A DNA stretch of 64,000 bases from the NCBI GenBank assembly GCA_033065855.1, contig JAVXUO010002626.1, positions 152,310 to 216,309 on the forward strand. The letters are read 5' to 3'. Under the pieces are notes generated by a model, which was not told the origin of the DNA, ran no database searches, and saw nothing but the letters and a program-made list of their open reading frames with translations. Below, piece by piece: positions 1 through 64,000 of the stretch. Within the stretch, counting starts at the first letter, position 1; each line of letters opens with the position of its first letter. The position numbers and the translations under genes were made by a program. This stretch comes from Escallonia rubra (lineage: Eukaryota; Streptophyta; Magnoliopsida; Escalloniales; Escalloniaceae).

Positions 1-166
1 TTGGACAGAAAGGAACGTCATGACTCATGAGGGAAGTTTGGATGGAAATGAATATGTAATGGTTTTGTGGAAGGTATTAACGTGGCTGCGATGGGAGAAT
101 GGCTTATGATTTCTCGCTAATTTCCTAAAGTTCTATACCCGTTTAAATTCTATTGTGTTGGAACAG

Positions 167-233
167 GTATATGACGTGACAAAGTTCTTGGATGATCATC
201 CTGGTGGTGATGAGGTTTTGTTGTCAGCCACAG
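167..233 (+). CDS. Cytochrome b5 haem-binding exon (isolated or edge of a gene)
   Basis: A 67-base exon is flanked by an acceptor (ends AG at 165-166) and a donor (GT at 234). It encodes VYDVTKFLDDHPGGDEVLL followed by SATG. The HPGG motif contains the histidine that is an axial haem ligand in cytochrome b5, the small ER or outer-mitochondrial electron carrier that serves desaturases, hydroxylases and P450s. The following exon of plant cytochrome b5 genes (KDATDDF...EDVGHS type) was not found in the next 1.5 kb, and the first exon would lie left of the window. It is therefore either part of a gene with a long intron or a broken copy. The domain call is firm; the state of the gene is unknown. 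Confidence 0.65.
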
Positions 234-1929
234 GTACATTATGTTGTAGGATTAATTAGACGCTGATGTTTCTGTTTCAAGTGTAACGATATGTTTATCT
301 TCTTGCACATGGAAGTTTGCTTTAAGTTTTCAAGTCTTAACTTTGGACTCTTGACTGTTGAAGAAGCTGATGTCCTGGGAACGAATTGAAGCCAACTTAT
401 ATGTGTATCTAGATTTCGGTCCAATGCTCAAATCATTGGATGCTTCAATCCGATATATCGTCCACTGGAGTTGAAGGAACATGATTCCTGAGCACAAGCA
501 CCCAGTAGTACTACCTCTCCGTCGTTGAGCAGAAAAGTTTGCATGGCGCAAGACAACGTCCTATGCTTATTTTCGCGTGATGTTGCTTATATTATTATCT
601 GTTGTCAACTGTATTACTAGAGCTAGATATATATCCCAAAAAGACGGCTGCCTAACCGAAGAGATACATCTGATCGAGCCAGATAAAATGAAATTAAGGG
701 CAAGGGACTATACATGAAGAAGACAACTTTTGTTTGAGCTACCAGCAACTCGTTTTCACAAAGTGTAACAGGAAGGCAATATGGATTTTTGTAACCAAAA
801 GAAAAAAAAGTTTCAAGGTTTCAGACAGAATACTACCTGCGTTACACGGATCCTAACAAAATGTAGATTATAAACAAGAAAACAAAGCAACAATTTCTCA
901 TACTGACACTGCTATCCATTTCAAGACTCTCCCTCAATGCTCTTTCCTAAGCATTTAATTTCCCTCAGTCCTTGTGTAATGGAAATGACTAAATTCAATT
1001 GTCACTATTGGTAACTTGAGCAACTGCTTTCGACTTTAGGGAAATAGATATGTGAGCAAGATTAGAAGTGGCCATACTTCGATTAGTGGCAATTACAGTT
1101 TCTCGTGCTCCACCCTAGGATCGGTAGTGACGAGGCCTGCTCCTCTTGGAGAAATTTCATCCGAAATGGCTCCAAGTTGGACCTGTTGAGTTTTTAGAAG
1201 GCTATATCCCTGGTGCAGTTCCTGTATATCCCCTTCAGTCGTTATGCAGCTCGCTCTTTCCGTCTAAATGCTTTCTCACCTACACGGCTTGTTGAATAGT
1301 TAGAACAATTCTTAGTTGATAGTATGTTGTTGGATGCTTGATGTGTTTAGGCTGTTTTGTCTAAGTCATCGGTTGTTTTGTTTGTTTGTCCTTGCGTTGG
1401 TCAGCAGTTGTATAGTTTTCTATCTGAGTCCCTTAGGTCTGGCCCTGAGGAGCGTCTTAGTTTGTTTTAATTATTTTACCTACCAAAAAAGAGAAAAAAA
1501 AAGGTATCAAGCAAGGAAGCATTTTTTCTCGAAAAATTTCCACCAGTATATTCATCGATCCAAATAAAACATAGAAGTTCCTATAATGCCAATATCATTG
1601 GAAGGGCACTCAAGTTCTTCTCCTTATATGTCTTCTTCCCATTCAAAGGCCACTCTGAAGAGCTCTGCATGCTTTCAAAAGCTTACATACAAATACACTC
1701 TTGCAGTACGGAACTAGTATCAGTCAGTATACAATGAACCTAAATATCACTATAACTAGTATATTAGTGATGAGTACTCTAATTTAGGGCAATTGACAAA
1801 TTAACAAAAAATTGAACCTAAATTGACATACAAATCTAAATAAACCAGGCATAATTTAGGGCATGTAACCTAAATTGAAGACAAAATAACAAAAAATTCA
1901 GATAATTTAGGGCAATTGACATACAAATC
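234..1929. other. No gene recognised
   Basis: AT-rich non-coding DNA. An 83-codon open frame at 1316-1567 ends in an A-rich tract (1483-1503), which could be the tail of an old retroposon, but no domain is visible. From about 1740 the text 'cctaaatt / atttagggc' recurs, as in the internal part of the CACTA elements further right. Confidence 0.4.
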
Positions 1930-2560
1930 TCGAGGTGGGTACGACGGCGGCGGTGTTGGTGGTGCGGCGGCAGTGGTGGGTTTCGTTGCGCGGCGACAGT
2001 GGTGGGTTTCGTTGCGCGGCGACAGTGGAGGGCTTTGTGGCACGACCGGAGTGCAAGGCTTGGTGGCGCGGCGTCGGGTGGGGGACGGGAGTGTCGCCGA
2101 AGCTGGGTCGCCGTAGAGAAGGGTCGCCGGAGGTGAGAACGGCGGTGGGTGGGTGAGAGCAGGTATTCAGAGAGAGAACGGGGAGAGAGAAAGAAACCAG
2201 ATGGGTTTTTAAATGGAGGATATTTAGCTACGGAATAACACCGTCGCTAAAACTCCGTCGGTGAATGTATTATTATAAAGACTTTTTAGCGACGGTTTTA
2301 TTCCGTCGTTTAAATAATTTTAAAAAAAAACTGAAAATTACTAATTTTATAAAAATATTTAGCGACGGTAGGTCCGTCGCTAAAAGTCCGCCGTTAAAAC
2401 TCCGTTGCAAAATACTTTTACCGACGGTGCCTTCCGTTGGTAATAGTATTTTGCAACGGAGTTTTAACGACGGGATATTCCGTCGCTTAAAGACATTTTT
2501 AGCGACGAAATACCTTCCGTCGCTAAAACTCCGTCGCCAAATACATATTTTCTTATGGTG
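1930..2560 (-). mobile_element. CACTA element, degraded terminal fragment
   Basis: From 2220 to 2545 the sequence is packed with copies of AGCGACGG and its complement CCGTCGCT, the subterminal repeats that CACTA transposases bind. It ends in TTTTCTTATGGTG, a mutated form of the TTTTCTTGTAGTG terminus seen intact at 48249-48261. The G-rich stretch at 1935-2155 (a 26-base unit repeated twice near 1975-2030) and the purine-rich stretch after it match the order seen inside the right end of the intact element (47640-47945). Only this end survives; no transposase is attached. Confidence 0.7.
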
Positions 2561-3735
2561 AATGGTCACATATTCAGCCTCGTAGTGGAACTTATCTAAG
2601 AACAACTGGACCATGTCATTCCATGCGTGGACAGTCCTGGCAGGGATCTGGTGGTACCACATGTAGGCCAAACCTGTAAGGGACTTGTGGAATTCCCTCA
2701 ACTTCAAGCTGTCTTCTGGACCATACTACTCCAATGAGCCTGCAAATTTCGTCAAGTGCTCATAGGCGTTGCCTTCGCGTCTGTTGAAGAGCACAAAGGC
2801 TGGTTGTTTGTACTTTGGGGGTAGGGTATGGTGGCAATATCATTGGCATATGGGGCGTGGCCTGTCAGGTGGACAGAGGGATCAGGCGTAGAGTTTTGTG
2901 ACAGGCGATGGATGAGTGTCTCCAAGTCTGAACGAGTGACATAGTTGGGAGACGGGTCGTCATGGACGGTTAAATGGTGATGGCTGGCTGGGATGTCGCG
3001 AGCCCCCGAGCCCCCAAAAGGAGCAATTTGGTGGACATGTGCAACAGAGGGTTGATATATGATAGGGGCTTATGGTGGGAGTTGTATATGGGCATGGGTG
3101 GGTGGGCGAGACATGTCCACTACCTAGACAGTGGTTTGATGTTGTTCGGTTGGGTAAGGGTTAGGTTCCATCTCAATGGAGTCATGGGTTTCGGACGAGC
3201 TTCATGTCGGCATGCGCTGAGGTGCGGGGACATGGTAAATCTGTTGCAGCACGGGTCCAAGGTCTACTTGAGGTCGGTGTGATGTCATCACGGGATGCAG
3301 TGCATCAGCTATAGGAGGCGAAGATGTTACAAGTCCTATCGCCAAGGGTCTAGATGATCGAGACGGCGGTGGTCGCGACACTGGGGCCTGAGCGGCGTCA
3401 AGAGCCAACCCAGGTCCATAGGTTTGGACTGGTGCAATGGTTTGTTGGGAGGCCATCGCCTGTATGGATTTTTGCATTTCCATCATGGCTGTCATAAGAG
3501 TGGCTATAGTGGGCGAAAACTGTTGGATGGCCGCATTGACTATAACTTGTATGTCAGGTGCGGTAGCTAGTGGCTGGTCTTGGAGACGCATGGCACTAGT
3601 CCCTTCTTGTTCACCGAGGTGATCCTCCTCTTGCACGGTGTGAATAAGGCCTTGACTAGTAGCCCTCGTAACTCTTCGTTGTATAGGCATGGAGACTGAG
3701 TGTGGAAGATAGGTAGACTGCAATACGATGCTCAC
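2561..3735 (-). pseudogene. Ty3/gypsy retrotransposon gag, broken
   Basis: On the minus strand, 3735-3202 encodes a Q/A/P-rich N-terminal gag region with a predicted helical stretch (IQQFSPTIATLMTAMMEMQK). At 2707-2561 follows KLREFHKSLTGLAYMWYHQ and then FLDKFHYEAE, the core of the plant retrotransposon gag domain (Retrotrans_gag family). The two parts lie in different frames with stops between them, and the 3' side is cut at 2560 by the CACTA fragment. No protease, reverse transcriptase or integrase remains. A primer site and LTR lie immediately upstream (3738-4430), which confirms orientation. Confidence 0.7.
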
Positions 3736-3737
3736 CT

Positions 3738-3754
3738 CCCCAACGGAGTCGCCA
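3738..3754 (-). other. Retrotransposon primer binding site (tRNA-Arg type)
   Basis: On the minus strand this reads TGGCGACTCCGTTGGGG, three bases downstream of an LTR ending in CA. TGGCGACTC-type sites, complementary to the 3' end of a tRNA-Arg, are known from the Tat/Ogre group of Ty3/gypsy elements. It fixes the boundary between the LTR and the internal region. Confidence 0.65.
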
Positions 3755-3757
3755 AAA

Positions 3758-4430
3758 TGATGCCAAGGAAAGTGGGTTCGTACCTACGTGGAGGTGCCAC
3801 AAAGGCTGCAGTCCTAGTCAGCTTCCAAGTACATAAAGTGAGAGACAGCAAGGACGGAGTAAGGGCTGAGAGCAAGGCTTCTCAGACAGGCCGTGAGGAG
3901 TGGCAATGCTACGGAAATGAGGCTGAGACGAACAGGGCCGACAGTCGACAGTCCAAGTCAAAGGTCCAAGTCGAGGTCCAATGTTACGATCCAAAGTCAC
4001 GGTCCAAAGTTATGTCCGATTTGTGTTTCTCTCTCTAGAATCCAAGAGCTCCCAAATTCTAGAGTGAGAAAGTGATTTTATGAGAATGAGCCAAAAGTCC
4101 TCTTTTGAGTCATAAAGTGCACTATTTATAGGAAATAGTGTGCTTATGTCATAAAGTGCCACATGTCGTCTCTTGGGAGTGACACGTCACCAGGGGGTCC
4201 CACAATACCGGTTCTCCATTGGACTGTTGGTTCCCAAATTCACGTTGCCTGCCCCACACAGCGTCGCTCCACCTGTCTGAGAAGACTGACCACACCGCGG
4301 TAGCATGATCAGAGTAAGCCCGTTGCTCCAGCCATCGGTCCAAGCCCTTACTGAATCCCACAAGATGCGTCAAGAGACGCATAGATAACCTGATAGTGGT
4401 GAGGGTTGCCCCTATAGCCAACTACCAGGC
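3758..4430 (-). repeat. LTR of the Ty3/gypsy element (Tat/Ogre-like)
   Basis: The LTR ends (minus strand) in GGCATCA next to the primer site and contains a TATA box, CCTATAAATAG, at 4122-4132. It is homologous along most of its length to the plus-strand LTR at 16510-17202; shared blocks include TCAGTAAGGGCTT, CTTTCTCACTCTAGA and CCTTGGCAT. The outer boundary is not defined because minisatellite DNA follows at about 4440. Confidence 0.65.
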
Positions 4431-4551
4431 GAACTAGGCGCGATGCCCTTCAAGGACCTGCTCTCGTCCCGGTGGTGGTGTCGACGATCAACGGTAACAT
4501 GAGTGGACATGCTCGCAGCTCAGTGCTCAGAGTCCGCTGCGAGGGGTCCTC

Positions 4552-5508
4552 GTGCCTGAGCCCCCCGTGATTGTGACGGCGATGGCTTTAAGGTTGTGAG
4601 CCCATCCCATGGCGGCAATGACTATAAGGTTGTGAGTCCATCCCGCTGCGAGGGCTGGAGCCCCCCGTGATTGAGACGGCGATGGCTTTAAGGTTGTAAG
4701 CCCATTCCGGTGCGCGGGCCGAAGCCCCCCGTGTTTGAGACGGCGATGGCTTTAAGGTTGTGAGCCCATTCTGGTGCGAGGGCCGGATCCCCCCGTGATT
4801 GAGACGGCGATGGCTTTAAGGTTGTGAGCCCATCCTGGTGCGAGGGCCGGATCCCCCCGTGATTGAGACGGCGATGGCTTTAAGGTTGTGAGCCCATCCT
4901 GGTGCGACGATGACTATAAGGTTGTGAGTCCATCCTGCTGCGAGGGCCGGAGCCCCCCGTGATTGAGACGGCGATGGCTTTAAGGTTGTGAGCCCATCCC
5001 AGTGCGAGGGCCAGAGCCCGACGGCGATGGCTTTAAGGTTGTGAGCCCATCCCATGGCGGCAATGACTATAAGGTTGTGAGTCCATCCCGCTGTAAGGGC
5101 TGGAGCCCCCCGTGATTGAGACGGCGATGGCTTTAAGGTTGTAAGCCCATCCCGGTGCGCGGGCCGAAGCCCCCCGTGATTGAGACGGCGATGGCTTTAA
5201 GGTTGTGAGCCCATTCTGGTGCGAAGGCCGGATCCCCCCGTGATTGAGACGGCGATGGCTTTAAGGTTGTGAGCCCATCCTGGTGCGAGGGCCGGATCCC
5301 CCCGTGATTGAGACGGCGATGGCTTTAAGGTTGTGAGCCCATCCTGGTGCGGCGATGACTATAAGGTTGTGAGTCCATCCTGCTGCGAGGGCCGGAGCCC
5401 CCCGTGATTGAGACGGCGATGGCTTTAAGGTTGTAAGCCCATCCCAGTGCGAGGGCCAGAGCCCGACGGCGATGGCTTTAAGGTTGTGAGCCTATCCCGG
5501 AAGCATGT
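4552..5508 (+). repeat. 64-bp minisatellite with 445-bp higher-order period
   Basis: About 14-15 units of 64 bp (core GACGGCGATGGCTTTAAGG followed by TTGTGAGCCCATCC). Spacing of the CCCCCCGTG block is 64, 64 and 64 between 4661 and 4853. A variant unit (ATGGCGGCAATGACTATAAG) occurs at 4608 and again at 5053, so a seven-unit block of about 445 bp has itself been duplicated. It lies upstream of the minus-strand LTR and may belong to that retrotransposon family. Confidence 0.85.
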
Positions 5509-5830
5509 AACATGATTGTGGCGCATGGGCGCGGTGCCTACAGCACGAGACAATACCTGGTGCCGGGGCACATGTTATGAAAGTGGCGCATGGGCGCGGC
5601 GACGAACATCGCGGAGACAATACCTGATGTCGTGGGCACATGTCATGAAAGTGGCGCACGGGCGAGGCGACGGACGTCGCAGAGACAATACTTGGTGCCG
5701 GAGGCACATGTTATGAAAGTGGCGCGGCGACGAACGTCGCAGAGCAATACTTGGTGCAGGGGGCACGTATGATGAGAATGACGCACGGGCGCGGCGACGA
5801 ACGTCGTAGAGACTACGCACGGGTGCGCGT
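5509..5830 (+). repeat. 68-bp tandem repeat
   Basis: Four to five units with the block CATGTTATGAAAGTGGCGCA at 5571, 5639 and 5707 (period 68), then a diverged unit near 5764. Units carry GGCGCGGCGACGAACGTCG. Degraded versions continue to about 6080. All open frames here are products of the repeat. Confidence 0.75.
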
Positions 5831-6089
5831 CGGGTGTCCCGGAGATGGGGCATGAGTTGAGTGTGCCTGCTATAACAAAATAATGAATGCAACATGCAGT
5901 AATGACAAAGTTGGGAGTTATGGTATGCGGTCGTTGGCGACGGGTCATTCGGTGGTAGCGCACGACTTTGGGCCACGGGCATCATGAAAGTGGTTTGCAG
6001 TCACGGACGACGGACATCACGAGGTTGATGCACGACGGACGTCGCGAGGTTGATGTACGAACGTCCGTAAACATCGCGGAGGTGCAAAG

Positions 6090-7010
6090 ACTCCAGAAAA
6101 CAAGTGCGCCTATAGGGGAGGCCATAGGCCAAAATTGGGGGAAGGCCAAGGCCACCACCCCTGGGGAGACCAAGGCCAATGGCCAACTCCCATGAAGGGA
6201 GGCCAAGGGCACTCCCCCTTTCGGTGAACTTTGGGCACGCCGACGGTAGGTGTTTTGATGGGCAAAGACAAATCCGAAAGTTGTGTTATGACGAGCGTGT
6301 CGAGGTGAATCGTACCCATGTGACGAATAAGGTGCCAAAGTTACGTACAAAGCATACGAAGCGAAAAAAAATGTGAAAATAGGGTTACGCGAAGGGGTGA
6401 ACCACCGGGGGAAAATGGCCGAGGCCGACCCCCTAGGCATGGGGAAGGCCGAGGCTGACCCCCTGGGGCTGGCCAAGGCCAAATGGCCAACTCCCATTTT
6501 TGGAGCCCAAGGCCACTTCCCCTTTTGGCGAACTTCAGGTGCGTCGTCGGTAGGTGTTTTGATCAGCAATGATGAATCTGAAAGTTGCGTTGCAATGAGC
6601 ATGCTACCAAGAATCGTACCCATATGATGAACAAGGTGCCAAAGTCACGTACAAAATGTACGAAGCAAAAAAAGTGCGAAAAGGACTTTGCGCGAAAAGT
6701 GAAGAACCGGGGAGGGGGGGAAGGCCAAGGCCAACCCTCCATGGGAGGTCGAGGCCAACCCCATGGCCTCGGGAGAGGTCCAGGCTGACCCCATGGGGTT
6801 GGCCAAGGCCTTTGCCCCTAGACCTCGTTGCTCCGGTTGCGCCGTCGGTTGACATTTTTGGTGAAAAGGTGCTCGGGTGGTTTCGGTGTGACGAACGTGC
6901 TAGCGTGAGTCACGTTGACGTAAAATAATTGGTGACTAATTCGCGCGTGAGGTGTGCGAAGCAAAGAATGCACGTGACTTGGGCGCGCGCACTTTGACCG
7001 GTTCGATGCG
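6090..7010 (+). repeat. Diverged ~300-bp tandem repeat (three units)
   Basis: Three diverged units begin near 6120, 6415 and 6730. Each starts with GGCCAAGGCC-rich DNA, then a TGGCGAACTT / GTCGGTAGGTGTTTTGAT block, then ACGAATAAGGTGCCAAAGT, and ends in an A-rich tract followed by GCGCGAA. The third unit is the most diverged. No coding potential; probably non-coding retrotransposon sequence. Confidence 0.6.
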
Positions 7011-7390
7011 TTGAAGAAATGACCGTTGACAATGTCGACGTGTTCGCGTGAAATGGGACCCCTATTGGGCCCTTGGGTACGACCAGAATGGGTTGGGAAC
7101 ACTCATTTATCCTTTTATTTATCTTTATTTTTTTTCTCAACTTCTTTATAAGGGAAACACTGTCCCCCACCCCTATCTTCACCCACTACCACCATACCCA
7201 CTTACAAGCCCACAACCACCCATTTCTGCCACAACCACCAGCAGTCACCATCAGGCCCTCCAAAGCCACCACTTACAATCCAGACCAATGTCATAACCAA
7301 TCATCCCCTAAACTACCAATCAAGCCCACTACTATCTGTCACTGTCTGACCAAACCTAGCACCGCTTAATTGAACCCTCCATAGCACCTG

Positions 7391-7846
7391 ATATAGCTAA
7401 ATATACCCCTCCAATCGGTGGATGACACGTGGTAGTTATGCCACATAATTATCCACTGAGTCATTACTGATTTGGCACTTGTTATATTGATCTCCGAATA
7501 GAATCCTGGAAGGATTCTAACTCTATCATTAGAGATAGACACATGATCCTCGAGGATCCTAATACGATCCCGATTAGATCTGACTATAGCCCAGTCCTAC
7601 TAGGGCTCGTCTTATTACAACTATATAAAGGGCTCTACCCCTCAGATATGAGACAACGTCACACACATATACACTGTGTCTTACTGCTTTTTCAGAGTTT
7701 TACATTGTTAGTTGTCTCTGACTTAAACATCGGAGAGTTCCCTCGCCAGAACTCCACTCGGCGGTCACTCTGTGTTCTCTTTTGCAGGACTATTCTCTGG
7801 TTGTGGTTCCCGATCCATATTTTAGCAGCAACAACACCCAGTTCCA
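7391..7846 (+). repeat. Solo LTR or LTR fragment of a second retrotransposon family
   Basis: Starts near TGATATAGCTAAATATACCC. It contains a TATA box, CTATATAAAGGGC, at 7620-7632 and ends in the layout common in plant Ty3/gypsy LTRs: CTGACTTAAACATCGGAGAG, then CCGCCGAGTGG in complement, then CTCTTTTGCAGG. No primer site or coding region follows. Boundaries are estimates. Confidence 0.5.
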
Positions 7847-10388
7847 TATCGGCACCCCCACCACTAACCCACTTCAATATCAATATCACCCCTTAATAGA
7901 TATATGCGCACACACCCTCACCCCATACACACGACAAATTTACGCGCGCGCAGACATGCACTCACACAAATTCGAGCACACAAACATACACACTCATGTA
8001 GATATGAGAAGTTGATGTTCATGGTGCACTCATGGGTGAATGTTGGTGGGTTCGTTAATTTTGGGTGGTGGTAGGTTCGTTAATTTTGGGTGGTGGTGGG
8101 TTTTAGTACTGCCCGCGATAAACGGTGGTGGTGAGTGTAGTGTTCGTGGTGCAGCCAGGGGTGAATGGTTGTTAGTATTAGTAGTGCAGCAGTGAGTGAA
8201 TGGTTGTGGAGGTTGGTGGTTTTCCAGGGGTGAATGGTGGTAGGTTTGTTGGTGGTGGTTGCGGGTTTTTGTGGTTGTGATTGGGGGACGTGATGGTAAC
8301 TGGTGATTGTTGCAGTGATGGTGATGATTATACCATGTCATCTTAGTTCATCATATGATAAAAGGTAATGAGTTAGTCCAGTCATTTATCGGAGTTAACA
8401 AAATACGGTATGCAAATACATATAAACACGTAGAAAATACTAACATATTGTAATGAAAGAGCATCGGTGTTACATATCTATAAGATTTGGGACTAACATG
8501 TAAGATTTAAAAGTCGATGGGGTTGACTGATATTAGCTCCTAACCTCAAGTGGTTTAAGGACATTTTCCCTAATGCATTTTTACCAACAAGAGTGGAGGT
8601 GCAACTTGGTTGGGTTTGAGTTTAATTCGGCCCAAGTAAATTTATGTGCTATTAACCCAACTCAGTTCAATCCAAGAAAAACTTGGAATAATTAGGTTGG
8701 GTTTGGTTGATGGGTTAGTTGGGTTTAACTAGGTTGATGAAACCACAATAAGAAGTTATCTTTTATTTTAAATAAAAAAACTGATGATGGATGCTTAGCA
8801 GCGGTAATAGTGATGGTAGGGTGGTGGCAGCGATAACCGCTGGTGAAAGTGGCTATGTGGGGCTGCTAGTAAGTAACAGTCTGTGATGGCGAGTGATGGT
8901 TGGCGGTAACTGCAACAGGTGGTGGTCAATGGCAGTAATGAAATCTGGTAGGTGGTGGCGGTTGATAGCTAGTGAAGGTGGATGATGAGTATGGTGGTCA
9001 ACATGCGATAATGGCTGTCTACAGTGACAGGTGGCAGTGCCTGGTGGTGGCAAAAGTAGGTGGTCGTGACTAGGGGTTATGCTTAATTATTATATATACC
9101 AACAAAATATGTTCTTTGCAAACGGATAAGGATCCTCAGCAGTAATAACTTTAGTGAAAAAAAGATTCCCACTAAAAGTGTTTGTCATTCTTGCTAAAAT
9201 TTATGTACTTGTTTTTCCACGATGTTAGCAACCATTATTCAAGAGTCAGATTCAAGTGTTGTAAGAAATCTACTCTAAACCTTGTGATGAGAATTAAGGC
9301 TACTAAGGCCGGCCTTTGCACGCCAAGATAATAATGAGGAGTTGCCTAACCAACGAGTTGATGTAATGTTTCGAAGAAGTCACCTACTTGGTAGTACATG
9401 AGTCTTACGCCAGAGCACTCGGAGCTCCCTATCGAAGATAATGTCCTCAAGGGAGTTGCCTCGCCTATCCCGTGATGAGTCCTTATGTTGAAGCACTTGG
9501 AGAGCTCCAATGTAGTGTTCTGGAGAAGTCGCATAGTCGATGGACTGAGTTAGTGTCTCAAAGAAGTCGCTCACCTGACGCTTCGAGGTAATGTCTCAGA
9601 GGAGTCACTTATTCAAACTGGTTCAAGGTAGTGTTCTAAATGAGTCGCTTACCTGGAAAAAGTGGAGCCCTTATATCAGAGGACACAAAGTTGCCTGATG
9701 AGATAATTTCCTCAGGGACTCGTTTATCCCTCAATGAGTCCATTGTGTCGGAGCAAACAGAGCACGCCAAGATAATGTCCCAGAGTTGTCGCCTACCCAA
9801 CGACCGAGGTAGTGTCCCGGGGAGTCTCCTACTTAGAAGAAAAGGATTCCTCATGCCATAGCACTTGGAGATCCTTGAGGTAGTGTCTCAGAGGAATCGC
9901 CTACTCTGAAGGATATTACACACTTTGAATATTGGGTTGAAACATGTTTCATGACCAAGACAAGGTGCGGATGTGTACCTAATAGATGAACCAACGTTGG
10001 GGTGTAATAGGATGATGGAGTGTTAGGGGCACGTCTACATAAGTGGCAGGCCATATGAGCGTGGTGGCGTGGGCACGCTCAATGGAAATGGCGTGATGGG
10101 ATGGTGTCAATGAGTGTTATGTAGGGGCACATAACATTGAGGCGACGCCTGAGCATTACCAATGGGCTCAGCACCACTGGCCCATAGCATAGAGACAGTG
10201 CTGGGATGCGGCCGGGAGTGGCAGTGTGGAGGCGTAGCGAGGGTCACAGTGACAAGGGGCACGTAGCACGGAGATTATGCTCAAGCATGGTCCAGCATCG
10301 TGGTATAGGGAGATGACGACATATGCAAAGCCGGGGGGCATGTAGAGGGTTACAGTTCCTGGGTAAGTTCAAGTGTCGCAGCAAGGGT
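7847..10388. other. Low-complexity and degraded repeat DNA, no gene
   Basis: 8030-8330 and 8790-9070 are G/T-rich GGTGGT tracts; a 24-bp unit beginning GGTTCGTTAATTTTGGGTGG repeats at about 8048 and 8072. 9330-9920 is a degenerate array of 50-110-bp units built on GTAGTGTCTCAGAGGAGTCG-like text. 10000-10380 is GTGGCGTGGGCACG-rich. No protein domain is seen in any frame. Confidence 0.5.
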
Positions 10389-10628
10389 TGTTGACTTTAA
10401 AAGTCAAGTTGTATTATTTTGATGATTCCAAAATTATTGCTTCTAACATTAATCTAACACTGCTATTAAAAATAATTTCAGGACCAATCATAATCAAACA
10501 GAATGTGGAATATCCCTTGGTCAAAGATTGGATTTGGATGTGGATGTAGATGTGTACTTGGACGTGGACCTGGATCTGGACTTGGATTTTATTGTATTTC
10601 TCTTTGTTGTAATTAATCTTTAAAACTA

Positions 10629-10813
10629 GGGTTAATTACAAAACTGTCCCCTGAGGTTTACACGTTTTTGCACTTTGCCCCCTGTGTTTACAACTTTTGC
10701 AATAATGTCCCTCGAGGTTGACAAAACCGTTGCAAACAGCTCCAAAATTGGACGGACGTCCAATTTTGGGCGTTAAGTCGTCATGTGCACAGCACATGCC
10801 GTTTTGGCATGGG
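10629..10813 (+). repeat. Pack-MULE left terminal inverted repeat
   Basis: Matches the reverse complement of 11806-11986 with few differences, ending in the block TTTTGGCA. It includes the self-complementary stretch TTGGACGGACGTCCAA. Confidence 0.9.
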
Positions 10814-11178
10814 CAAATCGGTCAATTCCCTTACCAAAGCCCTCTGAAAACCCTAAACCCCATTACCCTCCTATCTCTCTCCTCTCTCTTCCTCTCTGCA
10901 GGCAGCAGGCCCTAATCGGGCAGCGCCTCTCCCATCTCCGGCGTCCCCATTGCTGGCCACGTTCCCCACCGGCAATGAAGGCCACGTTCCTCTCCGCAGG
11001 CAGTAATGAAGGTAATGAAGGCCACGTTCCTCACCGGCAATCGGGCAGAGCTATGCTCGTTCTTACGTTTATGTGCATTCCAACATCGCTCATTTGGACC
11101 TACGCATGGTGCATTTTCGCTAGCTGTGGACAGGACTTGGAAATATCAACCCAAGTTGGAACCTATGCCCGGTGGTTG

Positions 11179-11553
11179 ATCGACGGTGAAGTTAGACGGA
11201 AAGATGATCTTCATGTGGGTAGCCTTACTGTCGACGAGGTGCGAAGGGATGTCGAACTCGTCGAGCATGCAGAGAGGGATGGCGCCGCCGCAGGGCTTGG
11301 CGGCAGCAGGGCTGCGCTCGAAGAGAAGGGTCTCCACGCCGCCCCTCGCGAGGGATTCGGCGGCAGAAGATCCGGCGGGGCCCCCGCCGATGACAGCAAC
11401 CCGCAGCTTCCGGCCGCCTAGATTTGGACGGGGGTTTGATTTGGCGGTGACTATGAGCCTGCTCGGTTTTCTGAGCAGCTTTAGCGAGGCTGGTGAGGCT
11501 TTAATGGTGCGTGTGAGGGAGTGGAGAGGGTGGGGTTGGGATTGGGCGGCCAT
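11179..11553 (-). pseudogene. CHLP: Captured 5' part of geranylgeranyl diphosphate reductase
   Basis: The minus-strand frame starts MAAQSQPHPLHSLTR and has a Ser/Thr/Arg-rich N terminus like a chloroplast transit peptide. It then has the FAD-binding Rossmann motif RVAVIGGGPAGSSAAE (about residue 51) and the family signature KPCGGAIPLCMLDEFD. Homology stops near residue 125 (SNFTVD); ten unrelated codons and a stop follow. CHLP reduces the geranylgeranyl chain for chlorophyll and tocopherol in plastids; the full protein is about 450-470 residues, so only the first quarter is here. The open frame is undamaged, which suggests recent capture. It is almost certainly not a working reductase, but antisense or small RNA effects on the parent gene are possible. 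Confidence 0.88.
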
Positions 11554-11805
11554 TTTTAGTGATGGGTTTTCTTGGTTAGCTCAGGTTTTGGATTTATGGG
11601 GATGATGAAAGACAGTAGCAGTGGAGTGTGGAATGAAGATGGTGGGTTTTGTGGGTGATTGATTATATTAAGGGTTTATGTTGCTTTACTTTGGACAAGT
11701 GGGGAGTAAAAATTTGAGGTTTTCTTGAACATTTCTGGACTTCTTTCTGTACAGAACGAGAGAGAAGAAGAGTGGGGAAGAAGGGGTAGGGAATTACAAA
11801 TTTAC

Positions 11806-11986
11806 CCCTGCCAAAATGGCATGTGCACCGCACATGACGACTTAACGCCCAAAATTGGACGGACGTCCAATGGAGCTGTTTGCAACAGTTTTGTCAACCT
11901 CGAGGGACATTATTGCAAAAGTTGTAAACACGGGGGGCAAAGTGCAAAAACGTGTAAACCTCAGGGGACAGTTTTGTAATTAACCC
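11806..11986 (-). repeat. Pack-MULE right terminal inverted repeat
   Basis: Inverted partner of 10629-10813. It ends GTAATTAACCC directly before the target duplication TTAAAACTA. Confidence 0.9.
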
Positions 11987-12127
11987 TTAAAACTAAGTCT
12001 TTCTTAAAGATCTCCCAGAAAATCAAGTAAAGAACAAACCAAGAACTATTCGTCTTAAAAGAATTTTCATTCGAAGGAAAAAAAAGTTTCATTTGAATCG
12101 ATCCTTCAGTCTCTTCTAATCCAGTTT

Positions 12128-12350
12128 TAAAATCGTTTTTCATTCGAATCAAAAGTTTTCAGTCGAAGCAAAAGTTTTTCATCCGAAACAAAACTTTTCA
12201 GTCGAAGCAAAAGTTTTCATTCGAAGCAAAACTTTTTAGTTGAAGTAAAAGTTTTCATTCGAAGCAAAACATTTTCAGTCGAAGCAAAACTTTCATTCGA
12301 AGCAAACGTTTTTAGTCGAAGCAAAAGTTTTCATTCGAATGAAAAGGAGT
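12128..12350 (+). repeat. 19/38-bp tandem repeat inside the Copia LTR
   Basis: Alternating units AAAGTTTTCATTCGAAGC and AAAACTTTTCAGTCGAAGC, about 11-12 half-units. Each contains TTCGAA or GTCGAA. More diverged copies extend to about 12490. Confidence 0.8.
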
Positions 12351-13085
12351 TTCCATTCGAGTCAATCAATCAGTGGCTCTAAACTCTCTCAGTCCTATCA
12401 TTTGACTCGAATCAATCCATAATTCTTTCGACCGAATTTTTCAGAGATGTTTTCATTCGAATTATTTTATTTTTTCATTCGAATAAATCTTTGTGTCATC
12501 CCTTTTTAGCGGTCATATTCTCTTCAAGTATAAAAAGGGACTCCTAGAGCATTTATTGCTAACTCTTCCAATCTCTGAAAAATCTCTCAAAAACTTCTAA
12601 AAAGACTATCTCATCTTATTCATACTTTCATATACTATTCCTTGAGTGAGTTCATATTTGAGAAATTGAGTAGCAAGCTTCTTGGTTCAGTTCTTGAAAG
12701 GTTTCAGATCTTCCCACCTAAGAAAGTTTAGCTTTGTTGTACTCATTGTAATATTTGCTCATAAAGGAGTTATACTGTATTTAAATTGTAAATCTTCTTT
12801 TCACTTGTAATCGTTGGAAACCTTGAAGGGTTTCGAATTTGTACTGTGGTTTAAGCTAGCACCTGAAGCTAGTTGTTCAGTGAAAGGCTCGAGTAGGTCT
12901 CTCTTGTGTGGAGTGCTCAGGGACTGGACGCAGGTGGGGCCGAAACAGTATAAATCTTTGTGTCGATTTATATTTACTGTTTATGTTACTACATTGTAAG
13001 TAAGTTTTTAATTTTTTGCTTAAAGTTGTAAACACCTATTCACCCCCCCCCCCCCCCCTTCTCTAGGTGTGTTTAGGGACCTACA

Positions 13086-14029
13086 TGGGGTCTCCCCCTC
13101 CCCCCTAGGGGAAGCTTTGGCCCATTGGGCATGCCAACACCCGATATAACTGCGCTATATAAGCTTTAAGGGCTCTTGATAACCACATGCATGGGTTTAG
13201 ACTTTCTCTTCTTCAATTAGACAACTAATAAAAAAATAATTATAGGCTTATTCGTCTCTATTGTGGTAAAAAGGTTTAACAACGCCAAATTCTGAGCCTT
13301 TTATGGAAATGTTATGGCCTCGCCCTTACATCATGTGTTGATGCAATTAACCATCTTCAATTTGCAGCTTACAAAATTTCATACTATTATATTAAAACCT
13401 GAATAAGGGTTAGTTACACTCAATGTCACCTATAGTCTTTTATGCATATCCTAAAATGTTTACAAAATGTTGCAACTCACACCACACTATCATGTATCAG
13501 AAAGAATCCTTGTCGGATTGATGACATGAAAGGCTATTGTTAGTAATTCACAGATAAATAGTAACTACTCTTTGCTTTTGCTTTCTTTCCGTTAAAAAAG
13601 TTTTTCCTTTCATATTTCCTTTTTACTTCTTAGGCTATCTCTGCTTTGCTAAATCCCCCAGTTCATGGTTGATTTTCCCACTTGGATCATTGTTGTTAGC
13701 CCTTCTTGGCTACACACTTTGGTCGCTCTTTGAGCTCACTTTTGCCGAAACTCAACATATATTCAATGGTAAAAGTTCAGTGCTGCCTATCCAATCCACC
13801 TGGAGCACACGCTCTAAGTCACATGCTTCTCACTTTATCTCTATAAATTTCCTAAGTTTCGATTCGATGCGTCTCCACCTTATATAAAGGAGACAGTCAT
13901 GCGCTGCCTAACTAGGGGGTTGGCCTGAGCTCCTCCCACCCCCTTTTAGAGGTCTGCCTGAGGTCTACCCCTCGGAAGAAAAGGATGGGGAGGGGGAGCG
14001 GTGGCTCGAGCCCTCCCTTGAATCATTAC
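13086..14029. other. No gene recognised
   Basis: Mixed-composition DNA with C-rich blocks (13085-13130, 13910-14015). A TATA-like TTATATAAAGG lies at about 13880 but no open frame follows it. No domain or repeat family is identifiable. Confidence 0.4.
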
Positions 14030-14934
14030 TAGACCTAGCAAAATGTGAACCGGACTCGTTACCCGGTCCAAAATGCCGAGTACGGGTACCTATTTTGAAG
14101 ACCCGTGAAAAACAGACACGTACCAGAACCGACCTGTAATTTTCGGGTCGGTCCGGGTCGGATGCGGTTTACCCGGACTACCCACGCCGCCGCTCTCTGC
14201 CAGCCACGCCGTCGCTCTCTACCACCCACGAAGCCGTTATCTGTCACCCATGAAGCCTCTTTCACACCCACCAGTCAGATCTGCGACGACCACTCTACTC
14301 CACGTGATCTCGACGGCGTCCCATCGTTCCTCTCAAGCTCCACCGCCAGATCCGCCTCATCGACGCCCGTTTATCTCCCATCAGCTCCGACGCCGGTCAA
14401 CCTCATCGACGCCGGTTTATCTCCCATCAGCTCCGACGCCATGACCGAAGTGTCCATCGGCGATGATACCCACTATGACGCCTTCACCATGCTGTTGGAT
14501 CTGCCGAGGAGTAAAATTTGCTTACAAAATAATTTTTTTTTCAGATCTACTTGTAAAATTTGTGTTATTTTTTTTTTGTATGTAATAATATGTTAGTATC
14601 TCAGTTATAGGAACTAATTTATAAGTGATTTTCTGTATTTTTATTAAGATAATGATCTTGTTGTGTTAGGAAATTTGGGAGTTGAGATAATTGTGTTGGA
14701 ATTTTTGTGATAATCAAATAGAAGGAAAAAAGTTTTCTGACATAAATATGTTAATAAAAAAAATCATAAATTTAACAACTTACCCGCGGGTAATACCCTA
14801 CCCGCAAGGGTAGGGTACGGATCCCAGATATTCGTACCCGGGAAAACCCGGGTATAAATTATCCGACCCGGTTTTACCCGGATCCGCCCGGGTATTACCC
14901 GTACCCGCGCGGATCGACCCGTTTGCCAGGTCTA
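14030..14934. mobile_element. Non-autonomous hAT-like element (905 bp)
   Basis: The ends are inverted: TAGACCTAGCAAA at 14030 and, in complement, TAGACCTGGCAAA at 14934. Both are followed by ACCCGGGTA / GGGTCGG-rich subterminal DNA. Flanks ATCATTAC (14022-14029) and TTCGTTAA (14935-14942) agree at five of eight positions, compatible with a decayed 8-bp hAT duplication. The interior has no transposase; the 163-codon frame at 14105-14596 shows no known domain. Confidence 0.65.
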
Positions 14935-15092
14935 TTCGTTAACCATCATGGGGGCTCTCTTTCCTTGCCCCTTGTGGCCCCTTCTCATTGCCTCATGGGG
15001 GCTCCTTTTCTTTAGAGGCTCTTAGCCCCCCATCCTTTGGTGGCTCCTCTTCTTGGGGAGCCCATTGCTCCATGACAATTTATTATCATGCC

Positions 15093-15777
15093 CAGTGTTA
15101 TCAAAGGCGCGCCTAGGCACAAAACGCAGCCCCTACGAAAAGGCGCGGTCCTTGTGCGCCTAGGTGCCCAGGCGCAAGGCGGTGGTAGAGGAGCAAAAAA
15201 AAGCCCAAAATCCTAATTTCTTATTTTTGCATCGTGGCATCATCTCAACCATTCATTATTTTTTATGCTTTCTTTCATAATATAATAAATCAATATCTAA
15301 ACCACAAAAAACCTAAAATCTCAAATCCCTAATCAATCGATTCTCTTATTATTGGTCATTGTGCATTCCGTCCCCAATTGTTATTCTCTTTTAAGTAAAT
15401 TTACTCCTTCACTTCACCTTGTAGACAAAAAAGATGAAATTGAGGAGGAACCTCTATTAGACTTGGAGCCTATGATTGTATTTTGAGGAAAACATTGTTG
15501 CGTTAACCCTCATTGATGATGAGAAGGACATTTTCATATTCACTTAGGATTAGCTACTTCTCATTGGATTTGAAACATTTTCTATTGTTGAAAATTTGTT
15601 AAATTGCCATGTTATAAAGTTTTTTTTACATGATTTTATTGGTTTACTACACTATTATCTATTTATTTTATTTTTGTATTTTGTGCCTCACTTTGAAAAG
15701 GCGCGCGCCTGCGCCTTGTGCCTAGGCTCCAGAGACCATATGCGCCTTAGGTGCGCTCTGCGCCTTCAATAACTATG
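15093..15777. mobile_element. Non-autonomous hAT-like element (685 bp)
   Basis: Imperfect terminal inverted repeats: CAGTGTTATCAAAGGCGC at 15093 and CATAGTTATTGAAGGCGC in complement at 15777. GGCGC/GCGCC repeats are clustered at both ends. Flanking octamers ATCATGCC and GTCGTGCC match at six of eight positions, as for an aged 8-bp target duplication. The interior is AT-rich and non-coding. Confidence 0.65.
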
Positions 15778-16509
15778 GTCGTGCCCAAGCACCATGATGC
15801 TCGATTGTGCCCAAGCACCATTTTCGCACTGTGTGGCCCTGGCATAATGTTGTCCCCGCGGCTGAGACATGTGATGCCTAATCATGGTCGAGTGTTGTGA
15901 TGCCCAACCACGCCCAAACGTCATCCTCGCACTACATGCCCCAAAGTTGAACCCGTCACCACGCCTGAATGCCGTGATGACTGACCGCACTTGAGCTCTG
16001 CTTTCTATTATTCGTGCCCCCGATAATACTACCCAACCGCACCCATGAGTTACTGCCATGTCACTTGCCCCTGCAAGACGCTCATTCACCGCGCCCCTGC
16101 GCCATTTTATTGAGCGTGCCCTTACACCACACATATATCGCTCCCTTGTGCTGCACAATTTTAACGAGCACGCCCCCGACACCTAGTCACGTTACGACGC
16201 TCCACCTTGGTCTATCTTAAACCACACCAAGTACGCTTGCCTTGAAAGCAGAACATGCTTCAACCTGCTCTCTATAGCATACAACATCCCAAAGGGCTCT
16301 TCTTGTACTGCTCCAGCATGAGGAACTTCGCAAGGGGATATGTTCATGCTCGAGACACTATCTCTACCTAGGGTGACTCGCGTGACACTGGGCATGGATG
16401 AGGTGGGACCCGTAGTACTCACGTTACCGGTGATCATCAGCGCTACCAGGATCATGACCCCCAAGTCATTCCGCGACAGGAGCAGGTTACTAAAGGGCAT
16501 CAGGCATAG

Positions 16510-17202
16510 TGTCTGACAGTCAGGGCTTTGCCGACCATTGTCAGGTTCTCTGTGTCTCTTGAAGCCCCCCTCCCCCCTCCGGAACTCAGTAAGGGCTTTG
16601 GACTGGTGGCTAGATCAAGGGTATTCTCTAGCCACACAGGCACTATGTGAGTCTGTCTTTTCAGACATATAGAGAAAAATTACACAGGGCAGACATAACG
16701 AATTTGTGATCTAATAGTTCAAGAAACATCGGCATTTATGGCCCCCTCTGTGAGGTTTCACTCCTAGGGAGTGCCATTTGCCTGATGACACAATCATATC
16801 TTTGCCTATAAATAATGGATTTTGGATTTTCATTTTGGACAATTAAACTCATTTGCAAGAACTCACTTTCTCACTCTAGATTTTCAAAACTAAAGATTCT
16901 AAAACGAGAAAACTCTTGGACTGGGAGTCTGACTTAATACCCTAGGTTGGACATTTACATCTTGACCCTAACATTCAGACTGGGGCACTTGGACCTTAGC
17001 GTGGACTATTGACTATCGGACAATATCTACCTCAGCCCTTGCAATTGGAGCAATGTCATTTCTCAGGCTCTGTCTGGGAAGCCTTAGTCTCTACATTTGC
17101 TCTACCTTTGCTCAGTCCAACTACTGAACACTTGGCAGTTGACTTGGACTGTATCCTTTGTGCCACCTCCATGTACACTATAAACTAATGTCCTTGGCAT
17201 TA
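16510..17202 (+). repeat. LTR of the Tat/Ogre-like Ty3 family, second copy
   Basis: Homologous in inverted orientation to 3758-4430. It has TATA at about 16806 (CCTATAAATAATGG) and the LTR end CCTTGGCATTA, followed by a decayed primer-site region (TTTCGGAGACC). No gag or pol follows; the next DNA is GT-rich. Upstream, 15780-16200 has degenerate GTGCCC-rich repeats resembling those at 5509-6080. Confidence 0.6.
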
Positions 17203-19390
17203 TTCATTTATTTCGGAGACCTAAAAATCAATAGGAACACTATTCTCTATTTTGGAAAAATAAGGAGAGAGAAGATAATTTTGACCAAGGGTCTGAGGGT
17301 GGGTGGGGATTACGATCGGTGGTTTTGGTGTTAAGTGGGGTCAGTGTTAGGCGATATAGCAATTTGAAGGGCAGGGGCAACGGTGAACATGTGATTGGTG
17401 ACGGCGGTGGGCATGATGATTGGTATCGACATTAGTTGGTGAGTACATTTATGATGGCGGTTGTCCGTTTGGTGTTTGGCGGTCGGTTTAGTTGTGGTGG
17501 TGTTAGGTTTAGGAGTTATGTCGATGGGTGTTTGGTGGAACTGGTAGTTGTTTTGGTATAATGATGGTGGTAGTTGTTATGAAATGAGTTGAAGGTGTTT
17601 TTCTTTTTGAACATTCTGACGACATTAATTAGTCTGAAGGTAAATTTGTTGCTGGAATCAGTGGTAGTGGTGTGGTTGAGGGGGTGAGAGTAGGAGGTTT
17701 GTGAGGTGAAAGTTGGGGATGAAGATGGAAGATGAAGATATATTAGCAAAAGTGTGTGTGAGAGAGAGAGAGAGAGAGAGTGAGATAATGATTGAGGTTT
17801 CCCAACAATACCCTTAAAAAAAATGCCACATCATCAATACGACGAGGATTCTCGCTAGAATACGGTAGCATGATGTTAGCAGCAATATCACTATTTATCA
17901 AAGAAGTATATTCAGACTAAAGAGTTCAACTCATCAAGCCACAAACACATGGTCCACTGGAAAGCAGAAACTCAAAACCCTGGTTTTACAGACATATCAG
18001 TTATTCTGTGATTCCAATCGCTTGGCCTGCGTATACGTATCAGACAGCAACTTAACAACCTACAAACACAAACAAGTAAACTCATTATGCAGATCTACCA
18101 AGTAGGAAAATCTAACTTCCTTTATTACCTCTCTTTCGTTTAGAATTAAAAGTCACATTTTGTGGAACATGAGTTGAAAAATAAACATTCTTTGCACATT
18201 CTGATAATTACTGAGTGGAGTAAAATTCACACCCTTTTTTTTTTTTTACCTCAATAACACTCTTTCTCTGCTGAAAAGGACATTAATGACAATATTTAAC
18301 TCCTAATTGACAAAAAAAATGTGATTTTGATTAAAAAAAAACTAATTATCTAATAAAAGAATGCTGCAGTCTTTGAAACGTAGAATACTTTATGAACCCA
18401 CGAAAAGGTATCAAGCACAAGTGGATCTTCCTTTTCATGTTGTTACCGGAAGTCTAATACATATATAGTAAAAATTGAAATTGAGATAATGTTACCTAGT
18501 CACCACATATTTGGACACTCTCTTAATTTGTTACGTGAATTATTTAATGTTGACTTTTAAAAATCATTTTCAATTTACTCACCTTTATGATTTTTCTCTC
18601 TCCGACCTATTCAATTTCTCCTCTTCCTCTCTCTCTCTCTCACACACACGCGCAAATATTACGTAAGCACCTCACATAATCCTCTTTTTTAACATGAATA
18701 CTTCTTTTCTTTTCACTTCACTCTAAAATTTTGGCCACAACATACTCCGAGAAATACTATTTAGACATAGTACAAGCTAATTTGATAGTTTTAATTCGAA
18801 ACAGAAGGCCTCATATTTCAGTTGTGTAAACAAATTCCTCATTACCTCCAATATTTTACATTTTTGTTTTTATTTTTGATCTATAATACTTAGATATTCT
18901 TTTTACGATCTAAGTTTACAATTTGTCTTGTAATCCAATTACTAAATTAATTCTATGTTATATACATTTATTCCTAAATTTGATAACCAAATTAGTAATT
19001 CTCTCTTTTTCCTTCATTTTTCTTACACGTGCTCTCTCTCCCCCCACCGTTTTTCTCTTTATTTATGGTACGGGAATCTGATAAGCTTAAGAGTTAAATT
19101 ACCACTTTTCATGTTACTTAAATTTCAAAAAAAGAAACATATCATCTTTTTTCAAATAGTTAACATTTAGTGATGCTTCTTTACACATCGATTTAAGAGC
19201 AGTATTATAACGCTTACCAAGTGATTAAGAAATATTGATTGCACCCTCTCATGTATTTTTCACTTTTTGTTGCTAAAAACATATTTAAGTACGATTATTA
19301 ACCTTTTAGCGGCAAACATGCAGTGTTGAGGCTCTAGGTTGGGTTGGGGAGTTTGAGGCTTTGGATCTGCATTGCCTCTAATTTTATTTT

Positions 19391-19423
<33 letters not shown>

Positions 19424-22400
19424 GGGTTTTTGAGTCTTCCAATATTGCTCTAATGGCGCCCAGGTGGGTGCGAACCCCTTTCCACGGTTCCGTTTTGAAG
19501 GCAAGGATGGATAGCTCGTCCTGCGTTTTTGATGGAATGGCTAGGGTGGCGGTGGGTTAGCATATAATCCTGCAGTCTCCGTTAGGTGGTGGCTTCACAA
19601 ATGATTGTGCAACCTCTCATGATTTCTTTCTTCATCTTTATATTGTGTCTTTACCGTGTGGATATTTTCGGTGTTTAACTTTCTTCGTTTGTGGGTTAGG
19701 GTTTGTATAGGTAAGGACCGAGGTTTCGTTGGAGCGGATAGATTGCTAGTGCATTATAAGCCTGTTTATTAGATTCTCCACTGCTATTTCTATTACGGTT
19801 CTGTTATTAGCACGACAATTAAACTATGCATCGCCCTCATGTGGCATTCCCAGGGTTTTATGCTTTCTTGTCACCGAATTCTACCTAAAATTAATCAAAG
19901 AAAAGAGCCCTAATCGCTATAATCCCCTAGATTGCGGATCAGGATCCCCTGCTGTAACCCCCTTGATTCCCTTTCTCTCTCTTCCCCCTCTCTCATTTGG
20001 GATCACAGCAGGTTGTTGTAACCTTGGGTTACAGCAGGCAATCATAATCCCTTGATTGCCTATGGGTGCGAGCGCGCCAAACTAGGAAGCACAAACACCT
20101 ATACACAGTCAAACTTCAGTATCCAACAACTACCCAACGAAGATGCATAAGACACCTTTGCACAGTTGATATTATTTTTCTATTCACTTGTAATTCTCAA
20201 ATGCGTCGAATACCTCATGCCAAGGTGATACCCATGGTACAAAATTGCTTATAAACTTCATTTGAGGGTCATCATCATGGGAATAATAGGGAACTTCGGA
20301 TTCATTTGAAAAATAAAAAATATGGATGATCACTAACAATATTGCAGTCTTAACTTTTGTTTCGATGGCCTTTTTTTCCGAGACAATGGCTCTTCGATAA
20401 TGACAATTTAATCAGTGAGACGCAAATCGCTCACTTCGATAATGTTGCAGGAAAAATGTTACTGATGATGGTGATCCAGAGGGCAATAAATGAAAAAACC
20501 GTGTTACTTCTGGCTTTGCTTTAACGAGATCTTACATCACCATATTAACTAGGTACGATAACTTAAGACTTCAATAACTTGACTTCTAAAAACCAAAAAA
20601 ATAACTTGACTTCTAATATGACTTTTACTCGTAGTTCATTAGTTCGTATCTTACTATTTTATTAGGGTAGAATATGCTCAAAACATAGATAAACGCACCC
20701 TCACTTAAATCTATGTAAAGAACATAGCAGCTTCCCACTACGTTGAAAGTATAATTTGTTAAAAATTGCGGTGTGCAGTGTCTCCATAAGGTGCCCAACA
20801 CAGTGTCCATGCGACTTGTGTGCCAAAACAGCGCGATTGATCAGGGAATATGATGGTCATAGATGTTCACCGTCCTAAAGTTGTATCACATATTATACAG
20901 AAAGGCAAACTAACAAGGTAGGCAGGCATAATAAGTCACTAATTCGCCAAGCGAGAATAGGAGCGAAAGCGACAAAGTTGACACTAGCAAAAACGTAAAA
21001 CGGGACACAAACTGGCTCTCCTCTCCTCAACTTGGCTTTAAGTGAGAGGATATTCATGGAACGAGGTACGCCCAAATCAAGGATTAAATCAGGTTTGCGA
21101 CTTTTCTTCTTCTTTTTTCTCTCTTTTTTTGGTCTGTTGTATCATGGCGAATCATTTGGCATTATACAACCGCAGCCCCCATTACTAACCCACTACTAGA
21201 TGACAAAGGCATTATACTGCTAGTTGAAGGGTGGATTGTATTCTTAAACAAAACACAGAGAGAAGAAACGTGGGCATATCCCACAATTGATCAACATGCG
21301 TGAAGAAGTATGAACCGTACACGGATAGGCAGTCAACAAGAATGTTCCAGCCTAACAAGTTTTAATGTTACCTCCAAGAAGTTTGGCAGAAACCTATTGC
21401 AGTGTATAATTCTATTAATCGTGTGTAAATGACCCCATGAGTTGAAGATACAATAAGCCTATATATGCAATTTTTATTTAAAAGAAAGGATAGTCACCAA
21501 AAAAAGAGACGCAACGTATATACATCTCCCGAGGTCTCAATAATACAGCTGAGGCTCTTTCAAGATTTGCTTAGTAAAATCCCTTTTTTCCAATGCTGGT
21601 TCATCGGGTAGTGAACATTATAAATTGATTACTTACGGGAAACAACACATAGGCAAGGTTTATATAGCAAATTGGTTAGCACACGCCGAATTTTTCAAAA
21701 GTACTATTTTAGGTTTTTTTTCACTAGAACTACCTAAATTCACCTTTTGCTGGTCTTCATTTTCAAAAAGAGGGGGAGGGGGGGAGGAAATCGTGATTCG
21801 ATATTCGTATATCCACTTACTTAATTTTGTGGCCAACGTGCTATTACGCCTTCCCGAGGAGGGTCGGATCATTCCGAGCTTAGAGGATTGGGGAAGGAAC
21901 TACTTAGTTTCCTCAACATTTATAAGATGTTTAGAAGTTCTTCATAAACACAAGTAATCGTCTTTCTTCACTACTCTTCACAAAGTTAATGTTTTTTCCT
22001 TTTTTTTTTAAGTCTTCAATTCTCCTCGCGACAGAGTTGATGCAAAGTGAATCGCCGAGCTTTGGGCCATTGTCTACTCTAAGGAATTTGTTATTATCTT
22101 CGCAAAGTGAGAGAAGAAAATCTGGAACCCCAAAGAAAGTGCCACAATTGGTGCACTGCCTCAAGCGCCTAGGCATTTATGAACTTTGGACAATTTCTGA
22201 AAACAGGTTGAGGCTCGCGAACTATCCCAAAAAGTGAGAAAATTAGATAACCATAATTCGATCTTGCTGAAGAAACAACGGGGAAGCTTATTCAAAAGAA
22301 TAAGCCGCGGTCGCGCATTCTCAGAGAAACACAGCACGCGCGCCATTAGTGAGTGAGGCATTCATCATTATCGTTTCCCTTGTGAATATGTTTGCGAGGT

Positions 22401-24239
22401 TCTTCAAAGGTTATAGTATAGTAAAATTTATCTCCCCACTATTATGTGTACATCTGGATTGTAAGGTAGGCGACTTCCATATATATTTTGTAAAACAATT
22501 GAGAAGCCTTCATCAACCCCAAGTATTGATTAAATATTCCTATTATTCACCCCAAAAAAAAAAAAAAAAACTAGGGAGCTTTGCCCAAAAATATGACCCC
22601 GTCAATATACCTCCCTCTCTCTCCCTCTAGCATATTACACAGACATACCCGTTCACCCAGTACCATTTTTAGATTTATAGGCATTTCGTGATATACCGGT
22701 GGGTTTTGCATTTATCATATTCTTGTTTTACTCTGCATTTCTTCCTACAGAAAGGATATGAATGCAGCTGGGGCAGATATATTCTGGGCGACCAGCCCAA
22801 GTCGCACCCTGCCAATCGAGCCAGCCCAAGTCACACCCCTACCTCTTTATTTACTTGGTATAGTTCATTATAAACCAACCAACAAAAAAAAAAAGAACCC
22901 GCACCACGCAAAACTTGAATCGGATTGCTTCCCATGGTTTGTTCATTTTAGTTAACCCTGACCGTAAAGGCTAGGCAATTACGCCAAGGAAGTTGTGGCC
23001 GACAGACATTGGGACATTCCAAATTGAAAATAAAAATAAAATCCAACTAGGTCAAATTAGTTTTACCATCACAGCATATGATTTAAGGGTGGAAAAAAAA
23101 TTAGGTGTAAAGGGCCAATAGTTTTTTTGCAAATGATTCAATTTAGCTTTAGTAGCAGGAACTCCAAGAAAAGATGCCCCTCAACTTTCATTACTGTTGC
23201 CCTAGTTCGAATTTAAACTTGAACTTATTCAGTAGGCACTAGGGCTAGTCCGATGAGAGTTAAAGGTTATTATAATAATGTCTTACTTAGGGCAAAAAAT
23301 TCAGAAGCATAACAACGGGGGAGGGAAGAGGAATCTTATAAAACGCGAGTAAAAATATTTACATCTTCACAGGTTTGTGAACAAGCAGAATTAGATAGAA
23401 GGAGACTAAATCATAAAATAGCTATTTTCCTACTAATAATTCTAGCCCCACCCAACCCCCCCACACGCACCAAAAACTGAAAAGGCTACATTATACTAAA
23501 TGAGATCAATAACTAAGGGTGACTAATTTCGAAAACACAGCAGGTGGCAGAAGTATAGACAAGTGCATGCAAAAAATCATTACTGCTTCGTAAATACAAA
23601 CAACAATCAATCAGCTCATGCAAATTAGCAAATGTCATCAGAGTTGAGAATAATACACACATATGATACATTTAAGAACAAAAAGAAACATGTAACATAA
23701 CGCAGGTATCACAGAGCATAGACAGAAATCTTATTATGACATATCACATGTGGATAAAAAGGATAAGGAACGTGAACCTTTCACACCCGCGTTACAAAAT
23801 CAACAGGCAACCCTAAAAACTCTACTCTCAATCTTTCTGTTGCCAAAAAGATATTAAAATTGGTCACTATTAACTACTGATACATAATTGCTAGTTCCAC
23901 CAATCAGTTCATGTTCATCGGAGTTACATCCACCAAAACAAATTTCATTTCATATGTTAACAACAAAGTTTCCATCAAATAAGCACTAAACTGGCACTCT
24001 TTGAGTCCTCATGTAACCCTCTCTCTCTCTTATACCGAAAAAGAGGCCTTTACTGCCAAGTTCTTCCTAAAGGATATGAGCTTAAGAAATCAGAGCATAG
24101 TTGCATCCTTGAGGGTTACGTTTTCTGTGGGTGATAGAGAGACAAGGGTATAGATATATATTTTTTAATTAGATGTATAATTAAACATGTATTAGATTCC
24201 TGCAAACTCCCAATGGTTAAACCCCAAATTACCGAAGAT
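17203..24239. other. Gene-poor DNA, no gene recognised
   Basis: 17290-17750 is GGTGG/GTGG-rich with a (GA)n tract at 17760-17783. 18630-18655 is (CT)n(CA)n. 19382-19421 is a T-tract running into a G-tract of about 22. A small inverted repeat CCTGCTGTAACCC / GGGTTACAGCAGG lies at 19948-20036 and may be a short MITE. Open frames of 60-110 codons (21625, 21989, 22349) show no domains and no supported splice structure. No tRNA, rRNA or miRNA hairpin was recognised by eye. Confidence 0.45.
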
Positions 24240-24939
24240 GAGATACTCAGGCAACTTCAAAACCTAAGCAGTATTATAATTCCTAAGAACGTAGGAAGAC
24301 ACCAGATTTCATTAGATCATTCCTAAGAACGTAGGAAGACACCAGATTTCACTAGATCATGTCCCATCTGACATGTTTTCAACCCCAACGGAAGTGAAGT
24401 AAAAAGAAGTGCCTCAACAAAGAGACTGGAATAATCAGGGCCCTCTGCACAAGCTGTAAAGCGAACAACAGACTTGAGAGTCTAATGATCATTGTTGCAC
24501 AAAGCAAATAGCTCCTCTCAGCTAGTCATCACAGCAAAAGTTTGATGCACAAGAACATATCGCACCCACTTAACCGGTGTGACAAAACAAATCCCCTTAA
24601 ACAGAGCAAAAACTGAATATAGATGTCACTAGCAACAGATCTCCCCATGGGCACTCTTCAAACGACTCCAAATTCACAAAACAGATGATCAAACTAATTG
24701 ATATCCCATCCAAGTCAAAGCTGCATCAATAACCTTCTAACTGAAGATATACTGCAACTTAAACTAACAACCACCACCTAAACCTAACTCATAGCAGAAA
24801 ACAAAACACCACAGAACATAGAACCTAACACATTTCATCAAGTAGCAGTATCAAAACCTCTATATAAAGACAAAAACCACGTAACTATATAAAATATTTA
24901 AAGCCTGGGCTTAGTATTTACCTGAAAGAAGGAATCTTG
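24240..24939. other. FPA downstream region, with a 40-bp tandem duplication
   Basis: This follows the FPA stop codon on the minus strand. A donor-like CAG|GTAAAT at 24922/24921 suggests an intron in the 3' UTR, but its acceptor cannot be chosen by eye. A 40-bp unit starting ATTCCTAAGAACGTAGGAAG repeats once at 24279 and 24319. Confidence 0.4.
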
Positions 24940-27900
24940 TTAGTGACTGCCAGATCCGTGACCTGCTTGAGTGCCTGGCTGCTGCTTTATTTGGAAGAGT
25001 AGGTTAGCTGCAAATTGTAGAGTTGATCGGTATCGTTCATTCTTATCATCATCAAGTTCCGATGCACCCTGACCTGCTCCAAGCAGCGCAGACTGAACCT
25101 GCTGAACCTGATTCGGAAGCTGAGTAAATGGCATAACTGGATTTTTAGGTTCCTGGCTATATAACCCAGAAGCACCTGTTCCTTGTGCCACTTCATAGCC
25201 ACTTCTACTCTCCTGCAGGATATCAGGCTGATACTGCTGATTGACATATGGGGAAGCTGAAAACGGCGCACTCTGAGGTGGTGACATGAAATTAGTCGCC
25301 AGCCCAGACAAAACTCCATCTTGCTGTGGCATGTTATAAGCTGGATTCTGAATTTGGGTGTTTCCAGTGATTCCATGTGCCAAACCACTAGGCGCATTTG
25401 AGATAGATGGATAAGCCTGTTGCAGTTGTGTCTGAGTGTTGAACTGGCTACCCATGCGTTGTAGTGCATGAGCGTTCTGTTCTGGGCCATTAGCTTCATG
25501 TTTCCAACCCTGACTAGGTCCTCTATCATATGCTGCAGAAGCAGGACTTGAGAGTGTCCCTTGCATGGAAGATACTGATAGTAATTGGGAACCAGATGGA
25601 CTTTCCTTAGCAGGTAGGAGAGAAGCCAGAGTGGCAAGAAGTTCAGGTGTAAAAGTAATTCCTGCCTGGGGTATAGTTGCATTATTGATTTGTGTAGCGG
25701 CCTGCATTGGAAGAGATTCGCTGGCGTGAGGAACAAGCGACTTCAGAGGAGGGTTTGAGCCCTCTAAAACCCTGTTGTGATCCGTATGCAAGACTTTTCC
25801 TTCGTCCGTAATCACACTGTACTCAGATCGATAAGGAACCTGATGTCTATCACTGTAACGAGGTTGAACTAACTCTGGATGTCGAGATGTGCTACTAGGG
25901 GCATGCTGTGGAAACCTCAAAACCACTCCGTAGAGACGCTCTGGGCCACTTACATTTAAAACATTTGTAAGGAAATCAGATGGAGGCACCAAAAATAAAG
26001 TTGTCCCATCATCAAATTTTGCAACCCCAGCCCGGTCCTTAGCACCCAAAAACCGCAGAAACTCTGTGTAAGGAGCAAAATCTTCTTCACTATCGGGTAG
26101 GAAGTAGATGATATCAAATCCAATAGCATCAGCATAATGTTTTGTTAACATGTCCAGTCCAGTTCGGGCCGAGCAATTAACAACCTCAGGACTGCAAGGT
26201 CGAAAATCTCAGCATTAGAATGTAGAAATAGGACAGTATTTAATACCTCCTCTAACCAAATTAAGGGCAATCAAGTGAGAAAATTTTCTAAAGAAGGCAT
26301 TATAAAACATCATTAACGGAGTCAGCAGCATATTTGGATAAGAATTATGATACCTTAAGAGTTTAGAAGGAAAAAAAAATCCACTAGGAAGATGCTTAAC
26401 ACAGTAAAGTTAGTAATGCAATATGTACTATTTCCGACATGGTTATTCCTAATTTCATTATATAACAGACCGAATAATAGCATGCAAAGTTAAGGTTGAC
26501 CCATTTTGAACTAGTGGTCAATGCTTCAAATTTGAAACAGTCTTTAAAAAAGTGCACGTATGGCAGCGAACATCAGCCCTCTAGACCGATAAGTGCTGCT
26601 GGCCCCTTTTAGCAAATAATAGACTAGACAAATATTATGATAATAATTCATCTAAAAATTTATACCAACGGTGCTTAATAACAACTAGCAGTAAAGCACT
26701 TCCTAAACCTGAGGGACTCTGAAGGGCATGGGATACAATTAACTATAAATGAACTTTCCAAAATAAGTACAAACATGCCACATTTAGGCATTGGTATAAA
26801 AACCCCCACAATACTCAAAAATATCAACCAAAAAATAGAAGCTGAAACAAGAAAATAGTACTTACATCTCAGACTCAATCCCTTCTCCAATAGGAACACA
26901 GCGAGCACGGCAAACTGGTGATCCACCCTTTGCAATGACACCTCGCCATATATAGTCAAGCTCAGGATGGCCCTGACCAGTTCCTCCAGTTGGGATTCTT
27001 GTTTCCAACGAACTGACATGATTCTTCCCTAGTGGACGGCGTGCAAAGAATTGGTCCAAACCCAATCCAGAATTGTCCAAACTTTTAGGAAAAGAGGGAT
27101 CTACTGCAGACAAAGAACCATCAGTCCTTGACCTCTTAGCTTCCCTTTGAAGTTGGCTTGCATCGAACACGTCCCATGTACCAGAGATTTGTCTACTGGA
27201 AGGCTTCACACCTGGTGAAGGAGAAGATAGCATACCAGGTGTCGGAGATGATCTTCTCCAATTTGGACCACCCTCTCTGAATTCCGAACCTGGAAGTACC
27301 GGTTCGAAGCTAACTTGAGGACCCACAGACCTTTTCAGCATATCAGGTCCTGGAATACCATGGGGCAGTAAATGTCCAGGAAAGCTATTCGGTACCATAG
27401 GCCGATTATGACTAAATAAGTCAATTTGTGCAGGCCGGAATGGTGCATCATTTGTAAACATTTCCGGCCTCGGCCCCTTCATTCCCGGATAAATACCAGA
27501 GAAATCCTTGCCCGGTGCAAACTCACTGCTTGAGTACATGATTGATATCCTGGGATCATTGAAAAGCTGGCCCTGCAAACCCTCTTTGGCACGTTGTGCT
27601 TCTTCCACACTTCTAAACTCAACAAAAGAATAGTTCCGTGAAGGGAAACTTTTGATTCTCTCAATCTCACCAAACAAAATCATGGCATTGTGCAGCATCT
27701 GTTCATCCATATGAACAGAAGGTGGGTAAGATATCCACAAAATATTGCTCGGTTGGCGTTCCCCTTTTCGCCCTGCTGAAGACTGAGGATGCTGTACAAA
27801 ACACAAAGGAAAGGTAAGATATAATATCGAAGAAGCCATATTAGAGAGTTTACTATGGCTGTTAATCAATCATCAATGATGTGGCCGTTCAAGGAAAGTG

Positions 27901-30900
27901 TTTTATTGGGAAACAACTATACGCCACAAGTTTCTTCCAAAACGTGGTCAGCAATAACGAAAACTAAGTACCTGCTGTCTTTTGGATTCATAATGGCTAG
28001 AATCTGAATAATTCCCTAAAATATCTTGGGGCATCCACGGTGCATCATGAGGGCCCATGCTTCTGGGGAAAAACTGTCCTTCCCTTGCATCACGATGGTC
28101 AGGCCACTGTTCCTGTTAAATAAATATAGTTAGCGACAAAAATTGCTCCATATATCTTCGGCGAGCGTTGGGGCACCATTAAGGTTGCTCTGGAGGCCAC
28201 ATGCCCATATTTCTATGGCGAGCCTTGTAATGCACTTTTGTAAGATTATAGACTTTTCTTTCAGCAAGTATATCACTGACTTACTCTTCTCGAAGGATGT
28301 GATCTGAGGTAATCAACACGTATCTGGTCACTACCTATTCGTTTCCCATTCATACTTTTCAATGCTTGAGATGCATCTTCCAAACTAAAAAAGTCAACAA
28401 ATGCAGTATTCCGGTCCCTGAGGAACTTAAACTCCTGAATTTTGCCAAATTTGAGGAATTGTTCTTCCAGTTCTTCTTTTGAAACCGATGAACCAATCCC
28501 ACCAACCCACAAACTCTTACATGGCCTAGCCTGTAAACAAGAACCGGAAGGAGCTCCATCAAAGCAAAACAACAATCAAATAACGCCTAACAACATTACA
28601 CGAACATCTGATGGCCTTCAAGCATAAAAACGTACTAAATACAATGCATTAGTCAATCTTGGTTAACAACATATGATTACAGCTATGCATGAAAATATAT
28701 CACCGCCCCAGCGGCCATGGCAGCAGTAAACACAAACAGGGAGAAACAATGCAATGACCAACAGCATGCTGTATCATTCACCTCACTTACTGAGGCCCTA
28801 AAGCCGAACAACAGATAAAATATAGAAGCAGACATCAACAGTGGCATTCATCATGACACGGATTCCAGATCTACCAGCAAAAGGATGGAAAACTGCTTAT
28901 TTATCACATCAAAAAATTCTATTTGCACCCTTAGCTATCAACTCTTCGGCATCTCTAATGATAGGGGTACAAACCTAGTTATAACCTATCAGCTGACAAA
29001 TTAAGATGAATATAGTTATTACATCAAACGGAAGATTACAGGGAAAAGAGCATGCTGAGCAGCCAAAGATGAAGTAGAGCACCAGAGAATAAGATAAAAT
29101 CCAAGAATACCAACTATAAAGATAGGAATACAATTTTCATGGATGAACAACCCTCGCATTGAGAAAGACAGTTCGTACCCACAGACTTAGGCAAGATGAC
29201 ATTATTTTACAGGTCATGAAAGGACAGATGTTTAATTCAACTTGCAAGCTTGTAATTGTTTAGAACAATACGTAGCTAGAAACACTAAAGATGAAAGATG
29301 ATTAGGACTGAGGACGTGCAGATGCCTGAAAATTGCTACCATAATTGCAATCACCTCCACCCCCACCTTCCCCCTACTCCATCTGTAGGTTGGTGATAGA
29401 TTGTCTGCTAAGATCACCAGACATTTTTTTACATGTTACCACATATGAGTTGCCCTACACTCCTACTTTAATGCAGTTAGAAACTATGTGGTTGTGCCCA
29501 CGCCCAACGTGCTAAAAAGAGACTTTTCCAGCTTAAAGTAACAAAATTAGTCCTGCAAATATAACTGAATCTGATTATGTACGACAATATAGTTATCGCA
29601 AATCCCAGCTAGACATGCATGTGAATTCTACACGAAGTATCTTGCAATCAATGCCAGTTTGCCACTACAAAGCATTCATTGCTATGATTCTAGGCTTACT
29701 TTAATCCCATTTATCAAGGAAGAAGCCAACAGCACAAACCACATCAGCAGAAGTATATTAGCAAAAAATAAAAAAGGCTCTAACTGATTATTTGGCAGAA
29801 TATATTCAACAATCTACTGTGTAACGAACACCGATTATATCTGGAAGTTTGTTACATCACAAACTAATTATGAATATTTACATAACAAATACTTTAAAAT
29901 CCACTGTAAAATGTGGAATTGTGTTCAAACCTTACTTTGATATTGAAAATAATACTTTTGCAATATATTGAAAGCCTAAGAGACTCGTGCATATCAGCTG
30001 CAATAACTTGGACTCGATTTATCATGTGGATTCCAATCTTCAATTTGGGGATAATACATACATTCTTTAGGGCTGTTGTAACTTATCCAAAAGTTTTGTG
30101 CTTTTGTTGATAGTAAATTGCTCTCAAAATATAACTCATTATCAGCTATTTAAAACGACCAAGCACGACTTTAAAGCGTATAACAACCTAAACCAGGATA
30201 CTAGTAGTATCCTATATTCACATTGTTATGGAATCCTACATCACTGTCATGTCCCCCCCATAAAAGCTTTTATCCTTTGGAGCTGTGTGAATCCAAGAGC
30301 AATGTCCGACTGGAGGAACTTATTGAGCTTAAAATCTAGGCATGATAAATAAGGAAAAGTAGTGCCCCGAGTCAATTACTCCCTAACTTTTACACATTAT
30401 CAGCTACTTAAAAATGCAAAAGTCAACTTTAAAGGAAATAACAACCTAAAAAAGGATTATAGTACTAGCCGTATGTTCTTGTTGTTATGAGTCCAACATC
30501 ACTGTTATGTCCAAAAGCTTTATCCTAGGGAACTACGAAACGGTGTCCAAGATGCTCAGAATGAGGTTCAACAATGTGTCTTATTCACATGATATCGTTC
30601 AAATTGATGAGACTAGAGTAGGACTAAACATTAACTAAGAGTTGTGGAAAAGAACTTTAAAATCCAAAAAGGCCTTAGGTTGAGTAGGACCAAGACGGCT
30701 AGAATGCAAATTTAGTAAAACCAGGAGGAGGTTCGGGGAGGAAGTAAACATGGCTGGCGAACAAGTAACTATGAAAGATATATTAAGGTATCTTGGATCT
30801 ATAACGCACAAGAAAGGAGAGGATTGATGAGGATGTTGCCCATGGGATAAGAGCAAGTTGGCTAAATTAGAGGTCTACTCTGGGGTTCTATGAGACCGTA

Positions 30901-33123
30901 GCATTTCTTGCAAAATTGAAGGGAAAATTTTAAGGGGCAATGAGGCCAAATGTTGTATGGTTGGCAACTATGAAACCATACACATAAGATGAGTGTTGTC
31001 CAAATGAGAATGCTGATGTGGATGTGGCCACACAAGGAGGGATAGAATAACAAACGAGGACATACGCAAGTGGGAGGTGAAGTTGGAGCCAATTGAAGAA
31101 AAGATGAGGGAACATCACTTCAGATGTTTGGTCATATCCAACGCAGGCTTTTCGATGCCCTTGTAAGAAGAAGTGATTTGTGCCAACTTCATAAGGTAAG
31201 ACGAGGTAGCTGTAGACGTTTATAACTCGACGAGTAGTGGTGAGAAAAGACTTGTTTGGTGAGAAAAGACTTGTTTGCTAGAGATCTTTTAGAGGACATA
31301 TGCTCCAATAGAGAGTATGGAGGAAAATGATTCATGTACTCGACACCAACTTGGACAGAGGCTTGGATGATGATGATTATGAGTACCCCGAGTCAACCTT
31401 TGCCTTGCACTGAGTACAACAACAGACTTTCTTAACAAGCCGATTAGCGAATAACAACGCGAATGAAACTAAAACAATTAGAGTCCACTCAAGCTCTATC
31501 TCAGACGCGATACAATTTTGTAAATTGAAATTGAACCATGACTTTAGTTAGGGTACGAGATGTTTTGATAATTTTTTGATTCCTTGATTCCACTCGAGCT
31601 CTATCTCACACGCAATAGAATCGTGACTGAGTAGGCGAAGTTCTGATTTCTTTTGTGTGCCTTTGTTCCCAAAAGAAGATCTAATCATACAACAAAAAAC
31701 GTACAGCGTATTGTATTGAATTCAGGTTTTGAGAAGGTAAAAAACACCAATATCTTGATGGATTTCCATCTTATAAATGCCTTGTACAGGTTCTTAAAAG
31801 GAAGTTTAGTGCAGGGACGAGGCGCTGCAGACACAGATTAGCATGTCGTAGCGGTTGTAGATAAGAGTCATTGGGCGTATCATTTTCGTTCCAAATGATG
31901 CAAAAAGGCATGTGTAATATTAAGGGCATTTTTTGTACTTTTTTATAAGAAAAAGGATACTTTTGGAAATCACCAAGTCGTGAAACACTTTGCACTTTTA
32001 AGGTAGAGATGTTAAACTGCGACGTGCTAAAACACGTCTACTTATGTGAAGCTTGTTTAATGGCACAATTGCTCTGTCTAGTTAGAAAGACCAATTTCTG
32101 AACGATAATACTCCGTGGATGATCTAAATTTAGAGGTGCAACTCTCACCAACAAAAAAAAGGGAGAGGATAGATTGTGGATTTCAAATCTATGGTCTAGA
32201 GTAACAATTATCAACAACAATTGCAAGTTTAACCCATTAGGTTCTTATTCCTCAATTACAGTGACTTGGATTCCAGTCGCATACAACCTCTCTGCTTGAT
32301 AATCAATGCTTAAATATTATTGTTGTGAAGAGAAACGCATGGTCTATTGAGATATTGCAGGACATTGATGCCATATCATTCCTTGATAAACGAAAATTGT
32401 CAGGCTGGTATAATACGAGTTCAGTTAATGGTATGTTGCGCAATTTAATGTTGTTACGCGGCGTAGTGGCATAGAGGAATACTAAATTTCAAAATGCAAT
32501 TGCAGTAACACGAAGCTGGGATTTGCCAATCAGCTTTGGCCTATACAGAAAGAAGATAAATTGATTCATTAGTCATAGTGGTGTATCGCAACATTGCGGG
32601 ATTTTAATTTCTTTGAAAACGAAAGATGCAGGCCTGGTGTTTTAGGAGAAATTTTTAAGTTAAAATCAGCCCAGTTGCGCAACAATTCAAAACTTGAACC
32701 ATTGTTTTTATGACCAATCTGATTCAAATTCCTTGCTTGAGACATGCCAAAACTTGTACTACAACATAAATAGATTACACAAATGCTTGAATCCGCACAC
32801 GAATAACAGCATAAAAGAAAACCACAAGGCGCAACGGGACAAACCGGTTTTGCAAACTCGATCTTGAGCGCGTTGCCGTGGAGGGGGGCCCCCTGGAGGG
32901 CGTCCTTGGCCTTCCTGGCGTCATCGAGGCGCTTGAAGAAGACGAACGCGTAGCTCCGCGACGGGTACGACGTCACGTTGTCCACCGCGCCGTGCCTCCC
33001 GAACAGCGACGCCAGCTCCGGATCCGTCACGTCCGCTGAAAGGTTACCCACCCACAGGTTGTTCGACGGCGGCGCCTCCCCGTCCTCCGCCTTGCCCGGT
33101 CTCGTGGACGGCGGCGGCGGCAT
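24940..33123 (-). CDS. FPA: Flowering time control protein FPA (RRM-SPOC RNA-binding protein)
   Basis: Five coding exons: 33123-32845, 28530-28285, 28112-27972, 27791-26866 and 26191-24940, all with GT-AG introns. They join to 2844 bases, exactly 948 codons (947 aa; Arabidopsis FPA is about 900). Exon 1 holds RRM1 ([17 protein letters not shown]), exon 2 RRM2 ([17 protein letters not shown]) and exon 4 RRM3 ([10 protein letters not shown]) plus the start of the SPOC domain ([15 protein letters not shown]). Exon 5 holds the rest of SPOC ([35 protein letters not shown]) and a long Q/P/S/N-rich tail ending [19 protein letters not shown] is a nuclear protein of the autonomous flowering pathway that controls poly(A) site choice and represses FLC in Arabidopsis. 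No frame damage is seen. Intron 1 is 4.3 kb and carries transposon debris. Confidence 0.96.
30110..30545 (+). repeat. Diverged direct duplication in FPA intron 1
   Basis: Two copies of about 170 bp, roughly 30135-30300 and 30393-30545. They share TTATCAGCTA, TAACAACCTAAA, AACATCACTGT / TACATCACTGT and AAAGCTTTTATCC / AAAGCTTTATCC in the same order. Probably tandem duplication of an old insertion; function unknown. Confidence 0.55.
30640..31180 (+). pseudogene. LINE (L1-type) reverse transcriptase 3' remnant in FPA intron 1
   Basis: Plus-strand reading across several frames gives fragments of the conserved C-terminal part of plant L1 ORF2: [38 protein letters not shown] and, near 31080, KVGVAPIEEK-like text, followed by a degraded RCLVISNAG. 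Frameshifts and stops are frequent, so it is dead. It lies antisense to FPA, in the first intron. Confidence 0.6.
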
Positions 33124-33338
33124 CGTTGGTTGTTGCTGGTTGAAGCTTAAGATGATAGAAGGAACAAAAGCCTACCAAATTCACTGGTAAGAGAAATTCT
33201 CTCACTGTATGGTCTGAAACAGAGAGGAATCGACAAATTTACAAGAGAAATTGGATTTATATATTGGGGGGAGGAAACCCTAGAAGGCGATTGAAGAAGA
33301 GGAGAGAAGGTGTAAAAGAAGACGCGTCGAACAGATGA

Positions 33339-33350
33339 TTTATATATAGA
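33339..33350 (-). promoter_or_regulatory. FPA core promoter TATA box
   Basis: Minus-strand CTATATATAAAT lies about 215 bases upstream of the FPA start codon, which would place the transcription start near 33310. The 5' UTR (about 33310-33124) is pyrimidine-rich and free of known elements. A MULE begins 80 bp further upstream, at 34256-33430. Confidence 0.55.
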
Positions 33351-33429
33351 TAAAAAGGGGGGCAAAGTCATTGGTTACCGTAATCCGTATATTGTATTGT
33401 ATTGTGGTCACCCACTCCGTCATTGTAGG

Positions 33430-34256
33430 GGATCCAGATTCTCTGATGTAGCTAGGACTACAATAGATGTGCTGTAGGGGAGATCCAAGCGGTCCAAATA
33501 AATTCGACGCTCTGCAATCAGCCACGTCACCACTTCTGCATTTAGGAATGACGGACGTTACGGAGGGCGTGAAAATCGTTGCCTTGTCTTCCTCTCTCTA
33601 AATCCTCCTCTCTACTACCAAAACCCCGCCGCATGGTAGCTACTCCTCTTCCCAACACCGTTGCCGCACCACCATCACCCCTTTCCACCACCACAACCCG
33701 GACGTTTCTCTTCCTGCATGATCTTAAGATTTCAAGCCATACAAAGAAATTTCTCAATGAATTTAAGGAAAATTGATGTTCATTCGTACTGTGATAAGAT
33801 TAAATTTGATCAACATAATACAACTATAAGATCTGCCTCACGTAGAGGTGGAATCTCTTCTGACGGCCGATTTGCCGCCATCACCATCACCACTGCTTCT
33901 CACCCCCATGGCATTATTTTGCCATCACCCAAACCCTCCATTAGTCTACATCTACCCACATCCAACCCTCGCGACTGTCGTTGCAATTGGATAGAGGAAA
34001 GAAATCTGAAATCTAAAGAGAGAAGAGGAAGAAATCTGAAATCCAAACACACAGAGAGAGGAGAGAGAAAGAAGTCTGCATCAATTTTGTTTGACGGAGA
34101 AGAGGGCTGTTGTTTGTCTTCAAACCAAGTTTTTTTTAGGTTTTAAGTGATTAGGATGACGTGGCCAATTCTTAGGCATAAAATTAATTTGGACGGTTTG
34201 GATCACCCCTATAGCACCTCTGCTGTAGCCCTAGCTACAACAGAGGATCTGCCTCC
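33430..34256. mobile_element. MULE (827 bp) with perfect 9-bp TSD, next to the FPA promoter
   Basis: Terminal inverted repeats of roughly 110 bp: the left starts GGATCCAGATTCTCTG followed by ATGTAGCTAGG, and the right, in complement, starts GGAGGCAGATCCTCTG followed by TTGTAGCTAGG. Both continue to a block containing GATCCAA.C.GTCCAAAT. Flanks are identical: CATTGTAGG at 33421-33429 and at 34257-34265. The interior (33560-34140) has no transposase and holds CACC-rich DNA of unknown origin, possibly captured. It sits about 80 bp upstream of the FPA TATA box, so it defines much of the present FPA promoter region. Confidence 0.9.
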
Positions 34257-34411
34257 CATTGTAGGTGGTAACTACGATGTTATTAATACAGTTCCGGTAT
34301 CGGATATATTGGTCGGTACGTACTGTTTTGGACTTATACTGGCACGGTAAGGGTACAAACTTTGTACCGGTATAAATATCGATCGATACCGGTTGTACCG
34401 AAAAGAAAGAT

Positions 34412-36447
34412 CACTACAAGGAAAAGGGTATTTTGCGACGGACTTTTGAGAAAGATCACTACAAGAAAAAGGGTATTTTGCGACGGACTTTTAGCGACAG
34501 AATTTTACCAATGGCATTTTAGCGACGGAATAAAAGTTATATAAATTTTTTTAATTTTCGGCCCCCTTTTTTTAATATTTTAGAATTTTTTTAGCTATGG
34601 AAGTAGTTTGTCGCTTAAAACTGTCTTGGCAACGGAATATTCCGTCGTTAAAAGTCCCGACATAAAAGACCCATTTTCCCTTCTTTCTCTCTCCCCGTTT
34701 TTCTCTCTGTCTCTCACTCACCGACATTTTTCTCCCCCTCCGACGACCCCCCCCCCCCCCCCCCGACATTATGCCCCTCCACAACTCCTAAGACCCTCCA
34801 CTACCGCGTCACTACTACCGCCGCAGCCGCAACACCACCTCTTGTACATCCATTTTACCCTAATTTGATTTTAATGCATGTGGTTTAATGCATGTACGTT
34901 TGAATTTAATATATTAATGTTGTTAATTTTGAGTTTGAGTTTGAATTTATGCATATGAGTTTGAGTTTGAAGTTAATTTTACCCTAATTGTGGTTAATTG
35001 AAGTTAATTTGTTGTAATGTATAATGTAATTTTATCCTAATTGTACATTGTTACATGTTGTAACTTTAATTAACACTAACTAAACTCGAATTAACCCTAA
35101 TTGACCCTAGTTAACCCTTAAGTAAACCATAATCAACACTAATCAATCCTAATTAAACCCAATCAGGGTAATTAATTCTGATTAGCTCTAATTAGGTTCA
35201 ATTAGCCCTAAGTAGTCTAAATTAACCCTAATTAAGCCCTGAATAACACTAATCGAGTTTAATTAAACTCAATTAACTGTAATTAACCCTAAATAGCTCG
35301 AATAAGCCCTAAGTAGTCCTAATTGCCCATAATTAACCTTAATTAACACATATACCCTACTTAATCTTAATTAACTCTTAATTATACCCTAATTAACAAT
35401 TATTAATTCTAATTAAACTCAATTAACTCTAATTAACCACATTTAACTCGAATTAGCCCTTATTAGTCCTAATCGACCCTAATTAGCCTTATTCATCCCT
35501 AATTGAAACTGATTAACCCTAATAAATTCTTAATTAAACTCTAGTTTACATTATTTAATCCTAGTTATACCCAACTAACTCCAATTAATCCTAATTAGCC
35601 ATAACTAACACTGATTAACATTGATTAGCCGTAATTAACATTGATTAATTATAATTGACTGTTAATTTAAACTCTAATTAGCCCTAATCACCCCTAATTA
35701 ACCTAGTTAAACCCTAATTGCCATGACAAATCTCTGAAAAATCCTAATTAAACTATTTAAACCCTAATTACTCTAATTAAATCCTAATTAGTTCTAATTA
35801 GCCCTGACAAACCCTAACTAAACCTTAATGAGCACTAAATATCCCTAATTAAACCTAAAGAACTCAATTAACCCCAATTAAACCCCAATTACTCTAATTA
35901 AACCCTAATACATTTTTAATTAACCCTAATTATCGTAAATACAACATAACCTTAACTATATAAGTAAACCCTCGACTCGATAACAGGTGGGGCAATGACA
36001 ACCATGCGCACGCGTTCTTGCATTAGGAATATTTGTTGTTATTTTGTGAAGTTCATTGACAACGAGTTGGTTACTACTCGTTGTCAACGAATTCTAAAGT
36101 AAATCATTTTGGTTATGGCATTTTTTTTTGTAAATTAACCTAATGATTCCATCTTTCCTAAATTTTAAAATTTCAGAAAGATGGTTGCATATATTACCAA
36201 TTTTTAAACGCATGCATGCATAAAAACTCTTAGTTCCCGTTCAAAGGTACTCATTACAAAGTAATGCTTTATAATGAACTTTGGATGTCCAGTTTGGACA
36301 ATTTGAAAAAACTAAGTATTTATAATACAGTGTATCGAGTCATGCTTTGTGTACTATGTCGTGGATATTTGGTACACGTTTGCTAGTGTTTCTCCGGGTG
36401 CGTACATATCTGGTGTTCTAACATCCGTTAAATCTTGCTCTTGCAAG
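34412..36447 (+). mobile_element. CACTA element B, 5' part (outer element of the nest)
   Basis: Starts with CACTACAAGGAAAAGGG at 34412 and again with CACTACAAGAAAAAGGG at 34457, a 45-bp tandem duplication of the terminus. AGCGACGG-type subterminal repeats follow to 34650, then a CT-rich block, AT-rich CCCTAATTAA repeats and, at 36160-36435, a segment that is the reverse complement of the leader upstream of the TNPD gene in element A (44390-44700). At about 36440-36448 it joins hAT transposase sequence instead of TNPD. It is therefore a related CACTA copy with rearranged contents. Confidence 0.75.
35050..35960 (+). repeat. AT-rich CCCTAATTAA-type degenerate repeat
   Basis: About 900 bp of irregular 10-14-bp units around AATTAACCCTAATT. 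The inverted counterpart, built on GGGCTAATTAGG, lies at 44870-46090 inside element A, so this is a standard internal part of the CACTA family and not telomeric DNA. Confidence 0.75.
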
Positions 36448-36763
36448 ATTTTTGCCCCAAGAACAACTCCAGGGTCTCAACCTTCTAAAAAAAGTGCTAT
36501 GGCAACTAAAGAAATGGTTGATAATGCTAAATTAGCAATTGCATCTTGGTGGTACAATGCTAAATTAGCAGTTGCATATTGGTGGTACGATGCTAATGTA
36601 CCACTTAATGGGGCTCATTCTAAGTATTACCAACCAATGTTTGACCATGCATTAGCTGTTGGACCAGGATTTAAAGCACCATCTTTCCATGACTTAAGGG
36701 GAAACTTGTTGCGTACTTTAGTTGATGAAATCACTACATACCTAGATGAATTTAGGCTGATAT
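36448..36763 (+). pseudogene. hAT transposase fragment, copy 1, 5' piece
   Basis: Encodes ATKEMVDNAKLAIA and then WWYDANVPLNGAHSKYYQPM, followed by VGPGFKAPSFHDLR and DEITTYLDEF, the DUF659 region of BED-type hAT transposases. A 33-bp unit (AATGCTAAATTAGCA...) is duplicated near 36524-36588. It is cut at 36763 by CACTA element A and continues at 48262. The 5' exon with the BED zinc finger is missing; the piece abuts CACTA B sequence at about 36447. Confidence 0.88.
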
Positions 36764-36990
36764 CACTACAAGAAAACAGACTTTTAGCGACGGGGAAATC
36801 CGTCGCTAAAAGCCCAAAATCCGTCGCTAAAGGAATTAGCGACGGATTAAAAAAAAAAAAAAATCCCTCGTATAAAAGCCCGTCACTAATAGTTTAGCGA
36901 CGGAATTTTTAAATCCGTCGCTAAATATGTGATTTTTACCGACGGATTTATTTTTCATTAGCGACGGAATGTCCGTCGCTAATTATAGTT
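36764..36990 (-). repeat. CACTA A 3' terminal and subterminal repeats
   Basis: Starts CACTACAAGAAAACAGAC. Eight or so copies of TTAGCGACGGA or its complement follow, some as palindromic pairs such as AGCGACGGAATGTCCGTCGC. This is where TNPA-like protein would bind. Confidence 0.85.
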
Positions 36991-37006
36991 TTAAAATTTT
37001 AATTTA

Positions 37007-38299
37007 GCCCTCTACTATACACGTTGTGCGATTTGCTCCACTTCAAACTTAAGCACTAAATCCCCCACAGTTTGAGAAATTGGGCACAATTGACGGAAAC
37101 TGTTAAACTTAACAGCGCGTGGTCAACACATGCGCTGACTAATTTTTTTTGTAAATGACAATTTTATTCTCCTGGCTCTTCAATTTCAGTTTCTTCTCTT
37201 CACCTTTTACCACCGCACCACCGGAACGGCGCCGGCACAACCCCGCCGCAACAGCCCCGGCAGACGCCGCAACAGCTCGCAACAGCCCCGGAGTCAAAGT
37301 AGCCTTCAGTGACGGACGTCGGAGCTCGCCACAGCCCGCAACAGCCCCGCAGACTCCTGCTCGCCACCAATCGACCAACCACGCTACGGCCATCAATGGA
37401 TTGGCCCACCCACGGCCAATGTCGGAGTCGTCCCTCCACCAGGCACCCACACACGCCGCCGCACAACCACCATTCCTGTCGCATGTCGTGGGCCATCGAT
37501 CGGCCATCCAAAACCATTAGCCGCCGCACAACCAAACCCAACAGCCGCCGCACAACCAAACCCAACCGCCACCAATCGCAATCACAACCACAACTATGGG
37601 GAAGGGGAAGGGGAAATGCAGAGAATGGGAAGGGGAAATGTAGAGAATGGGAAGGGGAAAAGAGTGAAGGACAGGAAGAAGAAGGGAAGGGGGGAAAAGA
37701 GTGAAGAACAGGAAGAAGAAGGGAAGGGCACGGGTTTGGGCATGCTTGCCGAAAAAATTGAAACCCTAATTTGAAAATTAGGGTTTTGAAACCCTAATTT
37801 TCAAATTAGGGATTTGAAACCCTAATTTTCAAATTAGGGTTTTGAAACCCTAATTTTCAAATTAGGGTTTTGAAACCCTAATTTTCAAATTAGGGTTTTG
37901 AAACCCTAATTTTTAAATCAGGGTTTCAAATCCTCTAATTTTAGGATTTCAAAAGCTTAATTTGCAAATTAGTTGCTAATCCTAACGGCAATCGCGGTTA
38001 ACTCTCTGGTGGTCGGAGAAAAAGACCAGTCGTTGTGCTCAGTAAAGTGGTTGTGCTCAGTGAATCACCAATTGTAGCGGGGATGACTAGAGGATGAGGG
38101 TCATGGGCAAAAATTGTAATTTAAATTTGAGGGGGGGAAATTGCACAACGTGTATAGTACAGGGGGTCATTAGCTAATAAAGAAATAAGGGTATTTTGGT
38201 CATTTCACGCTATTTTTAACGGATCCGTCAATTGTGCCCAATTTCTCAAACTGTGGGGGGGTTTAGTGCTTAAGTTTGAAGTCCATTCCCTATTTTCCC
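37007..38299. mobile_element. MULE-like insertion nested in CACTA A
   Basis: Flanked by TTTAATTTA at 36998-37006 and 38300-38308 (9 bp, identical). The near-terminal inverted blocks ACTTCAAACTTAAGCACTAA and CAGTTTGAGAAATTGGGCAC plus AATTGACGGA occur at about 37042-37108 and in complement at about 38229-38275. A further shared block, TACTATACACGTTGTGC, is outermost on the left but inner on the right (38136-38152), so the ends are not a simple mirror. The extreme ends do not match well and the TSD is AT-rich, so the boundaries are likely but not proven. The interior has a CCGCCG-rich stretch (37200-37600), (GGGAAGGGGAAA)n and a 28-bp repeat. Confidence 0.65.
37755..37930 (+). repeat. 28-bp near-palindromic tandem repeat
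   Basis: Six units of TTTTGAAACCCTAATTTTCA plus AATTAGGG. Each unit contains a near-palindrome, CCCTAATTTTCAAATTAGGG, so both strands could fold into repeated hairpins. Confidence 0.8.
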
Positions 38300-38646
38300 T
38301 TTAATTTATTTTCTTTTTTGTCCAATTAGCGACGGAGTAAATATTTAGCGACGGAATATTCCGTCGCTAAATACTTAAATCCGTCGCCAAAAGTCAATAT
38401 TTTTTTAAATTTTTTTTTTATTTTTCAATTACCTAAACCTGTACAGAAATACAATTCTCAACAACAACACGCAATAAGCGAAATACAGAAAAAAAATATA
38501 TAATCAATTAGAAAAAATATTTATTATAAAAGAAACTAATACATGTACAAGCCGGGAACCGGAGATAGCCGGTTAGGAGAGGGGAGAAGAGTACAACCCG
38601 GGCGCGGGGGGGGGGGAAGCTAGGAACGGGCACGGGAAGGGGCTCA

Positions 38647-40257
38647 TCAGGGGTTCCCGAGTCCCGGATCTGGATCCTGCTGATCCGGGGCCGGGGCGGC
38701 TGGTCCAGCAGTGCCCTGCTCCCTCATCATCCGGCACACCACTGTAGCAATGCGCTCGATATCCTCCTCGTGCAACTGAGGCCGAGGAGCCGGTGTCTGT
38801 GGAGGGGCAGCAGGGGGTGAGGACGCTCCTATCACGGCACGAGGAGTCGTGCTAGGCAGGCCGCGTATGCGGCCTTTCGGCCGATTCACGACCTCCGGCG
38901 TATCCAGCCATCGCTTCAACCCCCCAGTACTCGCAGCCGTACTACTGGACGCTGATGGCTGTCCGGACTGCTGCTCGGACCCCCTTAGCTGTTCATACGA
39001 GGCCTGCAAAAATAGTGGTTTAACGATATGTTATGGCATTAATTAACGAAACAGACATCGAGGATAGAAAGAAACAGATTAACTTAAATAAATTGACTCA
39101 CATCGATCCGCCGGGCAATATCTGAAATATAGTCGCCCGCCTGGTGCGTCTCGTCCTTGTCCTTCTTCCGCACGTGCGTCTGAGTATAGGTCAGAGCTAT
39201 GACCTCATCCTCCTCTAGATCCGGGTGCTCGACCGCGTTCATATGTCGGACGATGTCGTGTGGCACCGACCCCCCCGTGTGCGTCGGATCTCTGTTCTGT
39301 CTGTTGTTAGCCCCGCTCTTACTCTTGGCGTCCCAACCTGGATCCGCAGCCCACCGATCTATCATCTCCCCCCATACACGGTGAGATATCCAATGTGGGG
39401 GATATTTCGTCATGTCCGTCATCGGGGCACCCGCGGGCAGCGCCCTCTTCGCCCGGTCCCGTGCATCGTGGAGCCATCGGCGGTAATTCTTGCCGATGTA
39501 GGCAAAGAAAGCCTGCTGCCCCAGTCCCTGCTGCTCAGGCGTATCAAACGTGAACCCCTCCTGTAATGCATTCAATAACACAAATTAACAACATAAAACA
39601 AACTGTAATTTAACATTTACTAACGCTGAAAAAAATACTTCACCGTACCAGCCACTCCTCCCATAGGGCCTCCCTCGCAGCGGCATCCCATTCCTTCCAG
39701 TACAGGCGTGGCTCGAAGAATCGGCCCTTCACAAGAACGCCGATCTTCGTCCTCGCCATATTCTCCAGGATCCTGCCAAAGAAGTAATTAAATTAATTAA
39801 TACAGTTCAAATATAAATTAACACCCAAAATTTTTAAACATAAGGCATGAGGTGATATTTTTAGTACTTACAGGCCCTCCTGCGTGAGCGTAACTCTCTG
39901 TTTACGCTGGGGGTCGATGCGTACCCCGCGTGTCGGACCACGGCCTCGTCGAGATCCTACAAAACACAGACATTAATACAGTTCTAAAATAGGGCTAGCG
40001 AAAATATAGGAAACACCGTTATCAACTATACCTGAGGTAGAACCCGCGGAAGATGGAGACGGCTGGGGCGACGGCGATGGCTGGGGCGACGGCGATGGCT
40101 GGGCCGACGGTGACGGCGACAGCTGGGGCTGGGCCCCCGATGGCTGTCCGCGATCACTCTGTGCCTCGTCATCAGTAGGCAATGACAAGGTGGGACTAAC
40201 CGGGGAGGAAGCAGCTCGGCGTCCAGCCCGGCCACGAATAGCCCGTATCCTATCCAT
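38647..40257 (-). CDS. TNPA-like CACTA protein (Transposase_24 / Ptta-En-Spm family)
   Basis: Five exons, 40257-40032, 39956-39872, 39772-39649, 39560-39102 and 39003-38647, join to 1251 bases (416 aa) with GT-AG introns and no stop. The N terminus is basic (MDRIRAIRGRAGRR) and then PSPSPQ-rich. The middle has RKQRVTLTQEG, LVKGRFFEPRLYWKEW, KNYRRWLHDARDRAK and YPPHWISHRVWGEMIDRWA, the layout of the plant Ptta/En/Spm (Transposase_24) domain, then RQNRDPTHTGGSVPHDIVRH. The C terminus carries a short helix, EEDIERIATVVCRMM. In En/Spm, TNPA binds the subterminal repeats and pairs the ends for TNPD. It lies 190 bp downstream of TNPD on the same strand, in the usual CACTA order. Confidence 0.85.
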
Positions 40258-40331
40258 ATCTGACTTCATATAGATTATATACAAAGACATTAACACGTGA
40301 AAAACAATAATTTGGCGTAAATCATCATCGG

Positions 40332-40366
<35 letters not shown>

Positions 40367-40446
40367 CGAATGTGCAAAAACACATCAATAAACACCAAGT
40401 TCTAAAATGTTACTACATTTTTCCCGTGATGTTACAACATTACAAG

Positions 40447-43400
40447 TCAATCATTTTCAGTTTGCGAATCATCTTCATCACTATCCTCGTCGCACTCTTC
40501 TTCGTGGGACTCGTCGTCCTCTTCATCTTCTAATTCATCCTCTTCATCAGTAGACTCGGTCACATCATCTCCAACACTTTCAACATCTTCCGCGTCATCA
40601 TCTACGACTTCTTCTCCCACAAGAAGTGTTGTTGGAAGAGGAAGATCGTCCTCCTCGTTGTTGACCTCAACAGGGAACAAGACACGTGGTTGGTCGGCTT
40701 GAAAGGAGTCTAGCTCACTGTCATATGTCACGGGCAATTTCTTGGACTTGATAGTTGTATACCAATGAGATTTGGGATTGGCGACGTCCTCCGCGTAAAA
40801 GACTTGTACAGCTTGACTAGCAAACACAAAGGGCTCGTCTGATGCAAGTCTTGACTTGACATTGACATCTACAATCCCTTGAGAGCTAACACGGATTCCT
40901 CTGCTGCATGTGACATCGAACCACGTACACTTGAACATTACCAGGCGGTTTTGGGAACCCAGATATGTTAGCTCAACAATCTCATCTAACTCTCCGTAAA
41001 AATCCATGCAATTCTCGGCATAACAGTCGCCGTTGACCAAGACTCCACTGTTTTGGGTTTGTTTTGTTCGGTCATCATCTTTTACGTTAAACCTAAACCC
41101 GTTGATGATATAACCTCCGTAACAGGATGTTTGTTTGTTAGGGCCTTCGGCTAGTAATTTCAAGCAGGAGGCCACTGGTCTATCCATTGACTGAACCTAT
41201 TGTAGATGACGGTAAACATTAAGGATAAATCAGTATACTAATTGGCCACAGAACTGTATATAACACATAATATAATTTCGTTAAATAATCTTACACGGAT
41301 TTTGAACCACTGTACAAATTGTGACTTCCGGTGAGATTCAAGTCCAGCGGGATCAGTGATTAAAGATTCCGCATCGAACTCACTGCAAACCAATATGCAT
41401 CTAACTCGCTTAACACACACTTTCAATTATGTACAGCAATGTAAGTGAATTAAGACTTTAACTTACTCAACGAATGCCGAAACTTCATCGCAATTTAGAA
41501 GGGCATATATTGTTGCAGCACTGTACTCTTCATCTGTTAGCCATCGAGTATACGTTCGGCCGAACGGACTACCTGACTGCTTGAATATTGACAATTGCCC
41601 TTCCAAATTTGTGCTTGCTCCGGGATCATTTCGGCCTAGTTGATTTAACCTTGTACCAACATCCGAACCGAAATATTGACTACAAAAGTTTACAAGTTCT
41701 TCCATTACGTAAGCCTCCGCAATTGAGCCCTCAACCCGAGCCTTATTACGGACTTTTTTCTTTAAATGGAACATGAACCTAGAAGTTTAGGGAATCGAGT
41801 TAGGTGGAATATCAATGATAACAGATGTCGCATTAAGTGTAAACGAACAACTGTAACAATTTAAGGATTACCTCTCGAAGGGATACATCCACCGATATTG
41901 CACGGGTCCACCCATCTTAGCTTCATATGCCAAGTGAACAGGCAGATGCTCCATTGAATCAAAGAACGAAGGTGGGAAGATTTTCTCCAGCTTGCAAATC
42001 GTCACCACAATGTTCTTCTCAAGCACTTCCATGTTACTCACCCGGATCGTAGAAGAGCATATATCTCGAAAGAAATGAGATAATTCAGTCAAAGTCTCGC
42101 AAACAACCCGTGGCAACAGTCCCCGGAAGGCAATAGGAATGAATCTCTCCATGAATACGTGGCAGTCGTGACTCTTCATCCCTTGGAACTTGCATTCCGA
42201 AACATTGCAACAACGAGATATGTTGGACGCAAACCCATCCGGAAGCTTCAAATTCTTAACCCACTGACAGACCTTCTCCACTTGTTTCTTGTCTAGACAG
42301 TAAGGTGCTTTCGGAAGTATGGTCCTCCCACTGACTGTCCGAGGATGCAATTCACGGCGTACACCCAACTGTTGTAGATCCCTTCTCGCTTTAAGGTGAT
42401 CTTTCGATTTGCCCTTGAAATTCATCACTGTGTTGAACACATTATCAAAAACGTTCTTCTCAATATGCATCACATCCATGTTGTTTCGGATAACGAGCGT
42501 CCTCCAGTAGGCTAACTCCCAGAAGATACAAAATTTTCTCCAGTTGTGCTCTTTCCCGAACCCTGCAATCTTCTGATCCGGCACACCCTTACCGTGTGGT
42601 ATGTCAGTATCAAGTGCCTCCAGGTGTGAGAGTACTTCTTCACCAGATGGGTAGTCCAGCGTGACAACCTCACGCTCGATTGTCCCGTCAAATTTATCCT
42701 TCTGCCTACGAAACTGATGGCCCGGTGGCAAAAGCTTACGGTGACATCCGAACCACGAGGCCTTTCCGCCGTGCTTTAACGTATGACCGGGGTTCACGCC
42801 CATACAAGCAGGGCATGCTAGCTTCCCATGTGTGCTCCAGCCACACGTCATTCCCAATGCGGGGAAATCATGTATAGTCCACATCAAAGCAGCCCTCATC
42901 TGAAAATTTTGTTTAAGGGATGCATCATATGTTTCGACTCCATGATTCCATAATTGTTTTAACTCATCAATCAACGGCCTTAAATACACATCTATGTCCT
43001 TACCGGGACTCTTCGGCCCCGGAATAAGCAACGACAAGAACATATACGGCTTCTTCATGCACATGCCTGGTGGAAGGTTGTAAGGGACAATAATAACAGG
43101 CCAACAGGAGTAAGGCGTGGTAGACTGACCGAAAGGGTTGAACCCATCGGTTGCCAGACCAAGTCTAACATTCCGAACTTCCTGAGCAAAAACTGGATGC
43201 CTGCGGTCAAACTCCTTCCACGCCTCTCCATCAGCTGGGTGTGTCAGCACATCGGCATCGTTGCTGCGAGTCTCACGGTGAGCCCTCATATGTTCAGCCG
43301 TACTGGAGGAGTAGTACATTCTCTGAAGCCGTGGTGTGACCGGGAAATATCGCAATATCTTCCATGCAATGTTTTTCTTCTTCCCTTTGTCCGGTTTGTA

Positions 43401-44105
43401 CCTCGAATGATCACACACTGGACATAATGACAAATCCTTATTCTCTTTCCAGAATAATACACAATCGTTATTGCACGCATCTATCCGGTCGTAGCTCAAC
43501 CCAAGTTTCCTCATCATCTTCTTCGCGTCATAGTACGACGGCGGTAGCTTTTCACTTTCGGGCAGTATTTCTTTGATGAAGGTAACAAACTCGTTAAAAC
43601 CTTTCTCGCTCAGCCCGTGGTCTGATTTCAACTGTAATAACCTACTAACCGCAGACAGCCGTGTGTGTTTCGGAGCTCCATCCCACAGCGGCTCTTCCGC
43701 AGCTCTCAACAACTCATAAAACTGATGAGCCCCCTCGTTCGGCGGTTGTGGCCTGTCGTTACCCCAGTCAACATTAGCATGCCCAACATCCATAATCATA
43801 TCTCGGAAATCATATCGTGCCTCCTCCCTAACTTCAGTTTGACTAGCCAGGTTGGACGACAATACTATCGTTTCCCCGTGCTGCGTCCACCTTGTGTATC
43901 CACCCATAAAACCGTACCGACGAAGATGCCATTTTACTTCAATTCTTTTTCTCCAGTGCAACAACTCACATCTACCGCACGGGCACCTTATCTTATCAAG
44001 GTCAACATGTGCAGGATGCGCATAAGCGAAGTCGAGAAATTCGTCAACGCGACACTCAAAATCTTCAGCATTCTTCCTTTTCATCCAACTTCGATCGACT
44101 GACAT
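40447..44105 (-). CDS. TNPD/TNP2-type CACTA transposase
   Basis: Four exons, 44105-41872, 41778-41467, 41382-41295 and 41196-40447, join to 3384 bases (1127 aa) with GT-AG introns and no internal stop. Domain order: transposase-associated N domain (SVDRSWMKRKNAEDFECRVD, CPCGRCE), the Transposase_21/TNP2 catalytic region (CPVCDHSRYK, ATDGFNPFG, HDFPALGMTCGWSTHG, NMDVMHIEKNVFDNVFNT), DUF4218 (LKSHDCHVFMERF-like, here MKSHDCHVFMERFIPIAFRG; HLPVHLAYEA; RNKARVEGSIAEAYV) and DUF4216 (YGELDEIVELTYLG, KCTWFDV). It ends in an acidic tail rich in E/D. It is the endonuclease/strand-transfer protein of the element, acting in the nucleus. Confidence 0.93.
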
Positions 44106-44356
44106 GACGACTGAATTATCGTACTGTATACCACCTTCAATAATGACCAGTGATTAAGTATTGCCGATGTAAATATCAATGCATGAATGTTACAACACGT
44201 CTACATATTTCCCCTCCACTCTTGAACAGGTAGTGGTCCTATCCCATTCAGAAAAGCACATGTTTATAAAACAGTGAATAACTCATGCTTAGTCCGATGT
44301 CTGTGGAAAATTCGGCAGCACCTCCCCGCATTTCTCCAAGTACACCACATCGATTA

Positions 44357-44413
44357 GGTGTTCTAACATTCATCTAACCTTGCTCAGGAAGGTTTGACGG
44401 ATGTTAGAACACC
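44357..44413. other. 57-bp inverted repeat in the TNPD leader
   Basis: GGTGTTCTAACATTCATCTA and its complement close a hairpin (arms about 25 bp, ending GGATGTTAGAACACC), about 250-300 bp upstream of the TNPD start codon. In CACTA B only one arm is present and the sequence then jumps to hAT. Confidence 0.7.
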
Positions 44414-44869
44414 AGATCTGTATGCACCCGGAGAAACACACGAGAACGTGTACCAAATATCCACGACATAGAACATAAAGCATGAGTCAAAATACTGTTT
44501 TATAAACAATTAGCTTTTCCAAACTGTCCAAACTGGACATCCAAAGGCTCATTACAAGGCATTACTTTGTAATGAGTACCTTTGAACGGGAACTAAGGGT
44601 TTTTATGCATGCATGTGTTCAGAAATTGATAAGATATGCAAGAATGTTTCCGAAATATCAAAACTGCAGAATGATCGTTGCATATGTTATCAATTCCACA
44701 TTAAATAGAACTCGTTGGCAACGAGTTGAACCATCTCGTTGCCAATGGACTTCTCAAAACAACAATTAATATAAAGAAGGCAGGGTTTGTAAAGAGCGAG
44801 TAATTGAACCATCTCTGGGCAACATGGAGTAATTATGGGATGTACAAGGACTAATTAGGGCTAACTGGG

Positions 44870-46090
44870 TTATTAGGGAACAAGACACGATTATTAATTA
44901 TAGCTGATTAGAGTTGATTAGGACTAATCAGGGTTATTTAGTCCTAATTAGGGTTTAACAATTGCCGAGTAGTGATGATTAGTCCTAATTAGGGCTAATT
45001 GGGCTTAATTGGGTTATGTTAGGGCTAATTACTGTTAATGAGGGATAGTTTCGGATGATTATAGCTGACTAGGGTTGATTAGGACTAATTAGAGTTATGT
45101 AGTCCTAATTAGGGCTTAATTGTGCCGAGTAGTGATGATTAGTCCTAATTAGGGCTAATTAATGTTAATGCGGGCTCGTTTCGGATAATTATAGCTAATT
45201 AGGGTTGATTATGACTAATTAGGGTTTAATTGTGCCGAGTAGTGATGATTAGTCCTAATTAGGGCTAATTAGGCTTAATTGGGTTATGTTAGGGCTAATT
45301 AATGTTAATGAGGGATAATTTCGGATGATTATAGCTGATTAGGGTTGATTAGGACTAATTAGAGTTATGTAGTCCTAATTAGGGTTTAATTGTGCCGAGT
45401 AGTGATGATTAGTCCTAATTAGGGCTAATTAGGCTTAATTGGGTTATGTTAGGGCTAATTAATGTTAATGAGGGCTAGTTTCGGATAATTATAGCTAATT
45501 AGGGTTGATTATGACTAATTAGGGTTTAATTGTGCCGAGTAGTGATGATTAGTCCTAATTAGGGCTAATTAGGCTTAATTGGGTTATGTTAGGGCTAATT
45601 AATGTTAATGAGGGCTAGTTTCGGATAATTATAGCTAATTAGGGTTGATTATGACTAATTAGGGTTTAATTGTGCCGAGTAGTGATGATTAGTCCTAATT
45701 AGGGCTAATTAGGCTTAATTGGGTTATGTTAGAGCTAATTAATGTTAGTGAGGGCTAGTTTCGAATAATTATAGCTAATTAGGGTTGATTAGGACTAATT
45801 AGGGTTATTTAGTCCTAATTAGGGTTTTGATGGTGCCGAGTAGTGTTGATTAGTCCTAACTAGCGCTAATTAGGCGTAATTGGGTTATGTTAGTGCAAAT
45901 TATGACTAATTAGGCTAACTACAATCAATATGCGCATAATTGGGTTCATTTGGGCTAATTTGAGGTAATTACAGCTAATTTGAATTTTATCAGGTTCTTA
46001 GGGTTAATTAAAACTAATTAGGCTCGTTAGAGCTAATTAGGGTTAATTGATTTACTAAAATATTGTTAATCAGGACTAATTAGGGCTAAT
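44870..46090 (-). repeat. CACTA A internal tandem repeat (110/140/160-bp variants)
   Basis: The marker GCCGAGTAGTG occurs at 44964, 45124, 45234, 45394, 45534, 45674 and 45835, giving steps of 160, 110, 160, 140, 140 and 161. Units are built from GATTAGTCCTAATTAGGGC and TTCGGATAATTATAGCTAA blocks. Step differences are whole sub-blocks. Diverged flanks run on to about 46090. Confidence 0.85.
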
Positions 46091-46249
46091 TATAGCCAGC
46101 GCTGGAGCCACGATTAGATTCCAGGGGGTGCATGCTAAAAATGTCGCATTAACCTAACTAACCTAAATTTAATGCACATTCAACAACCTCAATTCCGACA
46201 CCTCATATAGGGTGTCGATATGGTGTCCGATACGTTTCTGACACCTCCG

Positions 46250-46385
46250 GACACGTGTCAGACACATACCGATACGTGTCTGACACATACCGACACGTGT
46301 CCGACGCCTTTGGACACGTGTCCGACGCCTCCGGACACGTGTCCGATGCCCAGCGACACGCACCTCCGGACACATCGGCATACGT
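46250..46385 (+). repeat. 21-bp tandem repeat carrying ACACGTGTC
   Basis: Five to six units such as GGACACGTGTCCGACGCCTCC. Each has the palindrome ACACGTGT, which includes the plant G-box core CACGTG. It lies about 2 kb upstream of TNPD inside element A. Confidence 0.75.
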
Positions 46386-46819
46386 TAATTTGTTTTCTAA
46401 ATGTCGGACACCGTCGATCAGACGTGGTGTCCGTGTCTGCGCTAACTAACAGGTATCTCAATCCAATTGGGTCCCATCCTCCGTCAACAATCTCAATTCT
46501 CAATTCTCAAATGCTCAATGCAATAAAAATTAACAAAAATCACACATTCAATCCAATTGGGTCCCATCCTCCGTCAATGATCTCAATATCTCAAATGCTC
46601 AATGCACAATTAACAATCTAAAATCATCAATTAACAACCTAAAATCATCAATTCATAATCGCAATTACTTCAAATGCACAGCTAATAACCTAAAATCATC
46701 GATCAATAATCACAATTATAAAACGCACAATTAACAACCTAAAATTATCAAACAAATGAGCAATGTTCAAATTTTTTAAAAACTGTTCAAAATTCACATA
46801 TCCGATGCGCTTGAATTAT

Positions 46820-47212
46820 TTCAATTTAGGGTTCGATTGTATTAGGGCATTCAATTTAGGGTTCAATTAGTTTCATTTAGGGTTCGGTTCGATTAGGGCA
46901 TTCAATTTAGGGTTCAATTACTTCAATTTAGGTACAATTAGGGGGTTCTATTGATTCAATTTAGGGTTCGGTTGATTTGAGGCATTAAATTTAGGATTCA
47001 ATTAGTTCAATTTAGGGTTCAATTAGGGGGTTCTATTGATTCAATTTAGGGTTCGGTTGATTTGAGGCATTCAATTTAGGGTTCAATTAGTTCAATTTAG
47101 GGTTCGGTTGGATTAGGGGGTTCAATTAGGGTTCGGTTAGATTGGGGCAATCAATTTAGGGTTCAATTATGACTAATTAGGGTTTAGGGTTTAGGGTTTA
47201 GGGTTTAGGGTT
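46820..47212 (+). repeat. ATTTAGGGTTC repeats running into a short (TTTAGGG)n tract
   Basis: Irregular units TTCAATTTAGGGTTCAATTA and TTCAATTTAGGGTTCGGTTG run from 46820 to 47160. They are followed by about five exact units of TTTAGGG at 47179-47212, the Arabidopsis-type telomere motif. Slippage of the local ATTTAGGGTT text explains it as well as true telomeric origin. Confidence 0.75.
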
Positions 47213-47354
47213 AAGACCACATTTTCTTTAACATCTACCAATTTATCATGGGAAAATTCGTAACTTCTAACTCTTGAACACCTTCTAAGGGGCCATGAAG
47301 CTAATTTATGTGTTGGTGTTATAGTATTCCCCAAGCCTTTTTTTAAAACCAAAA

Positions 47355-47575
47355 GGTGAACCCTCCTCCAAGAGTCGATCAACCCCGCCAAGCCAAGCAT
47401 ACGAGTTACGAGAATCTACAAACCATAATAGAATCTACAAGCCAAGCATACGAGTTACGAGAATCTACAAACCCTTCTCATTATATACTGCATTTACCGG
47501 GTAACATAATATCAAACCATACGATTACCAAAAAAAAAATCAAACCATACGAGTTACGAGAATCTACAAACGGTA
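47355..47575 (+). repeat. CGAGTTACGAGAATCTACAA dispersed direct repeats
   Basis: The 20-base block CGAGTTACGAGAATCTACAA occurs at about 47402, 47452 and 47550, the first two with the shared upstream AAGCCAAGCATA. No coding potential seen. Confidence 0.6.
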
Positions 47576-47654
47576 AAGAGATGATTCTGAATATCTAAAA
47601 GCCGATCATGAATATCTAAACTTACAGAAACTTGGGCTGATTTGAAGATGGGCG

Positions 47655-47830
47655 GCGCGGTTGTGGTGGCGGCGCAGCAGTGGTGGTGACGCAGTGGTGG
47701 TGGCGCAGTGGTGGTGGCGCAGTGGTGGTGGCGCAGTGGTGGTGGCGTCGCAGCAGTGGTGGTGGCGTCGCAGCAGCGGTCCTTCGGTTTTGAAGATGGG
47801 CGGCAGTGGCGGCGTCGGAGGCGGTGGCAG
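47655..47830 (+). repeat. G-rich 15-bp repeat near the 5' end of CACTA A
   Basis: GGTGGTGGCGCAGT-type units repeat about seven times. They precede GAGAGAGAGAGAGAG at 47887-47903, which probably marks the leader of an element transcript. The open frame at 47661 is repeat-derived. Confidence 0.6.
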
Positions 47831-47944
47831 GATCTATTCCGTCGGGGCTAGGTTGCCGGGGATGGCGACGGAGGATAAATCGCCGGTGAGAGAGAGAGAG
47901 AGAGCAACGGGAGAAAGAAAAGAAGAAGGGGATCTGATCTATTT

Positions 47945-48261
47945 AAGGCTTTTACCGACGGAAAAGACCCGTCGGTAAAAGTCCGTCGGAAAAACCCTAC
48001 TTTCACCGACGGGTATTTTTACCGACGGAAGTATTCCGTTGTTAAATAGTTTTATCGACGGAACACACCCGTCGGTAAAAGTTCGTCGGCAAAACCCGAC
48101 TTTCACCGACGGTTATTTTTGCGGACGGAATTATTCCGTCGGTAAATAGTTTTACCGACGGACGTTACCCGACGGGTGTATTCCGTCGCTGAAAATACTT
48201 TTAGAGACGGAATTTCGTCCGTCGCTAAAAGTCCGTCGCTAATTCCCTCTTTTCTTGTAGT
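47945..48261 (-). repeat. CACTA A 5' terminal and subterminal repeats
   Basis: About fourteen copies of ACCGACGG or AGCGACGG and complements, then TTTTCTTGTAGTG at the end. Near the inner side the variant is ACCGACGG; near the terminus it is AGCGACGG, like the 3' end. Confidence 0.88.
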
Positions 48262-48826
48262 GTATGGGAGCTATATGGTTGTTCTGTTATGTCTGATGGG
48301 TGGTCTAATCATAGGCAAGAGCCCGTTATCAACTTACTAAGGATGCTGATACACTTTATGGCATTTTTAATGAAGTTGTTCAGCTTATCGGTCCTAATTA
48401 CATTGTTCAGCTCATCAGTGATAATGAGGCTAGTTATAAGGTAGCTCGGAAAAGGTTACAAAGGGAGTACGGATTTTTTTGGGCTCCTTGTGCAGCTCAT
48501 TGCATAGACTTGATGTTAGAGAACTTGGCTGATGTTAGACACTTCCCCACTGTAGATGCTACCATCATAAAAGCTAAAAATATCACAAATTTTATTTACA
48601 ATCATGGGTTTGTTGTGAATATGATGAGAAAAGAGTTTACCAATGGTAGAGAACTGTGTCGGCCTGGAATAACTAGATTTGCAACTAATTTTCTAAGTCT
48701 TCAATGCTTGCTCAAGTTTAAGAAAGAGCTTAGACAGATGTTCACTTGTGATAAGTGACTTAATTTTAAGCTTGCCAAAAGCATTGTTGGGAAGGAAGTT
48801 GCGAAATCGGTGCTAAAAGATATGGA
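48262..48826 (+). pseudogene. hAT transposase fragment, copy 1, 3' piece
   Basis: Continues copy 1 after CACTA A, with text such as WELYGCSVMSDGWSN and, after an indel, LISDNEASYKVARKRLQREY, APCAAHCIDLMLENLADVRH and NGRELCRPGITRFATNFLSL. Compared with copy 2 it lacks 58 bp between CAACTT and ACTAAGGATG (near 48336). It has a stop at 48756-48758 where copy 2 has TGG. Homology to copy 2 ends near 48826, where CACTA-type repeats begin. Confidence 0.88.
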
Positions 48827-49245
48827 CTTTCCGTCACTAAACGTCTGCACTAAGATGTACATAAAAACCTTTAGAGACTTTAAGACAGACTTTTAGCGAC
48901 GGATATTCCGTTGCTAAAAGTCATTTATTTTTAGTATACTATTTAGCGATGGATATTTCGTCGGTAAAATTTTTAGCGACGAACTTTTCGCCGCTATATA
49001 TTTTACGTAATAAATTATTTTTAATAAAAAAAATAAAATACGAAAAATATATTTAGCGACAGAAAACCCTCGCTAATTCAATTAATGTACCCGCCGCTAA
49101 AAGTTAATTTTAAGGCGACGGATTTCAAAGTTTCAACTACAAACTTTTAGCGATGGGGTTATAGGTAACAGACTTTTAGCGACGGGGTGTCTGTCGCTAA
49201 AAGTCTTTAGCAACAGATTAAGGGCTTTTAGCGACGGCAGTAGTG
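48827..49245 (+). mobile_element. CACTA element B, 3' terminal part
   Basis: About twelve copies of TTTAGCGACGG-type repeats, ending CGGCAGTAGTG at 49245, a mutated CACTA terminus. It directly follows the hAT fragment and is the natural partner of the 5' part at 34412. The 3-bp flanks are GAT (left) and GAC (right), so the target duplication is not exact. Confidence 0.65.
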
Positions 49246-50300
49246 GACATTTCGCCCGAAACTATTGACTTTGTACCGGGTTTCTGGCTTTCTGGGAGTG
49301 GCGTATTGCATTGCATGTTTATTGGACAATTTGGTGATTTAACCATCTAGACTAAGGGAAAAAAAAACCTAGCCAATTTGCTAATTTCGTATCAAAACTC
49401 GTAAAGTAGTCAACAGCAGCAACAGCCTCCACAATTCCAAGTGTACCAAATTCAGGTATCGGTTGCTACCTATTGCCATCTTCTATGTCCTGATTGATTG
49501 ACACGTAAGTTAGTGACTACGACAATAAGCATGCAGAAAACTAGAATGATCAATAATGCAGTTAGTTGACATTGGTTGCATTATAAGTAAGATGATTTGA
49601 GCTTTCCACTATATTGTCTCATTGTGTCGCCAAATAGTGTCTTATCCACTAGCAAACTAATCATCATCAACTATGTAGCAATTAGTGTATTACTGTGTCG
49701 GCAGTTAGGGTTTATAAACTCACACAGTTTAATACACAAGTGCTGTAGTTTTTAGTTTTCCTTACATATTGTCATGTGATTTGCCCTCTTGACAATAGTA
49801 TAAGTTTTTTTCTTTATAAGCAAATAGTGTATAAAGTGAACAAGTATACATTCAAGTCTCTTAGGATTTCATTGCAACTTGTGTACTTAGGGTAGACTTC
49901 AAAAACATAGTTGGTTGGATCGAGTATTGCTGATATTGCAAGTTGATGGGTGGAACCGTGGCTTTTTAGGTTATTTGATATTTCAAAATCTGCTACACTT
50001 TCTGAATTTTATGTGACTGCAAGTTGATGAGAGGAACCTTGGCTTTTACAGTCATGAACAATCCATGTTTATCTCCCACTAATGGGTTCGTTTGGATGCA
50101 TGTAAAAGCTAACATTTCCCCAACCCATAAAAACCTGCAGCTATATTATGTTGCTGAGTATGTGATTTGATAATTTCTTGTGGTAATCGGGCTGGCACCC
50201 TATGCGCGTGTAGTTATTTTGTGTAATCATCATCTGTTTTTTGTTTGATTCAAAATATGGTTTTTTTAGTACTGATTAGCTCAATTCTTACTTGTGCCAG
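49246..50300. other. 5' region or intron of hAT copy 2
   Basis: AT-rich DNA without a clear coding exon, ending in an acceptor, TACTTGTGCCAG, directly before the BED-finger exon at 50301. It may hold the hAT promoter and first non-coding exon. Confidence 0.4.
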
Positions 50301-52792
50301 AATATGACAATAATTCTTCATCTATTGCCTCGGCTCCAGCTAGATCTGATGATCCTGCATGGGCTCACGGTAAAGAGGTTGTAGGGAAAAGAAACAACAA
50401 CATCTGCATTCACTGTGACAAACATCTTAAAGGTGGAGGAATAACTCGATTAAAGATGCACCTTGTAGGGGTTACTGGACAAGTAAAAGCTTGCAAAAAG
50501 AGCTCTGCATGACGTGAGATGGCAGATGAAACAATTGCTTGAAGGGTATCAAAAAACAAAAAGCAAGGAAGGAAAAGTTAAATGTGAATATTGGCTATGG
50601 GGATTGCATTGATGTAGATGATGATAGTGAAGATAGTGTTGTGTCGACTGATTCTGATGGTAATGCGGGAAAAAAAAGGGAAGGAAGTTGCAGTTACAAG
50701 TAAACGGAAAAAGATTAGTAGCTTTTTTGCCCCAAGAATAACTCTAGGGTCTCAACCTTCTAAAAAAAAGTGCTATGGCAACTAAAGAAATGGTTGATAA
50801 TGCTAAATTAACAGTTGCATATTGTGGTACGATGCTAATGTACCATTTAATAGGGCTCATTCTAAGTATTACCAACCAATGTTTGACGCTGCATTAGCTG
50901 TTGGACCAGGATTTAAAGCACTATCTTTCCATGACTTAAGAAGAAACTTGTTGCGTACTTTAGTTGATGAGATCACTACATACTTAGATGAATTTAGGGT
51001 GATATGGGAGCTATATGGTTGTTCTGTTATGTCTGATGGGTGGTCTAATTGTAGGCAAGAGCCCGTTATCAACTTTCTTGTTTATTGTCCTAAAGGTACC
51101 ATGTTTTTAAAATCAATTGATGCATCCGACCTTACTGAGGATGCTGATACACTTTATGGCATTTTTAATAAAGTTGTTCAGCTTATCGATCATAATTACA
51201 TTGTTCAGTTCATCAGTGATAATGAGGCCACTTATAAAGTAGCTCGAAAAAGGTTACAAAGGGAGTATGGATTTTTTTTGGGCTCCTTGTGCAGCTCATT
51301 GCATAGACTTGATGTTAGAAAACCTCGCTGATGTTAGACACTTCCCCACCGTAGATGCTACCATTATAAAAGCTAAAAATATCACAAAGTTTATTTACAA
51401 TCATGGGTTTGTTGTGAATATGATGAGAAAAGAGTTTACCAATGGTAGAGAACTGTGTCGGCCTGGAATAACTAGATTTGCAATTAATTTTCTTAGTCTT
51501 CAATCCCTGTTCAAGTTTAAGAAAGAGCTTAGACAGATGTTCACTTGTGATAAGTGGCTTAATTTTAAGCTTGCCAAACGCATTGTTGGGAAGGAAGTTG
51601 CGAAATCGGTGCTAGAAGATAGGGATTTTTGGTTGTAATGTCAGCATGTTGTGAAGCTTAGTGAACCTTCAGTGAGGGTTCTTCGTCTCACAGACGGTGA
51701 TGAAAAGCCTTCTATGGGGTACTTGTATGAAGCCATTGACAAGTCAAAGGCGACAATCAAATCAAACTTTAAGAATCGGTTATCCCTTTATATGCCAGTC
51801 CTCAGAGTGATTGATGTGAGGTGGGATAAACAACTTTCAAGCCCACTTCATTCAGCCAGCTGTTTTCTTAATCCTGGAATTTTTTTTCAAGCCTTCTTTC
51901 AAGAAGCAAAAAGAGGTTATTAGAGGCTTACTTAGTACAATTACAGCTTTAGTGCCTGATGATTACATGCAAGACTAGATCAGTTCACAACTCGAAAAGT
52001 ATAAGCAAGCTACAAGTGACTTTGGTATGCCTATTGCTGTTCGTCATCTTGAAAAACTAAATCCAGGTTAGACATTTATCCTTCCATTTATGCTTTTTTT
52101 TATTGCAAAAGTTTGTCAAGTAGTTACATTCTTACTGGATAGTTGATTAGCGTCTTACAATTCTTATTGCAACCGATTTTGTTTAAAATTATTAACGTGT
52201 CAAACTTTTATTTTCTATTATAGTTGCATGGTGGGAGCAATTTGGAAACAACTGTCCGGATTTGCACACGTTTGCAATACGTGTACTTAGTCAGTGTACT
52301 AGTGCAACTGGGTGTGAAAGAAATTGGAGTGCGTTTGAGTTTATCCATTCCAAGAAGCGCAATAGATTGGAGCACAAACGACTAAATGATCTTATTTTTG
52401 TTCGTTATAACTTGAAACTTCGAGAAAGGTAACATTGTAATAATCACTTTGCTATTAAAATAATGTGACATATACATCATTTGCAAAATTCTTTATCAAT
52501 CTGTTTTTATCTTGTAAAGGCTATTGGTCAAACAAAAGAAGCACTTGATCCCATTAGCCTCGATAACATTGATGTTCTTGTTGATTTGGTGTCCGAGGAG
52601 GAATCTGTTATTACCCAAGAAGATTTAGACAATGATGGTGGATGAGATGTCCTTCAACCAGAGCCTGCTGTAGTTAACTGAGAAGATGAAGAAGTACATT
52701 ACGAGGATGAGGAAGATGCACTTCATAACATTCCTAGCCAATATGATTGGGAATTCGGAGGGGAGGGAGATCCTTATCACTATATCGAGTGA
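50301..52792 (+). pseudogene. hAT transposase, copy 2 (BED finger, DUF659, dimerisation domain)
   Basis: BED zinc finger at 50340-50500 (DPAWAHGKEV, CIHCDKHLKGGGITRLKMHL). DUF659 core at 50822-51300, a further conserved block at 51280-51640 (CAAHCIDLMLENLADV), and after an intron (about 52068-52223) the hAT C-terminal dimerisation motif, CTSATGCERNWSAFEFIHSK. A further intron lies at about 52430-52517 and an acidic tail ends at 52792. Lesions: TGA at 50510, a 1-bp loss near 50828 relative to copy 1, a shift at about 51275, a TAA at 51636, a shift at about 51905, TAG at 51976, and TGA in the tail (52644). Dead as a protein, but it serves as the empty-site control for CACTA A. Confidence 0.9.
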
Positions 52793-52919
52793 TCGATCAT
52801 TAAGTTTATTGTTTATGAACTTTGCTATATCTTATTCAGTTTAAATGACTACCTTTATGCATGTTTTTAGGATGTGAACTTTACTGGACTACAATTAAAT
52901 GTCAGGCAATTCGATAGTT

Positions 52920-52921
<2 letters not shown>

Positions 52922-52980
<59 letters not shown>
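52922..52980. repeat. (AT)n microsatellite
   Basis: About 29 AT dinucleotides directly left of the inferred end of the large Mutator-type locus. A similar shorter (TA)n tract is at 40337-40362. Confidence 0.95.
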
Positions 52981-52982
<2 letters not shown>

Positions 52983-53026
52983 AAGCTGATCCGTTGATAG
53001 CGTGGGCAAAATAGGAGAAGTTGCAA

Positions 53027-53074
53027 GCGCGATCTGACCGTCCATCCCGAAAGATGGACGGCCCAGATCGCGCC
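53027..53074. other. 48-bp hairpin near the locus end
   Basis: GCGCGATCTG pairs with CAGATCGCGC and CCGTCCATC with GATGGACGG around a six-base loop; one unpaired base lies on each side. It is followed by CTTTTTC. Confidence 0.8.
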
Positions 53075-53089
53075 TTTTTCGAAAGCTGT

Positions 53090-53465
53090 CAGTCGTCCGC
53101 CATACAGTATGGCGAACGGCTGTTTTTTTACCAAATTGCCCCTCCGCGCCTGTCCGCTAAACTGTATGGCGGAGGACATTAAAGTCCTGATGGGAGACAG
53201 CCAAAAAGACGTCCGCGATACTGTGTACCGGACGTCCCTAGGCTGACACCTGTCCTTTTTGCCCCTCCATACCGTACGCTATACTGTATCCCAAACGAAA
53301 TTGATTTCCTGACACGAGACAGCAAAAAAGGTATCCGTTATACAGTGTATCGGACCTCGCCTAGGCTGACACCTGTCAGGACCTGACTTTCAGGGACTTT
53401 ATTTCTGCACGTGTCAGAGTGTCGGGAATAATTTTCGCTATACAGTATCGCGGACAGGCTTTTCC
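53090..53465. repeat. Dispersed GTCCGCTATAC-type palindromes, left cluster
   Basis: Six diverged copies at about 53096, 53151, 53208, 53269, 53333 and 53437, such as GTCCGCCATACAGTATGGCG and CGCTATACAGTATCGCGGAC. They lie immediately upstream of the transposase leader, so they may be transposase or regulator binding sites. Confidence 0.65.
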
Positions 53466-53598
53466 CGTATACCCCAAAGTTCCCTGATTCTCAGCTCTTT
53501 CGGCAAAATTTTCTTCTCCTTCGGATTCACTTGCTTCCATTTTCGGCTCCCCTCAAGCTTCGAGTAAAACTTGCTTCAATCTTCTTCAGTCAAGCAAG

Positions 53599-54027
53599 GT
53601 AAGTTTCTGATCTCAAATTGGTTCTGGGTGGATTGACTGATAAAGTATATATATTTTTTTTGGGCAAAAAAATATAGATTTTTGATGATGTTCTAGAAAT
53701 TAATTTGTTAACTTTAAAGAAGTTTATTGTAGTTAATTTTGATTTTTTTGAGGGGCGCTAACTTCGGCACATCTATCCTATTGCCTTTCGAATTTTTTGA
53801 GATACGTTTGTTGTATTTTGGCATGATGAATTTGTCTAACGCTCTTAGTAATTTTAATTTGTTATGTTCAATAAATCTATAATTAGCAAAATAGGAGACT
53901 TTTGAGATTATGTATATGGTATATTTGTCATCTTAAATTTGTCTATTCGTCAAGATAATTTTTAGGTAATATTTTCAGTTGAAAATGTCATTTGATTGTT
54001 AAGCGTAGTCTATATTTCTACATATAG
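53599..54027 (+). other. Intron in the transposase 5' UTR
   Basis: Donor AAG|GTAAGTTTCT at 53598/53599 and acceptor TTCTACATATAG at 54027. The CT-rich leader before it (53480-53598) and the ATG at 54042, 14 bases into the next exon, fit a spliced leader. Confidence 0.6.
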
Positions 54028-54041
54028 GGAGCTGTTTCACA

Positions 54042-56339
54042 ATGTCTGATTTCGTGTCGAGCTCCAACACCCCCGTAGATGCTAGTGATCCGTATCTAGG
54101 ACGAACCTTTCAAACATTGGAGGAAGCTGGAGAATGTTTCCGAGCGTATTCATTGAGGGTTGGATTTGGCATTAGAATAAAGACTTCAAGAACGAGCAAC
54201 GTAACGAGAAAGATATGCTCTCGCTTATACTAGTGTCATAGGGGCAGAAACCCAGTGCAAAATGAGACACGCGTAGGCAACGATGACAGTGATGATGAAG
54301 TATGATATTCGCGCAGAAGACGAGACTTCTTTGCGTGAACGAATTGCCAGGTCAAGATGTTCGTAAGCTATAAACCCAAGCAAGATCATTGGCTTATTAC
54401 CAGCCTGAAACTGGCACACAATCACCCGTTAGTAGTAACCCCTTCTAAGGTGAGTTAGATGCATCAACACAAGAAGATGGGTAAGGTCGCGAGGAGCCTC
54501 ATTCACACAATGAGCGATGCGCGGCTAGGACCTACCGACATGATTAATGTTCTTGCTGAACAGGCCGGGGGAATTCCAAATTTAAACTTTAACACGACAG
54601 ACGTTCGTAACGCGGTCCGAACCCATAAACGAGCCGCGTATGACCTCAATGATGCTCAAGCCACAATGAGCCTATTGAAGCGGATGCAGATGAAGGACCC
54701 GCAGTTTACCTTCGATTATAAACTTGACGACGAGCATCGAGTTAGCACAATTTTTTGGGTCGACGGTCATTCGAGGCTTGCTTATAAGCATTTTGGGGAT
54801 GTCGTGACTTTCGACACCACATACCGTACCAACAAGTACTCGATGCCGTTTGCCCCTTTCACGGGGGTCAATCATCATTATCACTCCATCATGTTCGGGT
54901 TCACCTTGTTAAGGGACGAGAGCGAGAGTTCTTTTGAATGGTTGTTTAGTGTGTGGCTGGAAGCCATGAACTTCAAAGCATCCAACGTTATCATCACCGG
55001 TCAAGATTTGGCAATGAAGAAGGCTATTGCCACTGTCTTCCCAGATACTCGACACAACTTGTGCACTTGGCACATAAGCAACAAATACCCCGAACGTTTG
55101 CATCACGTGTACGCAAAGTTTCCAGACTTTAAACAGGATTTTGACACGTGCGTTAGCAAGTCATTAACGATTGAGGAATTTGAGGAGAGGTGGAAAAAGC
55201 TTGTTGAGGATTACTCATTGCAAGACAACGGGTAGCTCCAGCACTTGTACGAGCTCAAAGAGCAATGGATTGGCGTTTACACGAGGAGACATTTTTCTGT
55301 GGGCATGAAAACGACGGGCAGGAGTGAATCTATGAATGCCACGTTCGATAGTTACGTGGGTACAGCTACCAATTTGAAAAGTTTCGTCACATCCGCACAG
55401 AAAGCGGTTGCGTCGTTGTTCGTAAAAGAAAGGGCTGCAGACTTTGCAACCACGTACAAACATAGGAGAAGGTTGCTTGAGACCCCGCTGGAGCTGAACG
55501 GTGCCAAAGTCTATACGAAGGAGATCTTCTTGCTATACCAAGTAGAGCTGCAGAAATCGGGACGGTACTGTATAAACAAGGTGGCAAAAAAGTCTGGGTT
55601 TAAGTACAAGGTTTATTCGCTCGTGAATGACCTCGTTCCTGAGAAGCTGCGCAGAATGTATACGGTGAGCCACGACACATTGACGGACTCGGTGACATGT
55701 GTTTGCAAGAAGTTTGAGTTCCATGGCATCCTGTGTAGACACATTCTGCGCTTTTTCACCCAGAAGAATATCAGGACAATCCCCGATAAATACGTCTTGC
55801 CACGGTGGACGAAAGGTGCTAACAGGTTGCACGGTACCATTGCCATTTCGGAGCACCCGTATACTGACTTTGAAGAATCGGAGATGTTGCGGTATAATCA
55901 TCTGGTGACGAGTTTCACCTATTTGTCCGTAAAGGCTGCTGCTTCAATGGTCGGTTATAAAGATCTCCTCGAGGTAGCTCAGCAGCAAGAGCCCATCGTC
56001 GACCAGTTGGAAGCAGCTTCAGTCACCAATGCGATTGACACCGAGCCTACGACGGGATCAGAAGATGACGAGCCGGGGGAGGAAGACGACAATGATATCC
56101 GGCCGTTGGATCCAATTATATCGCAAATGAAAGGCCACAAGAGATCTATGCGGATGAAAAGCTCTATTGAAACGGCAACTCAACCTAAAAAGCTGCGAAG
56201 GTGTGCATTGTGCAACAAAATGACCGATAACGACAAGCGGAACCATTACAGGGCACTGGGGATAACTTCAGGGGGTTTGCAAGACGGGGAAGAAGGTGAT
56301 GCCGAAGATGAGGACGAACAAGCTGCAGTGGACCTTTAA
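54042..56339 (+). pseudogene. FAR1-type MULE transposase with in-frame stops
   Basis: One frame runs 766 codons from ATG 54042 to TAA 56337. The N-terminal FAR1 DNA-binding domain has GRTFQTLEEAGECFRAYSLR and HNHPL. The MULE catalytic domain has VTFDTTYRTNKY (first Asp), GQDLAMKKAIATVFP and HNLCTWHI (second Asp region) and EEFEERWKKL (Glu region). A SWIM zinc finger follows (CVCKKFEFHGILCRHIL), then an acidic tail. Stops interrupt at 54231 (TAG), 54303 (TGA), 54336 (TGA), 54456 (TAG) and 55233 (TAG), but no frameshift is present. Related host genes are the FHY3/FAR1/FRS factors. Its motif order, the short leader intron and the surrounding repeats favour a transposon transposase. Confidence 0.9.
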
Positions 56340-56471
56340 TTTTTTGTATAAGTTTGACATTTGTAATAATTTTCGGAGGGATAATTTTTCGACCGTATAC
56401 TGGAATTTTAAAAAAATGGACCTATGAGAGGCCATCGAATCAAATCTAAAGTCTTAATTTTTTTTTGTAAG

Positions 56472-56790
56472 CCCCGTCCGCTATACAATGTAGCGGACGA
56501 CATCGCAGATTTAATTTTTTTGGTTTTCTTTTATGTCCGCTATACAATCTGGCGGACGCAATCGCAGAATTCACTTTTGGTCTTCTTTTATGTCCGCTAT
56601 ACAATCTAGCGGACGTCATCGCAGAAAAACTTTTGGTATTCTTTTATGTCCGCTATACAATGTAGCGGACGCCATCGCAGAAAAACTTTTGGTATTCTTT
56701 TATGTCCGCTATACAATGTAGCGGACGTCATCGCAGAAAAACTTTTGGTATTCTTTTATGTCCGCTATACAATATAGCGGATAACTCTAC
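56472..56790 (+). repeat. 56-bp tandem repeat with the GTCCGCTATAC palindrome
   Basis: Six copies; the marker ATGTCCGCTATACAAT is at 56533, 56590, 56646, 56702 and 56758, with steps of 57, 56, 56 and 56. Units read ATGTCCGCTATACAATGTAG, then CGGACGTCATCGCAGAAAAA, then CTTTTGGTATTCTTTT. It lies between the transposase stop and the B3 gene. Confidence 0.9.
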
Positions 56791-56959
56791 CCTATTATAT
56801 ATATTAATCATATCGGGCAATCAGCTGTTATCAGTCCGCTTAGGGCACTCTCTCTGTCTCGAACATTTAACCCAGGCCGCTACCCCATCTACGGCGACCC
56901 ACATCTCCGGTGACCCACAACTCCGGCGATAAACCGTCCTCCCCTCAACGCCGACCTCG

Positions 56960-57428
56960 ATGGCTTCTGGATCGGAGACCACCTACGATTTTATTGGCAA
57001 CTTGCACCTGGCAGGCAAACACTTTTTCAAAGTCATGATGCCGGGGTTTGAGAATGAACTTGTAGGCCATCCCTCTTTCTCTGTATTTTCGTGTGTTAAA
57101 AGTTTGATCTTTTGGTTAAAAACTAACCTATTTTTTGTATTGTGTTTGTTAGGACATACCGGAAGCCTTGACCAATCAATTTACAACAATTCATGGGAGT
57201 GCAAGATTATATAGCAGCAAGGGGGCATGGCAGGTTGAAATCAAGCTGAAGCCCGGCCGACCCCAAAAAAAGTAATTCGCAGAGGGTTGGAACGTCTTCG
57301 TGCGCCAGCATGGCCTCGAACTCGGGAACTTTGTAGTGTTTGAACACCTTGGGTGGTGGGATTTTCAAGTTGTAATCTTTGATCGGAGCGCTTGTGAAAA
57401 AATTTCTTTCCCCCAATGTGAACCTTAA
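56960..57428 (+). pseudogene. B3-domain (REM-like) gene in the Mutator locus, one premature stop
   Basis: Two exons, 56960-57061 and 57153-57428, with donor CTT|GTAGG and acceptor TTTGTTAG. They encode a short protein (125 codons) that is nearly all one B3 DNA-binding domain: GKHFFKVMMPGFENEL, DIPEALTNQFTTIHGSARLY, SSKGAWQVEIKL, GWNVFVRQHGLELGNFVVFE and FQVVIFDRSACEK. This is the REM/B3 order (basic first strand, FV..HGL.GNF, IFD.SACEK). A TAA at 57273-57275 interrupts the frame (PQKK*FAEGW) but the rest is intact. A plausible leader is at 56880-56959. B3 proteins bind DNA in the nucleus; here it may bind element DNA. Host capture is the alternative. Confidence 0.85.
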
Positions 57429-57597
57429 TTTATTATTAATAAATTAATTTATGTTCCTGTTCATTATGTTTCCAAATTTTTTCTCGCTTAATTGTGCTTA
57501 ATTGTGTCGTTTGAGATTCCCTCGATAGTCGACGATCGTTGATTATGAATCGTACGTTATTTATTGTTTATCGATATTGAGATTGTTGATTCTGTTG

Positions 57598-57712
57598 CAA
57601 AACAAGTTTTCGGGGCGCCAATTTATTAAAACAGCATTACGCTACAATGTCGCTAAAACAAGTCTTCGGGTGCCAATTTATTAAAACTGCATTACGCTAT
57701 AACTTCTAGCTC
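57598..57712 (+). repeat. 56-bp direct duplication
   Basis: AAAACAAGTTTTCGGGGCGC and CAATTTATTAAAAC plus GCATTACGCTA occur twice, starting at about 57599 and 57655. Confidence 0.7.
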
Positions 57713-57727
57713 TACTATATAGCGGAC

Positions 57728-58266
57728 ATAAGGCCTCCGCTTAGGCCGGGTTTCGGGAAGGTCGGAACTAAGTGTCTGGTTCGTGCCAACCATTTTCTGG
57801 TCCAAGTTGCAGACAATGATCTGCCCCACTGTGATGTAAGATCCTCAGCTGTGCACCTTTCTGCTTGGTCATGTATTCTGCGGGGCTGTCCGCTATACTA
57901 TATAGCGGACCTAGGAGAGAAAAAACTAAGGGTTGACCATCTGTCTTTCTGCTTGGCCGTCCGCTATATAGTAGAGCGGACGGCCCAGCAGAAAGTTTTT
58001 CTGTTTCTATCCAAATCCGTCATACTATAAAGCAGACGGCACCGTAGAAAGAAAGTCTCTAGCACAATACATGATTAGCGAGGAAGTATTATCGTAATAC
58101 ATCCACGCACCACGGAAACCCACACACAAACAAAAGGTGCACAGCTGAGGATCTCAAGTCATAGTGGTGCAGATCATTGTCTGCAACTTGGACCAGAAAA
58201 TGGTTGGCACGGACCAGACACTTAGTTCCGACCTTCCCGAACCCCGGCCTAAGCGGAGGCCTTATG
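57728..58266. repeat. Large inverted repeat (133-bp arms, 273-bp spacer)
   Basis: Arms 57728-57860 and 58134-58266 are reverse complements with roughly eight to ten mismatches by eye. The shared core includes CAGATCATTGTCTGCAACTT and GGACCAGAAAATGGTTGGCA. The spacer holds three GTCCGCTATA-type palindromes (57889, 57957, 58016). The right arm starts 20 bp downstream of the minus-strand small gene's stop, so read-through of that gene would produce a long hairpin RNA. Confidence 0.88.
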
Positions 58267-58286
58267 GCCTTAGAAGAACTCGATCT

Positions 58287-58717
58287 TCAGTCATCTTCAT
58301 CTGAAACTGGAGCATCGGAAACAGATCCTTCTTCGAAGCTCATGTTCCAGTATACTTGTGCTTCATTGTTGTTGCCATCTTTATGTGCATCACGTGCCAT
58401 ACGACGTAAGTTATGCCTACTTTGACGAACTCTCATTCTATTATTTTCTTCACTATTCGATGCAGTGCCCTTTCAAGCTCCATGTGTGTAATTCGAGGCA
58501 TGTTGATTGCCTTTTGTCGAGGTATGAGTATATTCATGCTCCGTGAATCAGCTACTAAGACCTCATATTCATTCATCCGATAAGACCATTCTGCACGTAA
58601 TGTATTAACATAGCTTGATGAGTAACGCAAACTTGGACGCAAAGAATAGTGAAATTCATCTTCGCCCGCCCAGTAACGACCCATTGCTTCAAAAATATCT
58701 CGTGGAGTATATGACAT
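58287..58717 (-). pseudogene. Small gene of unknown family (copy on the minus strand, one frameshift)
   Basis: Starts MSYTPRDIFEAMGRYWAGED and contains LRAEWSYRMNEYEVLVADSR, then PRQKAINMPRITHMELERAL. At about 58440-58447 the first frame stops (VKKIIE*), but a one-base shift restores ENNRMRVRQSRHNLRRMARD and an acidic end (SDAPVSDEDD*), stop at 58287-58289. The restored reading aligns with the plus-strand gene at 59104: both have EW.YR..E.E.L, PR, R.ENNRM..R and an acidic C terminus. About 143 codons. I recognise no domain; the K/R-rich helix could bind nucleic acid. The start codon is the first ATG in frame after a TATA-containing region. Confidence 0.65.
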
Positions 58718-59103
58718 TTCCAGAGTTGTTATGAAATTGGGAGTATATCACTCTATGCCCTTTGTCCTTCGTGCAATGCATGTACTTATATATACTTTGA
58801 AACGGGACCACTTTATGAGATGCTACAGGTTCAACTTTATGAGATGTGACAAGCCTCTGCAATAGACTAAAGACTTGTCTTCTCACCAAAGAGACTTGTC
58901 TTGTCACCAAAGACTTGTCAACTTTATGACACGGGCATGCTATTGTCTCCAACTATTGTCATCTTCAATGTCCAGAGACTTGTCTTGTCACCAGAGATGG
59001 GCAGACTATTGTGTAGCTATCACACCAATATATTGTGTATGTGTGTGTGGGCTTATTTGTACATGTTAGCCATGCTCATCGCATTAGAACCGCCTAGGTT
59101 TAC
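58718..59103. promoter_or_regulatory. Shared region between the two divergent small genes
   Basis: 385 bp between the two start codons. TATA-like sequences occur on both strands: AAAGTATATATAAG read leftwards at 58786-58799, and CCAATATATTGTG read rightwards at 59025-59037. The block AGACTTGTCTTGTCACCA(A/G)AG recurs at about 58869, 58888, 58905 (short) and 58977. These are candidate regulator sites. Confidence 0.5.
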
Positions 59104-59538
59104 ATGGCAGGAGTTCCTGGGAGTTCTAGTCTGTGGGGACGTGAGACTGTGTGGTTGTTGTGTGAAAGGAACGACGACTACAAAGAAGTGAAGTACACAG
59201 ACCTGAGAGATTATTATTGCGGTTTATGGAGAGAATGGGCATATCGAGTTGAGGAATCAGAAGCACTACACCAAGATCTCACCACGCCGAGGGCACCTGT
59301 GCCGCAACGTCATTCACTTACTATGTCGAGGCGTAATGTTAAGCAGTGTAAGAAAGCTGTGCGCCGAATTCGTATGGAGAATAACCGGATGTTGCTGCGT
59401 AGAAAACAATTTTACATGCTTCAACTTGTGGAAGAAATGACCGAGGCTAGTGGGAGGCAGCTCAAATCAAACGAGAGAAATAATATTTTAACCAATGATC
59501 AGTACTTATCTGATGAGTATATGTCAAATGAAGAGTGA
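59104..59538 (+). CDS. Small gene of unknown family (plus-strand paralogue)
   Basis: Encodes 144 residues without interruption: MAGVPGSSSLWGRETVWLLC, YYCGLWREWAYRVEESEALH, PQRHSLTMSRRNVKQCKKAV, RRIRMENNRMLLRRKQFYML and an acidic end, LSDEYMSNEE*. Related to the minus-strand gene 58717-58287, as judged by the EWAYR/EWSYR, ENNRM and acidic-tail positions. No known domain. A Trp-rich start, a central basic helix (about residues 85-115) and an acidic tail can be seen. In-frame codons continue a little upstream of this ATG (59041 onward), so the start is provisional. Its paralogy and placement argue that it is a real element gene and not a chance frame. Confidence 0.6.
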   Translation: MAGVPGSSSLWGRETVWLLCERNDDYKEVKYTDLRDYYCGLWREWAYRVEESEALHQDLTTPRAPVPQRHSLTMSRRNVKQCKKAVRRIRMENNRMLLRRKQFYMLQLVEEMTEASGRQLKSNERNNILTNDQYLSDEYMSNEE

Positions 59539-59689
59539 TATATATATCTCTTCCTACTGCATGTTAGGATTTCATTCCAACCGGCACTTATCCACATGTC
59601 ATTCAAATTAGCGAATCCCGTCTTTTGAAGCATGTAAAATATTGGGAATTTATGTTTCTAACTACATCCGTCATACTATAATGGGCTAA

Positions 59690-60440
59690 CTAGCATGCCT
59701 AAGGTGCAATGAGCAAAAAAAAAAAGTGACAAAAAAAATTACAACATTTTGCGCAAGCTATGAATTTGGCGCTAAAGTGTGCGCGAATAGGCCCTTCATA
59801 GGAAAACCAAAAAAATAATTTGTCTCGTTTTTTGCCAAAATTCAAAGAAATGGGCTAACTAGCGCGCCTAAGGTGCAATGAGCAAAAAAAAGTGACAAAA
59901 AAAAAAACATTTTCGCAAGCTATGAATTTGGCGCTAAAGTGTGCGCGAATAGGCCCTTCATAGGAAAACCAAAAAAATAATTTGTCTAGATTTTCGCCGA
60001 AATTCATAGAAATGGGCTATATAGCGTGCCTAAGGTGCAATGAGCAAAAAAAAAGTGACAAAAAAAAAACATTTTTCGCAAGCTATGAATTTGGCGCTAA
60101 AGTGTGCGCGAATAGGCCCTTCATATGAAAACCAAAAAAATAATTTGTCTCGATTTTCGCCGAAATTCATAGAAATGGGCTATATAGCGTGCCTAAGGTG
60201 CAATGAGCAAAAAAAAAATATTTTTCGCAAGCTATGAATTTGGCGCTAAAGTGTGCGCGAATAGGCCCTTCATAGGAAAACCAAAAAAATAATTTGTCTC
60301 GATTTTCGCCGAAATTCATAGAAATGAGCTATATAGCGTGCCTAAGGTGCAATGAGCAAAAAAAAAGTGACCAAAAAAATTCCAATATTTTTCGCAAGAT
60401 ATGAATTTGGCGCTAAATTGTACACGAATAGTTTTTCGCA
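59690..60440 (+). repeat. 150-169-bp tandem array
   Basis: Five units; AAGGTGCAATGAGCAAAAAA is at 59701, 59870, 60032, 60195 and 60344 (steps 169, 162, 163, 149). Units contain GCAAGCTATGAATTTGGCGC and TGTGCGCGAATAGGCCCTTC. Step differences come from A-tract length and small deletions. No coding potential; the short frame at 60040 is repeat-derived. Confidence 0.9.
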
Positions 60441-60476
60441 AGCAAAAGGAAGACTCCCCAACACTTAGTTTTTTCC

Positions 60477-60765
60477 GGCCCTGTCCGCTATACTATATAG
60501 CGGACAGTGAAGCAGAAGGTCTTCTCCTCAACACTTAGTTTTTTTCGGCGCTATCTATGTCCGCTATACTATATAGCGGATAGTAAAGCAGAAGGAAGCC
60601 TCCCCAAAACTTAGTTTGCCTCCCCAACACTTAGTTATTTTTTTCGGCCCTATCTACGTCCGCTATACTATATGGCGGACAGTCAAGCAGAAGGAAGCAT
60701 CCCCAACACTTAGTTTTTTTTCGGCCCTATCTACGTCCGCTATACTATATAGCGGACAATCCAAC
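60477..60765 (+). repeat. 75-98-bp tandem repeat with the perfect palindrome
   Basis: Four units with GTCCGCTATA-N3-TATAGCGGAC or a one-base variant at about 60484, 60559, 60659 and 60736. Spacers contain AAGCAGAAGG and CCCAACACTTAGTTTTTTTC. The array lies between the two gene blocks of the locus, beyond the 3' end of the PMD-Ulp1 gene. Confidence 0.88.
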
Positions 60766-60990
60766 ATAAACAATCTCACTTGGTTTTTACACTTTGTTTC
60801 CCCCTGGTCAAAGCAAATCACACAGAACAAATCAAACACTCAGATCAACAACACAACGATATCTTTGAATCAAATCAACAAAATTACAACAACGATCACA
60901 TCTCAGTCAACACAAATGAAATCATCAATCGCATTCAACGATAAGATTCAAGAAGTTTAAGGACAATTAAAAAAGTCAAGCAAAATGTTA

Positions 60991-63900
60991 TTATACGCAA
61001 ACATTGTCAATTGGGGCCCTCAGCCCCGCGGGATCCCCCTCGTTACACGGATTTACAATAAATCTAATAGCTCTAGGCCGGCCATTGATAATTTGCCAAG
61101 CCATCCTATACCTAAAGCAGTCTATGCATTCTTGGCTCCAGACGGTCTTCTCGAGGCTCTCCAACCGACAGATGTAATCCATGTACATGCAGACGAAGAC
61201 ACCGCAGTCCGAGGAATTAAGTTGCTTGGGCCTACTCCTCTTCAATCGGAAAACAAGCTGCGTCCCGCGCGACGGGATCACTGGACTATCTCGGTTCTCT
61301 CGACGACGCTTACTATTGACCATTCCAGCAAATAGATTCTGCGAGACACATAATAAGCATTAAATATTAAACATAGCGAACATAATAAGATTAATCATAA
61401 TATGCAAGTTACAATAAGAAGTAAACATGATCTTACCATGGCATCCAACTCGCCTAAGCCTCGGTACATTTCAATCACACCGATCACGGGGGTATCATCG
61501 TAGAGACTGTCGAGGACTGATACGGTATTCGTTATCGGTTCATAGCAAACCAAGAACCAGTGGGAATTCACTATAGCTGGGATTAGAAACACGTCCGCCA
61601 CACCTGCACTCACTGGACTCGGCCGAGCAAGATATGCTTGTAGGTTAGCGGACGGTCTCCACTGGAGCTGGGCATTCCCCTTTCTCGCCTGCTTCCTCGC
61701 CTTGTCCCAGTCGTTATACTCTTGTACTAGGATGCCATGAAAGTAAGCATCGAGGATAAAAATGCGCGGACCATAGTTAGGCTGCTCCCGACTCATTTGC
61801 CTCATAATTTACACGTAGTGTGAGATGACAAAGTTGTCTAACCAAATTCCCGGCGCCAGCGAGGACAGTTCTTTCCACGAGGCATTGTAATCCATAGTCA
61901 GCGGGTGATCCACGTCATACGACGCTCCGTCCGGGGGGGGCCCGCTAAAATAACGGGCTTGGATTAGGTCATGTTTATGCTGCTTCAGGGGCCTGGCTGG
62001 ATGCCCTTTTGGATATTGCCCTCGGGGGTTGACCGGTTGCTCTTGCCCTCCGCCGAGGGGCAAGAGCAACGGAAGAAATTGGCCTCCAACCAACGGATCG
62101 GCCGGCTGATAATCCCCTTGGGGGGCCCCGGCCGGCTGATAATCGCCTTCGAGGGCCCCGGCCGACTGATATTGCTCGCTGGCCATTTCTTCCGCCGGCT
62201 GATATTGCCCTTCGGGGCCGCCAAGTGGTTCCGCCCACGGGACAATGGGCAGTGCCTCGTTGAAACCGTAAGGCCAGTCTTGCGTGACTTGACTCTGAGA
62301 GAGGGGTTGAGGTTCCGGGAACAAATTGAAGGTCGAGCCGTTGTAATCGGCCCACGACGCTTGAGCATGTCCCATCCCCGGTACAGAGGGACCACCAACT
62401 CCCTGGCTCACCCCTAAAGCTTGCCCGGAGGGATCAACGTTATACGGGATGCCGCCCGTATAACCCATTCCCGGGCTGTCGACCGAAGACTGTCCCGATG
62501 CTTGCCGCACAAAATTCCTGCATCCTATAGCCAGTGCAGCAGCCTGTTGGGGAAGATCCTCGCCCATTGCGCTTATCAGATCCTTCCGCTCACTCAACTT
62601 CTGGAAGAATGCAAGCGAGGCATTAACCTACATCCAAAGAGATAACAAATAAGTAACTTTAATCAGACATTTATATTCAAGACAAGTTGAGCAACTTATG
62701 AGATTGTATGCCATACGCTCGTCGATCTGACCCCTAGGCGCATACCTCGCCCCGCGTTCAAAGTTCACTGGGGCTACTCTCCTCCGCGTGATGTGGGAGT
62801 ACCACTCATCGTACTTCGCGATGCTGATAACGGGGTCCGGCTCCGAGACGATGGCCGCTAGTGTGTCCTGCCAAGAAGTCCAGAGCTCTAGTTCGGCCGC
62901 GCACAATTCTTGCTCATTGGCCTTGCCAAATCGCCTGACATCCGGTGGGTCCCTGTTAACCCTCATATCTGGGGCGCCGGCTGGCAAACCCTGCTCCAAC
63001 TCAAAATGGCGCATTGCTCGGTCTGGCAGCTGCCACTCTGCGACCTCGAAGTGGATGAGGGGTGTGCGCTGTAACCCGGAGAGCGTGAAGACGAACGACT
63101 CTTCTACCCGTCGCGCCAAACGTATGTACGGTGCCCAACGCAATTGGCCCGGAGATAGGCGGTCGAACTCCCCTCGATAGTACGTGATGTTGTGATGGGG
63201 ATCGACTCTCCTGCGGTAGTGGCTATTCTTCCGGATGTACTCCCAAGCACGCAACCGAGGCCACACTCTATCGGTTCCATCCCTACGCGTCGGTGCACCG
63301 GGAGCAAGGTGTTCATAAGACCACACCTGAGAACATGGGCAAATTATACTTATATCGTCGATTCAACAAAAGCAAAAACAAAAAAAAAACAATAACGGTA
63401 GTGGATTTATATGATATACATGCAATAGCGAGAGACATGCACATATGGCTTTGGAGTTGGGCCTCGTTGCCTTGTGCAATTCTCGGTACATATACGAAAG
63501 AACCGCTGCACCCCATGCATAATCTCCAACCTCCGCCAGGTTACCCAACAATGATAAATATCTCACGCTGACCGTGTTCTTCGATGTCGTTGGGAATAAT
63601 ATTGCCCCCACCACCCTCCAAAGGAAGGCTTGTGTGTACATCACAAGGTCACGGCCTGTATAGTTCTCCGGCAAAACCCCGTAGGTATCTACCAACCACT
63701 TCAACTTGATACCACCACTGCTAAATTGATCCTGGGGTATCGAAGTTAAGAAGTCCCTAGCGGTTCTCTTATTCGTTGCTTCTGACGGAGGAGCAATTAC
63801 CGGCCGCCCCGTCACCGGCAACCCTAAGATGAACCCTATATCTTCTAGGGTAATTGTCATCTCTCCGAGCGGGAAGTGAAACGTATTCGTTTCACTTCTC

Positions 63901-64000
63901 CACCTCTCAACAAGGGCGCCTATCAAGGCCCAGTCAAGCTGTTGAAATATCTGCCCATGCGTGAAAATCCCAAACCCAATTCCACGCAATATCCTCTTCT
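60991..64000 (-). pseudogene. PMD-Ulp1 fusion gene (plant mobile domain plus C48 cysteine protease), partial
   Basis: Enters from the right edge. The exon to 63420 encodes the plant mobile domain (DWALIGALVERWRSETNTFH, FPLGEMTITLEDIGFILGLP, WLVDTYGVLPENY). Exon 63326-about 62700 continues it (WSYEHLAPGAPTRRDG, ELEQGLPAGAP). About 62627-61812 is a low-complexity G/Q/P region with EGDYQPAGAPQGDYQPA repeats. 61805-61437 and 61338-60991 encode the Ulp1 (C48) protease: NSHWFLVCYEP (His), VLDSLYDD (Asp), QLNSSDCGVFVCMYMD (Gln and Cys). All catalytic residues are present. A TAA at 61809-61811 interrupts the frame directly before the protease. The 62700/62627 junction is unclear because no donor in the right phase is present. 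PMD proteins of the MAIN/MAIL1 type and Ulp1 genes are known passengers of plant MULEs. Confidence 0.85.

Follow-up and report, generated by a model that had tools for sequence, protein, structure and literature searches.

The window, by which we mean the whole stretch of 64,000 nucleotides of Escallonia rubra DNA analysed here, ends in the left part of one Mutator element (MULE) with terminal inverted repeats (TIRs), truncated by the contig end. A 23-bp palindrome, GTCCGCTA-N7-TAGCGGAC (core form TCCGC-N11-GCGGA), is repeated along this element and is probably the docking site for one of the element's own proteins. We read the locus as a TIR-type MULE that targets TA microsatellites and bears one operator along its whole length, and the B3 protein is our first choice as its reader (probability roughly 0.4); the transposase comes close behind, and sequence alone does not choose between them. 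MULEs with TIRs and Ulp1, MULEs that target TA, and repetition of subterminal sites are each known on their own, while the combination of a B3 gene and a repeated, spaced operator in a MULE appears to be new. To our knowledge, sequence-specific detail on transposon self-regulation against plant silencing is available for few systems, namely VANDAL/VANC and, as a regulator, TNPA in En/Spm. The present family adds a candidate to these: its 23-bp site is exactly defined and strictly spaced, the element encodes five proteins that may act on it, and open genes survive in many copies, so that whether an element protein reads the site, and whether silencing is thereby lifted, can be put to a direct test.

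Gene content and ends of the element

The features of the locus, in window positions, are:

52925..52980, no strand: (TA)n microsatellite hosting the element
52981..53260, + strand: left TIR, with a conserved outer part of about 90 bp that holds a short hairpin, and operator sites inward
53095..53455: five operator sites in the left TIR and subterminal region (starts 53095, 53152, 53211, 53333 and 53433), each with 2-3 mismatches in the window copy
54042..56339, + strand: FAR1-MULE-SWIM transposase, interrupted in the window copy
56476..56782: array 1, six palindrome sites upstream of B3, period about 56 bp
56960..57428, + strand: single-domain B3 gene, exons 56960-57061 and 57153-57428, one in-frame stop in the window copy
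57888..57981: array 2, two palindrome sites and a degenerate third at 58015
58287..58717, - strand: small gene S1, 143 aa in intact copies, frame broken in the window copy
59104..59538, + strand: small gene S2, 144 aa, open
60483..60757: array 3, four palindrome sites
60991..64000, - strand: PMD-Ulp1 gene, with Ulp1 at about 61000-61805, a linker, PMD at about 62700-64000 and the 5' end beyond the contig

The sequence-only reading had placed a MULE transposase, a B3 protein, paired small genes and a PMD-Ulp1 fusion in this one stretch, and this is confirmed. The transposase is of the MULE/mudrA type (PF10551, E 2.6e-30 in the window copy and 9.7e-33 in copy C26). A SWIM match is found in the window copy as well, and the intact C26 protein matches FAR1 (PF03101, E 3.8e-13); the transposase is a 765-codon open frame in C26, C77, C17 and C63. 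The window copy itself is damaged in transposase, B3 and S1 as listed, with S2 open. Its B3 domain matches PF02362 with E 7.3e-8, and we take the gene to be REM-like; a search of solved structures gave only weak matches to VRN1, LEC2 and FUS3 (E 0.029-0.099). Among 150 scored matches to B3 exon 2, out of 1,394 candidates, 149 are free of stops and 103 are identical to the query. S1 and S2 are, as had been claimed, divergent paralogues (28% identity) of no known family: in the window neither has a Pfam match up to E 1, the sole match of intact S1 is a sub-cut-off one to FAM167 (E 0.028), and the structure search with S2 gave no match at E up to 1. The PMD-Ulp1 gene, whose Ulp1 part is oriented opposite to the transposase, matches PF10536 (E 2.3e-44) and Peptidase_C48 (E 6.3e-6) in the window copy, and its Ulp1 translation contains apparent His, Asp and Cys residues of what is presumably the protease motif. 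The PMD also holds a weak DUF1985 match (E 0.011; 16.1 bits against a family cut-off of 35.1).

Since the window stops at the contig end, the right terminus has to be sought in other copies. The TIRs are about 300 bp long, and both ends were located in C77, C26, C1, C9, C17, C47 and C33 of the same genome. In six of these copies (C77, C26, C1, C9, C47 and C17) they enclose the gene set, with S1 and S2 present in all but C17, and C33 holds palindrome sites and transposase only. TA-phase sequence at 17 of 20 ends, in 12 copies examined, points to insertion into TA microsatellites. A 9-bp target duplication, TTGTTTAAT, flanks C17 on both sides; this is a single copy, and duplications of copies inside (TA)n are not resolvable. 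Both the right terminus and the target duplication, which had been named as things to look for, were found in other copies. The marks of a TIR-type MULE are therefore present: the transposase in the window copy and in C26, long TIRs at both ends of the seven copies above, and the 9-bp duplication in C17.

The assignment of all genes to one element, which had been put forward for this locus, is supported: transposase, B3, S1/S2 and PMD-Ulp1 travel together. Among the 150 best matches of each gene, 60 B3-S2 pairs lie at most 4 kb apart, and 60/60 are on the same strand. B3 is present in 10/10 copies that also hold PMD-Ulp1 (11 larger copies compared), as well as in C705. The sequence-only reading would have failed if the genes sat in separate elements; because both TIRs enclose them jointly in other copies, separate elements lying side by side are ruled out.

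An insert on C9 carries a broken B3 similar to that of subfamily C and is apparently not a MULE. It contains no palindrome with fewer than 6 mismatches, and its right end resembles what we take to be a CACTA terminus.

Sequence and distribution of the palindrome

Sixteen palindrome matches with up to 3 mismatches occur in the window, all within 53095-60757, where 100 shuffles give a mean of 0.00; a model with 8-bp arms and up to 4 mismatches finds 17 sites. The exact core form occurs 13 times at the locus and 0 times in the rest of the window. Genome-wide there are 26,138 core sites against 180 for the backwards control, and the same half-sites at a spacing of N10 number 99 against a control of 158. 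These counts, together with the shuffles, rule out a chance origin. The spacing of the arms is strict: 218 of 221 pairs have exactly N7, the remaining 3 have N20, and other gaps from 0 to 19 are absent. With 2,611 exact sites in the genome, the palindrome is literally frequent outside the locus, which had been named as a result that would speak against an element operator; yet on 17/17 contigs checked its copies fall within or next to elements related to this one, and the idea is therefore unharmed. We consider an element-bound, constrained DNA site as supported.

That the palindrome lies only between the genes is nearly right: in 11 copies, none of 269 sites falls into coding sequence matched by tblastn, though this makes up half the length. 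The exception is the TIRs, both of which contain sites at set positions (18/18 TIRs aligned), whereas the arrays between the genes vary in length. Array 3 comprises 4 to 19 sites in other copies, with a commonest period of 77-78 bp in subfamilies A and B; array 2 is flanked on either side by one arm of a 137-bp inverted repeat (57724-57860/58133-58269). In the 18 aligned TIRs, conservation is 0.878 in site columns, 0.913 in the outer 90 bp and 0.669 in the remaining inner columns. Between subfamilies, identity is 80-89% in array sites and falls to 40-56% in the flanking sequence. The centre of the site is mostly C-W-G in TIRs (C11/G13 in 55 of 71 unique sites) and mostly C-W-A in arrays (C11/A13 in 52 of 75), hinting at a different use or origin.

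Candidate readers of the site

In the reading that we prefer, an element-encoded protein would act in trans and, as a dimer, recognise the operator in double-stranded form. This reader would be the single-domain B3 protein, in the role that TNPA has in En/Spm. At subterminal sites B3 may help the transposase to find the ends, while the transposase itself would more likely touch the conserved outer 90 bp or so. On the spacer arrays many B3 molecules would assemble to regulate the element's genes and, plausibly, to hold them open in the face of silencing; with a CCG in each half-site, binding could sense methylation. Sites distant from the ends are of no obvious service to a transposase. Between subfamilies A and B, dS is 0.020 for B3, 0.145 for the transposase and 0.314 for PMD. 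B3 is thus nearly uniform while transposase and PMD diverged, as if it had been exchanged between elements sharing one operator. The occurrence of B3 in every copy with PMD-Ulp1 and its largely stop-free exon-2 matches, both given above, speak for it too. Against B3 stand its dN/dS of only 0.51-0.71, the lack of any recognised dimerising domain beside B3, copy C33 with sites and transposase only, and subfamily C (C1 and C9), where the site persists while the two B3 genes sampled are broken, with an identity to that of the window of only about 47-79%, stretch by stretch. A larger picture appears doubtful to us: a host-type REM/B3 gene would have been acquired, its product would mark ends and keep elements open across an operator network of the element and its non-autonomous passengers (the core-form places counted above, a sample of which was checked), anti-silencing would have arisen independently of VANC, and the reader gene would have been passed between subfamilies.

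The sites in TIRs, those of non-autonomous copies included, make binding by the transposase a serious alternative that the sequence-only reading had not considered, and we hold it to be quite possible, if tentative. Its FAR1 zinc finger would read the palindrome, the TIR sites would be subterminal binding sites, and the arrays would titrate the transposase or allow regulation. Non-autonomous copies of 0.9 and 1.9 kb keep palindrome sites in their TIRs, as do copies around apparent captured pieces of host genes. Between subfamilies A and C, no protein is better conserved than the transposase (dN 0.035, against 0.188 for B3), which keeps pace with the site, and a diverged relict on C56 has transposase, a partial PMD and sites in and by its TIRs, with B3 undetected by tblastn to E 1e-3. 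We do not accept this relict as proof against B3, since one contiguous deletion from B3 to Ulp1 gives the same picture. Precedents are MURA, which binds a site of about 32 bp in Mutator TIRs (PMC3310237), and Muta1, whose TIR contains a 12-bp subterminal repeat 9 times (PMC5225508). However, the better conserved outer 90 bp could be the transposase site, large internal arrays are hard to reconcile with an end-recognition protein, and TIR and array sites differ in their centres.

The other candidates fare worse. PMD-Ulp1, seen as filling the role of VANC/KIU in Arabidopsis VANDALs (DUF1985, sometimes with Ulp1), is unlikely to read the site. VANC proteins contain DUF1985, and one of them, VANC21, recognises a short motif in non-coding DNA (PMC5735166), Ulp1 is present in some VANC genes (PMC13317346), and an anti-silencing role of MULE-captured PMD has been the subject of speculation (PMC5418596); but in PMD the DUF1985 match stays under the cut-off of the family, PMD-Ulp1 shows no recognisable DNA-binding domain, and Ulp1 diverges fast (A-B dN 0.319) against a fixed site. 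Two further readings, recognition by a transcription factor of the host and conservation of the site for a hairpin that it forms in RNA or single-stranded DNA, we jointly rate as decidedly unlikely. Against a host factor stands the confinement of the sampled sites to elements (a listed place, C9:114382, lies outside the sample). For a hairpin, the 10-bp arms can fold, and over 145 unique sites covariation is seen, though only at the mirrored positions 7/17 (a value reached by 7 of 2000 shuffles) and, weaker, 9/15 (17 of 2000), relatedness not being controlled. Yet positions 10/14 are A/T in 141 of these sites without ever swapping, the other 4 are not pairs, and no other pair ever takes the place of mismatches at 4/20 and 8/16; pairing is thus not what is conserved, and we reject the hairpin. 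A very improbable reader is an S1/S2 heterodimer, for which speak the paired divergent paralogues, their common charged, helical-looking core (judged by eye) and the 139 of 150 scored S2 matches that are free of stops. The shared S1/S2 promoter holds no palindrome site, and C17 and C45 carry 30 and 20 sites without S1/S2, which rules the pair out as a necessary reader in cis, though action in trans could remain.

Relation to known elements

The likeness to VANDAL/VANC, which the sequence-only reading had drawn, is one of layout only. Like VANDAL21/Hiun, this is a multi-gene MULE with a short non-coding motif in tandem arrays, whose copy number varies between copies. VANDALs, however, are described as non-TIR (PMC13317346, PMC6446971), and TIRs of about 300 bp are found here. 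The VANC21 motif is the 9-base YAGTATTAY in non-coding DNA, its targets form variable tandem repeats and VANC targets differ considerably between related elements (PMC5735166), while here a spaced dyad is common to the subfamilies. VANC proteins have DUF1985, where we see only the sub-cut-off match in PMD, and VANC function is experimentally shown, whereas the present element is known from its sequence.

Ulp1-bearing MULEs include KAONASHI/KI-MULE and TIR forms in melon and grapevine (PMC2528002). The Ulp1 orientation agrees with KAONASHI/KI-MULE, a non-TIR class, unlike the element here; as far as the descriptions in PMC2528002 go, the Ulp1 MULEs also differ from ours, in which Ulp1 is joined to PMD and B3 and S1/S2 lie in between. 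MuTAnT of Medicago inserts into (TA)n and has 9-bp target duplications elsewhere (PMC4486113), features shared with our copies (the duplication with C17), but AutoMuTAnT is 4.9 kb long with one transposase ORF (PMC4486113). Muta1, a mosquito MULE, shares a short motif repeated in long TIRs and retained in derivative elements; its 12-bp repeat is tandem and described in TIRs only, and the transposase is the one protein named in that account (PMC5225508). Among the titles and beginnings of abstracts listed, we found no MULE with B3 plus PMD or Ulp1 and none of this kind with palindromic subterminal motifs; a literature search with the letters of motif and TIR gave unrelated papers among the matches listed.

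En/Spm (CACTA) elements are defined by CACTA termini and a Tnp2-type transposase. The present element has the ends GGGAGCTGATC and a MULE transposase, and lies outside that group. As superfamily, ends and proteins differ, the likeness to En/Spm is one of working plan only: there, repeated subterminal motifs are the target of a second DNA-binding protein, TNPA, which works in trans, is required for transposition and regulates the element (PMC2613891).

The element and its copies

The window is the terminal 64 kb of its contig within a 566-Mb plant genome. Everything from 52981 onwards belongs to a single Mutator-type element, of which this is the left part; the right end of this copy lies outside the assembly. 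The element starts with GGAAGCTGATCC, immediately 3' of a (TA)n run. All gene types that the sequence-only reading had assigned to this stretch are found, in this order:

Gene 1: interrupted FAR1-MULE-SWIM transposase
Gene 2: B3 gene with two exons, after the transposase
Genes 3 and 4: two divergent small genes (S1 and S2), after B3
Last gene: PMD-Ulp1 fusion, on the opposite strand

The right terminus, which that reading had left to be found, was located in other copies in the genome. Both termini are present in seven copies (C77, C26, C1, C9, C17, C47 and C33), the shortest being C33 with the transposase only (5.3 kb) and the longest reaching 12.9 kb; a non-autonomous copy of 1.9 kb adjoining C47 has both as well. 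The end sequence GGGAGCTGATCCNTTGA occurs 2,396 times in the genome (control 0). A target duplication was recovered for one copy, C17, which is bracketed by two copies of TTGTTTAAT. TA-phase sequence was observed at 17 of the 20 ends examined, one C25 end falling narrowly below the cut-off; this matches the way MuTAnT is described to insert (PMC4486113).

The gene order transposase, B3, S1/S2, Ulp1/PMD is common to the window and the copies C25, C77, C63, C26 and C47, and the 5.5 kb examined of a further copy (C705) carry B3, S1, S2 and Ulp1 in unchanged order. The S1/S2 pair is in reverse orientation in C1 and C9. Among the best 150 of 1,349 candidates across the genome for S2, 139 are without stops; for B3 exon 2 (best 150 of 1,394), 149 are without stops and 103 are identical to the query. 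At least 60 S2/B3 pairs lie no more than 4 kb apart, all on the same strand and 59 of the 60 spaced by 1.6-2.2 kb, which is a lower bound because scoring covered only the best 150 matches of each. The expectation that the genes travel together is supported; S1/S2 are missing from C17 and C45.

Spacing, placement and conservation of the palindrome

The exact 23-bp palindrome has 2,611 genome sites, the backwards sequence none. On the 17 contigs examined for context, a non-random sample taken first in file order (stretches from 10, smaller stretches from the other 7), sites are located in or adjoining element-related stretches in all 17 cases. The site listed for C56 belongs to a tiny stretch, flanked by a small copy and a relict, whose end is the family terminal sequence. 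In 12 copies (11 plus a nested small one), with up to 1 mismatch per arm, the arms GTCCGCTA and TAGCGGAC are separated by N7 in 218 cases and by N20 in 3; gaps of any other size up to 20 are absent. Counted over the whole genome, the core half-sites number 26,138 at N11, against 180 for the backwards control, and 99 at N10, against 158.

None of 269 sites in 11 copies falls within coding sequence, defined by tblastn matches and comprising 58,398 of 117,974 bp. Arrays occupy the transposase-B3, B3-S1 and S2-Ulp1 intervals, and in the copies compared no site was found in the common S1/S2 promoter. The proposed restriction to the space between genes therefore stands with respect to matched coding sequence, but the terminal inverted repeats (TIRs) hold sites too: four corresponding positions recur in nearly all 18 aligned TIRs, the right TIR of C77 being without the first. 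Conservation across these TIRs is 0.913 in the outer 90 bp, 0.878 in site columns and 0.669 in the remainder. Identity between subfamilies is 80-89% for array sites and 40-56% for their flanks. Array 3 has as few as 4 sites in the window and as many as 19 in C63, and the site centre is mostly CWG in TIRs and CWA in arrays. Since covariation across the dyad is weak (positions 7/17 and 9/15), the palindrome is most likely read as DNA rather than as a hairpin.

Subfamilies A, B and C share another short motif, GCAGAA or a near variant, which in their majority profiles for arrays 1 and 3 starts 6 bases past the palindrome (e.g., window 60483-60757); the two may form a composite site. Between S2 and array 3, window 59680-60431 holds five imperfect tandem copies of a unit of about 150-170 bp (steps 149-169), some containing TATATAGCGTGCC, which resembles a decayed half-site. 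The common S1/S2 promoter, the sole palindrome-free spacer, carries three repeats of about 24 bp, AGAGACTTGTCTTGTCACCAAAGA (58869-58997).

Candidate readers and known systems

As the protein that would bind the palindrome we tentatively favour B3, with a probability of roughly 40%, because internal arrays exist, because all 10 sampled copies with PMD-Ulp1 contain B3 too, and because the outer TIR end is separate and better conserved. The transposase is a possible, somewhat less probable reader. It is conserved, sites are positioned in the TIRs, including those enclosing apparently captured host pieces, non-autonomous copies hold sites, and subfamily C retains the site though both sampled B3 genes are broken. 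Neither of two diverged copies settles the choice, because both are broken: in the C56 relict, which retains a transposase and part of the PMD, 8 sites lie within or next to the TIRs and B3 was not detected, and in a copy on C9, which has TIR sites, a CACTA-like insert divides the transposase. Binding by PMD-Ulp1 appears improbable; that a host factor reads the palindrome, or that structure is what counts, is slightly less probable again, and S1/S2 would be the least expected of the named readers. Other readings take the remainder.

The suggested analogy to VANDAL elements agrees in layout. In VANDAL21, VANC21 binds YAGTATTAY in non-coding DNA, where tandem repetition multiplies its targets (PMC5735166); here, too, a repeated motif forms tandem arrays in non-coding DNA. 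However, our element has TIRs and a spaced dyad as its site, which remains constant while B3 and Ulp1 diverge, whereas VANC targets change. TNPA of En/Spm is the closest working model (PMC2613891). TIR-MULEs with Ulp1 are known from melon and grapevine (PMC2528002) and MULEs with PMD from several grasses and Amborella (PMC5418596); in titles and abstract openings of the papers listed we found no MULE with B3 and none with a spaced dyad in arrays. We regard the element as a member of an ordinary superfamily with unusual equipment, and the palindrome provides a sharply testable site.

Subfamily divergence and nested copies

dN/dS is below 1 in all comparison groups except one, the sole B-B pair for Ulp1 (1.32); within subfamily A, Ulp1 reaches 0.90. 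Between A and B, dS is 0.020 for B3, 0.145 for the transposase and 0.314 for PMD, and the identity profile along the element exhibits the same B3 island of likeness. B3 of subfamily C is distant from A and B (dS 0.277 and 0.288). Because B3 is far closer between A and B than the transposase or PMD, the simplest reading would be that a B3 segment was exchanged between subfamilies.

On C9, 41000-50999 contains clustered non-autonomous copies, their TIRs holding sites, around apparently captured host gene pieces, among them what we take to be a phospholipase C-like ORF (3883-4566 of that stretch). A non-autonomous copy of about 930 bp (1015-1946 of stretch L024) seemingly consists of TIRs and inverted array units; it holds ten palindromes (up to 3 mismatches) and, by eye, no gene. 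The CACTA-like insert (in the stretch C9, 91000-102000) lies within the diverged MULE transposase and carries a broken B3 gene resembling that of subfamily C. In the window, a CACTA Tnp2 transposase (PF02992, 9.5e-86) and a DUF659 stretch, the latter presumably hAT, lie close to the element (40450-44153 and 50807-51328). ORFs with SPOC and RRM domains at 24943-33171 presumably belong to a host FPA-like gene.
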